Positions 1-45,884 of a DNA stretch of 45,884 nucleotides are shown here, in pieces (the stretch's first letter is position 1; every line of letters begins with the position of its first letter). Source of the DNA: Desulfurivibrio sp. (GTDB lineage: Bacteria; Desulfobacterota; Desulfobulbia; Desulfobulbales; Desulfurivibrionaceae); NCBI GenBank assembly GCA_013791995.1, contig VMSS01000230.1, forward strand, positions 1-45,884, given 5' to 3'. Position numbers and translations under genes: made by a program. The notes beneath the pieces were generated by a model. It searched no databases and had not been told where the DNA came from. It saw only the letters and a program-made list of their open reading frames with translations.

Positions 1-1
1 A

Positions 2-3000
2 GGGGCTGCCTGGACCGGGGTCTCGGTAATCCTGGCCAGCGGGTCGCTGGGCATTCTCTGGCGTTATTTCCGCCGCCAACCCTTGAAAAAAATCTCCTGG
101 CAGGAATTGTACCTCTTTGGCCTTCTCGTGCATGCGGTCATGCTCGCCTTGATGTTCACCCTCCCCAAGGAGACCGCCCTGCCGGTACTTTCCAAGATCA
201 GCCTGCCCGTCCTCCTGATTTACCCTCTGGCCACGACCATGCTGGGCATGCTCATGGTCAACCGGCTGCGGCGGGAAAGCAATGCAGCCAAACTGCTCGA
301 AGGCGAAGCACGAATGCGCCTCTTTTTTGAGCGACAGATCGTGGGCATGGCCATCACCTCTCCCAAGAAAGGCTGGGTGCAGGTCAATAACAAGTTGTGC
401 CGGATGTTGGGGTATACCCCGGAAGAATTAACCACATTGACCTGGGCGGAACTCACCCACCCCGATGACCTGCACGCCGACCTGTCCCAATTCGAGCAAC
501 TACTCTCCGGCGGTATCGATGAATACTCCATGGAAAAACGCTTTCTCCGCAAAAACGGCGATGTCATCTGGGCGGAGCTCTCCGTTGGTTGCGTGCGGCT
601 TGCTGACGGCACAGTGGATTATGTCCTTGCCCTGCTGGTGGACATTACCAACCGAAAAAATACCGAAGAAGTCCTCAAAACAAACGAAGAGCGGCTCCGG
701 TTGGCGCTTATGGCGGCCAACCAGGGGTTATATGACCTTAATGTCCAGACAGGCGAGGCCCAGGTCAATCCGGAATACGCCACCATGCTCGGATATGATC
801 CAACCCAATTCCAGGAAACCAATGCCAAATGGCTCGAACGGTTGCACCCCGATGATCGCGAAACCGTGGCCGCTGCCTATCGGGATTACGTCTCCGGCAA
901 GGCTCCCGAATACCGGGTAGAGTTTCGGCAACGAACCAAGACTGGCGATTGGAAATGGATCCTCTCCCTCGGCAAGATGGTGGAATACGATGCCGCAGGC
1001 TGCCCCCTGCGGATGCTGGGCACCCACACCGACATTACAGAACGAAAACAAGCCGACGCGGAATTACGCGAAAGCGAGGCCCGTTTCAGGATTTTCTTTG
1101 AAAATGCGCCGGCCGCTTATCAATCCTTAAACGCCGAAGGGTGCATCCTGGAGGTCAATAAGGCCTGGCTCGAAATGACCGGATACCCAAAAGAAGAGGT
1201 AGCCGGGCACTCCATCGCGGAATTTCTCACCCCGGCCAGTGTGACCCTTCTCCATGGGCGCTTTCCCGCGTTTCTCCAAAAAGGGTTTGTCAATAATGCC
1301 GAATTCGAATATGTCGGCAAAAACGGCTCAATCATCAACGTGGTGGTGGAAGGGCGCATCGGCTACAATCGTGATGGAACCATCAAGCAGACCCACTGTG
1401 TGCTGCACAACATCACTGAGCGCAAGCAAGCCGAGGCTGCACTCAGGGAAAGCGAACGCCGTTATCGGCAGCTTTTCGAAGCAAACCCGCAGCCGATGTG
1501 GGTCTATGACCTTGAAACATTGCAATTTCTGGCCGTTAATGATGCTGCCGTGGCCCACTATGGGTACAGCCGCGAAGCATTCCTATCCATGACCATCAAG
1601 GATATCCGGCCGCCGGAAGAGGTGCCGCGTCTACTGAACAACGTGGCACGGGTGAACGCTGGCCTCGATAATGCCGGCTTCTGGCGGCACTTAAAAAAAG
1701 ATGGGTCCATCATCGAAGTGGAAATTTCCTCACACACCCTGATCTTTGCCGGCCGAAAGACTGAAATGGTGCTGGCCCTTGATGTAACCGCACGCCGCCA
1801 GGCCGAGAGTGCGCTCAGAGAGAGCGAGGAGCGATATCGGACCCTGGTCAGCAATCTGCCCGGCCTGGCGTATCGCTGCTTACACGATGAAAACTGGACC
1901 ATGGTTTTTTTCAGCGATGAGATCGAACGCATGGCCGGCTACCCGGCTACCGATTTTATTGACAACTCAATCCGCTCCTACGCGAGCATCATTCATCCCG
2001 ACGACCGGGCCATGGTTGACGCAGCGGCGCAGGCCGGAGTGGGGGCCCATCAGCCTTTTGAAATGGAATACCGTCTGCTCGGTGCCGATGGCGCCACAAT
2101 CTGGGTGCATGAAAAAGGCCAGGGGATTTACGACACCAACGGAGATCTCCTCTGGCTTGACGGTGTTATCATCGACATCACCAAGCACATTCAAGGAGAA
2201 ATGGAAAAAAGGAACTTGCAGGCACAACTGCTCCAATCCCAGAAGATGGAATCGGTGGGCAGGCTTGCCGGGGGGGTGGCCCATGACTTCAACAACATGC
2301 TCCAGACGATTCTGGGGCACAGCGATCTCGCTCTCGCCAAGATTAAAGTGACAGATCCCCTGCATGAAGGGCTAACGGAAATCCGCAAGGCAGCCATGCG
2401 CTCCGCCGATCTCACCCGCCAGTTGCTCGCCTTTGCCCGCAAGCAGCCCGCAAACCCAACGGTTCTCGATTTGAACGACACCGTGGAGGGCATGCTGAAA
2501 ATGCTCCAGCGGCTCATCGGCGAAGATATCGATCTTGCCTGGCTGCCGGGGCATAGCCTGTGGTCGCTGAAGATGGACCCTTCCCAACTCGATCAGATTC
2601 TGGCTAATCTTGCGGTGAACGCCCGCGATGCCATTATAGACAACGGCAAGATCACCATTGAAACGGAAAATATCGCCTTCGATACGGCCTATTGCGCCGA
2701 CCACCCGGATTGTATCCCCGGCAAATACGTTCTCCTGGCGGTGAGCGACAACGGCTGCGGCATGGACAAGGAAACCCACGATCAGATATTCGAGCCGTTC
2801 TTCACCACCAAGGAAAGCGGCAAAGGCACCGGTTTGGGGCTGGCAACCGTATATGGAATCGTCCGGCAAAATGACGGCTTTATCAACGTGTACAGCGAAC
2901 CCGGACAGGGAACCACCTTCAGCATCTACCTGCCCGCCTTTGCCGACGAAGCGGTTTCGGCGCCGGCAAAGACCAGCCCGGTGCAAGAGCTGACCACCGG

Positions 3001-3382
3001 CACGGAAACGGTGCTGGTGGTGGAAGACGAGGCCGCGCTCCTGAGTCTCGCCAAGACGATCCTCGAACGGCTAGGCTACACGGTTCTCGCCGCAGGCACG
3101 CCCATGGCGGCGATTGAGCTGGCCCAGGAATACAAAGGGGATATCCATCTGCTCATCACCGATGTGGTGATGCCCGAAATGAATGGCCGGGAGTTGGCGC
3201 AACGGATCGCTGTCATTCGCCCGGCAATGCAATGCCTGTACATGTCCGGCTATACGGCAGATGTCATCGCCCATCACGGTGTGCTGGAAGCAGGCATCCA
3301 CTTCATCCAGAAGCCTTTTTCCATAGGAGACCTGGCCCGAACGATCCGTGAGACACTCCAGGATGACACAAAAAATCCGTAA
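2..3382 (+). CDS. Membrane-bound multi-PAS hybrid histidine kinase (5' end outside window)
   Basis: Signal-transduction kinase that should autophosphorylate on His and pass phosphate to its own receiver. The frame is open to the window edge and the codons before the TTG at 83 still encode hydrophobic, LytS-like membrane segments, so the real start lies upstream and the TTG is not the start. Numbering from position 83: the end of a membrane region (about 1-65), five PAS domains (about 75-195, 205-325, 333-450, 460-575, 585-705), HisKA with the motif GGVAHDFNN near 733, an HATPase domain with DNGCGMD and GTGLGLATVYG, and a C-terminal receiver (about 970-1095) with acceptor Asp in LLITDVVMPEMNG. 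Ligands cannot be told from sequence; several PAS domains carry the usual HPDD and DIT.RK borders. Domain assignment is firm, physiological input unknown. Confidence 0.93.
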   Translation, partial: GAAWTGVSVILASGSLGILWRYFRRQPLKKISWQELYLFGLLVHAVMLALMFTLPKETALPVLSKISLPVLLIYPLATTMLGMLMVNRLRRESNAAKLLEGEARMRLFFERQIVGMAITSPKKGWVQVNNKLCRMLGYTPEELTTLTWAELTHPDDLHADLSQFEQLLSGGIDEYSMEKRFLRKNGDVIWAELSVGCVRLADGTVDYVLALLVDITNRKNTEEVLKTNEERLRLALMAANQGLYDLNVQTGEAQVNPEYATMLGYDPTQFQETNAKWLERLHPDDRETVAAAYRDYVSGKAPEYRVEFRQRTKTGDWKWILSLGKMVEYDAAGCPLRMLGTHTDITERKQADAELRESEARFRIFFENAPAAYQSLNAEGCILEVNKAWLEMTGYPKEEVAGHSIAEFLTPASVTLLHGRFPAFLQKGFVNNAEFEYVGKNGSIINVVVEGRIGYNRDGTIKQTHCVLHNITERKQAEAALRESERRYRQLFEANPQPMWVYDLETLQFLAVNDAAVAHYGYSREAFLSMTIKDIRPPEEVPRLLNNVARVNAGLDNAGFWRHLKKDGSIIEVEISSHTLIFAGRKTEMVLALDVTARRQAESALRESEERYRTLVSNLPGLAYRCLHDENWTMVFFSDEIERMAGYPATDFIDNSIRSYASIIHPDDRAMVDAAAQAGVGAHQPFEMEYRLLGADGATIWVHEKGQGIYDTNGDLLWLDGVIIDITKHIQGEMEKRNLQAQLLQSQKMESVGRLAGGVAHDFNNMLQTILGHSDLALAKIKVTDPLHEGLTEIRKAAMRSADLTRQLLAFARKQPANPTVLDLNDTVEGMLKMLQRLIGEDIDLAWLPGHSLWSLKMDPSQLDQILANLAVNARDAIIDNGKITIETENIAFDTAYCADHPDCIPGKYVLLAVSDNGCGMDKETHDQIFEPFFTTKESGKGTGLGLATVYGIVRQNDGFINVYSEPGQGTTFSIYLPAFADEAVSAPAKTSPVQELTTGTETVLVVEDEAALLSLAKTILERLGYTVLAAGTPMAAIELAQEYKGDIHLLITDVVMPEMNGRELAQRIAVIRPAMQCLYMSGYTADVIAHHGVLEAGIHFIQKPFSIGDLARTIRETLQDDTKNP

Positions 3383-3567
3383 CAACTCCAGCAGAAGATA
3401 AATTCAGCCTCCCCCTTCCTTACTGACCGGGGAAATGATACACTTTTTTGCATCGCAGGAAATTCGGGAGATAAAAAACTGCGTACCACCGAACTACAGT
3501 CAGTGCCTTGCAGGGATAACGGAAAAAAAGCTTCTTCCAGTTGAAACGACACCATGGGAGCCAACGC

Positions 3568-4071
3568 ATGGCAGAGGAACTCGCGCAAAAGGTTTTCGTA
3601 AAAGCGGACAGCAGCGCAAAAATACGCTGCGATGTATGCGGGCTGGTGGAAACAGTGCGCATGCAGGATCTTGCCTCCCTTGCGCCGGTGGTCCGGATCC
3701 GCTGCGCCTGTGCTGCTGTTTTTCCGGTGCGCTTCGAGTACCGAAAGTTTTACCGCAAGGCCACCAATCTTGAGGGAACCTACTATGTGCTGTTCGATGC
3801 CCGAGATATTCCCGACCTGTCCCAGGCCAGGAAAACAACAAACTGCCGGATTGACAACATCTCCATGCATGGCGCAGGATTCTCGGCCATGGGCCGACAC
3901 AGGATCATAAAAAATGCCCGACTCATCCTCGGTTTCACCCTTGATAATCCAAACAGAACCTGGGTTGAAAAAACCGGGGTTGTCCAACTCGTCGAGGGGG
4001 CTTACATTGGCCTGCAGTTTGACGAACCGGCCAGCACCGAAAGGGCCTTGGGTTTTTATTTGATGCCATAA
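3568..4071 (+). CDS. PilZ-like domain protein, putative c-di-GMP receptor
   Basis: A 167-residue cytoplasmic protein. The N-terminal third has CDVCG and CAC cysteine pairs resembling a small zinc ribbon. It is followed by a PilZ-like domain with an arginine-rich stretch (RKFYRK) and the later RIDNISMHGAGF element, which matches the RxxxR and D/NxSxxG binding signature of PilZ domains. That suggests binding of cyclic di-GMP, as inference. Start chosen at ATG 3568 because GGGAG lies 7 bases before it; an in-frame TTG at 3541 is less likely. It follows the multi-PAS kinase with about 185 bases between, so cotranscription is uncertain. Confidence 0.7.
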   Translation: MAEELAQKVFVKADSSAKIRCDVCGLVETVRMQDLASLAPVVRIRCACAAVFPVRFEYRKFYRKATNLEGTYYVLFDARDIPDLSQARKTTNCRIDNISMHGAGFSAMGRHRIIKNARLILGFTLDNPNRTWVEKTGVVQLVEGAYIGLQFDEPASTERALGFYLMP

Positions 4072-4170
4072 ACTTCACGACCAGGGCCTTTCCGCTTTGC
4101 CCCTTCTGCTCCCCGTGCCTTCGAAACGTCCCCTTCTTTATCTGTGTGAACATTACGAGGGCTCACCTCT

Positions 4171-5490
4171 GTGCTGAACCATGACCTGCTCATAACAAAC
4201 GCAACACTCCTGGCAAATCCTGCAGACGGACATTTACAGGAGAAAGCCTATCTCGCCATTGCTAATGGTGCCATAGCCGGGATTGGCAAAATGGATGACC
4301 TTCCCGTTCGCCTTGAGGCGGAGCGGATCATTGACGCTTCGGGAAAACTGGTTCTTCCGGGCCTGGTTAATTGTCACAGCCATGGGGCCATGACCCTGTT
4401 TCGAGGATTGGCCGATGACCTGGAGCTCATGATCTGGCTCAACGAGCATATCTTTCCGGCCGAGGGACGGCTGGTCGATGCCCACATGGTTTACTGGTGC
4501 TCCAAGCTTGCCGCCGCCGAGATGATCATGGGCGGCACCACCACTGTGGCCGACGCCTATTTTCATGAAGACGCTGCGGCCAGAGCCTATTGTGAGGCAG
4601 GCATGCGGACGGTGGCGGCCCAGGGCATCATCGATTTTCCAGCGCCCGGGGTACCGGACCCGACGCACAACATTCAGGCGGCGGCCGAGTTTATCACGGC
4701 CTGGCAGGGAAAAAACCCCTTGCTCACTCCGGCCCTGTTCTGCCACTCCCCATACACCTGTAGTCCGGAGACCCTCCAGCGGGCCAAAAAACTGGCCCGT
4801 GAAACCGGCAGCCTTTTTTTCATTCATCTCGCTGAAACCCACGATGAAGCAACACGGATCAAGGAACAACACGGGCACACCCCTGTCTCCCTGCTCCATG
4901 ACCTTGGGCTACTGGATGAAAAAACAATCTGCGTGCATTGCGTCTGGCTGGAAGAAGGAGATATCGAATTATTGCGGAAAACCGGGGCAAAGGTGGTGAC
5001 CTGCCCGGAGAGCAACATGAAGCTCGGCTCGGGCATCGCGCCCCTTGCCGAACTGCTCGGGGTCGGAGTGGTGGTGGGCTTGGGCACGGACGGCTGCGCC
5101 AGCAATAACGATCTGGATCTTTTTCAGGAGATGGGAAGCTGCGCCAGACTGCACAAGGTTGCAGCCCATGAGCCCACCCGCCTGCCCGGTCTCACTCTGC
5201 TGAACATGGCCACGGACATGGGCGCGGAGGTTCTCGGTCTGGCCGGGCAAACAGGCCGCCTTGCCGTGGGATTGCGGGCGGACTGCATCATCATCGACCA
5301 CCAACAGCCCCACCTGACGCCCTTTCATAATCCCGAAACCCTGGTCTATGCGGGGCGCGTCAGCGATGTCTCCACCGTAATCATTGACGGCAGGGTGGTC
5401 ATGCAGGACAAGCGGATTCTCTCCTTTGACCTGGACGAAACCCTGGACGAAGTCCGCAAACTGGCCAAACGGGTGAGGGCAGGGGGGTGA
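4171..5490 (+). CDS. mtaD: Amidohydrolase, 5-methylthioadenosine/S-adenosylhomocysteine deaminase type
   Basis: Metal-dependent deaminase of the TRZ/ATZ/MtaD subgroup, 439 residues, which fits the family. Members deaminate methylthioadenosine or S-adenosylhomocysteine to the inosyl forms, recycling products of SAM use. Visible ligands: H69 and H71 in NCHSHG, H219 and E222 in IHLAETHDE, H256 in CVHCVWL and D307 in GLGTDGCASNNDLDLF. No signal peptide, so cytoplasmic. The start is GTG at 4171 with CGAGG about ten bases upstream. Other members act on guanine, cytosine or triazines, so exact substrate is inferred; the SNNDLDLFQEM stretch is typical of MtaD. It stands alone, with a repeat-rich gap downstream. 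Confidence 0.85.
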   Translation: MLNHDLLITNATLLANPADGHLQEKAYLAIANGAIAGIGKMDDLPVRLEAERIIDASGKLVLPGLVNCHSHGAMTLFRGLADDLELMIWLNEHIFPAEGRLVDAHMVYWCSKLAAAEMIMGGTTTVADAYFHEDAAARAYCEAGMRTVAAQGIIDFPAPGVPDPTHNIQAAAEFITAWQGKNPLLTPALFCHSPYTCSPETLQRAKKLARETGSLFFIHLAETHDEATRIKEQHGHTPVSLLHDLGLLDEKTICVHCVWLEEGDIELLRKTGAKVVTCPESNMKLGSGIAPLAELLGVGVVVGLGTDGCASNNDLDLFQEMGSCARLHKVAAHEPTRLPGLTLLNMATDMGAEVLGLAGQTGRLAVGLRADCIIIDHQQPHLTPFHNPETLVYAGRVSDVSTVIIDGRVVMQDKRILSFDLDETLDEVRKLAKRVRAGG

Positions 5491-5825
5491 TAGAGGGGGG
5501 CGCAGAGCAACGATCGGGAGGTTCATGGATCGGAGACACAGCAAATCTCCGCTTGGGATGGCCCAAAATCACCACTCAGGGCGGCCCATATCTCCGTTCG
5601 GGCTGAGCCTGTCGAAGGCCACCCTTGCAGACAACCCTTCGACAAGCTCAGGGTGAACGGATACCGACTTCAAAAAACCCCTGAAGCAGCGCGGCAGATG
5701 ACTGAGAGCAGGTAAACGACCGGAGGGATACTCCGATACGTTGGTATGCGAACAGGCCGATAACAGCTAAGCAAGCATGAACGAGACTGCGAAGCAGATG
5801 TCACGCCCCGTGATCACTTACAGCG
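5491..5825. other. Repeat-bearing intergenic region between convergent mtaD and pcm
   Basis: Gap of 335 bases between convergent genes. It contains a pair of REP-like palindromes (5595-5660, listed separately). I see no credible gene, RNA or clear terminator in the remainder. Confidence 0.6.
5595..5660. repeat. REP-like palindrome pair, family 1
   Basis: CCGTTCGGGCTGAGCCTG(TCGAAGG) at 5595-5619 and its near inverse CCTTCGACAAGCTCAGGGTG at 5636-5655 form a long stem. The same core, TTCGACAAGCTCAG or its complement, recurs at 20146-20340 and 27361-27438. It lies between converging genes, a usual place for REP elements. Confidence 0.75.
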
Positions 5826-6479
5826 TCAGGCCGCCTTCCAGCCATGGATCCCGACCAGCTTGACAAAGCGGACGCTTTCCACCTCCGTGGTTGTCACCAC
5901 GCCGCCTTCTTTTCTGACGACCATGAGGGTCTGGCCTTCCAAATCCCCCACCGGCAGAACCATGACCCCGGGATCCGCCAACTGATCCACCAACGGCTGC
6001 GGAATCTGCGGACCGGCGGCAGTAACGATGATCGCCGGGAAGGGCGCGTTTTCCGGCCAGCCTTCGGTGCCGTCGGCAACCTTGCTCATGATAGTGTAAA
6101 TCTGGAGTTGGTCAAAGGTTCTGCGGGCACGGGCCAGCAGCGGCTTGATCCGCTCAACCGTATACACCCGTTCACAGAGCGCGGCGAGAATGGCGGACTG
6201 ATAGCCGCAACCGGTGCCGATCTCAAGCACTGTCTCCTGGCCGGTGAGCTGGAGCAGCTGGGTCATGAGGGCTACCACATAGGGCTGGGAGATGGTTTGG
6301 CCGTGGCCGATGGGCAGGGGGAAATCGCCATACGCCTGGGCATGCAGGGCGTCGGCAACAAAAAGATGGCGGGGTACCGCCTCCATGGCGTGGAGCACCG
6401 CCGGATCTTCAATGCCTCGGGGGAGCAACTGCTCCTCAATCATGCGTTTCCGGTACTTTTCGTAGGTGTTAATTCTCAC
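5826..6479 (-). CDS. pcm: Protein-L-isoaspartate O-methyltransferase
   Basis: Repairs damaged proteins by SAM-dependent methylation of L-isoaspartyl residues. The start used here is GTG at 6479, giving 217 residues and beginning VRINTYEKYRKRM; it overlaps the last 11 bases of the upstream lipoprotein gene, which suggests translational coupling. Longer in-frame extensions to 6566 run deep into the lipoprotein gene and look wrong. Family marks: PRHLFV, the GHGQTISQPYVVALM substrate region, SAM-binding motif VLEIGTGCGYQSA, post-I motif VYTVERI, and a late VLPVG motif. No signal peptide, so cytoplasmic. Family assignment is firm; an alternative start is the Met of MIEEQL. Confidence 0.93.
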   Translation of the reverse strand: MRINTYEKYRKRMIEEQLLPRGIEDPAVLHAMEAVPRHLFVADALHAQAYGDFPLPIGHGQTISQPYVVALMTQLLQLTGQETVLEIGTGCGYQSAILAALCERVYTVERIKPLLARARRTFDQLQIYTIMSKVADGTEGWPENAPFPAIIVTAAGPQIPQPLVDQLADPGVMVLPVGDLEGQTLMVVRKEGGVVTTTEVESVRFVKLVGIHGWKAA

Positions 6480-6861
6480 GCGGTCCACTGATCGTAATGC
6501 CGTTTTTTTTGAGCTCCTCTTCGTTATAGGCGCGGTACAGGCAGGTGGAAACAATGTCGCCGACAAAATGGATGGTCACCACATCATAATTTTCCGAGCC
6601 AAGCTTGTCGCCTATGTACGGGGTTTTTCGCAACAGGCTTTGTTTCACCTCGCGATAGACCCAGATCTCGCCCTGCTCACCCTTCTGCTTTTCATCCGGG
6701 GACCCGAGATAGGCAAGGACCTCCTGCTGGGTGAGATTGGGCGTAATCAGGCAGATATCCGAAGAAAGATGGCGAACCGGATCACGATAAAAACAACCTG
6801 TTCCGACAAGACCCAGCAAGCAAAGGCACACGACAAACCGCGTGGGGAAGGCAGATCTCAT
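6469..6861 (-). CDS. Small outer-membrane-type lipoprotein, BamE/SmpA-like
   Basis: A 130-residue exported protein. Start at ATG 6861, with AGAGGAGAG just upstream; an earlier ATG at 6906 lacks this. The N-terminus (MRSAFPTRF, hydrophobic VVCLCLLGLVGTG, then Cys) is a lipoprotein signal with a slightly unusual box. The mature part contains ITPNLTQQEVLAYLGSPDE followed by EIWVYR, the helix-helix-GxP/strand pattern of SmpA/OmlA/BamE domains. Those proteins support outer-membrane assembly, but many paralogues have unknown roles, so the function here is only suggested. It is cotranscribed with pcm, overlapping it by 11 bases. Confidence 0.7.
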   Translation of the reverse strand: MRSAFPTRFVVCLCLLGLVGTGCFYRDPVRHLSSDICLITPNLTQQEVLAYLGSPDEKQKGEQGEIWVYREVKQSLLRKTPYIGDKLGSENYDVVTIHFVGDIVSTCLYRAYNEEELKKNGITISGPREN

Positions 6862-7119
6862 TTTTCTCTCCTCTGAGAAAAGGGGTTGGCCCGAACGCAC
6901 AGGCAAGGAAAGGTAACGCGGTTTGCCCTATTTTGCAAGAAACCGTGCTCCGGGTTTTTAGGGGCCGAACAAACTGCGGTTGCTTTTTTGCTGCGCATAC
7001 AGGAGAATGTCTTGACCATCTGTGAAGATATATAATAAAGTTGTAGCGTTATCCATACTTTTTTTCTTGACGGGCCAGCGGTTTGAGCGTCGGCGCCACT
7101 GTGAGAAGGGAGATCCACC

Positions 7120-7899
7120 ATGCGTTGCCCGAAATGCGGCTACATATCGTTTGACAGGCAAAGAACCTGCGGCAAGTGCAGCAATAGTTTAACGGCCTTA
7201 GCCGAACAACTCGACGGCACGACAAGCAAGGCTGTAGCCCCATTTTTTCTTGGCGGTGTCCTCGGGAGACAGGAATCCGCCAACGCTGAACCTGACTATG
7301 CTCTGGACGAAGAAGAAACCCTTCGCCTGGACGAACTGGAGAACGACATTCCGCAAACAGACGAGGATGATCTCGATTTTGCCGGAACACCGCTGGACGA
7401 GGACGAGTTTCAAGACCAGCCCCTGCCGTCGCTTGGCCTTGAAGATATCGATATGTCAGACCTGATGCCGCCCCAGGAAGAGCAAGTAGAGGACGAAGAA
7501 GAACCGGTGCTGTCTCTGGGAGACGAGCGGGAAGAAGCGGTCGCAACCCCTGTTCAGGATGAAGAAGATGCGCTCATGGGAATCGAACTCCCCAGCCTTG
7601 AGCCCGACACCATCATGAACGTGAACGAAACAGAAAACCTCCTCGACGACCGCGAAGATGAAGCGACGCCTCCCCCGGCCAGCGCCGAGGACGATGAGAT
7701 TATCGACCTCTCCTCCCTGATGAGCTTTGACGAACCCCCTCCAAAACCGGCAGCTACGGAGGAAGACCACGATATGCTTGAGCTTTCCCTTGATGACGGC
7801 GAGCATGCCCCATCTCCTGAGGACGAGCCGAAAAAACCTGCAAACACGATGGCCGACATCCCGGATCTCGGCCTGACCCTGGAAAATGATGACAAGTAG
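7120..7899 (+). CDS. Acidic zinc-ribbon protein of unknown function
   Basis: 259 residues. The N-terminus has a four-cysteine zinc ribbon (MRCPKCGYISF, then RTCGKCSNSL). The rest is low-complexity and strongly acidic, rich in DEEE, DDEDALMG and LSSLMS repeats and prolines, probably disordered. The repeated hydrophobic/acidic short motifs (LPSLGLEDIDMSDLM, IDLSSLMSFDE, IPDLGLTLE) may be docking peptides. GGGAGA lies before ATG 7120. The stop overlaps the start of the RDD membrane protein by 14 bases, so the two are likely made together. Similar acidic zinc-ribbon/RDD pairs occur in related bacteria to my recollection, without known function. Confidence 0.75.
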   Translation: MRCPKCGYISFDRQRTCGKCSNSLTALAEQLDGTTSKAVAPFFLGGVLGRQESANAEPDYALDEEETLRLDELENDIPQTDEDDLDFAGTPLDEDEFQDQPLPSLGLEDIDMSDLMPPQEEQVEDEEEPVLSLGDEREEAVATPVQDEEDALMGIELPSLEPDTIMNVNETENLLDDREDEATPPPASAEDDEIIDLSSLMSFDEPPPKPAATEEDHDMLELSLDDGEHAPSPEDEPKKPANTMADIPDLGLTLENDDK

Positions 7900-8380
7900 G
7901 GAAAGAGACACGCCCACAAACGGACAAACCAGACCCCAGCCCCAATACGCCGGTTTCCTGGCCCGCGGGATGGCTCTGGGGATCGACATCCTCCTGATCC
8001 ACCTCCTCTATTTCTGCTGCCTCTGCGCGACGGTTGCGGTCCTGTGGGGTTACTCCCCGCACTGGCTTGTCCTGATTCCCTCCATTCTCTTCTGCCTTCT
8101 GTTGTTTGTGTTCACCTTTCCCCTGTTTGTCGCGGTATATTTCCTTACGTTGCATGGCTGGCAAGGACAGACCCTGGGTAAGATGTTCATGGGCCTTACA
8201 GTGGTGCGGGCCGACGGCGGGGAAGTAACCCCCGGCCTGGCATTTTTGCGCTTTATCGGGTTTTTTCTGTCGCTTCTCCCCTTGGGCCTGGGGTTTTTAT
8301 GGAGTATCGTCGATAGGGAAAAATGCGCCTGGCATGACCATCTGGCCGCCACCCGGGTGGTTGTGAAGACATCTTCGTGA
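7886..8380 (+). CDS. RDD family membrane protein
   Basis: 164 residues with three or four membrane helices: about 27-50 (ALGIDILLIHLLYFCCLCATVA), 58-85 and 120-140. The family marks are the arginine/aspartate pair in FLARGMALGIDI, the GQTLGKMFMGLTVV segment and a C-terminal WHDHLAATRVV. RDD proteins have been linked to transport or membrane homeostasis in a few species, but no general activity is established. Two adjacent ATG codons (7886, 7889) overlap the end of the acidic zinc-ribbon gene, indicating coupling. It ends just before the tRNA-Phe promoter. Confidence 0.85.
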   Translation: MMTSRERDTPTNGQTRPQPQYAGFLARGMALGIDILLIHLLYFCCLCATVAVLWGYSPHWLVLIPSILFCLLLFVFTFPLFVAVYFLTLHGWQGQTLGKMFMGLTVVRADGGEVTPGLAFLRFIGFFLSLLPLGLGFLWSIVDREKCAWHDHLAATRVVVKTSS

Positions 8381-8386
8381 AATAGG

Positions 8387-8417
8387 TTGACAAGCGGGCC
8401 AGATTTCAATATATGAT
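8387..8417 (+). promoter_or_regulatory. Sigma-70 type promoter of tRNA-Phe
   Basis: TTGACA at 8387-8392, a 17-base spacer, then TATATG at 8410-8415 (or overlapping TATGAT at 8412-8417). The tRNA begins at 8430, a suitable distance. Confidence 0.7.
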
Positions 8418-8429
8418 AGCTACTTTTTT

Positions 8430-8505
8430 GCCGGGATAGCTCAGTCGGTAGAGCATCGGACTGAAAATCCGAGTGTCCCTGGTTCGAATCCTGGTCCCGG
8501 CACCA
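8430..8505 (+). tRNA. tRNA-Phe (GAA)
   Basis: 76 bases including encoded CCA. Acceptor arm GCCGGGA pairs with TCCCGGC (8495-8501), discriminator A, then CCA. D-arm AGCTCAGTCGGTAGAGC, anticodon loop CTGAAAA with GAA at 8463-8465, and T-arm GGTTCGAATCC are all regular. The 3' end is the integration site of the island that follows. Confidence 0.98.
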
Positions 8506-8507
8506 GT
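8489..8507. other. attL of the tRNA-Phe island
   Basis: TCCTGGTCCCGGCACCAGT overlaps the last 17 bases of tRNA-Phe. It recurs with one G deleted at 15441-15458. The integrase gene begins 187 bases downstream, the usual arrangement for tRNA-targeting islands. Confidence 0.8.
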
Positions 8508-8538
8508 CTATAATCCGGCAACATCCGGAGATGTACCG

Positions 8539-8570
8539 AAAGCCCTGAGAAATCAGGGCTTTTTCTTTTT
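8539..8570 (+). terminator. Intrinsic terminator after tRNA-Phe
   Basis: AAAGCCCTGA (8539-8548) pairs with TCAGGGCTTT (8553-8562), followed by a T-rich run. It lies inside the island, so it probably arrived with the element, while a second terminator at 15465-15496 would be the original chromosomal one. Confidence 0.85.
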
Positions 8571-8615
8571 CTGTTGTCCGCTAGCGTCCGCTTTGATATG
8601 CTAAAATCCGAAGGC

Positions 8616-8669
8616 TTTGGGGGTATGTTTGGGGGTAGGCCCCAAAAAATCGACCAGGATACCCCCAAA
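8616..8669. repeat. Cluster of TTTGGGGGTA repeats, left end (candidate integrase arm sites)
   Basis: The 10-mer TTTGGGGGTA occurs at 8616-8625 and 8628-8637 (12-base period) and inverted at 8660-8669. Further copies lie at 8838-8847 and inverted at 8874-8883, inside the integrase gene. A matching tandem pair with the same 12-base period lies at the other end of the island. Confidence 0.7.
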
Positions 8670-8693
8670 ATTCTTCGTAGCGGGGAAAAGCCA

Positions 8694-9884
8694 ATGCCAA
8701 AGCGGATAGCACCACTCACAGACACCCAGCTTCGCAGCATCAAGCCAGCCGCCAAGGATATCAAGTTGTTTGATGGCGGGGGGCTATTCCTGTTGGTCAC
8801 GACCGCTGGCGGGAAGCTCTGGCGGTTCAAGTATCGTTTTGGGGGTAGGGAAAAGCTGCTGACCTTTGGCGCATACCCCCAAATTTCTCTTGCCGATGCA
8901 CGACAGAAACGAGACAAGGCCCGCGAGCTGGTAGCGCAAGGCATTGACCCTGGCGCAGCGAAGAAAGAGCAGGAGGGGGTGGGGAACAACACCTTTGCGA
9001 AGTTAGCTGCGGAATGGATGGAATATAAAAAAGCGAGTCGATTTTCTGTGCGACATGCCGAGCGGGTATGGCGATCCCTGGAAAACGATATTTTTCCAAG
9101 CCTTGGTCATCTGCCGGTGGCAGAAATCAGCACCAAGCAAATTGCCGAGGTTATAAAGCAGATAGAGAGCCGAGGGGTTCGGGAGACTGCGGCGCGCGCC
9201 TTGCAAAAAATAACCGCCATCCTGCAATTTGCTGCCAAGGATGAAAGGGTATCCCATAATGCGGCCCGCGAACTGCGGGGAACGGTTGAAACGCGGAGAG
9301 TTGAACACATGCCCGCTATGACGCGGGAAGATTTGCCGGAGTTTCTGCGACGGCTTGAGGTCGCAAACGTCTATGCGGTTACACGGCTGGCCATAAAAAT
9401 GGTTCTCCTGACCCTCACCAGGACACAGGAAATCAGGGGGGCGCAGTGGGAGGAGTTTGACTTGGACGGGCGGCTGTGGACTATCCCGGCAAGTCGCATG
9501 AAAATGAAGATGGAACACCGGGTGCCGCTATCCGTGCAGGCACTGGAAGTCTTGGAGCAGTTACGGCCGTTTTCCGGCAGGGAGAAATTATGCTTTCCCG
9601 GCCACCATGACCCGTCAAGGATGATGAGCGAAAACGCCATGTTGTATGCCCTCTGGCGGATGGGCTACAGGGGAAAGGCCACGGTCCACGGTTTCAGGGC
9701 AACAGGCTCAACCATCCTGAACGAACGCGGCTTTAATCCGGATGCCATCGAGAGGCAACTGGCGCATGCGGAGCGCAACAAGATTCGCGCGGCCTACCAT
9801 CGTAGCGAGTACATGGAAGAACGCCGCAAGATGATGGATTGGTGGGCCAACTACCTTGACCAACTCAAGGAAGAGGGAAACTAG
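8694..9884 (+). CDS. int: P4-type tyrosine recombinase (island integrase)
   Basis: Site-specific recombinase of 396 residues that would insert and excise the island at tRNA-Phe. Start at ATG 8694 (MPKRIAPLTD) with GGGGAAAAG upstream; the open frame extends back to 8574 but that part overlaps repeat DNA. Domains: DUF4102-type arm-binding region (1-90; KLFDGGGLFLLV, KLLTFGAYPQISLADAR), core-binding region (about 100-190) and catalytic domain (about 205-385). Catalytic residues read as R243 (LTRTQEI), H332 and R335 (HGFRATG), H358 (LAH) and Y368 (RAAYHR). All are present, so the enzyme looks intact. Confidence 0.95.
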   Translation: MPKRIAPLTDTQLRSIKPAAKDIKLFDGGGLFLLVTTAGGKLWRFKYRFGGREKLLTFGAYPQISLADARQKRDKARELVAQGIDPGAAKKEQEGVGNNTFAKLAAEWMEYKKASRFSVRHAERVWRSLENDIFPSLGHLPVAEISTKQIAEVIKQIESRGVRETAARALQKITAILQFAAKDERVSHNAARELRGTVETRRVEHMPAMTREDLPEFLRRLEVANVYAVTRLAIKMVLLTLTRTQEIRGAQWEEFDLDGRLWTIPASRMKMKMEHRVPLSVQALEVLEQLRPFSGREKLCFPGHHDPSRMMSENAMLYALWRMGYRGKATVHGFRATGSTILNERGFNPDAIERQLAHAERNKIRAAYHRSEYMEERRKMMDWWANYLDQLKEEGN

Positions 9885-9913
9885 AGTCTCTTCCCTCTTC
9901 CTTTTGTCTTGAG

Positions 9914-10111
9914 TCATTGGGTTTTTCGTCTTGCTTCGAGCCACCGCCGAATATCGCCAACCCGCCAGCCTATAGCACGAGCACCGAGGGAAATCGAGCG
10001 TGGGAAAATCCCTTTTTCCATCATGTCGTAGATCGTGGTCCGCCTAAGGCCGACTAGCTGCATTACCTGCGGCAGGCGCAAGATACCCAATTCATCAAAA
10101 GTTGCTGTCAT
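9914..10111 (-). CDS. AlpA-like helix-turn-helix regulator
   Basis: 65 residues from ATG 10111, with a strong GGAGGGGTGAGGAA upstream; a longer frame to 10189 overlaps the neighbouring gene. The protein is a small winged-helix/MerR-like DNA binder: LRLPQVMQLVGLRRTTIYDMMEKGIFPRSI then a basic wing GWRVGDIRRWLEARR. P4-phage AlpA proteins of this kind activate the integrase gene or act as excision-directing factors. It lies 4 bases after the stop of the Rep-like gene on the same strand and converges on int, so control of integration/excision or of replication is plausible inference. Confidence 0.85.
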   Translation of the reverse strand: MTATFDELGILRLPQVMQLVGLRRTTIYDMMEKGIFPRSISLGARAIGWRVGDIRRWLEARRKTQ

Positions 10112-10115
10112 TTCC

Positions 10116-11555
10116 TCACCCCTCCACAACCAGATCAGACGGCAGGTTGCAGGGGAAATCCAATGCTTTCCGCTGCTGGTGTGCCGCAATCATTTTCGCC
10201 GAGACCTTGTGATACTTGGTCCGCTTGGCAAGAATGTCGATGTTCATTTCAAATTCGTTTTTGCCCTCGTGCTGGAGATAGCGGCCAAAGGAGTCTAGCG
10301 AGCTTTCCAAGGTAGTCTCGTAACCAAGAGGCGCATCCATTTCTTCATGTTCCGTGGCAATGAAGCTGTTGAGAAGGCCATAGGCTTGCGCGGCAAGTTG
10401 CTTCCTCTTGACTTGGAGCGATTGACAGCGGATCAAGGAACAAGCGCCCTGCACCCCGAAAAAACCTTTTTGAATGTAAGCCCAGAATGGCAAGACTTTC
10501 CGGGACAGGTGGTGCTTATGCGGGTTATTCTCAAACCTGAGCCAATCTTTCGAGAAGTAGGCCCACAGGTTATCCAGATGGCCGAACAAGTCAGCTATGG
10601 CGTTAATGCCGAGTTCTTTGATTACTTCCCTGCGAAATTGGACTTCAGCCCGGATGATCCGGCAACCGTCCGGCACTGAATCAACGCCCCATTTGCTATA
10701 CATCCAGTTTTTTTGGGATTTTTGCTTGATTTCAAGGGGCTTGTCATAAAGACGGGCAGCAATTTTGCCACTGCCAATGCCGATACCGGTCAGCACGCGA
10801 TGGCGAAAATAAATTGCAACACCAGATGCCTTGGTCACTTGGTATTTCAGCAGATTCATTGACCACTGCTTTTCGCTCATCAGGTAGTCAACACACAAAT
10901 CAACCCGGCTAGGCTTCACCGTCTTAATTTTTGCGCCGGACAAGTTGAGAAGGCGAAGCAAGCTGTCAACGGCGACTTCTGGACCAGAAGACCAGAGCGC
11001 CACGGAGTGGATTTGGGCCATGATACTAGGTCTGGTTTTCGGCTCAAGCCAGTTGCCGATAATCAGGGTATAGTCGTGTCCTTGCAGAATCCACTCATAG
11101 CCCTTGCCGCCATAGTGTTTTATTGCGAGGAGCAATCCATCACCGGACTCGCGGTCTCCCAAGAAGACGGCAGCCTCTTTTTCTTCCTGCTGGGCTATGG
11201 CCTTCTGGCCCTGGAGGTATTCGAAAAAGGATGTATCTTCCCAGGTGACATCAATTGCCAACACGAGAGAATCTACCCCTGAAGCCAGAACTGGAGAGGG
11301 TTTTCTGGGTAATGGTTCTACTTTTGAAGGGGGGCTGATAGTAGTCCGCCCCCCATTATCCATATCGGCATGGCCCGAGTGTGTTGCGGCCATTGCCTGC
11401 CCACTCCCCCGCTGGCGGGGGGAGGAGGGCAAGCAATGGCCGTCTATCTGTGAATGTGGGGTGATGGGAGTTGCTGCGTGTCCACCGTGGACAGGATGGT
11501 CCTCCGTGGATGGACGATTGACAGAAGACGTGCCAAAGCTGTAAGTTGAAGTCAT
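10116..11555 (-). CDS. Replication initiation protein, Rep_trans-like
   Basis: 479 residues, start ATG 11555 with AAGGAGGG upstream. The first 90 residues are low-complexity (rich in His, Pro, Ser) and probably not part of the core. From about residue 95 the protein resembles rolling-circle Rep_trans initiators: SRVDLCVDYL, a central region ending ARLYDKPLEIK, then RAEVQFRREVIKELG, the three conserved blocks used by plasmid and conjugative-element initiators. I cannot identify the nicking Tyr with certainty. Such proteins nick an origin and let an excised element replicate. It is cotranscribed with the AlpA-like gene and makes the island a likely mobilisable or satellite-type element. Confidence 0.75.
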   Translation of the reverse strand: MTSTYSFGTSSVNRPSTEDHPVHGGHAATPITPHSQIDGHCLPSSPRQRGSGQAMAATHSGHADMDNGGRTTISPPSKVEPLPRKPSPVLASGVDSLVLAIDVTWEDTSFFEYLQGQKAIAQQEEKEAAVFLGDRESGDGLLLAIKHYGGKGYEWILQGHDYTLIIGNWLEPKTRPSIMAQIHSVALWSSGPEVAVDSLLRLLNLSGAKIKTVKPSRVDLCVDYLMSEKQWSMNLLKYQVTKASGVAIYFRHRVLTGIGIGSGKIAARLYDKPLEIKQKSQKNWMYSKWGVDSVPDGCRIIRAEVQFRREVIKELGINAIADLFGHLDNLWAYFSKDWLRFENNPHKHHLSRKVLPFWAYIQKGFFGVQGACSLIRCQSLQVKRKQLAAQAYGLLNSFIATEHEEMDAPLGYETTLESSLDSFGRYLQHEGKNEFEMNIDILAKRTKYHKVSAKMIAAHQQRKALDFPCNLPSDLVVEG

Positions 11556-11641
11556 GCGTGTACCCTCCTTGGGGTGCTTGCTGGGGCCTGCTGGACGGTG
11601 ATTCTTTGGCGAGACGAACCGACCAGTGGGCTTTTTCTGTG

Positions 11642-11914
11642 CTATGTTGGAAAAGTTAACCCCTTTATCTCTGTTTTCTTCATCTTGTCCGCATGTTTTT
11701 TCAAATACTCCCCCAAATCACGAAATAACAGGGCAAGATGTAAAATACCAACCTTCTTTGTTGATTCCAGGTAATCAACTCCGGCCTCCACCATATTAAT
11801 AATAAGTTTTTGCCGGGGAACATCCCCAAACTCCGCGAGCTTGTCAATGCGTTCAAGCAGGCCCACAGGGCAATCAATGGAAATTTTTTTGGTCTCGACC
11901 TTCTTGGGTGTCAT
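11642..11914 (-). CDS. Ribbon-helix-helix DNA-binding protein
   Basis: 90 residues from ATG 11914, with GGGAGGAGAA upstream; the open frame continues to 12133 but no start there has a binding site. The N-terminus MTPKKVETKKISIDCPVGLLERID has the strand-helix pattern of CopG/Arc proteins, followed by LAEFGDVPRQKLIINMVEAGVDYL for the second helix. The C-terminal half is basic. Likely regulates the Rep/AlpA genes downstream on the same strand, or plasmid-style copy control; this is inferred from position. An ATT/TAA-rich stretch just upstream (11939-11956) could hold its promoter. Confidence 0.75.
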   Translation of the reverse strand: MTPKKVETKKISIDCPVGLLERIDKLAEFGDVPRQKLIINMVEAGVDYLESTKKVGILHLALLFRDLGEYLKKHADKMKKTEIKGLTFPT

Positions 11915-12320
11915 AGTGTTCTCCTCCCTGGAAAAGTAATATTTAATATTCTTATAGAGGGTAAATGATGGATGTGTCAAGCATGTTTTTGATGGGGCAG
12001 ATGGACTTGCCGAAATTTGAGCCTTTAACAAGCCCTTGCCAAAAGAGTACCTACACGCCAAGAAACAAGCCATTCGGCAGGCCGTATTTTTTGAATTTGC
12101 AACAAAGAGGCTGTATCTGATAGGGTATGACATTCACGTGAACCAAAACCCACAATGAACCATTTTCCGTATTTGCCTGAGATAAAACTGTGGTCACACA
12201 GGACACCAAAATAATTAACGCCAAAGAAACAGCAGGTTATCAAGTGGAACGAAAGGAATATGCAGAATTTATAGTCTCAATAGACAGAATCTGACCTCCC
12301 AATATACTCGGCTAAACAAT
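11915..12320. other. Intergenic region with decayed coding fragments upstream of the cassette array
   Basis: About 400 bases with no confident gene. Two short open stretches look like remnants: one near 12033-12155 (reads LPKEYLHAKKQAIRQAVFF...) and one at 12190-12294 that starts GTG and reads VVTQDTKIINAKETAGYQ..., both ending at stops without ribosome-binding sites. They may be the remains of genes lost when the array was trimmed. No integron integrase is recognisable in them. Confidence 0.4.
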
Positions 12321-12328
12321 GTTATCCT
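12305..12328 (+). other. attI-like cassette boundary
   Basis: The sequence CGGCTAAACAATGTTATCCT (12309-12328) ends in GTTATCCT, the exact reverse complement of AGGATAAC that opens the attC at 13281. In an integron cassette these two edges come from one circular attC, so 12321/12322 is the expected left edge of the first cassette. The bases before it (TAAACAATG) resemble the core end of attI1, from memory. Confidence 0.55.
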
Positions 12329-12363
12329 CAAGTACTCAAAGTTTCTAAAATAGCGAGGCTAAA

Positions 12364-12848
12364 ATGGACAAAGAATATTGGCAGGCAGTTGATCACAGGC
12401 TCGAAATTCAAGAAACATTTATTCTCACCGAGGATGAGCGGAAACAAATTTTTGATGATGAGCAACAAGCATTTGAATCTCACTTAGAAGTTTTTAAAGA
12501 AATAATTGAAGGATTCCAAAAGAATCTTTCTGATAGAGGTTTTTCTACTGAAATCCAATTAACCAAAAATGGATTTCAGTTCAAATAAATAAAGCCGGCT
12601 ACTATGGACCGGCTGGGTTCAGGACAGATTGTCATATTGATGGTCCTCTTATTTTATCTCAGCTTATTCCGCAAGGGAACTCAGATTCTTTTATTACCAT
12701 TAACGACCTTGACAAAAATTTGGAGGTTGGCAGAGGATTTGACCCGGAGAAGTTCAAACACTTTCTCGAAAAAAATTTAGACAACTTCTTAGACCCAGCT
12801 AATCTTGTAACAACAGAGGAACGCCGTGAGCAACTTAGAGCTTTATAA
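12364..12848 (+). pseudogene. Frameshifted hypothetical gene in the first cassette
   Basis: The reading frame from ATG 12364 gives 74 residues (MDKEYWQAVDHRL... to GFQFK) and stops at 12586. The frame one base back then stays open to TAA at 12846 and reads INKAGYYGPAGFRTDC... to ERREQLRAL, with protein-like composition and no start codon of its own. Adding one A to the AAA run at 12583-12585 joins the two as QFK-INKAG, giving about 160 residues. So one gene has lost a base, or the sequence has an error, or the frame shift is programmed. Family not recognised. The product would be acidic and soluble. Its stop overlaps the next gene's start by 23 bases. Confidence 0.65.
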
Positions 12849-13287
12849 ATCAATAAATGAAACTCTTAGCATTCTTTCCTGGCCTTTAGTCGTTCTTGTC
12901 GGCCTTTTAGTCTTCCGCAACGCCATAACTGAATTGATCTCACGTTTCAAAGATGTTGAAGGAAAAGTTGGGAATGTAACTTTTAAGGTAGGGCTGGAAA
13001 AAGTCATTAACGAAACAGTTAGTAAGGCTGTCGAACTTGAAAATGCAGGCAAATCAGAAGAAGCAAAGAAAATTGTTGCTGATGCTGGACAAGTTTTATC
13101 TGACCTTTATTATTTGACGCCATCAGATATTCAGGACCTAATTCACCTAAAAAATGGTGGGGAACCAAAAAGAAAATGGGGTGCTACTCATCTTGTTAGA
13201 GCTGGATTGGTCAATTTTGAAGGTGGCCAAATCACTGAACATGGGAAAAAACTAATAGAGAATTATCAAAGAATATCAAAAGGATAA
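12826..13287 (+). CDS. Small membrane-anchored protein of unknown function (cassette 1)
   Basis: 153 residues, start GTG 12826 with GAGGAA upstream, overlapping the previous frame and so probably coupled. One membrane helix at about 17-35 (ILSWPLVVLVGLLVFRNAI) is followed by a charged, helical segment (KFEVGLEKVINETVSKAVELENAGKSEEAKK-like) and a C-terminal part (YYLTPSDIQDLIHLKNGGEPK..., THLVRAGLVNFEGGQITEHGKKLIENY) that resembles a winged helix. The stop codon TAA forms part of the attC start (TAAC). AT-rich codon use unlike the flanking chromosome. Function not recognised. Confidence 0.75.
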   Translation: MSNLELYKSINETLSILSWPLVVLVGLLVFRNAITELISRFKDVEGKVGNVTFKVGLEKVINETVSKAVELENAGKSEEAKKIVADAGQVLSDLYYLTPSDIQDLIHLKNGGEPKRKWGATHLVRAGLVNFEGGQITEHGKKLIENYQRISKG

Positions 13288-13369
13288 CAATTTAGTACAG
13301 TGGACGCGAAGAGGTCGGGTGGCCTTGACGGGCAAGCACCGGGCGCGCCACTGACCAAGACGTTATATG
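13281..13369 (+). other. attC site 1 (integron cassette recombination site)
   Basis: R'' AGGATAAC (13281-13288) is followed by L'' CAGTGGaCGCG (13298-13308), a central stem (GGTG/CACC and CTTG/CAAG around 13319-13340), L' CGCGCCACTG (13344-13353) and the R' core GTTATATG (13362-13369). L'' has one extra base (A13304) relative to L', the extrahelical base typical of attC. R'' is fully complementary to the left edge of its own cassette (12321-12328). Confidence 0.78.
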
Positions 13370-13378
13370 TAAGGAAAA

Positions 13379-14143
13379 ATGTTGATAGACTTCATCCTTA
13401 ATCCAAAATTTTTAATACCTTTTCTTTCTACTGCCGGGGCATCCCTTACGATAATAGCTTTGCAATCAATCCGTAAAATCGACATCGAAAGAAAAAAGAA
13501 ACTATACGCTGTTTCCTACATGACCGATGTGTGTGTCCGCTTGCTACAAGCAAGTTTGATCATCAAAAACAACACTATCACTCCCCACATAACAGCAGCA
13601 AAGCAAATAATGGCTGGCGATAATGAATTATTAAAGAAAATGTTTTTGGCAGATGAGTTCGATGTATTAACGGATGAGCCAGTTAAATTTACTAACATAC
13701 CTGAAGAGTATAAGGTTTTAATCGGCTACGACAGCATTAAATTTTTACAATCATTTGAGATGGTGCTGTATCTTTATAGACTTGAAAAAATCAAGAATAG
13801 CTTCAATGAATTTGTAAAAGTGAATCTAAAAAGTGAGTTGGCATACCACCAAAAAAGTCCGGACGAACAAATTGAGATTCTCAGTAGATATTGGGACTAT
13901 CTTGACAAGTTATCTCATGAAGAAGACAGAGTAATAGCCTTTATTTTGTATATTTTTCTGCAACATGCACAAGAATATATTAACCGATTTGCATTCTTGC
14001 TTTATTCAAAGAAGGATATCAATCAATTGTTCAGTAAGGCACAGGAATTAAGCGAACAGTATGGAAGTATAATTCCAGATACTGATTTTTTTCAACAATC
14101 TGTGAGTGGTGGAATTCAAAAAATAATAAAGGACGACATATAA
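13379..14143 (+). CDS. Membrane-anchored protein of unknown function (cassette 2)
   Basis: 254 residues, start ATG 13379 with AAGGA five bases upstream and only ten bases from the attC core. One N-terminal membrane helix (about 9-30, FLIPFLSTAGASLTIIALQSI) precedes a basic stretch (RKIDIERKKK) and a long, mostly helical cytoplasmic part. Features include YRLEKIKNSFNEFV and a hydrophobic segment near residues 180-205 (VIAFILYIFLQHAQEYINRFAFLL). No known domain recognised. Codon use is AT-rich. The stop TAA is again the start of an attC, so the gene fills its cassette completely. A role in defence is conceivable from context only. Confidence 0.75.
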   Translation: MLIDFILNPKFLIPFLSTAGASLTIIALQSIRKIDIERKKKLYAVSYMTDVCVRLLQASLIIKNNTITPHITAAKQIMAGDNELLKKMFLADEFDVLTDEPVKFTNIPEEYKVLIGYDSIKFLQSFEMVLYLYRLEKIKNSFNEFVKVNLKSELAYHQKSPDEQIEILSRYWDYLDKLSHEEDRVIAFILYIFLQHAQEYINRFAFLLYSKKDINQLFSKAQELSEQYGSIIPDTDFFQQSVSGGIQKIIKDDI

Positions 14144-14230
14144 CCATTGCATTAACGCAAACGGAAAGAACGTTGGCGGCGCTGACGCGGCAAGCCCGGT
14201 GGCCCGCTGGTTATGTAAAACGTTAAATGG
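14137..14230 (+). other. attC site 2 (integron cassette recombination site)
   Basis: R'' CATATAAC (14137-14144) is exactly complementary to GTTATATG at 13362-13369, the left edge of the same cassette. L'' CATTAACGC (14150-14158, one extra T at 14152) pairs imperfectly with GCTGGTTATG (14206-14215); the R' core is GTTAAATGG (14222-14230). The middle shares TGACG.GGCAAGC.CCGG with attC site 1. Confidence 0.75.
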
Positions 14231-14240
14231 AGATTAATAA

Positions 14241-15158
14241 ATGACGTCTAAAGATCTCATCAGAATATTTATTGACAATACAGGCCTTGAAGAAGACCGT
14301 GAATTCGGTGACTTATTGAAATTGAGGATTTCAAACCTAAAGCTCGGGTTCCCTTTACTTGTTCAAACCTTTATCGATCTTGCACCAACCAATGATGAAG
14401 GCTCTGATCCAAATAACGAAGCCAACACTTTAAGAGCGATTAATGAAGCAAATGTTGTTATTCCGGTAATTTCTTCATTTTACTTGTCATATGTTACCCT
14501 AAGAATAGAGAAAGCCTATAATGCTATTATTGATTCTAGAAAGCGATATCTTTTCCCTGTATTATTAAGCGAATCTGAATGGAGTAATCATGATTGGGTA
14601 GTAAAAACCAAGGTTACTCCAGCAGATGCCACGCCATTTTCTTCTTATAGCAAGAGTAAAAAAGAAAAAATCATTAATGAGTTAATTAAAAGTATTAAAG
14701 ATACGATACTAAATATATTTTCAGTGGCAACACCTGATAAACCAGAAATTGCTGCTAAGTTACTGAGAAAAAATAATATAGTTTTTATTTCTCATGACCA
14801 TGACGATGCTGATTTTGCAGAACTTCTAAAATTAAAATTAGAAAAAGAAGGAATTGAAAGTTGGTTAGACACAGAGCGTCTAAAAATTGGCCAAGATTGG
14901 AGAGAAGAGATAGATCAAGGAATTGAGCATAGTGTCGCCATAATCGCAATTATGACTCCTGAGGCGAGAAAATCAGAATATGTAACTTATGAATGGGCAT
15001 TTGCATGGGGGAAAGGCAAGAAGATATTTCCTTTAATGCTTAAACAGACCCCATTACACCCGAGATTGGAATCTTTGCAATATTTGAATTTTACCAACAA
15101 CCCTACAAGACCATGGGCTGATCTTATTGACTCAATAAAAAGAGTTATTAAGAAATAA
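14241..15158 (+). CDS. Tandem TIR-domain protein, candidate antiphage effector (cassette 3)
   Basis: 305 residues, soluble. The C-terminal half (about 179-300) is a TIR domain: NIVFISHDHDDADFAELL, then GIESWLDTERLKIGQDWREEI, then SVAIIAIMTPEARKSEYVTYEWAFAWG, with E251 in the position of the catalytic Glu of NAD-cleaving TIRs. The N-terminal half (about 5-155) looks like a second TIR-like fold: IRIFIDNTG, VVIPVISSFYLSYVTLRIEKAYN and FPVLLSESEW, where Arg88 sits in the place of the Glu, so it is probably non-catalytic. TIR enzymes in bacteria commonly serve in antiphage defence by NAD depletion or signalling. Start ATG 14241, GGAG upstream. AT-rich, last gene of the cassette array. Confidence 0.85.
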   Translation: MTSKDLIRIFIDNTGLEEDREFGDLLKLRISNLKLGFPLLVQTFIDLAPTNDEGSDPNNEANTLRAINEANVVIPVISSFYLSYVTLRIEKAYNAIIDSRKRYLFPVLLSESEWSNHDWVVKTKVTPADATPFSSYSKSKKEKIINELIKSIKDTILNIFSVATPDKPEIAAKLLRKNNIVFISHDHDDADFAELLKLKLEKEGIESWLDTERLKIGQDWREEIDQGIEHSVAIIAIMTPEARKSEYVTYEWAFAWGKGKKIFPLMLKQTPLHPRLESLQYLNFTNNPTRPWADLIDSIKRVIKK

Positions 15159-15161
15159 ATC

Positions 15162-15195
15162 CATTTAACAACTGTTTGGTGAGGGGTTGTGTGAG
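15162..15195 (+). other. Truncated attC site 3
   Basis: CCATTTAAC (15162-15170), just after the TIR gene, is the exact complement of GTTAAATGG at 14222-14230, the left edge of this cassette. The site goes on as AACTGTTTGGTGAGGGG but no matching L' or R' (GTTRRRY) follows, so the right half is missing. Confidence 0.7.
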
Positions 15196-15440
15196 AAAAA
15201 AAACTAAAACAAATGCAAAATTAAGAGAATTTGTTTGTTTTATAAGAATATTTTTCCGATCATTCCAAGCTGTTGCACAATGATGAGGTTTTGTGAAGCT
15301 CAATGGAAAATGACTACGAATCCGAAGGCCGCTTCATTCGATTGGATGGGGCTATTTTTTGGGGGTAGATTTGGGGGTACCACAAAAAAACAATTTGTAA
15401 TAAAAATATTTATATCAGCTTGTTACGACTACAACTCGTG
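15171..15440. other. Right end of the island, non-coding
   Basis: About 270 AT-rich bases between the truncated attC and attR. They contain AATCCGAAGGC (15319-15329), also present at the left end (8605-8615), and a pair of TTTGGGGGTA repeats. No gene seen. Confidence 0.55.
15358..15379. repeat. TTTGGGGGTA pair, right end (candidate integrase arm sites)
   Basis: TTTGGGGGTA at 15358-15367 and 15370-15379 repeats the 12-base spacing of the left pair at 8616 and 8628, in the same orientation. Confidence 0.7.
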
Positions 15441-15458
15441 TCCTGGTCCCGCACCAGT
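15441..15458. other. attR of the tRNA-Phe island
   Basis: TCCTGGTCCCGCACCAGT equals the attL sequence at 8489-8507 less one G. This displaced tRNA 3' end is no longer needed for the tRNA, so drift is expected. It fixes the island as about 6.95 kb. Confidence 0.75.
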
Positions 15459-15464
15459 AAAATC

Positions 15465-15500
15465 AAAGGGTTTAGTCGTTTTCGACTAAACCCTTTTTTT
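15465..15500 (+). terminator. Intrinsic terminator next to attR (probably the original tRNA-Phe terminator)
   Basis: AAAGGGTTTAGTCG (15465-15478), loop TTTT, CGACTAAACCCTTT (15483-15496), and a T run. It stands seven bases past attR, as expected if the island split tRNA-Phe from its own terminator. Confidence 0.85.
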
Positions 15501-15570
15501 ATTTTCCATCTCTGGAACATCCCGTGCCGGAAAAGAAATCCTGACCCTAGAAAGGCGTATCCTCAGCCGA

Positions 15571-16959
15571 TCAGGACAGATCAAATTTCTTCATCTGGTA
15601 CCGCAGGGCATCATAGGAAATCCCCAACAATTTGGCGGCCTTTGTCTGGTTAGATTTTGTCCGTTCCAGGGCCTGACGGATAAGATCCTTTTCCAATTCC
15701 TCCAGGGAAATTCCCTCTTCAGGCAGGATAATCCGCGAGGAAGCGGGCGACTCACCGGCAGCCCAACCGGCCAGATTCAGGTGGAGGTGCGCTCTGGTTA
15801 TCGTTTCCATCTCCTCAAGCACAACGCAGCGCTCGATGATATTGCGCAACTCCCGCACGTTTCCGGGCCAATCGTAGGACATCATGGCCTTTTCCGCCTC
15901 AACGGAAAAACCCTTGATACCCTTTTTGAGATATTTATTGGCAAAATAACGAAGAAAATGATTCGCAAGCAGCAGAATATCATCCCCCCGCTCCCTTAAG
16001 GGCGGCAACTCGACGGCAAAGGCGCTCAACCTGAAAAACAGATCCTTTCGAAACCCACCCTGTTCGGCTGCGGTTTTGAGATCCTTGTTGGTGGTCACGA
16101 TCACCGTCGCCTCCACGGGAAGATCAACGCTGCCCCCCAACCGCCGGACCTTTCGCTCCTCCAGCACCCGCAGAAGTTTCGACTGTAGATCAAGGCGCAT
16201 ATCCCCAATTTCATCAAGCAGCAGGGTTCCTTCCGCAGCCAGCTCAAAGATCCCTTTTTTATCGGCCCGCGCATCGGTAAAAGCGCCTTTCACATGGCCG
16301 AACAGCTCGCTTTCGATAAGATTTTCCGGCAAAGCCGTGCAGTTGACGGCAAAAAACGGACCTTGCCCAACTGCTTCCGCCTTCTGCCTTTGGCAGTGGA
16401 TATGCCGGGCAAGCACCTCCTTGCCGCTTCCGGACTCTCCGGTGATAAGAATGGTTTCCGCCCTGGCCTCCACCAGCTTATCCGCCTTGCGGAGGATTTC
16501 CGCAATGAGGGACGATTCTCCGACCAAGCCATGTTCGAAATAGGGGCAGGAATTTTTGCGGTGATAATCGATCTCCGCCTTGCGCCGGATGTTTTCGATG
16601 ATATTGCCGGTGATGATTTTTATCTCATCCAGATTGAACGGCTTGGTGAAATACTCCACCGCCCCGAGCTTCATGGCCCGGATGGCGGATTCGGCCGAGT
16701 CGTCGGCGGTGAGCATGACCACCTCCGCCTCGAGCCCTTCTTTTTTGATAGCGGCAAGGACATCAAAGCCGGTCATCTCCTCGGCAAGATCGACATCCAG
16801 AAAAACAATATCAGGCTGCCAGGCCAGGATGTTTGCGACAACATCCTGCGGGGTGGTTTGAAAATGCACATCATAGCCTTCGCTTCGCAAACCCCTGGCT
16901 AGCATTGTCACGATAAGCTCATCATCATCCACGGCAAAAATTCTTCCCCGGATCTTCAT
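15571..16959 (-). CDS. Sigma-54-dependent response regulator, NtrC family
   Basis: 462 residues: receiver (1-120, acidic DDD at 11-13, acceptor D55 in VFLDVDL), AAA+ domain (about 140-370; Walker A GESGSGKEV, Walker B GTLLLDEIGD) and a C-terminal Fis-type helix-turn-helix (NQTKAAKLLGISYDALRYQMKKF). The sigma-54 contact loop reads GAFTDA instead of the common GAFTGA; related variants exist and it need not abolish activity. It activates transcription at sigma-54 promoters when phosphorylated. The gene starts at ATG 16959, overlapping the stop of the heme-motif kinase gene by four bases (ATGA), so the two are a pair. A candidate target is the promoter at 20673. Confidence 0.93.
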   Translation of the reverse strand: MKIRGRIFAVDDDELIVTMLARGLRSEGYDVHFQTTPQDVVANILAWQPDIVFLDVDLAEEMTGFDVLAAIKKEGLEAEVVMLTADDSAESAIRAMKLGAVEYFTKPFNLDEIKIITGNIIENIRRKAEIDYHRKNSCPYFEHGLVGESSLIAEILRKADKLVEARAETILITGESGSGKEVLARHIHCQRQKAEAVGQGPFFAVNCTALPENLIESELFGHVKGAFTDARADKKGIFELAAEGTLLLDEIGDMRLDLQSKLLRVLEERKVRRLGGSVDLPVEATVIVTTNKDLKTAAEQGGFRKDLFFRLSAFAVELPPLRERGDDILLLANHFLRYFANKYLKKGIKGFSVEAEKAMMSYDWPGNVRELRNIIERCVVLEEMETITRAHLHLNLAGWAAGESPASSRIILPEEGISLEELEKDLIRQALERTKSNQTKAAKLLGISYDALRYQMKKFDLS

Positions 16960-18803
16960 GGGTTTTCATCCTCGATCAATTGTTCAACCGGAAGGGTAAT
17001 GGTAAAGATTGTACCCTGACCCACAACACTAACAACTTCGATCACGCCGTGGTGCTGCTCAACAAGACGTCTGGTGATCGCCAGCCCCAGTCCGCTTCCC
17101 TTGGGTTTGGTGGTGTAAAACGGCTCAAAAATCCTGGCGCGCGCCTCTTCGCTCAAACCTTTTCCCGTATCGGCAATCACCACCGCCACGGTTCCGTTCC
17201 GACCAGGCCTGGTGGTCACGGTGATTGTGCCGCCTTCCGGGGTTGCCTCCATGGCATTGAGCAGCAGGTTCAGGATGACCTGCTGCATCTGGGAAGGATC
17301 CGCCATGAGCATGGGCAGACCCGGATCAAGGTCGCGGACAAAATCCGGGCCCTTACTGCCGCTGGCCGCGTATTCCGGAGATTTAAGAAGCAGAACCGCA
17401 TTTTTCAAGGCGTTTTCAAGCTGCTGGTTCAGTTCGATTCGGGAAAAAACCGGCCGGGGCGTCCTGGCATAGTTGAGAAGGTTTTTCAGCAGGGCCTCGA
17501 TTCTCTGCACCTCCCCGATAATCCGGGAAAAAATCGTCTTGTCATCCGGGGACAGCGCCAGCTCGCTCATCAGGACTTCCATGGAGACCTTGATCCCGGC
17601 CAGGGGATTCTTGATCTCATGGGCCAGACCGGCAGCCATCTGACCCACCGTCGCCAGTTGCCGGGAACGCTGCAAAGCCGCTTCGGTCTGGTTGCGCACG
17701 GTCACATCCCGGTCAAAGGCGAGGATATACTTGCGCCCTTCAATCTCAAGTAACCCGGCGCGAACCTCAACCGGAAAAACAGTGCCGTCCTTTTTCCGAT
17801 GCTCTATCAACGCTTCAAGCCGTTTGCCTGCCAGCATGTCCCGAATGCGCGCCGGAGCTTTTGCCGCACTCTCAACAGTGTCCAGGTCCTGAATATACAT
17901 GGCGCGCAGCTCGTCGACCGTGTAGCCGTGCATGTCCGCCGCAGATTGGTTGGCTGCGATGATTCTCCCCGCAGTCTCGCCTTCCCCCTCGATAATGAAA
18001 ATGGCGTCGTCCGCCGATTCAAACAAAACCTTGTAGCGGCTCTGCTCGGCAACAACCGCATCACACTGTTTTTTCAACGAAACAGCCATGCTGTTGAATG
18101 CGCTGGCCAGGGAGCCGAACTCATCGGGAAGCTCTTCTTCGATGGTGTGGGTCAATTCCCCCTCCTTGATTTTTTCCGTTGCCACAATCAGCACGGAAAA
18201 AGAAGAGGAAAACCGTTTGACAAAAAAGAAGGTGAAAACAAGAAAGATAAAAGGCACGACAGTCACCAGCATCAGCAGGATATTTTTCATTCGCGAAATA
18301 TCCTGCCGGGCTCTGGAGATCTTCTGGTTAATGGTGTCGGAGGAAAGAACCACCAGCGTTTCAACTTCCTCAAGAAGCCGCACACCGGAGGATGATGCAT
18401 CTCCTATCTCTCTGGCCCGTCGTTCGTGATTTGCCCTGAACGTATACACCCGACTCGCTTTTTTCAGATACTCATCAATGCTTTGCTGTAAATAGGTTAC
18501 GCGCGGCATCATGGCTTCGTCGTGGTGACAGGATGTGCATGCTCTCCCAACGAGCTGCAACGCTTCGCCGTGCGCGACAAAATCCCCGACGTTCGTGCTG
18601 TGCGGAGAGGAGGAGAGGTACAAGTCCGCCTGGATGATTTTGACCTTGTTGCCCAGGTCGCCCCGCACGAATTCCATCTGATTCAAAGCGAGAATTTTCT
18701 CAAGCTTATCGCTCACCCGGACATTGGTGTGGGCAATATACATTCCGCCAACCCCGAAAAAAATAACCAGAAGCATGAAACCGATTATCGCTTTTATTCT
18801 CAT
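16956..18803 (-). CDS. Sensor histidine kinase with periplasmic c-type heme motif
   Basis: 615 residues from ATG 18803 (MRIKAIIGFM); the frame extends to 18869 but the short form begins directly with a membrane helix. Order: TM1 (about 5-24), periplasmic domain with CTSCH (C89, C92, H93), TM2 (about 174-195), HAMP, PAS (about 265-385), HisKA (GLAHEIKNPLAGIKVSMEVL, His near 415) and HATPase (ADTGKGLSEEA, GSGLGLAITRRLVEQHHG). CXXCH in an exported domain is the attachment motif for heme c, so the sensor may read redox state, oxygen or NO. It is cotranscribed with the NtrC-type regulator. Heme attachment is inferred from motif and location only. Confidence 0.92.
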   Translation of the reverse strand: MRIKAIIGFMLLVIFFGVGGMYIAHTNVRVSDKLEKILALNQMEFVRGDLGNKVKIIQADLYLSSSPHSTNVGDFVAHGEALQLVGRACTSCHHDEAMMPRVTYLQQSIDEYLKKASRVYTFRANHERRAREIGDASSSGVRLLEEVETLVVLSSDTINQKISRARQDISRMKNILLMLVTVVPFIFLVFTFFFVKRFSSSFSVLIVATEKIKEGELTHTIEEELPDEFGSLASAFNSMAVSLKKQCDAVVAEQSRYKVLFESADDAIFIIEGEGETAGRIIAANQSAADMHGYTVDELRAMYIQDLDTVESAAKAPARIRDMLAGKRLEALIEHRKKDGTVFPVEVRAGLLEIEGRKYILAFDRDVTVRNQTEAALQRSRQLATVGQMAAGLAHEIKNPLAGIKVSMEVLMSELALSPDDKTIFSRIIGEVQRIEALLKNLLNYARTPRPVFSRIELNQQLENALKNAVLLLKSPEYAASGSKGPDFVRDLDPGLPMLMADPSQMQQVILNLLLNAMEATPEGGTITVTTRPGRNGTVAVVIADTGKGLSEEARARIFEPFYTTKPKGSGLGLAITRRLVEQHHGVIEVVSVVGQGTIFTITLPVEQLIEDENP

Positions 18804-19062
18804 GGGATCACGGACCCCACAGCGGAGATCCGCGTTGCAGAAAGGTCTGCTCTGCGGTGTCTGCGGCACATCACCGAAATGGTTGTCTCAGAGCATCTTG
18901 CAACAACAGCAGAACACCCTTCGGCAGGACTCTCCTGAGCAACGTCGAAGGGCTCAAGGGGAGCAGTGGTAGCGGCGAAGGAAGCCATCCGGAAATCATT
19001 ATAGCTTCTTCCGTTCATGCTGAGCCTGTCGACGTACAATAAGTCATTTTGCAAGAGCCTCC
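18804..19062. repeat. Intergenic region with degenerate REP-like palindromes
   Basis: Contains CCCTTCGGCAGGACTCTCC followed by TGAGCAACGTCGAAGGGCTC (about 18918-18957) and CATGCTGAGCCTGTCGAC (19017-19034), decayed relatives of the TTCGACAAGCTCAG repeat. It separates the PhnD-like gene from the kinase gene on the same strand; no gene seen. Confidence 0.6.
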
Positions 19063-20004
19063 TCAGTCATTGAAATAATCATACGTCGCCAGATCCAAGC
19101 CAATGCGCTCGGCGTACTCAACAACCGGGGCGTAATCCTGCACCGTGGTTTCAATAAAACGGCGGGCGCCGAACTGGGCAAGGGCACGGCTCCCCTCCGC
19201 ATCCCGGTCCATGGCAAGAAGGCTGGCCTTAATGAGGTTTTTCAGGGCCGGGTCCAGATCGTGGCGAACAGATAGGGTGTTTACCGGAACGCGCGGAGAA
19301 GTCGCGAGAATCTCCAACTCATCCAGGACCCTGGGGTCCTCATTGGCAAGCCGGTAAAAAACAAGATCCTTAGCCGCGCCGAGGTCCGCCTTGCCGTGCA
19401 GAACATCCTTGATCGCATCTTCATGGGTGCCGCTGAAATAACTCTCCTTGAACCAGGTGCGATAATCCCGAATGCCTTGCGCCCGAAAGAAATACAACGG
19501 CAGCAACCAACCGGCCGTGGTCGCCTTGTCCACAAAAACAAAGACCTTGCCCTTCATATCCCGCGCCGTTTTTATCCCGCTGTCCTTTCTGGCAAAGACC
19601 ATGCCGGTATAGGTGGAGACCCCGTTGTCGTATTCAGGCCGCACCAGAGGCTCAACCCCGAGCCTGTTGATTGCCAGTGCCCCGGTAAAGCTGCCGAAAA
19701 AGGCTCCGTCCATGCCCTCGTCCTGAAAATTGCTCAGGATATTGCCGTAGCGGGAAAGGATTTTGAGTTCAACTGCAGCCCCGGTTTTCAGGGAGAGATA
19801 CTGGGCAATGGATTCGTAGCGCTTTTTCTGGACAAAGATATCCAGTTCCGGGATGAGACCGATGACAATCTTTGTGGCTGGGGGAGGGGAGGGTGACTTG
19901 GCGGCAGGGGCGGCGGGCTGCTCATCAGTGCAGCCTGTTAAAAAGAACAGGAAAAGGCAGCACAGCAGGATTTGGATTCCGGATCGGGCACAAAAAAAAC
20001 GCAT
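19063..20004 (-). CDS. PhnD-like periplasmic substrate-binding lipoprotein
   Basis: 313 residues from ATG 20004 with GGAG upstream; the frame reaches 20070 but the extension is not signal-like. The N-terminus has a basic start, a hydrophobic stretch and lipobox FLTG-Cys25, then a Pro/Ala linker. The mature part is a type II periplasmic binding fold of the PhnD/phosphonate-phosphite group: VIGLIPELDIFVQKKRYESIAQYLS, FFGSFTGALA, KTARDMKGKVFVFVDKATTAGWLLP and GTHEDAIKDVLHGKADLGAA. No permease or ATPase gene is nearby, so it may serve as a ligand-sensing partner of the kinase downstream rather than a transporter part; this is inference. Ligand unknown. Confidence 0.85.
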   Translation of the reverse strand: MRFFCARSGIQILLCCLFLFFLTGCTDEQPAAPAAKSPSPPPATKIVIGLIPELDIFVQKKRYESIAQYLSLKTGAAVELKILSRYGNILSNFQDEGMDGAFFGSFTGALAINRLGVEPLVRPEYDNGVSTYTGMVFARKDSGIKTARDMKGKVFVFVDKATTAGWLLPLYFFRAQGIRDYRTWFKESYFSGTHEDAIKDVLHGKADLGAAKDLVFYRLANEDPRVLDELEILATSPRVPVNTLSVRHDLDPALKNLIKASLLAMDRDAEGSRALAQFGARRFIETTVQDYAPVVEYAERIGLDLATYDYFND

Positions 20005-20145
20005 ACACGTCTCCAGTTCACTATGTTGGATTCGCAACAACTCGGGATGCGCGACAAGCAGATACCTCAAAAGGGCTCAGCACCAGCAGCATCAATGACG
20101 ATGAACTCCCAAGATATTGGCCACTTGCAATAGAAAAATACCCTT

Positions 20146-20340
20146 CGACAGGGCTCTCCTGAGCTTGTCGAAGGGCTCAGGGCGATCGGTAGTCATCTTG
20201 AAATCATGTCATGCAAGTTTCTTCCGTTCATGCTGAGCCCTTCGACCAAGCTCAGCAAAGTTCTGCCGAAGCACAACAAAGCCTTTTGCAAAAGCTGCAC
20301 AAGAAACCCTCCGTTCGCCCTGAGCCTGTCGAAGGGCTGC
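20146..20340. repeat. REP-like repeat cluster, family 1
   Basis: Three copies: CCTTCGACAGGGCTCTCC with TGAGCTTGTCGAAGGGCTCA (about 20143-20181), CATGCTGAGCCCTTCGACC with AAGCTCAGC (20229-20257), and CCGTTCGCCCTGAGCCTG (20310-20327) followed by TCGAAGGGCT. Each can form a hairpin and shares the core found at 5595 and 27361. Confidence 0.7.
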
Positions 20341-20587
20341 TTTTTCAAATCCACCACACCCTGATGGCCTCAAAAAAGTCCTCTCAATAAAAACCGACCC
20401 ATAATCTCCACAACTATCCGAAAACACAGTGGCAACCTGTAAACGAGACTACCAGCCGTCCCACATCTATGCAAGACGCAATTCACGCCATCCCCGATGA
20501 CCGGACATGCCGCGCCGACCCCCCATCGCACCCCTCAAAAACCTAAATCTGGGCATATACCCAACCCGAACTGGTCATTTCCCCAAA

Positions 20588-20688
20588 TTCGCGCGAACAC
20601 ACCGACACATACGCCCGGCCGACAACCACCTATCTCACTGTATTTGCGCGTTTGCAATTTTATTTGCACCCATGGCACATTCTTCGCA
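20588..20688 (+). promoter_or_regulatory. Candidate sigma-54 promoter with upstream palindrome
   Basis: TGGCAC (20673-20678), five bases, TCGCA (20684-20688): GG and GC are ten bases apart, as in -24/-12 promoters, with one departure from TTGCA. A perfect palindrome TTCGCGCGAA at 20588-20597 lies about 85 bases further up, where an NtrC-type activator could bind. It precedes the decaheme cytochrome gene by about 90 bases. Confidence 0.5.
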
Positions 20689-20778
20689 ACAAAAGAAACA
20701 ACGTCACGGGAAGGGGTTGTTGTCCAGGCCTCTTTCGAACCAGAAAGCAAGGGAAAAAGGGCGAGGAGGAAGGAACAT

Positions 20779-21705
20779 ATGCGACACAACGTCATACGAC
20801 AGCTGAGGAGGTATGCGCGGACCGCTGTTTTGTGTTTGAGCGCGGCCGGGGTCTTGGTGGTGCTCGGCGGAGCAACACCGGCCATTTCCGCACCAAACGA
20901 AGGAGGATCGCCATGCGCTGACTGCCACGACAAGGCAACTGCCAGCTTCAACTCATCCTATCACGCCAAGGCGTGGAAGGGTGCCAATGGCTGCCAAGCC
21001 TGTCACGGTTCCACCGACCAACATCTCAACACCGAGCAAGCAAAAAACACCATCATCTCATTCAGCAAGGACGGGGGCCGCTCGGCCAAGGAGCTCACCG
21101 CCCAGTGCCTGAGCTGCCATTCATCCACCAACCATGTAGCTTTTTGGGAAACCAGTCGGCATAAGGCCGCGGGCATGTCCTGCGCCAGTTGTCATACCGG
21201 CCACTCCAATCTCCCTAAAAACCTGAAGATGCCGCAAACCGAACTCTGTTTTTCCTGCCACAAGGATGTCCGGTCCCAGGTCAACCGCCAGTCGCACCAT
21301 CCCATCAAAGAAGGCAAGGTTTCCTGCACCGACTGCCATGATCCGCACGGCGGCTTCGGTAACAAGATGATCAAGGCGGACAGCGTGAACGAACTCTGCT
21401 TCAAATGTCATGCCGACAAACGCGGCCCATTCATGTGGGAACATCCACCGGTCGAAGAAAACTGTATGATATGCCACACTCCCCATGGCAGCAGCCACAC
21501 AAAACTGCTGAGCAAGAAAAGTCCTAATATCTGTCAGAGCTGTCATGATTATTCTTTCCATCCCTCCACTCCTTATGGTGCCAATGGGAGCTTTACCAAT
21601 GGCACGCCAGTTCGGCAGTTTGTCGGACGCAACTGTCTCAATTGCCACACCAATGTTCATGGAAGCAATGGTGCTGGATCACAAGGACTTCGCTTTGTGC
21701 GCTAA
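20779..21705 (+). CDS. Decaheme c-type cytochrome, DmsE/MtrA-like
   Basis: 308 residues from ATG 20779 with GAGGAGGAAGGA upstream. Signal peptide about 1-38 (RTAVLCLSAAGVLVVLGG, cleavage near AISA). Ten CXXCH motifs: CADCH, CQACH, CLSCH, CASCH, CFSCH, CTDCH, CFKCH, CMICH, CQSCH, CLNCH. Length and heme number match MtrA/DmsE/PioA cytochromes, which sit inside an outer-membrane barrel and carry electrons between periplasm and cell surface. The porin gene follows 16 bases later, supporting this. No MtrC-type surface cytochrome or terminal reductase gene lies in the window, so the outside electron partner is unknown. Confidence 0.95.
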   Translation: MRHNVIRQLRRYARTAVLCLSAAGVLVVLGGATPAISAPNEGGSPCADCHDKATASFNSSYHAKAWKGANGCQACHGSTDQHLNTEQAKNTIISFSKDGGRSAKELTAQCLSCHSSTNHVAFWETSRHKAAGMSCASCHTGHSNLPKNLKMPQTELCFSCHKDVRSQVNRQSHHPIKEGKVSCTDCHDPHGGFGNKMIKADSVNELCFKCHADKRGPFMWEHPPVEENCMICHTPHGSSHTKLLSKKSPNICQSCHDYSFHPSTPYGANGSFTNGTPVRQFVGRNCLNCHTNVHGSNGAGSQGLRFVR

Positions 21706-21721
21706 AGGAGGAGGGATACCC

Positions 21722-23869
21722 ATGAGCAGAATAAATCAAGGGAGTTGGGAAATGAAAAAAACATATATTCCGCTGGCGGCTATGCTGGCCGTGCTGCTTC
21801 CCCTAACCGGGTATGCTGCGGAAAATACGGCTGGGGGAGAAATCGAATTGGCTCCCACCTTTGCGAATGTGGATGGCAGCAAAGCCAAATTCAACGAGTA
21901 TCGGGAGGTTGAGGATGGAGTCTACGGCGGTATCCGCCTCTGGAAGGAAACCGACGATTTTTTTATCAAGCTGCAGGCCGATGATATTCTGTACGACACT
22001 CAGAACTATCGCATAGATGGCGGCAACTACGGCAAGTACAAATTCAACCTCTATTACGATGAGATTCCCCATAACCTGACCTTCGATGCCAGGACACCCT
22101 TATCCGGGGCAGGTGGCGATACCCTGACCTACACCGGCGCCGGAACTCTCAACGCCGCCAGCCCGGCCGTCTCCACCTGGAACACCTTCGACTACAAGGT
22201 AGATCGTAAAAAAGGAGGAGGCGGCATCCGTCTCGACCTGCTGAAACCGTATTATCTTGATGTCGCATTCAGCCAGGAAGACCGCGAGGGGATCAAACCC
22301 ACTGCCACCTCCTGGAACGCTGCCGCCGGGGGCGGATCCCGAAGGGTGCTTGAAATGCCCGAGCCGGTTGATTACGTCACCGACAGCCTGAAAGCGGAGT
22401 TCGGCTATGGCCTGAATCCTTTCTTTGGTTCGGTGTCCTACCAGTACAGCCAGTTCGACAACGCCCATAATAACCTGTATTACGAACATCCCAATACCGC
22501 CGGTACCATGGAAGCGATTTCCCTGGCTCCGGACAATGACTTTTACAAGTTTGCCTTCAAAGGCAAAGCGCTCATGCCGCTCAGCAGCGCCTTGAGCGTC
22601 AACGCCAGCCGGGGAGTGGCCGATTCTTCATTCGACCTCCGTTCACAATACCTAAGCGATATTGGTGCGGTGGTGCCCATTACCCTGTCGGACTCCGTTT
22701 TTGACGGCAAGGTGGTGACAACCAACTACGACGTGGTGCTAACTTCAAGCCCGCTTTCATACGCCTCCGGCAAGATTTTTTACAAGTATTACGAGAAGGA
22801 AAACAAATCCGACCAAATAACAGTGACCGATGGAGCCACCGTCTTCCACAACCATCTGTTCGGGTACGACAAAGAGACGATGGGCGGCGAAGTCAGCTTT
22901 AAATTGCCCGCCGATGTTTCTCTGACGCCGTCGTATAAACATATAAAAGTAAAAAGGGAGCGGGGCGATTTGCCCGAGTCCAAGGATAACATCTACGGCC
23001 TGAGCGGACGCTGGACCGGCCTCGAACACTTGGCGGTCAACGCCGGCTACGAACGGTTGGACCGCAGCGCCGACTGGCAACAGCTCACTGCGGTGATTGC
23101 CGCCGACCAAGCCTTTACCAGTGCCGTTGAGCCGTTTATCCGGCGCTATGATGCCGCGCCCCTTGATCGGGACACCTACAAGTTATCGGTGAATATCTAT
23201 CCCACCGATAACCTCAACTTCGGCCTCGGTTACCGTTACAAAAAAACAGAATATTCGGATGAAACAATCCTCGGTCTGCGTGACGAAAAAAGCAATGCCT
23301 TTGATTTGTCTGCGGATTACACCTTGGCAAAGGTGACCTTGGCAGGCTATTTCTCTTACGAGAAAACCGAATATTATCAGTTTCAACGGCGACTTGGTAA
23401 TAACACCCTTTTTGTTAACCCTCTAACGGATGTAACGAACGACACCAACGCCAACTGGGATGTTAACGAGGAAAACAAAAATTATGATTATGGCGTTTCC
23501 CTTGAGGTAAAGATCGTGCCAGATAAATGGCGGGTGAAGATGCAGTATGATTATGTCCGGTCCGATGGCACCGCCGACATGACCATTTTCGAAACCGCCG
23601 CAATACCGGCAGGATACACAAATGACACCCTGGATCACCAGGCCTGGGATGATTACAAAAAGGATTCGTTTCAGATCAAGGCAATATACGACATAACCGA
23701 GAGTTTGGTCTCAACCGTTGGTTATGCCTACGAAAAATATGAATACAACGATAATGCCTTGGATAATTACGATTACAAAATAAACTCCGCCGATTATTTG
23801 AGTGGAGCTTACAAAGATCAGTCCTACGAAGCGAATGTTGTTTTTGCGAGTTTGAAGTATTCCTTCTAA
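21722..23869 (+). CDS. MtrB/PioB-family outer-membrane porin
   Basis: 715 residues from ATG 21722, which has AAAGGAGGAGGG eight bases upstream; an in-frame ATG at 21752 (MKKTYIPLAAM) also has a fair site and would give a more classical signal peptide. After cleavage near GYAAE the protein is rich in alternating aromatic/polar strands and ends in a C-terminal Phe (ASLKYSF), as outer-membrane beta barrels do. Length and partnership with a decaheme cytochrome identify an MtrB/PioB type sheath. Unlike Shewanella MtrB, I see no N-terminal CXXC. Same operon as the cytochrome; a strong terminator follows. Confidence 0.92.
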   Translation: MSRINQGSWEMKKTYIPLAAMLAVLLPLTGYAAENTAGGEIELAPTFANVDGSKAKFNEYREVEDGVYGGIRLWKETDDFFIKLQADDILYDTQNYRIDGGNYGKYKFNLYYDEIPHNLTFDARTPLSGAGGDTLTYTGAGTLNAASPAVSTWNTFDYKVDRKKGGGGIRLDLLKPYYLDVAFSQEDREGIKPTATSWNAAAGGGSRRVLEMPEPVDYVTDSLKAEFGYGLNPFFGSVSYQYSQFDNAHNNLYYEHPNTAGTMEAISLAPDNDFYKFAFKGKALMPLSSALSVNASRGVADSSFDLRSQYLSDIGAVVPITLSDSVFDGKVVTTNYDVVLTSSPLSYASGKIFYKYYEKENKSDQITVTDGATVFHNHLFGYDKETMGGEVSFKLPADVSLTPSYKHIKVKRERGDLPESKDNIYGLSGRWTGLEHLAVNAGYERLDRSADWQQLTAVIAADQAFTSAVEPFIRRYDAAPLDRDTYKLSVNIYPTDNLNFGLGYRYKKTEYSDETILGLRDEKSNAFDLSADYTLAKVTLAGYFSYEKTEYYQFQRRLGNNTLFVNPLTDVTNDTNANWDVNEENKNYDYGVSLEVKIVPDKWRVKMQYDYVRSDGTADMTIFETAAIPAGYTNDTLDHQAWDDYKKDSFQIKAIYDITESLVSTVGYAYEKYEYNDNALDNYDYKINSADYLSGAYKDQSYEANVVFASLKYSF

Positions 23870-23889
23870 TTCCGATAACGGACCAAACG

Positions 23890-23932
23890 AAAAGGGCAGG
23901 GAGAGAAGTTTCTATCTCCCTGCCCTTTTTTT
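23890..23932 (+). terminator. Intrinsic terminator of the cytochrome-porin operon
   Basis: AAAAGGGCAGGGAGA (23890-23904) pairs with TCTCCCTGCCCTTTT (23915-23929), then a T run. It lies 20 bases after the porin stop. Confidence 0.95.
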
Positions 23933-24277
23933 GCCACCCCCCACGAACGGATTCCCAATTCGTGCAATAATATTAACACTGCCGGAGCCACCAGAGCGAG
24001 ATGGACAGACTCAGGGAAATCGACACGTTTAGAAAATCCCCTTCGTGCAGCGCCTGCTGAAAAACAGTTATTACACGTTCATCGACTTTAGCGTTGCACA
24101 GCTTCTTTCTTGCGACAAACAACCAGCCCAGCCGGCCACAAGACACAGTCCGCGCGGCGCGTTCTTCAAAGCACCTTACGCCGAATTTCACTTACCTTCA
24201 TCTTCCCATATTGCATTGCCCATAAATTCCCCCTCTTCTCCACGAGTAACTGCGTGCGAATGCGCCGAATTTTTCCC
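23933..24277. other. Intergenic region without recognisable gene
   Basis: About 345 bases between the cytochrome-porin terminator and the EF-G promoter. I find no convincing gene, RNA or repeat in it. Confidence 0.5.
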
Positions 24278-24306
24278 TTGACAGCAACACGGCTTAGGGG
24301 TAAAAG
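24278..24306 (+). promoter_or_regulatory. Sigma-70 promoter upstream of EF-G gene
   Basis: Perfect TTGACA (24278-24283), 17-base spacer, TAAAAG (24301-24306). A start site near 24313 would give a leader of about 128 bases before the EF-G start. Confidence 0.7.
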
Positions 24307-24332
24307 TGCCGGTTCTTAAAAAGACTGTCCAT

Positions 24333-24358
24333 ACGGCCCCAGACCCGGGCCGTTTTTT
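24333..24358 (+). terminator. Terminator-like hairpin in the EF-G leader (possible attenuator)
   Basis: ACGGCCC (24333-24339), 7-base loop, GGGCCGT (24347-24353), then TTTTTT. It falls between the promoter and the coding start with no gene before it, so it would end transcripts early unless bypassed. Confidence 0.65.
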
Positions 24359-24440
24359 AATGCCGGTTTGCCAAGGTATGGTGCCTTGACCGGCGCCAGC
24401 CGTAACCGCACACATGCACGAATGGAGTGGAACACTTACC

Positions 24441-26519
24441 ATGAGAGACATTACGAAAGTCCGCAATATTGGAATCAGCGCCCATATCGATTCGGGAAAA
24501 ACCACCCTGACCGAGCGCATTCTTTTTTATACCCAGCGTATCCATACCATCCATGAAGTACGGGGCAAGGACGGCGTCGGCGCCAAAATGGACTCCATGG
24601 AGCTGGAGCGGGAACGGGGCATCACCATCTGTTCCGCCGCCACCTATTGCGACTGGAAAGACCATGCCGTCAACATCATCGATACCCCCGGCCATGTGGA
24701 TTTCACCATCGAAGTTGAGCGGGCCCTGCGCGTGCTCGACGGCGCGGTGCTGATTCTCTGTTCCGTTGGCGGCGTTCAGTCCCAGTCCATCACGGTTAAC
24801 CGGCAGATGACCCGTTACCGGGTTCCCCGCGTCGCCTTTATCAATAAATGTGACCGAACCGGCGCCAATCCGGAAAGGGTTATCAAACAGCTCCGCGACA
24901 AGCTGGCCCTCAACGCGGTGCCCATCCAGGTGCCCATGGGTCTCGAAGGCGAGATGCAGGGGCTTATCGATCTGGTTCGGATGAAGGCCGTCTATTTTGA
25001 TGGAGAAAACGGCGACAAACTCCGCGAAGAGGAGATCCCGGCCCAGTACAAGGAAGAATGCGACATCAAGCGGGAAGAGATGCTGGACGCAGTTTCCATG
25101 TTCTCCGATGAATTGATGGAGGCCGTGCTGGAAGGCACCCCCACCGAAGAAATGATCATGGACGCGATCCGCAAGGGGACCCTGGCCCTTGAATTCACCC
25201 CGGTGATGATGGGAACCGCTTACAAAAATAAGGGTGTGCAACTCCTGCTCGACGCAGTAATCGACTACCTGCCCTGCCCGACCGATGTTGAAAATTTCGC
25301 CCTGGATCTGGATCATGAAGAGGCCGAAGTCAAGGTGAGCAACATCTCGAGCGACCCCTTGCTGGCCCTGGCCTTCAAACTTGAGGACGGTCGGTACGGG
25401 CAGCTTACCTATGTCCGCACCTACCAAGGCACCCTGAAAAAAGGCGACTCCATCGTCAATGTCCGGACCGGAAAGAAGGCCAAGGTTGGCCGGTTGGTGC
25501 GGATGCATTCCGACGATATGGAAGAGATCGATGAAGCAGGGGCCGGCGATATCGTCGCTCTGTTCGGCATTGATTGCGCCTCCGGCGACACCTTCACCAG
25601 CGGCAGCGATTACAACTTCTCCATGACCTCCATGCATGTGCCGGCGCCGGTTATCTCCCTCTCCATCACCCCGATAGATAACAAGGCCCAGGACAACATG
25701 TCCAAGGCCCTGAACCGCTTCACCAAGGAAGACCCCACCTTTAAGACCTATGTGGACGCCGAAACCTTGGAAACCATCATCTCCGGCATGGGCGAGCTGC
25801 ATCTTGACGTCTACGTCGAACGGATGAAACGCGAATACAAGGCCGAAGTAACCGTGGGCGCGCCCCAGGTTGCTTACCGGGAGACGATCACCCAGCGGGC
25901 CGAGTTCAACTATACCCACAAGAAACAGACCGGCGGTTCCGGCCAGTTCGGTCGGGTTGCCGGCTTCCTTGAGCCTCTGGAAGAGGGCGAATATGAATTC
26001 GTCGACAAGATTGTCGGCGGCTCTGTGCCCCGGGAATATATCCCCTCCTGCGACAAGGGCTTCCAGAAGTGCATGGACAAAGGGGCTCTCGTTGGCGCCC
26101 ATGTCACCGGCGTCCGCTGCACCATCACCGATGGCGCTTCCCATGCCGTGGACTCTTCGGACATCGCCTTCCAGTTGGCCGCCCAGGGCGGATTCAAAGA
26201 AGCATACATGAAGGCCAAACCGATGATCATGGAGCCCATCATGAAGGTCGCAGCCGAGGGACCCTCCGAGTTCCAGGGCTCGATCATGGGCAGCCTGAAC
26301 CAGCGGCGCGGCATAATTATCGGCACCAACGAGGAAGAGGCTTACACGGTCATTGAGGCCGAGGTTCCGCTTTCCGAGATGTTTGGCTATTCAACCGATC
26401 TTCGGTCCTTGACCCAGGGCAAGGCAGAATTTACCATGGAATTTGCCACCTACAGGCAAGTGCCCAAGAGCGTTGCCGAAGAGTTGATCACCAAGGCTCA
26501 GAAAAAAGACAAAAAATAG
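24441..26519 (+). CDS. fusA: Elongation factor G, spd/mitochondrial EF-G1 type
   Basis: 692 residues from ATG 24441 ([22 protein letters not shown]). The GTPase that moves tRNA and mRNA on the ribosome. G motifs: [28 protein letters not shown]. Domains follow in normal order: G, II (about 300-390), III, IV ([11 protein letters not shown]) and V ([44 protein letters not shown]). Phrases such as [35 protein letters not shown] and [13 protein letters not shown] are those I associate with mitochondrial EF-G1 and its bacterial relative spdEFG1. It stands outside a str operon, fitting a separate paralogue. Whether the organism also has a classical EF-G cannot be seen here. Confidence 0.95.
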
Positions 26520-26575
26520 TAGCTGTCCAGCGACATCGCATCTGAGGCAGCAAAGCGGCGTTGCTGAACAGTCAC
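26519..26575. repeat. MITE-like palindromic repeat, family 2, short copy
   Basis: Starts at the last base of the EF-G stop codon, GTAGCTGTCCAGCG, and ends TTGCTGAACAGTCAC. It is a shortened relative of the units at 44746 and 44981 with the inner CATCGCATCTG also kept. Confidence 0.65.
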
Positions 26576-26637
26576 ATTCCGTGGTTTTTGTCCACTTTCG
26601 GCGTCACGCTGAATAATTACAAAAATAGGATACCACC

Positions 26638-27348
26638 ATGCTGAAACAAGACCTGATTGAAAAGAATCCCATCCGCCACCTGAAGGGTGAAAGCGATGCC
26701 AAGGAATCCAGCCGGATGGGGTTGGTCATGGCTCGGGCCGGCGTGGGCAAAACCGCGCTGCTGGTACAAATCGCCCTGGACAGTCTGTTGAACGACAAAC
26801 AGGTTGTCCATGTCAGTGTCGGCCAGAGCCTTGACAAGACCAAGCTCTGGTATGACGACATGTTCAAGGATATCGCCGGAGGCTGCAAGCTGGACAATGC
26901 CGCGGAGATTCATGACGGGATCATGCGCAACCGGATGATCATCACCTTCAACGAATCCAAGTTCAGCCTGGCCAAACTGGAAGAACGGCTGCATGACCTT
27001 GTGCAGCAGAACGTGATCAAGCCGAGCTGCATGGTGGTTGACGGCTTCGACTTTATTGACGCCGACCGCGCGGTGCTGGAAGGAATGCGTGATCTGGCAA
27101 AAACAATGGACATGCAGATCTGGTTCTCCGCCGTTTCCACCGATGGGGTAGATATCCCCGCATCCGGTGTTCCGGCACCCTGCAGCGGCATGGAAGACCT
27201 GTTCAATACCATTGTTCTCCTGAAGCCGGTCTCACAAAGCGAGTGCATTGATCTGAACATCATCAAGGGTTCCGCCTCGGTCAGCAAATGCGGCAAGCTC
27301 CTCAAGCTCGACACAAAAACATTCATGATCAGGGAAGACTGCAAGTAA
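26638..27348 (+). CDS. P-loop ATPase of unknown function
   Basis: 236 residues, cytoplasmic. Walker A is ARAGVGKTA (about 32-40) and Walker B is CMVVDGFDF (about 137-145), as in RecA/KaiC- or DnaB-like folds. Between them is a strand (KQVVHVSVGQSLDKTKLWYDDMF). Late elements are QIWFSAVSTDG and NTIVLLKPVSQSECIDLNIIKGS. Start ATG 26638 with AGGA upstream. No partner is obvious: EF-G lies upstream past a repeat and a REP-type terminator follows. A relative of RecA-superfamily regulators is likely, but no specific role can be given. Confidence 0.75.
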   Translation: MLKQDLIEKNPIRHLKGESDAKESSRMGLVMARAGVGKTALLVQIALDSLLNDKQVVHVSVGQSLDKTKLWYDDMFKDIAGGCKLDNAAEIHDGIMRNRMIITFNESKFSLAKLEERLHDLVQQNVIKPSCMVVDGFDFIDADRAVLEGMRDLAKTMDMQIWFSAVSTDGVDIPASGVPAPCSGMEDLFNTIVLLKPVSQSECIDLNIIKGSASVSKCGKLLKLDTKTFMIREDCK

Positions 27349-27360
27349 ACAACGATTCAG

Positions 27361-27448
27361 GTGCTTCGACAAGCTCAGCACGAACGGACATTTATGTAAC
27401 GCATTACCATGCCGTTCGTGCTGAGCCTGTCGAAGCACTCTTTTTTTA
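27361..27448 (+). terminator. REP-like palindrome acting as terminator
   Basis: GTGCTTCGACAAGCTCAGCA continues to CGAACGG (27361-27387) and pairs with the inverse copy at 27412-27438, followed by TCTTTTTTT. A perfect-looking family 1 pair that has become, or serves as, the terminator of the ATPase gene. Confidence 0.75.
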
Positions 27449-27999
27449 CGAGCACCTCATTCTGGATCAGCACAAGGTGGACGGCGCAAGCTGTCCGCCT
27501 TTTTTATTGGTGCGGCGGGGAACTCCTGACAACGTGACGTCAAATCATATCCGTCCATCTCTCTGCTCTACTTTATAACCCTTGCGGGATGAATCAAACA
27601 GTCGGGGTTTCCGTCACGGTGACGCCGCTTACCTAAATCGCTTTTTCAGAAGTGTTTCTGGATCGCTCGGTTTCGTGCAATGGTAACTCCCCATTTGTCC
27701 TGCCGCGCCTCGCAGACGGTGGCGGTAAAAGGCGCAAAAACTGTCTGAGGGCGAAGCCCGAGTTTTTTTGCGTCCCGCCATCGTCGAGAAGTGAGGGAAG
27801 CCCGCAGGGCCTGGACTGGCTGGGGTGCCGTTTTCTTCTTTTTTCTTTTGGGCACGCAAAAGAAGAAAGAACAGCTGCAAGGTTTGTCGCATCTTTCTCC
27901 CGGAATTTTCTGAATTACCATTTTTTATTGACCTTCCCCCCGGTAAAAGGCTACTCTTTCCCGAAAAATAGCCTCTTCCGTCAGGACACATAATACCCC
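27449..27999. other. Non-coding region with an A/T-rich hairpin
   Basis: About 550 bases before HisA. The only clear structure is a long hairpin at about 27836-27871: TTCTTTTTTCTTTTG, loop GGCACG, CAAAAGAAGAAAGAA. Both strands hold open frames here but with biased, unprotein-like content (KKKEEN, FFFLL). The segment 27640-27910 looks like a dispersed repeat of unknown kind. Confidence 0.5.
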
Positions 28000-28770
28000 A
28001 TGAAATTCAGACCGTGCATTGACCTCCACCATGGCCGAGTAAAGCAGATTGTCGGCTCCACTCTTTCCGACGAACAGCAGGAAAACCTGACCATCAACTT
28101 TGCCTCGGACCAGCCAGCCTCCCATTATGCCGCCATGTATAAGCAAGACGGGCTTTTCGGCGGCCATGTGATCATGCTGGGCCCGGGCAACGAGGCAGCG
28201 GCCACAAGGGCCTTGCAGGCCTTCCCCGGTGGATTGCAGTTGGGCGGAGGAATTACGGCGGACAATGCCGCCCTCTGGCTGGACCGGGGTGCGAGCGCGG
28301 TGATCGTCACTTCCGCAGTGTTCACAGACGGGATGGTGCATGAAGATCGGCTTGAGGAGATGGTCCGGGCAGTGGGCAAGGAACGGCTGGTCCTTGACCT
28401 GAGCTGTCGGAAAAAGGGGGATGCCTATTATATCGTCACTGACCGGTGGCAGAAATTCACCCAGGTGGCGGTTTCCGAACAGTCCCTTGCATATTTTGCC
28501 AATCACTGCTGTGAATTCCTTATCCACGCCGTTGATGTGGAAGGAAAATGTGCCGGGATCGAAGAGGAGCTGACCGAGATGCTCGGCCGCTTCAGCCCGA
28601 TTCCCACAACCTATGCGGGCGGGGTGAAGAATCTCGCCGATCTCTATCGGGTCAAGGAACTGGGGTTAAATCGCCTGGATGCCACCATCGGCAGCGCTCT
28701 CGACATCTTTGGCGGAACCGGCATCACCTATGTTGATGCCGTTGCCTTTAATCGTCGGGAAGGATGCTGA
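28000..28770 (+). CDS. hisA: HisA, eukaryote-type phosphoribosylformimino-AICAR-P isomerase
   Basis: 256 residues, TIM-barrel enzyme of histidine biosynthesis (step four, opening the ribose ring of ProFAR to PRFAR). Its sequence follows the fungal/plant HIS6 type rather than ordinary bacterial HisA: CIDLHHGRVKQIVGSTL, YYAKLYK-like HYAAMYKQDG, HVIMLGPGNEAAATRAL, LQLGGGITADNA, VIVTSAVF, VLDLSCRKKGDAYYIV, FLIHAVDVEGKCAGI, TTYAGGVKNLADL and TIGSALDIFGG. No other his gene is adjacent. Its stop codon overlaps the start of the small gene that follows. Start ATG 28000 has a weak ribosome site. Confidence 0.92.
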   Translation: MKFRPCIDLHHGRVKQIVGSTLSDEQQENLTINFASDQPASHYAAMYKQDGLFGGHVIMLGPGNEAAATRALQAFPGGLQLGGGITADNAALWLDRGASAVIVTSAVFTDGMVHEDRLEEMVRAVGKERLVLDLSCRKKGDAYYIVTDRWQKFTQVAVSEQSLAYFANHCCEFLIHAVDVEGKCAGIEEELTEMLGRFSPIPTTYAGGVKNLADLYRVKELGLNRLDATIGSALDIFGGTGITYVDAVAFNRREGC

Positions 28771-28949
28771 TCGTGAATCCGGACACCGACAATGCCGGGG
28801 AAACCGAACGATTGACCCTCCAGGTCGACAGCGATCTTTTCCGGGCCTTTCAACGCTGCGTCTGGATCATTGTCCATGAAACCGGCAGGCCCAGGGTCGA
28901 GATCATGAACGAAATGATCCGCGATTTTTTAATAAAACACGATTGTTGA
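28764..28949 (+). CDS. Small ribbon-helix-helix-like protein downstream of HisA
   Basis: 61 residues. ATG 28764 overlaps the HisA stop by seven bases; an in-frame GTG at 28773 has AGGA at better spacing and may be the true start. The pattern ERLTLQVDSDLFRAFQRC then PRVEIMNEMIRDFLIKHDC resembles a strand-helix-helix DNA-binding fold. It is likely cotranscribed with hisA. The function is not known. Confidence 0.6.
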   Translation: MLIVNPDTDNAGETERLTLQVDSDLFRAFQRCVWIIVHETGRPRVEIMNEMIRDFLIKHDC

Positions 28950-29135
28950 ACTCCCCTCCTTGACCGCAGTGTCAGCCTCAGCTACTATGGTCCAAGTCGT
29001 TGTAACACTAATGATATCTTCATCTGGAAGGCGAAACCGGCAACGGTGCTGACGGACTCAAGAACCGAAACCACATGGTCACGCACGAAGAAGTTATTTC
29101 ATAACGACTCATAAACCATACTAAAAGGTCTGCCG

Positions 29136-30032
29136 ATGCCCGGGGCTCCCCTGACCAACGAACAGCGCTTCGCTCTGATCCAGAAATATATCGAGCGGAT
29201 GCCGAGCCTGTCCACCACGGTGACCAAGGTTCTTGAAGTCTGCAATACGCCCAGCACCTCGGCCAACGATCTGAACCGGGTCATCGCTCTGGACCCGGTC
29301 CTGACCGGACAGGTGCTCAAACTCATCAACTCGGCTTATTACTCCCTGCCCAACCAAATCAACTCCCTCACCCGGGCGATCATCATGCTCGGGATCAACA
29401 CCGTAAAAAATCTGGCCCTGAGCACCGCGGTTTTGGGCAGCATGGGAAAGCAGGACTCTTTCCTTTCGCTGTCCATGGATGCGTTCTGGACCCATTCCCT
29501 CTGTGTGGGGGTGATGGCCAAGGCGCTGGCCAAACTCAAGGGAATTCCCGGAATGATGCAGGAGGAATTCTTTGTTGCCGGCCTGCTTCACGATCTGGGA
29601 AAAATTCCGCTGAATAACTGTTTTGCCGAGGAATACCGGCAGGCACTGGAATTGTCCGCCATTGAACAGGGGCCATTGACGGGAGCCGAGGAGATGCTGC
29701 TGGGCTTCGATCACAGCCAAGCAGGGAAGATGATCGCCGAGAAATGGCAGCTCAACCAGGGTCTCACCGAATTGCTCCGCTTCCACCACACCCCGGAGAG
29801 CACTTCCGCAGACAACCACCAGCTTGTTGGTGTGGTGGCCCTGGCAAATACCTACGCCAACCTCTTTGACGTCGGTTCCGCCGGAGACCGCTACCCGGAC
29901 ATGTCCAGGGTCGCTGAACTGCTCGCCCTGGTCGGCTTGAAATGGTATGATCTTTCAAGTCTGCACTCGGTTGTGCAACAGGAAATAGAAAAGGCCCAGA
30001 TTTTTCTCCAGGTCGCCAGGGAGACATCATGA
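29136..30032 (+). CDS. HDOD domain protein
   Basis: 298 residues. HDOD domains are HD-like folds without firm catalytic activity, used in signalling. Here: RMPSLSTTVTKVLEVCN, ALDPVLTGQVLKLINSAYYSLPNQINSLTRAIIMLG, then SHSLCVGV-type segment, GLLHDLGKIPLN with an HD pair, and FDHSQAGKMIAEKW. These mark the full domain. AAAGG lies before ATG 29136. The stop overlaps the next gene's start by four bases, so the two form an operon. Confidence 0.88.
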   Translation: MPGAPLTNEQRFALIQKYIERMPSLSTTVTKVLEVCNTPSTSANDLNRVIALDPVLTGQVLKLINSAYYSLPNQINSLTRAIIMLGINTVKNLALSTAVLGSMGKQDSFLSLSMDAFWTHSLCVGVMAKALAKLKGIPGMMQEEFFVAGLLHDLGKIPLNNCFAEEYRQALELSAIEQGPLTGAEEMLLGFDHSQAGKMIAEKWQLNQGLTELLRFHHTPESTSADNHQLVGVVALANTYANLFDVGSAGDRYPDMSRVAELLALVGLKWYDLSSLHSVVQQEIEKAQIFLQVARETS

Positions 30033-30952
30033 GCATGAAAATCAAATTCTGGGGGGTTCGAGGGTCCATCCCCTGTCCCGGGCCAAAAACCATGAAATAT
30101 GGCGGCAACACGGCCTGCATCGAGCTGCGTTTCCCGGAAATCAATCGTCTCATTATCATCGATGCCGGTTCCGGTCTTCGGGAACTGGGCAATTTCATGA
30201 TGGCCAACGACTTCAAGAAAGGGCCGATCAACACGGATATTTTTCTGACCCATACCCACTGGGATCACATCATGGGATTTCCCTTTTTCACCCCGATCTA
30301 CGTGCCGGGCAGCACCATCAGGGTTCACGGCCCGGTCAGTTTCGAGGGTGACACCCTGGAAAAGATCGTGGGCGGCCAGTTGACCTACCGCTACTTCCCG
30401 GTTCGCCAGGCAGAGCTTGCCGCCAAGATCGAATACATTGATCTCAAGGAAGGCGAGATCGATCTGGGAGACGGCATCACCGTAACGGCAAAATACCTGA
30501 ATCATCCCATCCTCTGTCTTGGCTACCGCTTTGCCTACCAAGGGAAGACGATTTGCACAGCCTATGACACCGAGCCATTCCGAAATGTTTTTTGCACGGA
30601 TCCGGAAGATCCCTCCTATGACGAAAGCATGGCCACAGAGGGCGAAATGGTGGCCCAGGAGCAGAATGGGATTTTGGAGCAGTTTTTTGCCGGGGTGGAC
30701 CTGCTGGTACACGACAGCCAATACACCCGCGAAGAATATCTGGCCAAATTTACGGGTTGGGGCCACTCCTCCTTTGAGCATGCGATTGGAGCTGCCAACA
30801 CAGCCGGAGTGAAAGCCCTGGCCCTGTTTCACCATGATCCCATGCGCACCGACGACCAGATAGACGCCTTAAAGGAAACATATTGCGTCCAGGCGGGGCA
30901 GGGCGGTACCGAGATATTCTTTGCCAGGGAAGGCGTGGAGAGAGAGGTGTAA
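30029..30952 (+). CDS. Metallo-beta-lactamase-fold hydrolase
   Basis: 307 residues. The first metal motif is LTHTHWDH (H75, H77, D79, H80), with further ligands likely in LNHPILCLGYRF, YDTEP and HDSQYTREEY (HDSQYT as in PhnP/cyclic-phosphodiesterase-like members). The start MSMKIKFWGVRGSIP matches a common group of bacterial MBL proteins found beside HDOD or receiver genes. It overlaps the HDOD stop (ATGA), implying joint function, perhaps in nucleotide or phosphodiester metabolism. Substrate not known. Confidence 0.88.
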   Translation: MSMKIKFWGVRGSIPCPGPKTMKYGGNTACIELRFPEINRLIIIDAGSGLRELGNFMMANDFKKGPINTDIFLTHTHWDHIMGFPFFTPIYVPGSTIRVHGPVSFEGDTLEKIVGGQLTYRYFPVRQAELAAKIEYIDLKEGEIDLGDGITVTAKYLNHPILCLGYRFAYQGKTICTAYDTEPFRNVFCTDPEDPSYDESMATEGEMVAQEQNGILEQFFAGVDLLVHDSQYTREEYLAKFTGWGHSSFEHAIGAANTAGVKALALFHHDPMRTDDQIDALKETYCVQAGQGGTEIFFAREGVEREV

Positions 30953-31066
30953 GGCTATCAGCTAAAAAATTATAGTTCCACAGCAATAATGTCGATGGGT
31001 ATTGTAACAGAATATCAAGGAGAAGCATAAACCACGCCAAGGAAACAGCCAAGGAGGGGGAAAACA

Positions 31067-31489
31067 ATGGTTATTTCCGATGAAATCAAATTTCCACGAC
31101 CGATCAGAATCGATCCGTATCGGAAGGAAAAAAAGGTTGACCCCATCGACGGCATCACCCCGGTGGCGCGCATCGGCGCATTCAAGCGGGAATGGCAGCG
31201 GGGCAAAGAGTCGCGCCGGAATCAGGAGGAATCTCTTTTTCTCTCACCCGAGGAAACCTCAGTACGCCGCTTGGTGGCGCAGGTCAACACCCACCTTGAA
31301 AACCAGAACATCCTCATCCATCTTGTACTCATCAAAGACGAAAACGGTTATTCCCTTGATGTCTATGACTGCACCGGTAACGAGCAATGCTCCATTATCG
31401 GCGACGTGGTGATCGACCTCAACGACCTGCCGGTTCTGCTTAAAAATCTTCAGCAGGAAGCCGGCATTCTCCTCGATACCATCTCATAA
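31067..31489 (+). CDS. Conserved-looking hypothetical protein, FlaG-like C-terminus
   Basis: 140 residues, start ATG 31067 with AAGGAGGGGG upstream. The first 60 residues are charged (RPIRIDPYRKEKKVDPIDGI, EWQRGKESRRNQEES). The C-terminal part (LVAQVNTHLENQNILIHLVLIKDENGYSLDVYDCTGNE...) has the Asn-rich helix and strand pattern seen in FlaG-like proteins, but similarity is weak. No signal peptide. It precedes the dsr promoter region. Function not recognised. Confidence 0.65.
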   Translation: MVISDEIKFPRPIRIDPYRKEKKVDPIDGITPVARIGAFKREWQRGKESRRNQEESLFLSPEETSVRRLVAQVNTHLENQNILIHLVLIKDENGYSLDVYDCTGNEQCSIIGDVVIDLNDLPVLLKNLQQEAGILLDTIS

Positions 31490-31530
31490 TCCGCCCCTTT
31501 CCCCGCGTATTTTTCTTGTTGAAATCTGAA

Positions 31531-31560
31531 TTGAAACATGCTACCAATGCCTTTCATATT
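31531..31560 (+). promoter_or_regulatory. Candidate sigma-70 promoter for the RsbRD-like gene and dsr operon
   Basis: TTGAAA (31531-31536), 18-base spacer, CATATT (31555-31560). The -10 box overlaps the left arm of the palindrome that follows. Confidence 0.45.
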
Positions 31561-31596
31561 CTGAATGGTCATTCAGGATATAGGGGTATTCCCCTA
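31556..31596. promoter_or_regulatory. Two palindromes upstream of the dsr region, candidate operators
   Basis: ATATTCTGAATG (31556-31567), GT, CATTCAGGATAT (31570-31581): 11 of 12 arm positions match. It is followed directly by TAGGGG TATT CCCCTA (31581-31596), a perfect 6-base-arm palindrome. Such symmetry over a -10 box suggests a repressor or activator site. Confidence 0.55.
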
Positions 31597-31624
31597 AAAA
31601 AACAGGATGTTTCCGAGGTGAGGA

Positions 31625-32164
31625 ATGTTAGTTGCTGAACTGCTTATAGATCGAAAAGGCGAGATTCTGGACAGCTGGGTCGATCAGGTTCTGGCTACCT
31701 ACCCGGCGGATGGCGCCCGTATCTTTAAAAAAGAGAAGGACCGGTTTGCCAATCCGGTGGGGGTGGCAGTGAAGAGCTCCCTGTGGTCGGTGTATGCCCT
31801 TCTCTTCGAGAAAAACGAGCCGGAAAAGATCGTGGAATCCCTTGAACATATGGTCCAGATTCGGGCGGTGCAGACATTTAATCCTTCCGAAGCGGTCTCC
31901 ATGGCATACATCTTGAAGAGAGTCATAAAGGATTTCTGCAGGAAGGACAAAGTCGACGATCATGACGGTTGGCTTGCGTTTGAAGAAAAGGCCGACATTC
32001 TGGCCTACACCATGTTCGACCTGTATTCCGCCTGCCGGGAAAGGCTCTATCAGACCCGGATCGCGGAGATCAAAAGCGGAAACAGCATCACAACGGATCG
32101 CGGTTGCCCCTCGAAGTTGATGGACACCAATGCCGCCCGGAAAGCAGAGATTAAGGCGTTATAA
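31625..32164 (+). CDS. RsbRD N-terminal-like regulatory protein upstream of dsrM
   Basis: 179 residues, all-helical, soluble. It matches the RsbRD N-terminal (globin-like, non-heme) fold: LIDRKGEILDSWVDQVLATYP, VQTFNPSEAVSMAYILKRVIKDFC and ILAYTMFDLYSACRERLYQTRI. Genes of this kind stand before dsrMKJOP in other sulfate reducers as far as I recall, suggesting a regulatory or sensory role for the complex. Start ATG 31625, GAGGTGAGG just upstream. A hairpin without a T run (32172-32195) separates it from dsrM. Confidence 0.75.
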   Translation: MLVAELLIDRKGEILDSWVDQVLATYPADGARIFKKEKDRFANPVGVAVKSSLWSVYALLFEKNEPEKIVESLEHMVQIRAVQTFNPSEAVSMAYILKRVIKDFCRKDKVDDHDGWLAFEEKADILAYTMFDLYSACRERLYQTRIAEIKSGNSITTDRGCPSKLMDTNAARKAEIKAL

Positions 32165-32171
32165 CAAAATA

Positions 32172-32195
32172 TCCTTGCCGTTTTCCCGGCAAGGA
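32172..32195 (+). other. RNA hairpin between the RsbRD-like gene and dsrM
   Basis: TCCTTGCCG (32172-32180), loop TTTTCC, CGGCAAGGA (32187-32195). No T tract follows, so it is more likely an mRNA processing or stability element than a terminator. Confidence 0.6.
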
Positions 32196-32294
32196 CGACA
32201 TAAACGCCGCTATGGAATAGTCACGGAAACAGCAATGTTTACGGAGATGGTTATTCCGGAGCGGGATCCTAAACATGATGCGAGGTAATTGTAA

Positions 32295-33290
32295 ATGAGA
32301 ATCCTGAGTCCATTCATCGCAGTGTTGGCGCTTATCGCGGTCGCCCTGGTGGCCGCCCAGGTGCCGGGTGGGCAGGCGCTGATGGGGATCATCTTGCCCT
32401 ATCTTGCCTTTGCCCTCTTTTTAGGAGGTGTTGTCTATCGCGTAGTGCAATGGGCAAAATCTCCCGTTCCCTTCCGGATTCCGACCACCTGTGGTCAGGC
32501 CAACTCCCTGCCTTGGATCAAACAGAACAAGATCGATTGCCCCTCCACCAAGCTCGGGGTTATCGCCAGGATGATCCTTGAGGTCGCTCTGTTCCGCTCC
32601 CTGTTCCGCAACACCAAGGCGGAAATGTATGAGGGGCCTAAACTGGTGTATGGCTCCAGCAAATTTCTCTGGCTGTTCGCCCTGCTGTTCCACTATTCTT
32701 TTCTGGTCATTGTTCTCCGTCATATGCGGTTGTTCATGGATCCGGTTCCCGGATTTGTGGCGGCACTTGAGTTCGGCGACGGCTTCCTCCAGATCGGCTC
32801 GCCGGTTTTCTACCAGACCGATGCCCTTTTTCTCGGGGCCATCGCCTTTCTCTTCCTTCGCCGGATATTTCTTGCCAACATCCGGTATATCTCCCTGCCC
32901 GCTGACTACTTCCCGCTGCTCCTGATCTTCGGCATCGCCCTGACCGGCATCCTGATGCGCACCGTTTTCAGAGTTGACGTGGTCGCGATCAAGCAGCTGA
33001 CCCATGGCCTGGCCACCTTCTCTCCAGCCATTGCCGGACAGATTGGATCGATCTTCTTCATCCACATCTTCCTGGTCTGCACACTGCTGATCTACTTCCC
33101 ATACAGCAAGCTGATGCACATGGCCGGCGTCTTCATGAGCCCTACCCGGAACATGATCAACAACAGCCGGATGGTCCGGCACATCAATCCGTGGAATGAT
33201 CCCAACATCAAGCCGCATTCTTACGCTGCCTACGAGGACGAGTTCAGGGAGTTCATGAAGGAAAGCGGAATACCCGTTGAGAAGGAATAA
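32295..33290 (+). CDS. dsrM: DsrM, membrane cytochrome b subunit
   Basis: 331 residues, NarI-like membrane subunit of the DsrMKJOP complex, which links the membrane quinone pool to sulfite reduction through DsrC. About six membrane helices, starting with ILSPFIAVLALIAVALVAAQV; heme-b ligand His residues are likely among FHYSFLVIVLRHMRLF and IFFIHIFLVCTLLIYF. Start ATG 32295 with GAGGT upstream. dsrK follows after five bases. Assignment rests on family sequence and the intact five-gene order. Confidence 0.95.
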   Translation: MRILSPFIAVLALIAVALVAAQVPGGQALMGIILPYLAFALFLGGVVYRVVQWAKSPVPFRIPTTCGQANSLPWIKQNKIDCPSTKLGVIARMILEVALFRSLFRNTKAEMYEGPKLVYGSSKFLWLFALLFHYSFLVIVLRHMRLFMDPVPGFVAALEFGDGFLQIGSPVFYQTDALFLGAIAFLFLRRIFLANIRYISLPADYFPLLLIFGIALTGILMRTVFRVDVVAIKQLTHGLATFSPAIAGQIGSIFFIHIFLVCTLLIYFPYSKLMHMAGVFMSPTRNMINNSRMVRHINPWNDPNIKPHSYAAYEDEFREFMKESGIPVEKE

Positions 33291-33295
33291 AAACG

Positions 33296-34942
33296 ATGGC
33301 AATCATGAAAGCAGATAAACTCGGTATAAGCGTAGCGACGGCCCCGTCCATGATGACCGGGGCTGTTCCGAAAAATGAGTGGTGGGATGTTCCGGCTGAG
33401 TTCACGCCCGGCAAGTATTGCTATCCCGCCAAACCAGAGATCCACGAATACCATCAGAAGAGCCTACCGAAGGAGTTGGGCGGACAGCCTCGGGCATGGG
33501 ATCCGGAGAGCGACGACTGGAAGTTGCCCGAGAACTGGAAGGAGATCATCCTCCAAGGCCTCAAGGAACGGCTGGACAAATTCCGCTCCCTCAAGATCTT
33601 CATGGATTGCTGCGTACGCTGCGGCGCCTGTGCGGATAAATGTCACTTCTTCCTGGGCACCGGCGATCCGAAAAACATGCCGGTTCTCCGGGCCGAACTC
33701 TTGCGGGCGGTATATCGCAACGACTTTACCCTGGGCGGCAAAATCCTGGGCAAGATGGCCGGTGGACGGGAGATGTCCTTCGAAGTGCTGAAGGAATGGT
33801 TCATGTATTTCTATCAGTGCACCGAATGCCGCCGCTGCTCGGTGTTCTGTCCTTACGGTATTGATACCGCCGAGATCACCATGATGGGCCGCGAGCTGCT
33901 CCATCTGGTAGGGGTCAATACCAACTGGATTCTGGAGCCGGCAGCAAACTCGAACCGCACCGGCAACCACATGGGACTCCAGCCCCACACCTTTAAAGAC
34001 AACATCATCTATCTCTGCGACGATATCGAGGAAATCACCGGTATCCGCATCGAGCCGACCTTTAACCGCAAAGGCGCGGAAGTGCTGTTCATCACCCCTT
34101 CGGCGGACGTGTTCGCCGAGCCCGGCATTTACACGGCCATGGGCTACCTGCTGCTCTTCCACCACATCGGTCTGGATTACACTTTCAGCACCTACGCCTC
34201 GGAGGGCGGCAACTTCGGACTCTTCACCAACAACGAAATGATGAAGAAGCTCAACGCCAAGATGTATGCCGAGGCCAAGCGACTTGAGGTCAAATGGATC
34301 CTGGGCGGCGAATGCGGACACATGTGGCGGGTGCTCCATCAGTATATGGACACCATGAACGGCCCGGCCGACTTCCTGCAAGTGCCGACCTCGCCGATCA
34401 CCGGGACGGTCTTCGAAAATGCCGCCTCCACCAAAATGGTCCATATCAGCGAGTTCACCGCGGATCTGATCAAGCACGGAAAGCTGAAACTTGACCCGAA
34501 ACGCAACGATCACCGGGTTGCAACCTATCATGACTCCTGCAACCCGGCCCGGGCCATGGGCTTGTTGGATGAGCCACGGTATGTCTTGCAGAATGTTTGC
34601 AATAATTTTCACGAGATGCCGGAAAACACCATCCGTGAGTCAACCTTCTGCTGCGGCAGCGGCACCGGCTTGAACACCGATGAAATTATGGAACTGAGAA
34701 TGCGGGCAGGGTTGCCAAGGGCCAATGCGGTCAAATATGTGCGCGAGAAGCATGAGGTCAATATGCTTTCCTGCGTATGCGCCATCGACCGCGCCACCTT
34801 GACGAGTCTGATGAACTACTGGAATCCCGACGTGGAGGTCTGCGGCGTGTCCGAGCTGGTTGGCAACGCTCTGGTCATGGAGGGAGAAAAAGAGCGTGAA
34901 ACGGGTCTCCGTTTTGAGCCACTTGCAGGAATGGAGGGCTGA
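33296..34942 (+). CDS. dsrK: DsrK, cytoplasmic iron-sulfur subunit (HdrD-like)
   Basis: 548 residues. Two ferredoxin-type [4Fe-4S] sites: C106-x2-C109-x2-C112-x3-C116 (CVRCGACADKC) and C175-x2-C178-x2-C181-x3-C185 (CTECRRCSVFC). The C-terminal half has CCG-type cysteine motifs (GGECGH, HDSCNPARAMG, TFCCGSGTG), which hold the special catalytic cluster in HdrB/D proteins. DsrK is thought to reduce the DsrC trisulfide or disulfide. Cytoplasmic, bound to DsrM. Start MAIMKADK at 33296; a second ATG four codons on is possible. Confidence 0.96.
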   Translation: MAIMKADKLGISVATAPSMMTGAVPKNEWWDVPAEFTPGKYCYPAKPEIHEYHQKSLPKELGGQPRAWDPESDDWKLPENWKEIILQGLKERLDKFRSLKIFMDCCVRCGACADKCHFFLGTGDPKNMPVLRAELLRAVYRNDFTLGGKILGKMAGGREMSFEVLKEWFMYFYQCTECRRCSVFCPYGIDTAEITMMGRELLHLVGVNTNWILEPAANSNRTGNHMGLQPHTFKDNIIYLCDDIEEITGIRIEPTFNRKGAEVLFITPSADVFAEPGIYTAMGYLLLFHHIGLDYTFSTYASEGGNFGLFTNNEMMKKLNAKMYAEAKRLEVKWILGGECGHMWRVLHQYMDTMNGPADFLQVPTSPITGTVFENAASTKMVHISEFTADLIKHGKLKLDPKRNDHRVATYHDSCNPARAMGLLDEPRYVLQNVCNNFHEMPENTIRESTFCCGSGTGLNTDEIMELRMRAGLPRANAVKYVREKHEVNMLSCVCAIDRATLTSLMNYWNPDVEVCGVSELVGNALVMEGEKERETGLRFEPLAGMEG

Positions 34943-34947
34943 TAGCC

Positions 34948-35328
34948 ATGTACGGGAAAGGAAGAATCATACCTGCGTTAATACTGTTCTTGGGCCTCAT
35001 GACAGCCCCGATGTGGTTTAAATCCGGGGATGTCAGCAAATTGCCTAAACCTGAAAAACCAAAGGACTACACGGAGTGTGTCGCGCCAACTCAGTTCATG
35101 CGTACCGCGCATATGCAACTGCTTAACGAATGGCGCGACGACATCCTGCGCGAGGGCGGCTCCCGAACCGGGAAAACCGCCAACGGCACCGAATATGTAC
35201 GGAGCCTGCAGAATGGCTGCATGAAATGTCACAGCGACAAAAAGAAATTCTGTGACGACTGCCACAACTATGCCTCCGTGAAACCGTATTGTTGGGATTG
35301 TCATCTCCAGCCGAAGGAGGCGATGTAA
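34948..35328 (+). CDS. dsrJ: DsrJ, periplasmic triheme cytochrome c
   Basis: 126 residues. N-terminal hydrophobic anchor (IIPALILFLGLMTAPMWF) directs export and likely stays as a membrane anchor. Three CXXCH motifs: C91-H95 (CMKCH), C102-H106 (CDDCH) and C115-H119 (CWDCH). C44 in YTECVAPT may be the cysteine that ligates one heme in the family. Strong GGAGG precedes ATG 34948. Sits between dsrK and dsrO with gaps of 5 and 1 bases. Confidence 0.95.
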   Translation: MYGKGRIIPALILFLGLMTAPMWFKSGDVSKLPKPEKPKDYTECVAPTQFMRTAHMQLLNEWRDDILREGGSRTGKTANGTEYVRSLQNGCMKCHSDKKKFCDDCHNYASVKPYCWDCHLQPKEAM

Positions 35329-35329
35329 C

Positions 35330-36148
35330 ATGAATAGCAAGAGAAGAGATTTTTTGAAGATTGCCGGGCTTACCGCCATTGCCGGCATTGCCGCACCCTC
35401 GGCCTTTAATACGCTGCTTAAGGGCGAAGCAAACGCCTCATCCGCTCCTGCCGGCGGGCACGGAGCGGCGGCGGTCACCGGCAAACGTTATGGCATGGTC
35501 ATTGATGTCAAAAAGTTTACCGAGAACCCCGGCCTGGCGCAACAATGCGTAACTGCCTGCCACACCGTCCACAATGTTCCGGACTTCGGCAACAGGAAGG
35601 ATGAAATCAAGTGGATCTGGGTTGAATCCTACAACCATGTTTTTCCGGAGAACACCCAGTACAAGCGGCCGGACTCCCTCAAGGAAATGCCCATCCTGGC
35701 CCTGTGCAACCACTGTGACAACCCGCCCTGCGTTCGGGCCTGCCCCACCAAGGCCACCTATAAGACCAAGGACGGCATCGTGGCCATGGACTACCATCGT
35801 TGCATCGGCTGCCGGTTCTGTATGGCCGCCTGCCCTTATGGCGCCCGGAGCTTCAACTGGCGCGACCCGCGCGGCAAGGATGCCAATGGTCAGCCGTTTA
35901 TCAAGGAGTTGAACCCAAAGTTCCCGGCCCGGATGCGCGGGGTTGTTGAGAAATGCAATTTCTGCACCGAACGTCTGGCCATCGGTCAGATTCCGGCCTG
36001 TGTCGAAGTCGCAACCCAAACAAAGGCCCTTGTCTTCGGAGACATGAATGATCCCGAGTCAGAGATCAGCCAGGTACTGAAGACATCCTTTACCATTCAG
36101 CGGAATCCTGCAATAGGGACACATCCATCCCTCTTCTATATTATTTGA
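35330..36148 (+). CDS. dsrO: DsrO, periplasmic iron-sulfur subunit with Tat signal
   Basis: 272 residues. Tat-type signal (MNSKRRDFLKIAGLTAIAGI), so it is exported folded. The mature part has four ferredoxin-type clusters' worth of cysteines: CVTACHTVHN, CNHCDNPPCVRACP, CIGCRFCMAACPYG and CNFCTERLAIGQIPAC. Such proteins pass electrons between the NrfD-type DsrP and the DsrJ cytochrome. RBS GGAGG ten bases before ATG. Same operon as neighbours. Confidence 0.95.
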   Translation: MNSKRRDFLKIAGLTAIAGIAAPSAFNTLLKGEANASSAPAGGHGAAAVTGKRYGMVIDVKKFTENPGLAQQCVTACHTVHNVPDFGNRKDEIKWIWVESYNHVFPENTQYKRPDSLKEMPILALCNHCDNPPCVRACPTKATYKTKDGIVAMDYHRCIGCRFCMAACPYGARSFNWRDPRGKDANGQPFIKELNPKFPARMRGVVEKCNFCTERLAIGQIPACVEVATQTKALVFGDMNDPESEISQVLKTSFTIQRNPAIGTHPSLFYII

Positions 36149-36159
36149 GGTGAAAGATC

Positions 36160-37329
36160 ATGATTGAAAAAGCATTAAAAGGAAGCACGGGGTACTGGGT
36201 ATGGATGCTCTTCCTGCTCTCCATAATGGGTGTGGGTGGTCTCAGCTATGTCCAGCAATTCAACTACGGCCTGGGCATCACCGGCATGAGCCGGGATGTA
36301 ACCTGGGGGATCTACATCTCCCAGTTCACCTTTCTGGTGGGTGTCGCGGCAGGCGGCTTGATGCTGGTCTTGCCGTATTATATCCATAACTACAAAGCGT
36401 TCGGCCGCATCGTTATTCTTGGCGAGTTCATGGCCATCGCCGCCATCGCCATGTGCCTGATGTTCATCATCGCCGACTTGGGCCAGCCCATGCGGGCGCT
36501 GAATGTTCTGCTCCATCCCACCCCCAACTCCATGTTGTTCTGGGATATGATCGTCTTAAACGGCTATCTGTTCCTGAACATCCTCTGCGGCTGGGTGGTT
36601 TTGCAGTCCGAGTACAAAGGAATCAAGTACCCAAGGTGGATCAAGCCTTTTATCTACCTTTCCATCCCTTGGGCAGTCAGCATCCATACCGTCACCGCCT
36701 TCCTGTACTGCGGTCTTCCGGGGCGTCATTTCTGGCTCACCGCCATTCTGGCCCCTCGATTTTTGGCCTCCGCCTTTGCAGCGGGACCGGCTTTGCTCAT
36801 GGTCATCGCCATGGTTCTCAAGCGTACCACCAAGTTTGACGTGGGCCGCGAGGCGCAGGATAAACTGGTGACCATTATCGGCTATGCCGCAATGCTCAAC
36901 TTTTTCTTCCTGGGCTGTGAATTCTTTGTTGCGTACTACAGCCAGATCCCCGGCCATATGCATACCCTGGACTACCTCTTCTGGGGTCTTGGCCATGGCG
37001 ATCAGGTATTCAACAATCTGGTGCCCTTCATGCGCGCTTCCGTGGTCATGGGATTGGCGGGTATTGCTCTGATCTTTGTCTCACGGGCCAAGCAGTCCGA
37101 TGGGCTTCTGGTCGTTTCCTGCCTGCTCATCTTCTTTTCCTTCTGGATCGACAAGGGCCTCGGCCTGGTCCTTGGCGGCTTTGTTCCCACCCCCATGGAC
37201 TATGTAACCGAGTACTACCCCAGCGCTCAGGAACTCGGCATTACCGCCGCCATCTGGGCCACGGGTTTCTTCATTCTCTCCATCCTCTATAAGGTGGCAA
37301 TCAGCGTAAAGCTTGAGAAAGACGCTTAA
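36160..37329 (+). CDS. dsrP: DsrP, NrfD-type membrane quinone-interacting subunit
   Basis: 389 residues with about ten membrane helices, of the NrfD/PsrC family. The helices begin at YWVWMLFLLSIMGVGGLSYV. Conserved-looking points are GITGMSRDVTWGIYISQFTF and HTVTAFLYCGLPGRHFW. The protein exchanges electrons with menaquinone and passes them to DsrO/DsrJ. Start ATG 36160 preceded by GAGGTGAAAG. It ends the operon; a strong terminator follows. Confidence 0.95.
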   Translation: MIEKALKGSTGYWVWMLFLLSIMGVGGLSYVQQFNYGLGITGMSRDVTWGIYISQFTFLVGVAAGGLMLVLPYYIHNYKAFGRIVILGEFMAIAAIAMCLMFIIADLGQPMRALNVLLHPTPNSMLFWDMIVLNGYLFLNILCGWVVLQSEYKGIKYPRWIKPFIYLSIPWAVSIHTVTAFLYCGLPGRHFWLTAILAPRFLASAFAAGPALLMVIAMVLKRTTKFDVGREAQDKLVTIIGYAAMLNFFFLGCEFFVAYYSQIPGHMHTLDYLFWGLGHGDQVFNNLVPFMRASVVMGLAGIALIFVSRAKQSDGLLVVSCLLIFFSFWIDKGLGLVLGGFVPTPMDYVTEYYPSAQELGITAAIWATGFFILSILYKVAISVKLEKDA

Positions 37330-37364
37330 AACAAATCTTTCACGCTGTGCAGCATAGTTGATTC

Positions 37365-37400
37365 AAGGCAAGCTCCTTTGTGGGGCTTGCCTTTTTTTTT
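37365..37400 (+). terminator. Intrinsic terminator of the dsr operon
   Basis: AAGGCAAGC (37365-37373), 11-base loop, GCTTGCCTT (37385-37393), then a run of T. It lies 36 bases after the dsrP stop. Confidence 0.93.
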
Positions 37401-37566
37401 GCCCCACATGGGTTCATTTCCCTTAACGACCTATTTCTCATCAATAATATGGGTGGTTTGCCCGATTGTTATATTGTATTCTGCCGATATCTTTGATAAT
37501 TGACCCTGCTCATTTCGCGTTTTTCCGGAATATTACTGATGCCGGACACCACACACTGAGTCCACC

Positions 37567-39924
37567 ATGACGCCGACGCACACACCCAACAAACACGCAA
37601 TTGCCTCCATCCTCGACAAGATAGGCAATACCCCGCTGATTCCCATTAAGCGTTTGAATCCTCTTAAAAAAGTGGCCATCTACGCAAAACTGGAGGCTTT
37701 CAACCCCGGCGGCTCGGTCAAGGACCGCGTTGCCCTGAACATGATTGAAACCGCTGAAGCCGAAGGAGAACTGACTCCGGACAAAATCGTCCTTGAAGCC
37801 ACCAGCGGCAATACCGGGATCGGATTGGCCATGGTCTGCGCGGTCAAAGGATATAAATGCCAGTTGATCATGCCTGAATCGGCAAGCATAGAGCGCCGTA
37901 AGATTATGGAAGCACTTGGCGCCGAGATTCTCCTGACTCCAGGCAAGCGCGGCACCGATGGGGCCATCGAACAAGCCTATGCCCTGGCCCGCCAATATCC
38001 GGATCGCTATTTCCTCACCGATCAGTTCAACAATGCGGCAAACTGGCAGACCCATTACAAAACGACCGGCCCGGAGATCTGGGAGCAAAGCGAAGGCAAG
38101 GTCACGGACATCATCGCCACCTTAGGAACTTCCGGCACTGTCATGGGTTTGTGCCGCTATTTTGCAGAATTCCACCCGGAAGTGCGCATCACCGCAGTGG
38201 AGCCTTTTCTCGGCCATAAGCTGCAGGGGCTCAAGAACATGAAAGAGTCCTACACCCCTGGAATTTTTGACAAAAAACTTCCATTCCAGATCATCAACAT
38301 CCCTGATGAGGAGGCTTTCAGCTCGGTCCGTCTCCTGGCCAGAAAGGAAGGGATTTTTGCCGGAATGAGCTCAGGGGCAGCCATGTCTGCAGCCTTGACC
38401 CGCGCCGCTCAGCTGAAGGAGGGCGTCCTCGTGGTCATCTTCCCCGACGGTGGCGAGAAATACCTGAGCACCGAACTGTTCACCAAACAGGAACCAGAGG
38501 AATCGCAGCAGGCTGAGCTGCGTTTTTTCAACACCCTCTCACGGAAAAAAGAGGTGTTTCGTTCCATTATTCCCGAAACCGTGACTTTCTACGCTTGCGG
38601 CCCCACCGCCCACGAGCTGGCCCATCTGGCCCACTGCCGCCGATTTATGGTTGCCGACCTCGTACACCGGGTCTTGGTCCTTAAAGGCTATCAGGTCAAA
38701 TTCTACATGAATTTCACCGATCTGGACGACAATACCATCCAGGGGGCGCACCAGCACAAAGAGAGTATTGCCGGGTTCACCGATGCATATATTCAGGAGT
38801 TCAAGCAGGACATGGCTGCGCTGGAAATTCTGGAAGCAACGGGCTACCCCAGAGCCTCCGAACATGTTCCTGCTATGATCACCCTGGCCAAAAAGCTGGT
38901 GGACAAAGGGTACGCATACGAAAAACACGGCTCCATCTATTTTGACATTTCTAAATTCAGCAAATATGGGCGTCTTTCCGGGGTTGACTTGAGCAAGATT
39001 CAGGTCGGCAAAACCGTTGATCTGGATGATTACGAAAAGGAAAACCCGGTTGATTTTACCCTGCTCAAACGCTCGACATTGAGCGAATTGAAAAGCGGTG
39101 TTTTTTTCCAGACAGAATGGGGGAACATGCGACCCGGCTGGCACATTGAATGTGCGGCCATGACCCTGGATCTGCTTGGCGAAACCATGGATATCCATAC
39201 CAGTGGCCGCGATCTGCTTTTCCCGCACCACGAAAACGAAAACGCCATCGCCGAAGCTCTCACCGGCAAACCTTTGGCGAATTTCTGGCTACACAGCGAA
39301 CTGCTGCTGGTGGACAGCAAAAAGATGTCTGTGGACAACCAGAACATCATCACCCTGCGGGATGTCCTGGCCAAGGGCTATACCGGCCGGGAAATGCGTT
39401 ATTTTCTGATCCGCACCCATTACCGGAAGCCGATCAATTTCTCCTTCCGCAGCCTGGACGCAGCCCGCAAAAATCTGCAGCGCCTTGACGGCTTTATCGT
39501 TAAGCTGCTCTGTCTGCCACCAGGTTTGCCCCATCCGGAAGTCGCGGCCTACCTCTCCGACATGGAAGACCGTTTCTTCACCGCCCTGGACGATGATCTG
39601 AACGTTTCGAAAGCCTTTGCTGCGCTTTTTGATTTTGTCAAAAAAACCAACCAGATCCTGAGCCAGGGCCTCCTTGATCGGGAACAAAAAGACTATATCC
39701 TGGAAGCTTTACGCCGGATCAACACAGTCCTGCGGATCATGCGACTCGAAGAATGCCCACTTGCCCCGGAGATCGACAGGCTGATCCGGGATAGGGAAGA
39801 AGCGAGGAAACAAAAGGATTGGCAGAAGGCGGATGGGGTGCGCCAGGAGTTGGCGGAAAAGGGTATCGAGGTGGTCGACACCGCAAAAGGCCCTGTCTGG
39901 AAAGAAGTGGAGAAAAAAGATTAG
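37567..39924 (+). CDS. Cysteine synthase / cysteinyl-tRNA synthetase fusion
   Basis: 785 residues in one frame. Residues 1-305 are a PLP-dependent cysteine synthase: NTPLIPIKRL, PLP lysine K52 in NPGGSVKDR, TSGNTGIGLA, GTSGTVMG and MSSGAAMSAAL. Residues 320-785 are a class I cysteinyl-tRNA synthetase: C344 in FYACGPT, TDLDD, GWHIECAAMT (C529) and FPHHENEN. The two ATP signatures differ from normal: HLAH at 353-356 where HIGH is usual, and KMSVD at 586-590 where KMSKS is usual. The zinc site looks intact. The fusion might pass cysteine from synthesis directly to tRNA charging, or the second half may have another role. It stands alone between the dsr terminator and tRNA-Arg. Confidence 0.95.
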   Translation: MTPTHTPNKHAIASILDKIGNTPLIPIKRLNPLKKVAIYAKLEAFNPGGSVKDRVALNMIETAEAEGELTPDKIVLEATSGNTGIGLAMVCAVKGYKCQLIMPESASIERRKIMEALGAEILLTPGKRGTDGAIEQAYALARQYPDRYFLTDQFNNAANWQTHYKTTGPEIWEQSEGKVTDIIATLGTSGTVMGLCRYFAEFHPEVRITAVEPFLGHKLQGLKNMKESYTPGIFDKKLPFQIINIPDEEAFSSVRLLARKEGIFAGMSSGAAMSAALTRAAQLKEGVLVVIFPDGGEKYLSTELFTKQEPEESQQAELRFFNTLSRKKEVFRSIIPETVTFYACGPTAHELAHLAHCRRFMVADLVHRVLVLKGYQVKFYMNFTDLDDNTIQGAHQHKESIAGFTDAYIQEFKQDMAALEILEATGYPRASEHVPAMITLAKKLVDKGYAYEKHGSIYFDISKFSKYGRLSGVDLSKIQVGKTVDLDDYEKENPVDFTLLKRSTLSELKSGVFFQTEWGNMRPGWHIECAAMTLDLLGETMDIHTSGRDLLFPHHENENAIAEALTGKPLANFWLHSELLLVDSKKMSVDNQNIITLRDVLAKGYTGREMRYFLIRTHYRKPINFSFRSLDAARKNLQRLDGFIVKLLCLPPGLPHPEVAAYLSDMEDRFFTALDDDLNVSKAFAALFDFVKKTNQILSQGLLDREQKDYILEALRRINTVLRIMRLEECPLAPEIDRLIRDREEARKQKDWQKADGVRQELAEKGIEVVDTAKGPVWKEVEKKD

Positions 39925-39957
39925 GGCCTGACTCAGGATGCGGGGGCGAAAACGGTA

Positions 39958-39986
39958 TTGCTTTCTTGGCCCGATCGTTCTAATAT
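39958..39986 (+). promoter_or_regulatory. Candidate promoter of tRNA-Arg
   Basis: TTGCTT (39958-39963), 17-base spacer, TAATAT (39981-39986). The tRNA begins 14 bases later. The -35 match is weak. Confidence 0.5.
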
Positions 39987-39999
39987 CTGTCGCACACTG

Positions 40000-40076
40000 G
40001 CGCCCGTAGCTCAGCCGGATAGAGCACCGGCCTTCTAAGCCGTAGGTCACAGGTTCGAATCCTGTCGGGCGCACCA
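40000..40076 (+). tRNA. tRNA-Arg (TCT)
   Basis: 77 bases with encoded CCA. Acceptor GCGCCCG pairs with CGGGCGC; D-arm AGCTCAGCCGGATAGAGC; anticodon loop CTTCTAA with TCT at 40034-40036; T-arm AGGTTCGAATCCT. No island signature is seen at its 3' end. Confidence 0.98.
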
Positions 40077-40107
40077 CGTATCACAACCACCCTGTGGACG
40101 AATCCTG

Positions 40108-42201
40108 CTAGTGTTCCATCATGTGCCAGAGCGTCTGACCCAAGGCGAAGAGAGGCGCGACAAACAGGGTGATCAGGAGCAACGCCTGCTTTTGCAACCA
40201 GGTATTTGTTAGCAGTTCGATCACCCCGCCGGAATCATCAGCCAGCCAAAAGGCCAGGAGGGGAAACAGCACCCCACTCAGACCCAGCAGAACAACCTCG
40301 GTTATCAGCAATTTCCGAACAAACAACTTTCCTCCGTCACACAGAATCCTCACCCAATCCATCCTCGCAGAAAAAAGCTGCAAGCCATCGCAATTCTCCC
40401 GAACCTGAGCCAGTCTTTCCTGGACAGCCTGGTAAAGCTGGCCATGCATATTCTGCTGGGCAATACCCTCTATTTCAGTCAGCTTTTCCCGTGTTGCCTC
40501 AAGAATTTCCTGAAAATTTTTGAAGAAAGACTGGTAGGGATACCCCTGCCAATATCTTCGGAAAGATTCCCAGGTGGACACCATCCTGGCAATATCCACC
40601 TTCATGGCATCAAGGGTATTTTCCTGTAGACGATAGCACGCGCGCAACAAAGCCTGCGCCTTGTGCGCCACATCGATGAGGTCGTAATAACTGCCTTGGG
40701 CAAACTGCTTTTCCAGACCGGCAAGGTCGGCAAACAGGGAAGTGTGGCTCTCTTCGGCAGGAAACCACGTCTGCAGATCCTGGCAAACAGCCTGGGCCTT
40801 GAGCAGACTGTCTTCCGCCTCCTGGCGTTGGACCTGAAGCCGCACAACCAGAAGATCTTCAACCGGCCCGGCAACTGCACACAGCTGCGGGTCCATGAGC
40901 GCGGTCAAAAACAGCTCTTTGCGATCACCAACCAAGGCCCGAAGCTGCCGAATGCCTTTTTCTCCCAGATCCCCCAGGACCATGAGCTGGAACTGGCGGT
41001 AGAGCGCCTCGCCAAGATCACGCCGCACACTGAAAACATTGTCCAAGACGTGTCCAGCCTTCCAGTGGTCATCATGCAGGGCATAGTATCTGGACTGCAA
41101 CAGGGAAACATAGATCTTTTCCTTATCGGATTTCGATATGATGGCAGCATGTTCCAGAAAATGCTCAAGATCGCTCTCCCGGTCGAGTTCCAAAGCGACA
41201 AAGGCGCGGCCGATGGTGGCATAAAACTGCTTGCCTTTAAGCCTTCTGCTTTCCTCGACAAAAAGATCCTCGGCCTGGGCGTGCTGCCCCACCCGTAGAC
41301 AATCAAGGCCAAGATGCAGGCTGTGGCTGTCCACAGAAACCATCTCCGGCTTGATCAATTCCTCCCATTTGGAGTTACTGTTAAAGGCAATATTCCACAA
41401 AAATCTGGGCTGATAGATCAGATTCAGATCAAAGTAGGCAATATACACCTGGAGGAGCGGGTTCTGCCGGATCTGGGAAATGGTAAGTCCGGCGGCCATC
41501 ATGTTGGCCAGTTTTTCCTGGATGGCCATGGCACTGGCAAACTGCTCACTCAATGTTTCAAGAGGCAGATATCCGGCCAGAGAAATCCCCTGAGTGGCCA
41601 TGGTCAACATTTTACTGGGGCAATCCATCGGCCGGTGGGTGGTCATGCCGCAATAAAAACAAGGAGCAAGCGTTCCGGAAAGGGGAAGGGCCCGGTGGGG
41701 AAAAATCGACACCCTGGGAGTTTCCGGTATGGACACGGAGAGGAGATACAACCCGTTGTCAGCCTCGGTAAAGGTGTGGGACAACGAATTTTCAGCGGAC
41801 AGAACTTCCGACCACTGCTGTTTCAATGGTCGGGTCACATAGGGCTGCTCGTACAAAAGAACATCCCAAAAGCTTGCAGTTGCGTCATGCAGGGGCCCCA
41901 GAGGAGCTCCCTCTTTTTCACGGTGCAAGACAACGTGCAAGGGAAGGGGACCGGTGTTTTCCTTCCATTCATAAATCTTTTTCAGCCGGGCCACGCTTTC
42001 CAGCAAGGTGACGCAGGCTATATCCGGCTGCGAAAAATGAAACAGTAACAAGGCCTCAGTGCTGGCGGGATCTTCCTTCCCCTTCACACCAAGGGCCTGA
42101 CGAAGTTCCAGAAGAAAATCCGCCCAACTTTCTCCCAGGATATTCTGCCCCTGGTAATTCAAGACGTGGAGGGCGAGGACGATGGTGAATTCTGCTGCCA
42201 T
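40108..42201 (-). CDS. Large membrane-anchored protein with a CCHC zinc knuckle
   Basis: 697 residues, no family recognised overall. Residues 1-175 form an alpha/beta domain starting with EFTIVLALHVLNYQGQNIL, a pattern like nucleotide-cyclase-related (receptor/effector) folds, without clear catalytic residues. C181-x2-C184-x4-H189-x4-C194 (CFYCGMTTHRPMDC) is an exact CCHC zinc knuckle, rare in bacteria. The middle (about 300-560) is helical and TPR-like. Two C-terminal membrane helices follow (about 628-652 and 671-692). Start ATG 42201, weak ribosome site. It comes 42 bases after the receiver-TPR gene on the same strand, third in the kinase operon, so a signalling output is inferred. Confidence 0.75.
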   Translation of the reverse strand: MAAEFTIVLALHVLNYQGQNILGESWADFLLELRQALGVKGKEDPASTEALLLFHFSQPDIACVTLLESVARLKKIYEWKENTGPLPLHVVLHREKEGAPLGPLHDATASFWDVLLYEQPYVTRPLKQQWSEVLSAENSLSHTFTEADNGLYLLSVSIPETPRVSIFPHRALPLSGTLAPCFYCGMTTHRPMDCPSKMLTMATQGISLAGYLPLETLSEQFASAMAIQEKLANMMAAGLTISQIRQNPLLQVYIAYFDLNLIYQPRFLWNIAFNSNSKWEELIKPEMVSVDSHSLHLGLDCLRVGQHAQAEDLFVEESRRLKGKQFYATIGRAFVALELDRESDLEHFLEHAAIISKSDKEKIYVSLLQSRYYALHDDHWKAGHVLDNVFSVRRDLGEALYRQFQLMVLGDLGEKGIRQLRALVGDRKELFLTALMDPQLCAVAGPVEDLLVVRLQVQRQEAEDSLLKAQAVCQDLQTWFPAEESHTSLFADLAGLEKQFAQGSYYDLIDVAHKAQALLRACYRLQENTLDAMKVDIARMVSTWESFRRYWQGYPYQSFFKNFQEILEATREKLTEIEGIAQQNMHGQLYQAVQERLAQVRENCDGLQLFSARMDWVRILCDGGKLFVRKLLITEVVLLGLSGVLFPLLAFWLADDSGGVIELLTNTWLQKQALLLITLFVAPLFALGQTLWHMMEH

Positions 42202-42243
42202 GAATGAAATAGCCTGTCCTTGTCAGAAATGTCCGTCCCCGGA

Positions 42244-43407
42244 CTAGAGGCACTTGTCCAGAATGGCGCGTGCTTCCTTGTGGCCGGGATCGATACGGAG
42301 CACCTTTGAAACCCACTGATCAGCCCGCACCAGCAATTTCAAAGAAAAATAGGCTCTGCCCAGAGCCAGGAACAGCTCGGCATCCTCGGATGTTTTTTCC
42401 GCAGCCTTTTCAAGCAACTTGACTGCTTCGTGGCAATCACCTGCATTATACAGAGCCATCCCGATTTTTTTGTTCAAATAGATACGCTCCGGGTCCGCCT
42501 TCAGCACCTCCCGGTAGGATTTAACAGCCAACTCCCCCAAGCCGCAACCATTGCAGGTGTCGGCAATATCTTCCTTAAAGTCGATATCGTTGTTTTTTGT
42601 TTTCAAGACCAGACGCAGGACTTTTTCCGCCTCGGGCATCATTTTTTTCTTGATGAGCAGCTTGGCGAAATTCATGGCCCGATCTGCATGCCTGGGGCTG
42701 ATCTCCATGGCCCGGTTGAAGTTCTCCAGAGCCATTTCCATCTTGCCCTGGCGGAAGTAGATCTGGCCAAGGGCATGGTAGGAACTGACATCAAGCCGAT
42801 TGATCTCCACGGCCTTTTCAAAACAGAGCTGGGCTTTTTTCAGGTCTCCCTTTTTCCCAAAGAGACGCCCCATCTCCCGGTAGGGTTTTGAAGAGCGGTC
42901 GTTCAGCTTGCCGGCCTCTTGCGCCGCACCAATGGCACCGTCGATATCACCCTTTTCATCAAGAGTGCGGGCCTTAAGCAACAACTGGTTGAAGGGTGAA
43001 GGGTTATTGATCTGGCCGAGAAGCTCAACGACTTTCTGCTCCAACGTCGCAGTGACAAAAGGCTTGGTCATGTAGGCGTCAACATCTTGTTCCGCCGCTT
43101 CAGCGACAATATCCATGTTGGCTTCTGCTGTAACCATGAGAAAGGGGATATCGCGCAGCTTCTTGGTGGATCGGATCATGCCCAGCAACTCGGTGCCCGA
43201 CATATAGGGCATGTTGTAATCACAGATGATAAAATCGATGGGAATCTTTTCATCCTGAAGGAGTTTCCAGGCATCCCTGCCATTGGCCGCCTCGTAAAAC
43301 TCCTTGCCGAAATTGACCAGTTTCAGCATGGCCTTGATGGATCGGCGCATGTTGTCGATATCATCCACGACAAGAAAAACCATGTCTTTTGGCGCTTTCG
43401 CTTTCAT
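42244..43407 (-). CDS. Response regulator with TPR output
   Basis: 387 residues. Receiver domain (1-125): VFLVVDDIDNMRRSIKAML, acceptor Asp in FIICDYNMPYMSGTELL, Thr/Lys in VTAEAN and TKPF. The rest is about six tetratricopeptide repeats (PYREMGRLFGKKGDLKKAQLCFEKAVEI, SSYHALGQIYFRQGKMEMALENFNRAMEI and later copies), so output is by protein binding rather than DNA binding. Start ATG 43407. The histidine kinase gene lies 39 bases upstream and the zinc-knuckle gene 42 bases downstream, so this is the middle of one operon. Confidence 0.92.
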   Translation of the reverse strand: MKAKAPKDMVFLVVDDIDNMRRSIKAMLKLVNFGKEFYEAANGRDAWKLLQDEKIPIDFIICDYNMPYMSGTELLGMIRSTKKLRDIPFLMVTAEANMDIVAEAAEQDVDAYMTKPFVTATLEQKVVELLGQINNPSPFNQLLLKARTLDEKGDIDGAIGAAQEAGKLNDRSSKPYREMGRLFGKKGDLKKAQLCFEKAVEINRLDVSSYHALGQIYFRQGKMEMALENFNRAMEISPRHADRAMNFAKLLIKKKMMPEAEKVLRLVLKTKNNDIDFKEDIADTCNGCGLGELAVKSYREVLKADPERIYLNKKIGMALYNAGDCHEAVKLLEKAAEKTSEDAELFLALGRAYFSLKLLVRADQWVSKVLRIDPGHKEARAILDKCL

Positions 43408-43446
43408 CCTGCTTTTTCCCTCTTGCTGCGAACTGTCAGCTCTGTG

Positions 43447-44706
43447 TTACAGGGGCAATCTGAAATAAAACCTGGAACCCTTGCCAGGTTCACTTTCCAC
43501 TCCGATCCTGCCCCGATGAATCTCCACCGCCAGACGACAAAAATAAAGGCCCAGGCCGGTACCGACCAGGGCATCCTGCTTGTTGGAGATTCTGGCATAC
43601 TTCTCGAAAATGGTGCGGTGCTTCGAAGCCGGAATTCCAGGACCCTGATCCTGGACATAAAATTCCAGCTGCTTTTTCCCGGACACCCGCCGACAACCAA
43701 AACGAATCGTGGTGTTGCCCGCGCAATACCCCAGCGCATTAGTAAGCAGATTCTGCAACACCCGCAGCACGAGGATCCGATCCAGGGAAATCTGCGGCAG
43801 ATCCGGTTCTACCTCCAGAATCAACGCCACTCCCTTGATCTTGGCCATCCCCTTGATACTGCTCAGACTTTCGGCCAGCATGGGATCAGGCGTGACAATT
43901 TCCTTAATGGGCGCAAGCTTGCCGTCTTCAATCTTGCCGATGGTTACCAGGTTTGAGACCATACGCACCGCCCGGTCGCACCCCATCTGGGCCGACTCGA
44001 GAAACTCCCGGTTTTCCTCGGAAACGCTATACGACAGAATATCGAGATTGGCGACCACCTCGGAAAGCGGTCCTTTGAGGTCATGAACGAGCATACGGGA
44101 GAGTTCGGCGCGCAAGCCCTCCTGATGCTTCAGCTCCTGGTTGCGCTGCCTGAGCGTACGCTGTTGACGCCGCAGATCCTGCTGCAGATTTTCCTGAACG
44201 AGCAGGGAGAGGATGATGCTGCTGAAATCAAAAAGGCGGGTGATGTCCTGCTTGAGCAGATCCCGATCTCCGATCTTGTCGGTCACATTGATGACGCCAA
44301 GCACTTTACCTTTATGGAGAATCGGCATGGAGAGCAGCGAATTGCGCTTGTAGCTGCTGCGGCACATTCGGTCAAACCGTTTATCCTTGGAAATGTCCTT
44401 GATGAAGAGGGGCTCCTGATTCCTGGCAGCCCACGCGGCCACGGAACGCTCACCATCAATGGTCTGCTCGTGGCCAAGGATCTCGGACCGGCTTGCTGCC
44501 CGGACCACCAGATATTTCTTTCGTTCAAGCACCATGAGGGAGCCTTGCTCCACCCGGAGATAGTCCAGGATAACCTCGAGGATCCGGCCCAGACGTGCAT
44601 GATAATCAAGACGGGGGGTGTTGATCACTCCGGCAATCAGTGAAAAACTATCCAGGAGCCGGTTGGCCAGATCCTGATCGCGCAACTCTTTCTGTGCACC
44701 CTTCAC
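43447..44706 (-). CDS. GAF-domain histidine kinase
   Basis: 419 residues from GTG 44706 with AAGGGG-like site upstream; the frame extends to 44763 but that part lies in a family 2 repeat. Order: short helical start, GAF domain (about 40-190; YHARLGRILEVILDYLRVEQGSLMVLERKKYLVV, then ERSVAAWAARNQEPLFIKDIS), coiled-coil (RRQQRTLRQRNQELKHQEGL), HisKA (RMLVHDLKGPLSEVVANLDIL, His near 225) and HATPase (QDQGPGIPASK, GTGLGLYFCRLAVEIHRGRIG). Soluble, so it senses an internal signal. It heads the operon with the receiver-TPR and zinc-knuckle genes. Confidence 0.9.
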   Translation of the reverse strand: MKGAQKELRDQDLANRLLDSFSLIAGVINTPRLDYHARLGRILEVILDYLRVEQGSLMVLERKKYLVVRAASRSEILGHEQTIDGERSVAAWAARNQEPLFIKDISKDKRFDRMCRSSYKRNSLLSMPILHKGKVLGVINVTDKIGDRDLLKQDITRLFDFSSIILSLLVQENLQQDLRRQQRTLRQRNQELKHQEGLRAELSRMLVHDLKGPLSEVVANLDILSYSVSEENREFLESAQMGCDRAVRMVSNLVTIGKIEDGKLAPIKEIVTPDPMLAESLSSIKGMAKIKGVALILEVEPDLPQISLDRILVLRVLQNLLTNALGYCAGNTTIRFGCRRVSGKKQLEFYVQDQGPGIPASKHRTIFEKYARISNKQDALVGTGLGLYFCRLAVEIHRGRIGVESEPGKGSRFYFRLPL

Positions 44707-44745
44707 GGCAGCCCCTTTTCCCGTAGAGATTTGTCGGCAACAATC

Positions 44746-44851
44746 GTAACTGTCCAGCAGCATCGCATCTGCTTTGTCGTCGGCCTGCTCGTGTGCACAA
44801 ACACACTTCGTAGACCTCGTCCGCGCATCTGCACCACTGCGGAACAGTTAC
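44746..44851. repeat. MITE-like palindromic repeat, family 2, unit 1
   Basis: 106 bases. Ends GTAACTGTCCAGCAG and CTGCGGAACAGTTAC are inverted repeats (13 of 15). Inside each end lies an inverted GCATCTGC element. Same family as 44981-45081, in opposite orientation, and 26519-26575. Confidence 0.75.
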
Positions 44852-44980
44852 CAATCCGATTCCCATGAAAAATCATTTTACTTTTTGCATGGTATCACAA
44901 AAAAAACGGCTGGGTAAAGCGGCAACTGGAGCTATTCCCATAACTATAGCATGAGCCGGAATTAAACGAAACCCACGGGA
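44852..44980. other. AT-rich spacer between two family 2 repeats
   Basis: About 130 bases between inverted repeat units. No gene. It may be the upstream region of the kinase operon; no clear promoter box stands out. Confidence 0.4.
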
Positions 44981-45081
44981 GGAACTGTTCAGCAGTGGTG
45001 CAGATGCGCGAAAGAGGTCGATTCGCTTCAGTATGCGAATCGACCGATGACAAAGCAGATGCGATGCTGCTGGACAGTTAC
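44981..45081. repeat. MITE-like palindromic repeat, family 2, unit 2
   Basis: 101 bases with ends GGAACTGTTCAGCAG and CTGCTGGACAGTTAC. Its right 32 bases are an exact inverted copy of the left end of unit 1. The terminal TTA (45078-45080) also serves as the guaA stop codon on the minus strand. Confidence 0.75.
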
Positions 45082-45884
45082 TCCCATTCGATGGTTCCCG
45101 GCGGTTTGCCGGTCACATCATAGACCACCCGGGAGATGCCGCGCACCTCGTTGGCGATCCGCCGGGAAACATGGTCGAGAAAATCGTAGGGAAGATGGGC
45201 CCAGCGGGCGGTCATGAAATCCACGGTCTCCACGGCCCGCAAGGCAACGACATGGGCGTACTGCCGGTTGTCGCCGATCACGCCCACAGATTTCACCGGA
45301 AGGAACACAGTGAAGGCCTGGGAAACCTTGTCGTAGAGCTCGTTCTTGCGCAGCTCCTCGATGAAAATCTCATCGGCCAGACGCAAGGTATCGGCGTAGT
45401 CCTTGCGCACCTCGCCCAAGATCCGCACCCCGAGCCCAGGGCCGGGGAAGGGATGCCGATAGACCATCTCATAGGGCAACCCAAGTTCGACCCCAATGAC
45501 GCGGACCTCGTCCTTAAACAGCTCACGCAGGGGCTCCACCAGACCAAGCTTCATATGCTCCGGCAAACCACCCACATTGTGATGGCTCTTGATCACCTTG
45601 GCCTTGCCGGTTTTGGCACCCGCCGATTCAATGACATCGGGATAAATGGTGCCCTGGGCCAGCCACTTGGCATTGACGAGTTTTTCCGCCTCTTCCTCGA
45701 AGATCTCGATAAAGGTGTTGCCGATGACCTTACGCTTCTGCTCCGGATCTTCCACTCCTTTGAGCCCATCGAGAAACCGCTCCTCCGCGTCCACCCGTAG
45801 CACCTTGACCCCCATGTGCTTGCCAAAGGTGGTCATGACCTGATCGCCCTCATGCAGCCGCAACAGCCCGTTATCCACAAACAC
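45078..45884 (-). CDS. guaA: GMP synthase (glutamine-hydrolysing), C-terminal part; start outside window
   Basis: 268 residues of the ATP-pyrophosphatase and dimerisation domains that convert XMP to GMP with ammonia from the N-terminal glutaminase (not in the window). Marks: [98 protein letters not shown], and the typical end [14 protein letters not shown]. It is the last step of guanine nucleotide synthesis. A family 2 repeat supplies the last bases including the stop codon, without changing the conserved C-terminus. Confidence 0.97.

Follow-up and report, generated by a model that had tools for sequence, protein, structure and literature searches.

A conserved and apparently undescribed three-component regulator beside an MtrAB-type outer-membrane conduit in Desulfurivibrio

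Desulfurivibrio sp. encodes a two-gene MtrAB-type conduit that probably, with about three chances in four, stands under an adjacent redox- or acceptor-responsive three-component system switching on outer-membrane electron export. We analyzed a stretch of 45,884 nucleotides (the window). It is one whole contig of a 274-contig genome that is 95% complete, so absence from the window does not imply absence from the genome. We computed the identities of both conduit proteins and the conservation of the operon, the regulator trio, the motif pair and its spacing. The features are as follows.

15571-16959, minus strand: sigma-54-dependent response regulator with receiver, AAA+ and Fis-type HTH domains (profile search)
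16956-18869, minus strand: sensor histidine kinase with two TM helices flanking a periplasmic domain, then HAMP, PAS, HisKA and HATPase; likely true start 18803
19063-20070, minus strand: PhnD/PtxB/ArrX-like periplasmic binding lipoprotein with a lipobox-like LTGC (PF12974, 187.5 bits); called with a TTG start, which may not be the true one
20550-20585, plus strand: predicted response-regulator binding sites, palindromes TGGGCATATACCCA (20550) and TGGTCATTTCCCCA (20572), form TGGN2AN2TN2CCA
20673-20688, plus strand: sigma-54-like promoter TGGCACATTCTTCGCA, 10/12 consensus positions with the invariant GG/GC
20779-21705, plus strand: MtrA/DmsE/PioA-type decaheme c-type cytochrome, 308 aa, with N-terminal signal sequence and 10 CXXCH (TIGR03508)
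21722-23869, plus strand: MtrB/PioB-family outer-membrane porin, 715 aa, no Cys, C-terminal Phe (TIGR03509, PF11854)
24414-26519, plus strand: EF-G gene (TIGR00484, 1009 bits)

The cytochrome and porin genes

Judged by homology, the gene pair is a member of the MtrAB/PioAB/MtoAB kind, already known as machinery. A motif scan places all ten CXXCH motifs of the cytochrome, as claimed in a preliminary description of this DNA, in one frame of a 309-codon ORF (20914 to 21634). The protein scores 245.8 bits against TIGR03508 (profile search; cut-off 192.2) and matches MtrA of 6R2Q in the PDB over residues 42-300 (E=1.1e-54). About ten further histidines outside the motifs are conserved in the alignment (62, 82, 128, 173, 174, 190, 222, 236, 261 and 294) and appear suited to bis-His ligation. 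The porin, earlier called an MtrB/PioB-like barrel, indeed exceeds the profile cut-offs of TIGR03509 (257.0 bits against 240.05) and PF11854 (299.8 bits), and its sequence matches MtrB of 6R2Q at E=4.5e-16. Its AlphaFold2 model has 26 long strands, counted from DSSP, with 6r2q_B as top PDB match (E=2e-31, TM 0.80 on target). On homology and modelling together, the barrel and embedded-cytochrome identity of the pair is well supported. The ten-haem periplasmic cytochrome, sheathed in a 26-strand barrel, would form a haem wire through the outer membrane.

The pair is a conserved unit in relatives. The genes are adjacent and co-directional, with the 16 bases reported earlier between cytochrome stop and porin ATG, an arrangement kept in about 15 loci. 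Among 27 Desulfurivibrionaceae genomes, 14 have the two-gene conduit without a third surface cytochrome alongside, which supports the earlier suggestion of a minimal two-gene outer-membrane electron path. The EF-G gene is a fixed downstream flank that marks the locus in relatives and lies outside the system. The porin has no cysteine anywhere and hence, as first described, no N-terminal CXXC. Homologous porins of Desulfurivibrionaceae likewise have no CXXC and at most one cysteine each, so its absence is uninformative, and we dropped it as a sign of electron direction. Direction is not readable from the conduit sequence itself.

Elsewhere in the window and genome, the inventory is one of sulfur metabolism and further multihaem proteins. 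The window holds no surface cytochrome, again as described; its sole other haem-motif group is DsrJ (34948-35328). The DsrMKJOP operon (32295-37329) is complete, each subunit scoring above its equivalog cut-off in profile searches, which supports the view of a sulfur-metabolising bacterium. Searching the genome for surface multiheme cytochromes, the check proposed earlier, gave a divided answer: in the 95% complete genome the OmcA/MtrC family has no match above cut-off (the top one reaches 21.7 bits versus 209.3), but other large multihaem proteins are encoded, those listed having 26, 16, 14, 12, 11 and 10 CXXCH motifs. This survey used searches and stretches of the genome and may have missed some cytochromes. 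A scan of the genome contigs with the cytochrome as query returned four loci, a DNA pattern search for paired CXXCH with fixed spacing returned no match, and the only MtrB-family porin in the genome is the 21722-23869 product. Contig C234 encodes proteins with 5 and 6 haems that we rejected as OmcS; they appear only remotely OmcS-like, because the pentaheme has no PDB match and even the best match of a true OmcS homologue in this genome is weak (E=6.6e-10).

Known conduits resemble this one in part. PioAB of Rhodopseudomonas and MtoAB of Sideroxydans are two-component conduits without a surface decaheme, linked to Fe(II) oxidation; the present pair shares the two components and the missing surface decaheme. 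Like the MtrAB core of Shewanella MtrCAB (6R2Q, PMC7198977), it comprises a decaheme cytochrome and a 26-strand barrel from adjacent genes. Unlike MtrCAB, it has no MtrC in the operon or found in the genome, its porin lacks the N-terminal CXXC of metal-reducing gammaproteobacterial MtrB, and a sigma-54 trio adjoins it; by these features the conduit is MtrAB, not MtrCAB. The portion of Shaw et al. 2025 (PMC12133095) drawn on here reports clustered mtrAB in Desulfobacterota with mtrC absent or elsewhere. Its set comes from the same phylum but is mostly Desulfuromonadia also having mtrC, and that portion does not discuss regulators.

The regulator trio and its predicted sites

Divergent to the cytochrome-porin operon lie three genes that, like the predicted binding sites and promoter, the preliminary description had overlooked. 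They appear to encode a conserved sensor system with a haem-binding kinase, apparently previously undescribed: no regulator of this type was found in a literature search whose coverage left out most subscription papers. Solved relatives of the binding protein are PtxB, HtxB, ArrX and AioX (PDB search), and no ABC permease gene was found beside its gene. We propose that this PhnD/ArrX-like lipoprotein is the sensor subunit, presenting a ligand or state to the kinase. The periplasmic domain of the kinase carries CTSCHH (codon at 18539), and CxxCHH is invariant in 14 aligned orthologues; we infer that it binds a covalent haem, through which the kinase would sense. The domain is modelled as a helical bundle. 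Pfam has no model for it, and Foldseek with the sensor model gave no match at E<=0.001, so its fold relatives are suggestive only. One is XylFII-LytS (5XSJ), likewise a kinase with a helical-bundle sensor, onto which a periplasmic binding protein docks (TM 0.80 to the trio sensor model, at a Foldseek E-value of only 0.04); it senses sugar and has neither haem nor sigma-54.

The trio would work like ArrXSR/AioXSR without being classed as one. Both place a PhnD-superfamily binding protein, a kinase and a sigma-54 regulator in one cluster, whereas the trio kinase has a CxxCHH periplasmic domain and its likely targets are extracellular-electron-transfer (EET) cytochromes, not arsenic enzymes. GSU2506/GSU2507 of Geobacter sulfurreducens, presumably near omcS by locus numbering, likewise joins a sigma-54 regulator to a kinase. 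Deletion of that kinase raises omcB transcript (PMC11077965), and it is described as Cache_1 plus HAMP (PMC10599522), unlike the CxxCHH bundle of the trio kinase.

A defined DNA signature accompanies the trio. Upstream of the cytochrome, two palindromes 22 bp apart are the window's only matches to TGGN2AN2TN2CCA. The sigma-54-like promoter lies 106 nt ahead of the cytochrome ATG and 123 nt downstream of where the palindrome pair starts. It has the GG/GC and a fixed spacing to the palindromes, and RpoN is encoded in the genome. The sigma-54 regulator would bind both palindromes and activate the promoter about 123 nt away. Allowing at most one mismatch, the palindrome pair occurs in 12 of 27 family genomes and in no control; all 12 have the trio, and none of 13 genomes lacking a trio-type kinase has the pair. 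Order-wide, 13 of the 60 genomes that encode the kinase sensor domain contain the exact pair, versus 1 of 198 that do not encode it (p=2e-8). The joint motif, a palindrome pair with a sigma-54-like site 105-137 nt on, occurs once in the window. Over 20 loci linked to the trio have it as well, most with a spacing of 119-125 nt. Neither 643 kb of control strand nor 243 kb from trio-free loci contains a single copy, and 30 resampled windows gave 0 as well. From such conservation we infer, and strongly, that the trio regulates the conduit.

Trio loci across the order

Trio and palindrome pair recur across the order beside non-homologous electron-transfer cytochromes of MtrAB, OmcA/MtrC-like and OmcS-like kinds. 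Among these neighbours in related bacteria are nanowire-type cytochromes, which the trio appears to control. Within the genus the trio adjoins the conduit in nine genomes, divergent or co-directional and in two across a contig break, an adjacency that partly reflects shared descent. Trio-linked targets include MtrA, an OmcA/MtrC-like cytochrome (L091) and OmcS-like cytochromes (L092, L124, L127, L162, L164, L173, L175 and L179). Outside the family, a cytochrome of at least 4 haems lies near the trio at 13 of 20 loci versus 2 of 20 control windows (p=4e-4). The same circuit stands before OmcS-like and OmcA/MtrC-like cytochromes in relatives, and so the conduit would be part of an EET regulon. 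Some trio loci have no nearby cytochrome (L165, L166, L168, L171 and L174, the cable-bacteria-like family f2 among them) and some lack the joint motif, which indicates that the trio serves other targets as well. Two relatives (G007 and G020) have the conduit without trio or motif; the conduit can thus operate under other control. Between sister genomes the conduit has been exchanged in place while promoter and regulators were retained, which points to the membrane wire as a module that is traded laterally.

Induction data exist for one such locus, in Desulfurivibrio alkaliphilus. DA_402, an OmcS homologue, is reported to be induced more than 100-fold on ferrihydrite (PMC12545173), and both published RT-qPCR primers for it match the D. 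alkaliphilus trio locus (L092, 6625-6708). DA_402 lies inside this locus behind a 12/12 sigma-54 site; only imperfect palindromes at another spacing stand upstream of it, and the canonical pair precedes a tandem paralogue. This OmcS-like paralogue and the genes for binding protein, kinase and regulator lie at 8176-14185 of L092. The D. alkaliphilus EET set (Nature 2025, PMC12545173) thus comes from the same family and has a trio locus, with OmcS-like DA_402 and OmcA-like genes, but that genome has no MtrB-family porin; its induction data therefore bear on the regulatory locus rather than on the conduit. The paper makes no mention of a histidine kinase or response regulator.

Electron direction and alternative readings

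Electrons from sulfur oxidation (DsrMKJOP) would most likely go outward, to an Fe(III) oxide-type acceptor or an extracellular cytochrome encoded elsewhere, and the trio association favours such transfer to extracellular acceptors. A conduit running inward, in which Fe(II), a partner cell or a cathode supplies electrons for periplasmic carriers, seems unlikely. A two-gene operon without an adjacent MtrC-like gene and a porin without CXXC are indeed features of PioAB and MtoAB. Against this, OmcS-like cytochromes are served by the same circuit, and what induces the D. alkaliphilus locus is ferrihydrite, an electron acceptor rather than a donor (PMC12545173). There is little chance that the conduit instead passes electrons to a terminal reductase at the cell surface, in the manner of DmsEF and DmsAB in Shewanella. 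In favour are the match of the cytochrome to TIGR03508, a model named after DmsE, and the possible presence of a DMSO-type oxidoreductase gene in another part of the genome. However, TIGR03508 also covers MtrA, the best solved relative is MtrA, and none of the roughly 15 loci has a reductase gene in the operon.

The neighbourhood itself invites two further explanations. The solved relatives of the binding protein, and the gene order of binding protein, kinase and sigma-54 regulator shared with arrXSR/aioXSR, would fit an oxyanion regulator (arsenate, arsenite, phosphite) only incidentally close to a cytochrome. We consider this improbable: arr/aio/ars or phosphite genes were not identified in the window or the inspected trio loci, whose neighbours are annotated in part, while multihaem cytochromes are enriched at trio loci and their promoters carry the palindrome pair. 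AioX uses a cysteine for arsenite; in the mature form of the binding protein no such cysteine is present. Very unlikely is an ordinary MtrAB conduit with no functional tie to its neighbours, the palindromes being unrelated repeats. Group B and C conduits do occur without the trio (L074, L076, L077, L081, L085, L086 and L088), but the joint motif appears in no control, its geometry is fixed at cytochromes of three unrelated families, and it was kept while the conduit coding sequence was replaced.

What is new here is the conserved regulatory surroundings of the conduit, not the conduit machinery. We lean, with some reserve, towards a broader reading in which an undescribed haem-sensing sigma-54 three-component system is a dedicated EET switch across Desulfobulbales, driving interchangeable outputs (MtrAB, OmcA/MtrC-like, OmcS-like) via one DNA signature, with the conduit laterally exchanged in place beneath a fixed promoter. 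Trio and signature bear on how sulfur-oxidising Desulfobulbales sense the presence of an extracellular electron acceptor, and they would join OmcS-like cytochromes to outer-membrane conduits in a single regulon. From DNA alone the signature can predict additional EET genes, and together with the sensor trio it makes acceptor sensing testable in culturable D. alkaliphilus.

A decaheme cytochrome-porin operon and its divergent regulator trio

The conduit is a two-gene operon that adds one more member to the already known MtrAB-type systems. Every checkable detail observed in the preliminary description holds: ten CXXCH motifs all fall inside the cytochrome frame, 16 bases separate it from the next, and the predicted MtrB/PioB-like barrel scores over the TIGR03509 and PF11854 cut-offs. 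The cytochrome exceeds the curated TIGR03508 cut-off, and against solved structures the two proteins matched MtrA (E=1.1e-54) and MtrB (E=4.5e-16) of 6R2Q, the Mtr complex; the MtrA chain carries the name of a different protein in the structure file. The AlphaFold2 porin model, for which 15 relatives were used, shows 26 long strands when counted, with 6r2q_B its top structural match (TM 0.80); MtrB is described as 26-stranded (PMC7198977). In an alignment of 14 relatives, about ten cytochrome histidines beyond those of CXXCH are invariant or nearly so, in line with the needs of bis-His ligation.

15571-16959 (-), sigma-54 response regulator
16956-18869 (-), histidine kinase
19063-20070 (-), PhnD-superfamily binding lipoprotein
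20550-20585, two TGGN2AN2TN2CCA palindromes
20779-21705 (+), MtrA-like decaheme cytochrome
21722-23869 (+), MtrB/PioB-family porin
24414-26519 (+), EF-G

Profile searches assign the three divergent genes to a binding lipoprotein, a histidine kinase and a sigma-54 response regulator, a putative regulatory trio. It adjoins the conduit in nine genomes, either divergently or on the same strand directly downstream, two of the nine across a contig break. In alignments all orthologous kinases keep a CxxCHH in the periplasmic domain, for which the structure model is a helical bundle (mean pLDDT 77). The nearest solved folds by TM-score, with weak E-values, are the kinase sensor domain 4K0D and the LytS sensor of XylFII-LytS, a complex in which the LytS helical bundle is the docking surface for a periplasmic binding protein. 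Solved relatives of the trio's binding protein include PtxB, ArrX and AioX; the latter two are sensor subunits of three-component systems. The trio would work like ArrXSR and AioXSR, from which its CxxCHH kinase and its putative targets set it apart, and we found no published description of this circuit in the searchable literature. One genome, G011, has a second, divergent trio copy with a 42-haem cytochrome gene directly upstream (L093 10415-13540 (-)).

The window is an entire contig of a 2.96-Mb genome in 274 contigs, which encodes only one MtrB-family porin, and rpoN. The genome search proposed earlier for surface multihaem cytochromes returned nothing of the OmcA/MtrC family over the cut-off, though it did return other multihaem proteins: two side by side on C10 (26 and 16 motifs), four on C234 (14, 10, 6 and 5), NrfHA on C46, a 12-motif protein on C186 and an 11-motif protein on C1. 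The C10 genes adjoin at L058 23-3141 (-), and similar adjoining 26/16 pairs occur in related genomes (L125, L126). The suggested sulfur-metabolising host is supported by a full DsrMKJOP operon in the window, in agreement with D. alkaliphilus, for which sulfide oxidation and iron respiration are documented (PMC12545173). Directly 3' of DsrMKJOP, a 785-aa ORF (37567-39924 (+)) fuses cysteine synthase (CysK/CysM, residues 15-305) to cysteinyl-tRNA synthetase (residues 318-779).

A paired-palindrome signature associated with the kinase

Upstream of the cytochrome gene lie two palindromes, TGGGCATATACCCA and TGGTCATTTCCCCA, 22 bp apart and the sole TGGN2AN2TN2CCA matches in 45.9 kb. Between this pair and the cytochrome ATG stands a sigma-54-like site, TGGCACATTCTTCGCA, 123 nt beyond where the pair begins and 106 nt short of the ATG. 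With at most one mismatch allowed, 12 of 27 family genomes carry the pair, at 14 sites in all, and the controls gave no match. All 12 carry a trio-type kinase, and the pair is absent from the 13 family genomes with no such kinase detected. Two kinase-bearing genomes lack it: in G010 the second palindrome is degenerate and the sigma-54 site retained, and in G021 the contig stops short of the site. Of 258 genomes surveyed in the order, 60 have the kinase domain and 13 of these contain the exact pair, versus 1 of the 198 lacking the domain (p=2e-8); in the one-mismatch search, part of the matches in other genera are an unrelated repeat.

Spacing is likewise conserved, with the sigma-54-like site mostly 119-125 nt from the pair. 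This joint motif was absent from the control strand (643 kb), from trio-less loci (243 kb) and from 30 Markov-resampled windows. At three loci (L075, L084, L087) the interval between the binding-protein and mtrA-like genes holds another sigma-54-like site, TGGTAGTCTTTTTGCA/T, oriented towards the trio and 119-130 nt from the same palindromes on their other side; autoregulation is possible. The stretch that separates the conduit promoter from the binding-protein gene has palindromic repeats of type CCCTTCGACAAGCTCAG at 20140-20340, with related pieces in L083.

Putative targets across the order and in D. alkaliphilus

Pair and sigma-54-like site precede three kinds of multihaem gene: mtrA-like (window, L075, L079, L082, L083, L084, L087, L123), OmcA/MtrC-family lipoprotein (L091) and OmcS-like hexahaem (L092, L124, L127, L162, L164, L173, L175, L179), with some of these genes >1 kb from the pair. 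In G023 the hexahaem protein encoded beside the trio is clearly homologous to OmcS (E=2.8e-123). Outside the family, a cytochrome of four or more haem motifs lies near 13 of 20 trio loci picked by kinase match versus 2 of 20 arbitrary stretches from similar genomes (p=4e-4), the loci not being phylogenetically independent. Five loci of the cable-bacteria-like family f2 (L165, L166, L168, L171, L174) have trio orthologues and nearby sigma-54-like sites, with no multihaem gene on those short contigs. Genes for PilZ/PAS sigma-54 activators (L125 7212-9383 (-), L128 10015-12042 (+)) likewise have palindrome pairs upstream, though these lack the joint spacing; they are possibly a second regulatory tier.

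The D. alkaliphilus trio locus, L092, carries two tandem OmcS-like genes. The second is DA_402: both published RT-qPCR primers (PMC12545173) delimit an exact 84-bp amplicon in G002, a genome from the same family as the window's, which identifies that family as Desulfurivibrionaceae. The first gene is preceded by the canonical palindromes and by a sigma-54 site matching at 11/12; DA_402 has its own 12/12 site and imperfect palindromes. With ferrihydrite, DA_402 reportedly rose >100-fold and an OmcA homologue was also up (PMC12545173); the text searched in that paper names no histidine kinase or response regulator.

Proposed conduit exchange and function

MtrB-family porins are encoded by 14 of 27 Desulfurivibrionaceae genomes, nearly all within the window's genus. 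Wherever sequence is complete the decaheme gene precedes the porin gene, and a third multihaem gene was never seen beside the family's conduits; mtrAB without mtrC alongside is already on record for this phylum (PMC12133095). The porins form three groups: one resembling the window's, at ~39-46% identity to it, one at ~30% and one of longer porins near 24%. A second, divergent MtrAB-like set in the genus (L074, L076, L077, L081; porins 822-842 aa) has neither trio nor palindrome pair.

Identity patterns suggest that the conduit is a module swapped beneath a fixed promoter and regulator set. In G016, the closest relative at this locus, the flanks match the window at 83-91% identity. The match ends at base 20783, only four bases inside the cytochrome gene, and resumes at 24198 within the terminator region; in between, just one 295-bp stretch aligns, at 69%. 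At the protein level, its regulator (97%) and binding protein (93%) are conserved versus 49% for the cytochrome and 34% for the porin. G018 and G009 repeat the pattern (regulator 98%, EF-G 100%; cytochrome 59%, porin 52%), and G009 and G014 reverse it (cytochrome 93%, porin 90%; regulator 81%, kinase 67%). We infer exchange in place.

Family knowledge suggests how the system would work. The cytochrome would be secreted, loaded with haem and threaded inside an outer-membrane barrel; the kinase domain would carry haem and respond to redox state or a ligand, and the regulator would bind the palindromes and open the sigma-54 promoter. Inward electron flow, as in PioAB/MtoAB, is an unlikely use. 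The external partner may be a mineral or shuttle touching the outermost haem directly, or a cytochrome encoded elsewhere. The proposed role of the whole is to switch on an outward electron path once soluble acceptors run out or an extracellular one becomes available.
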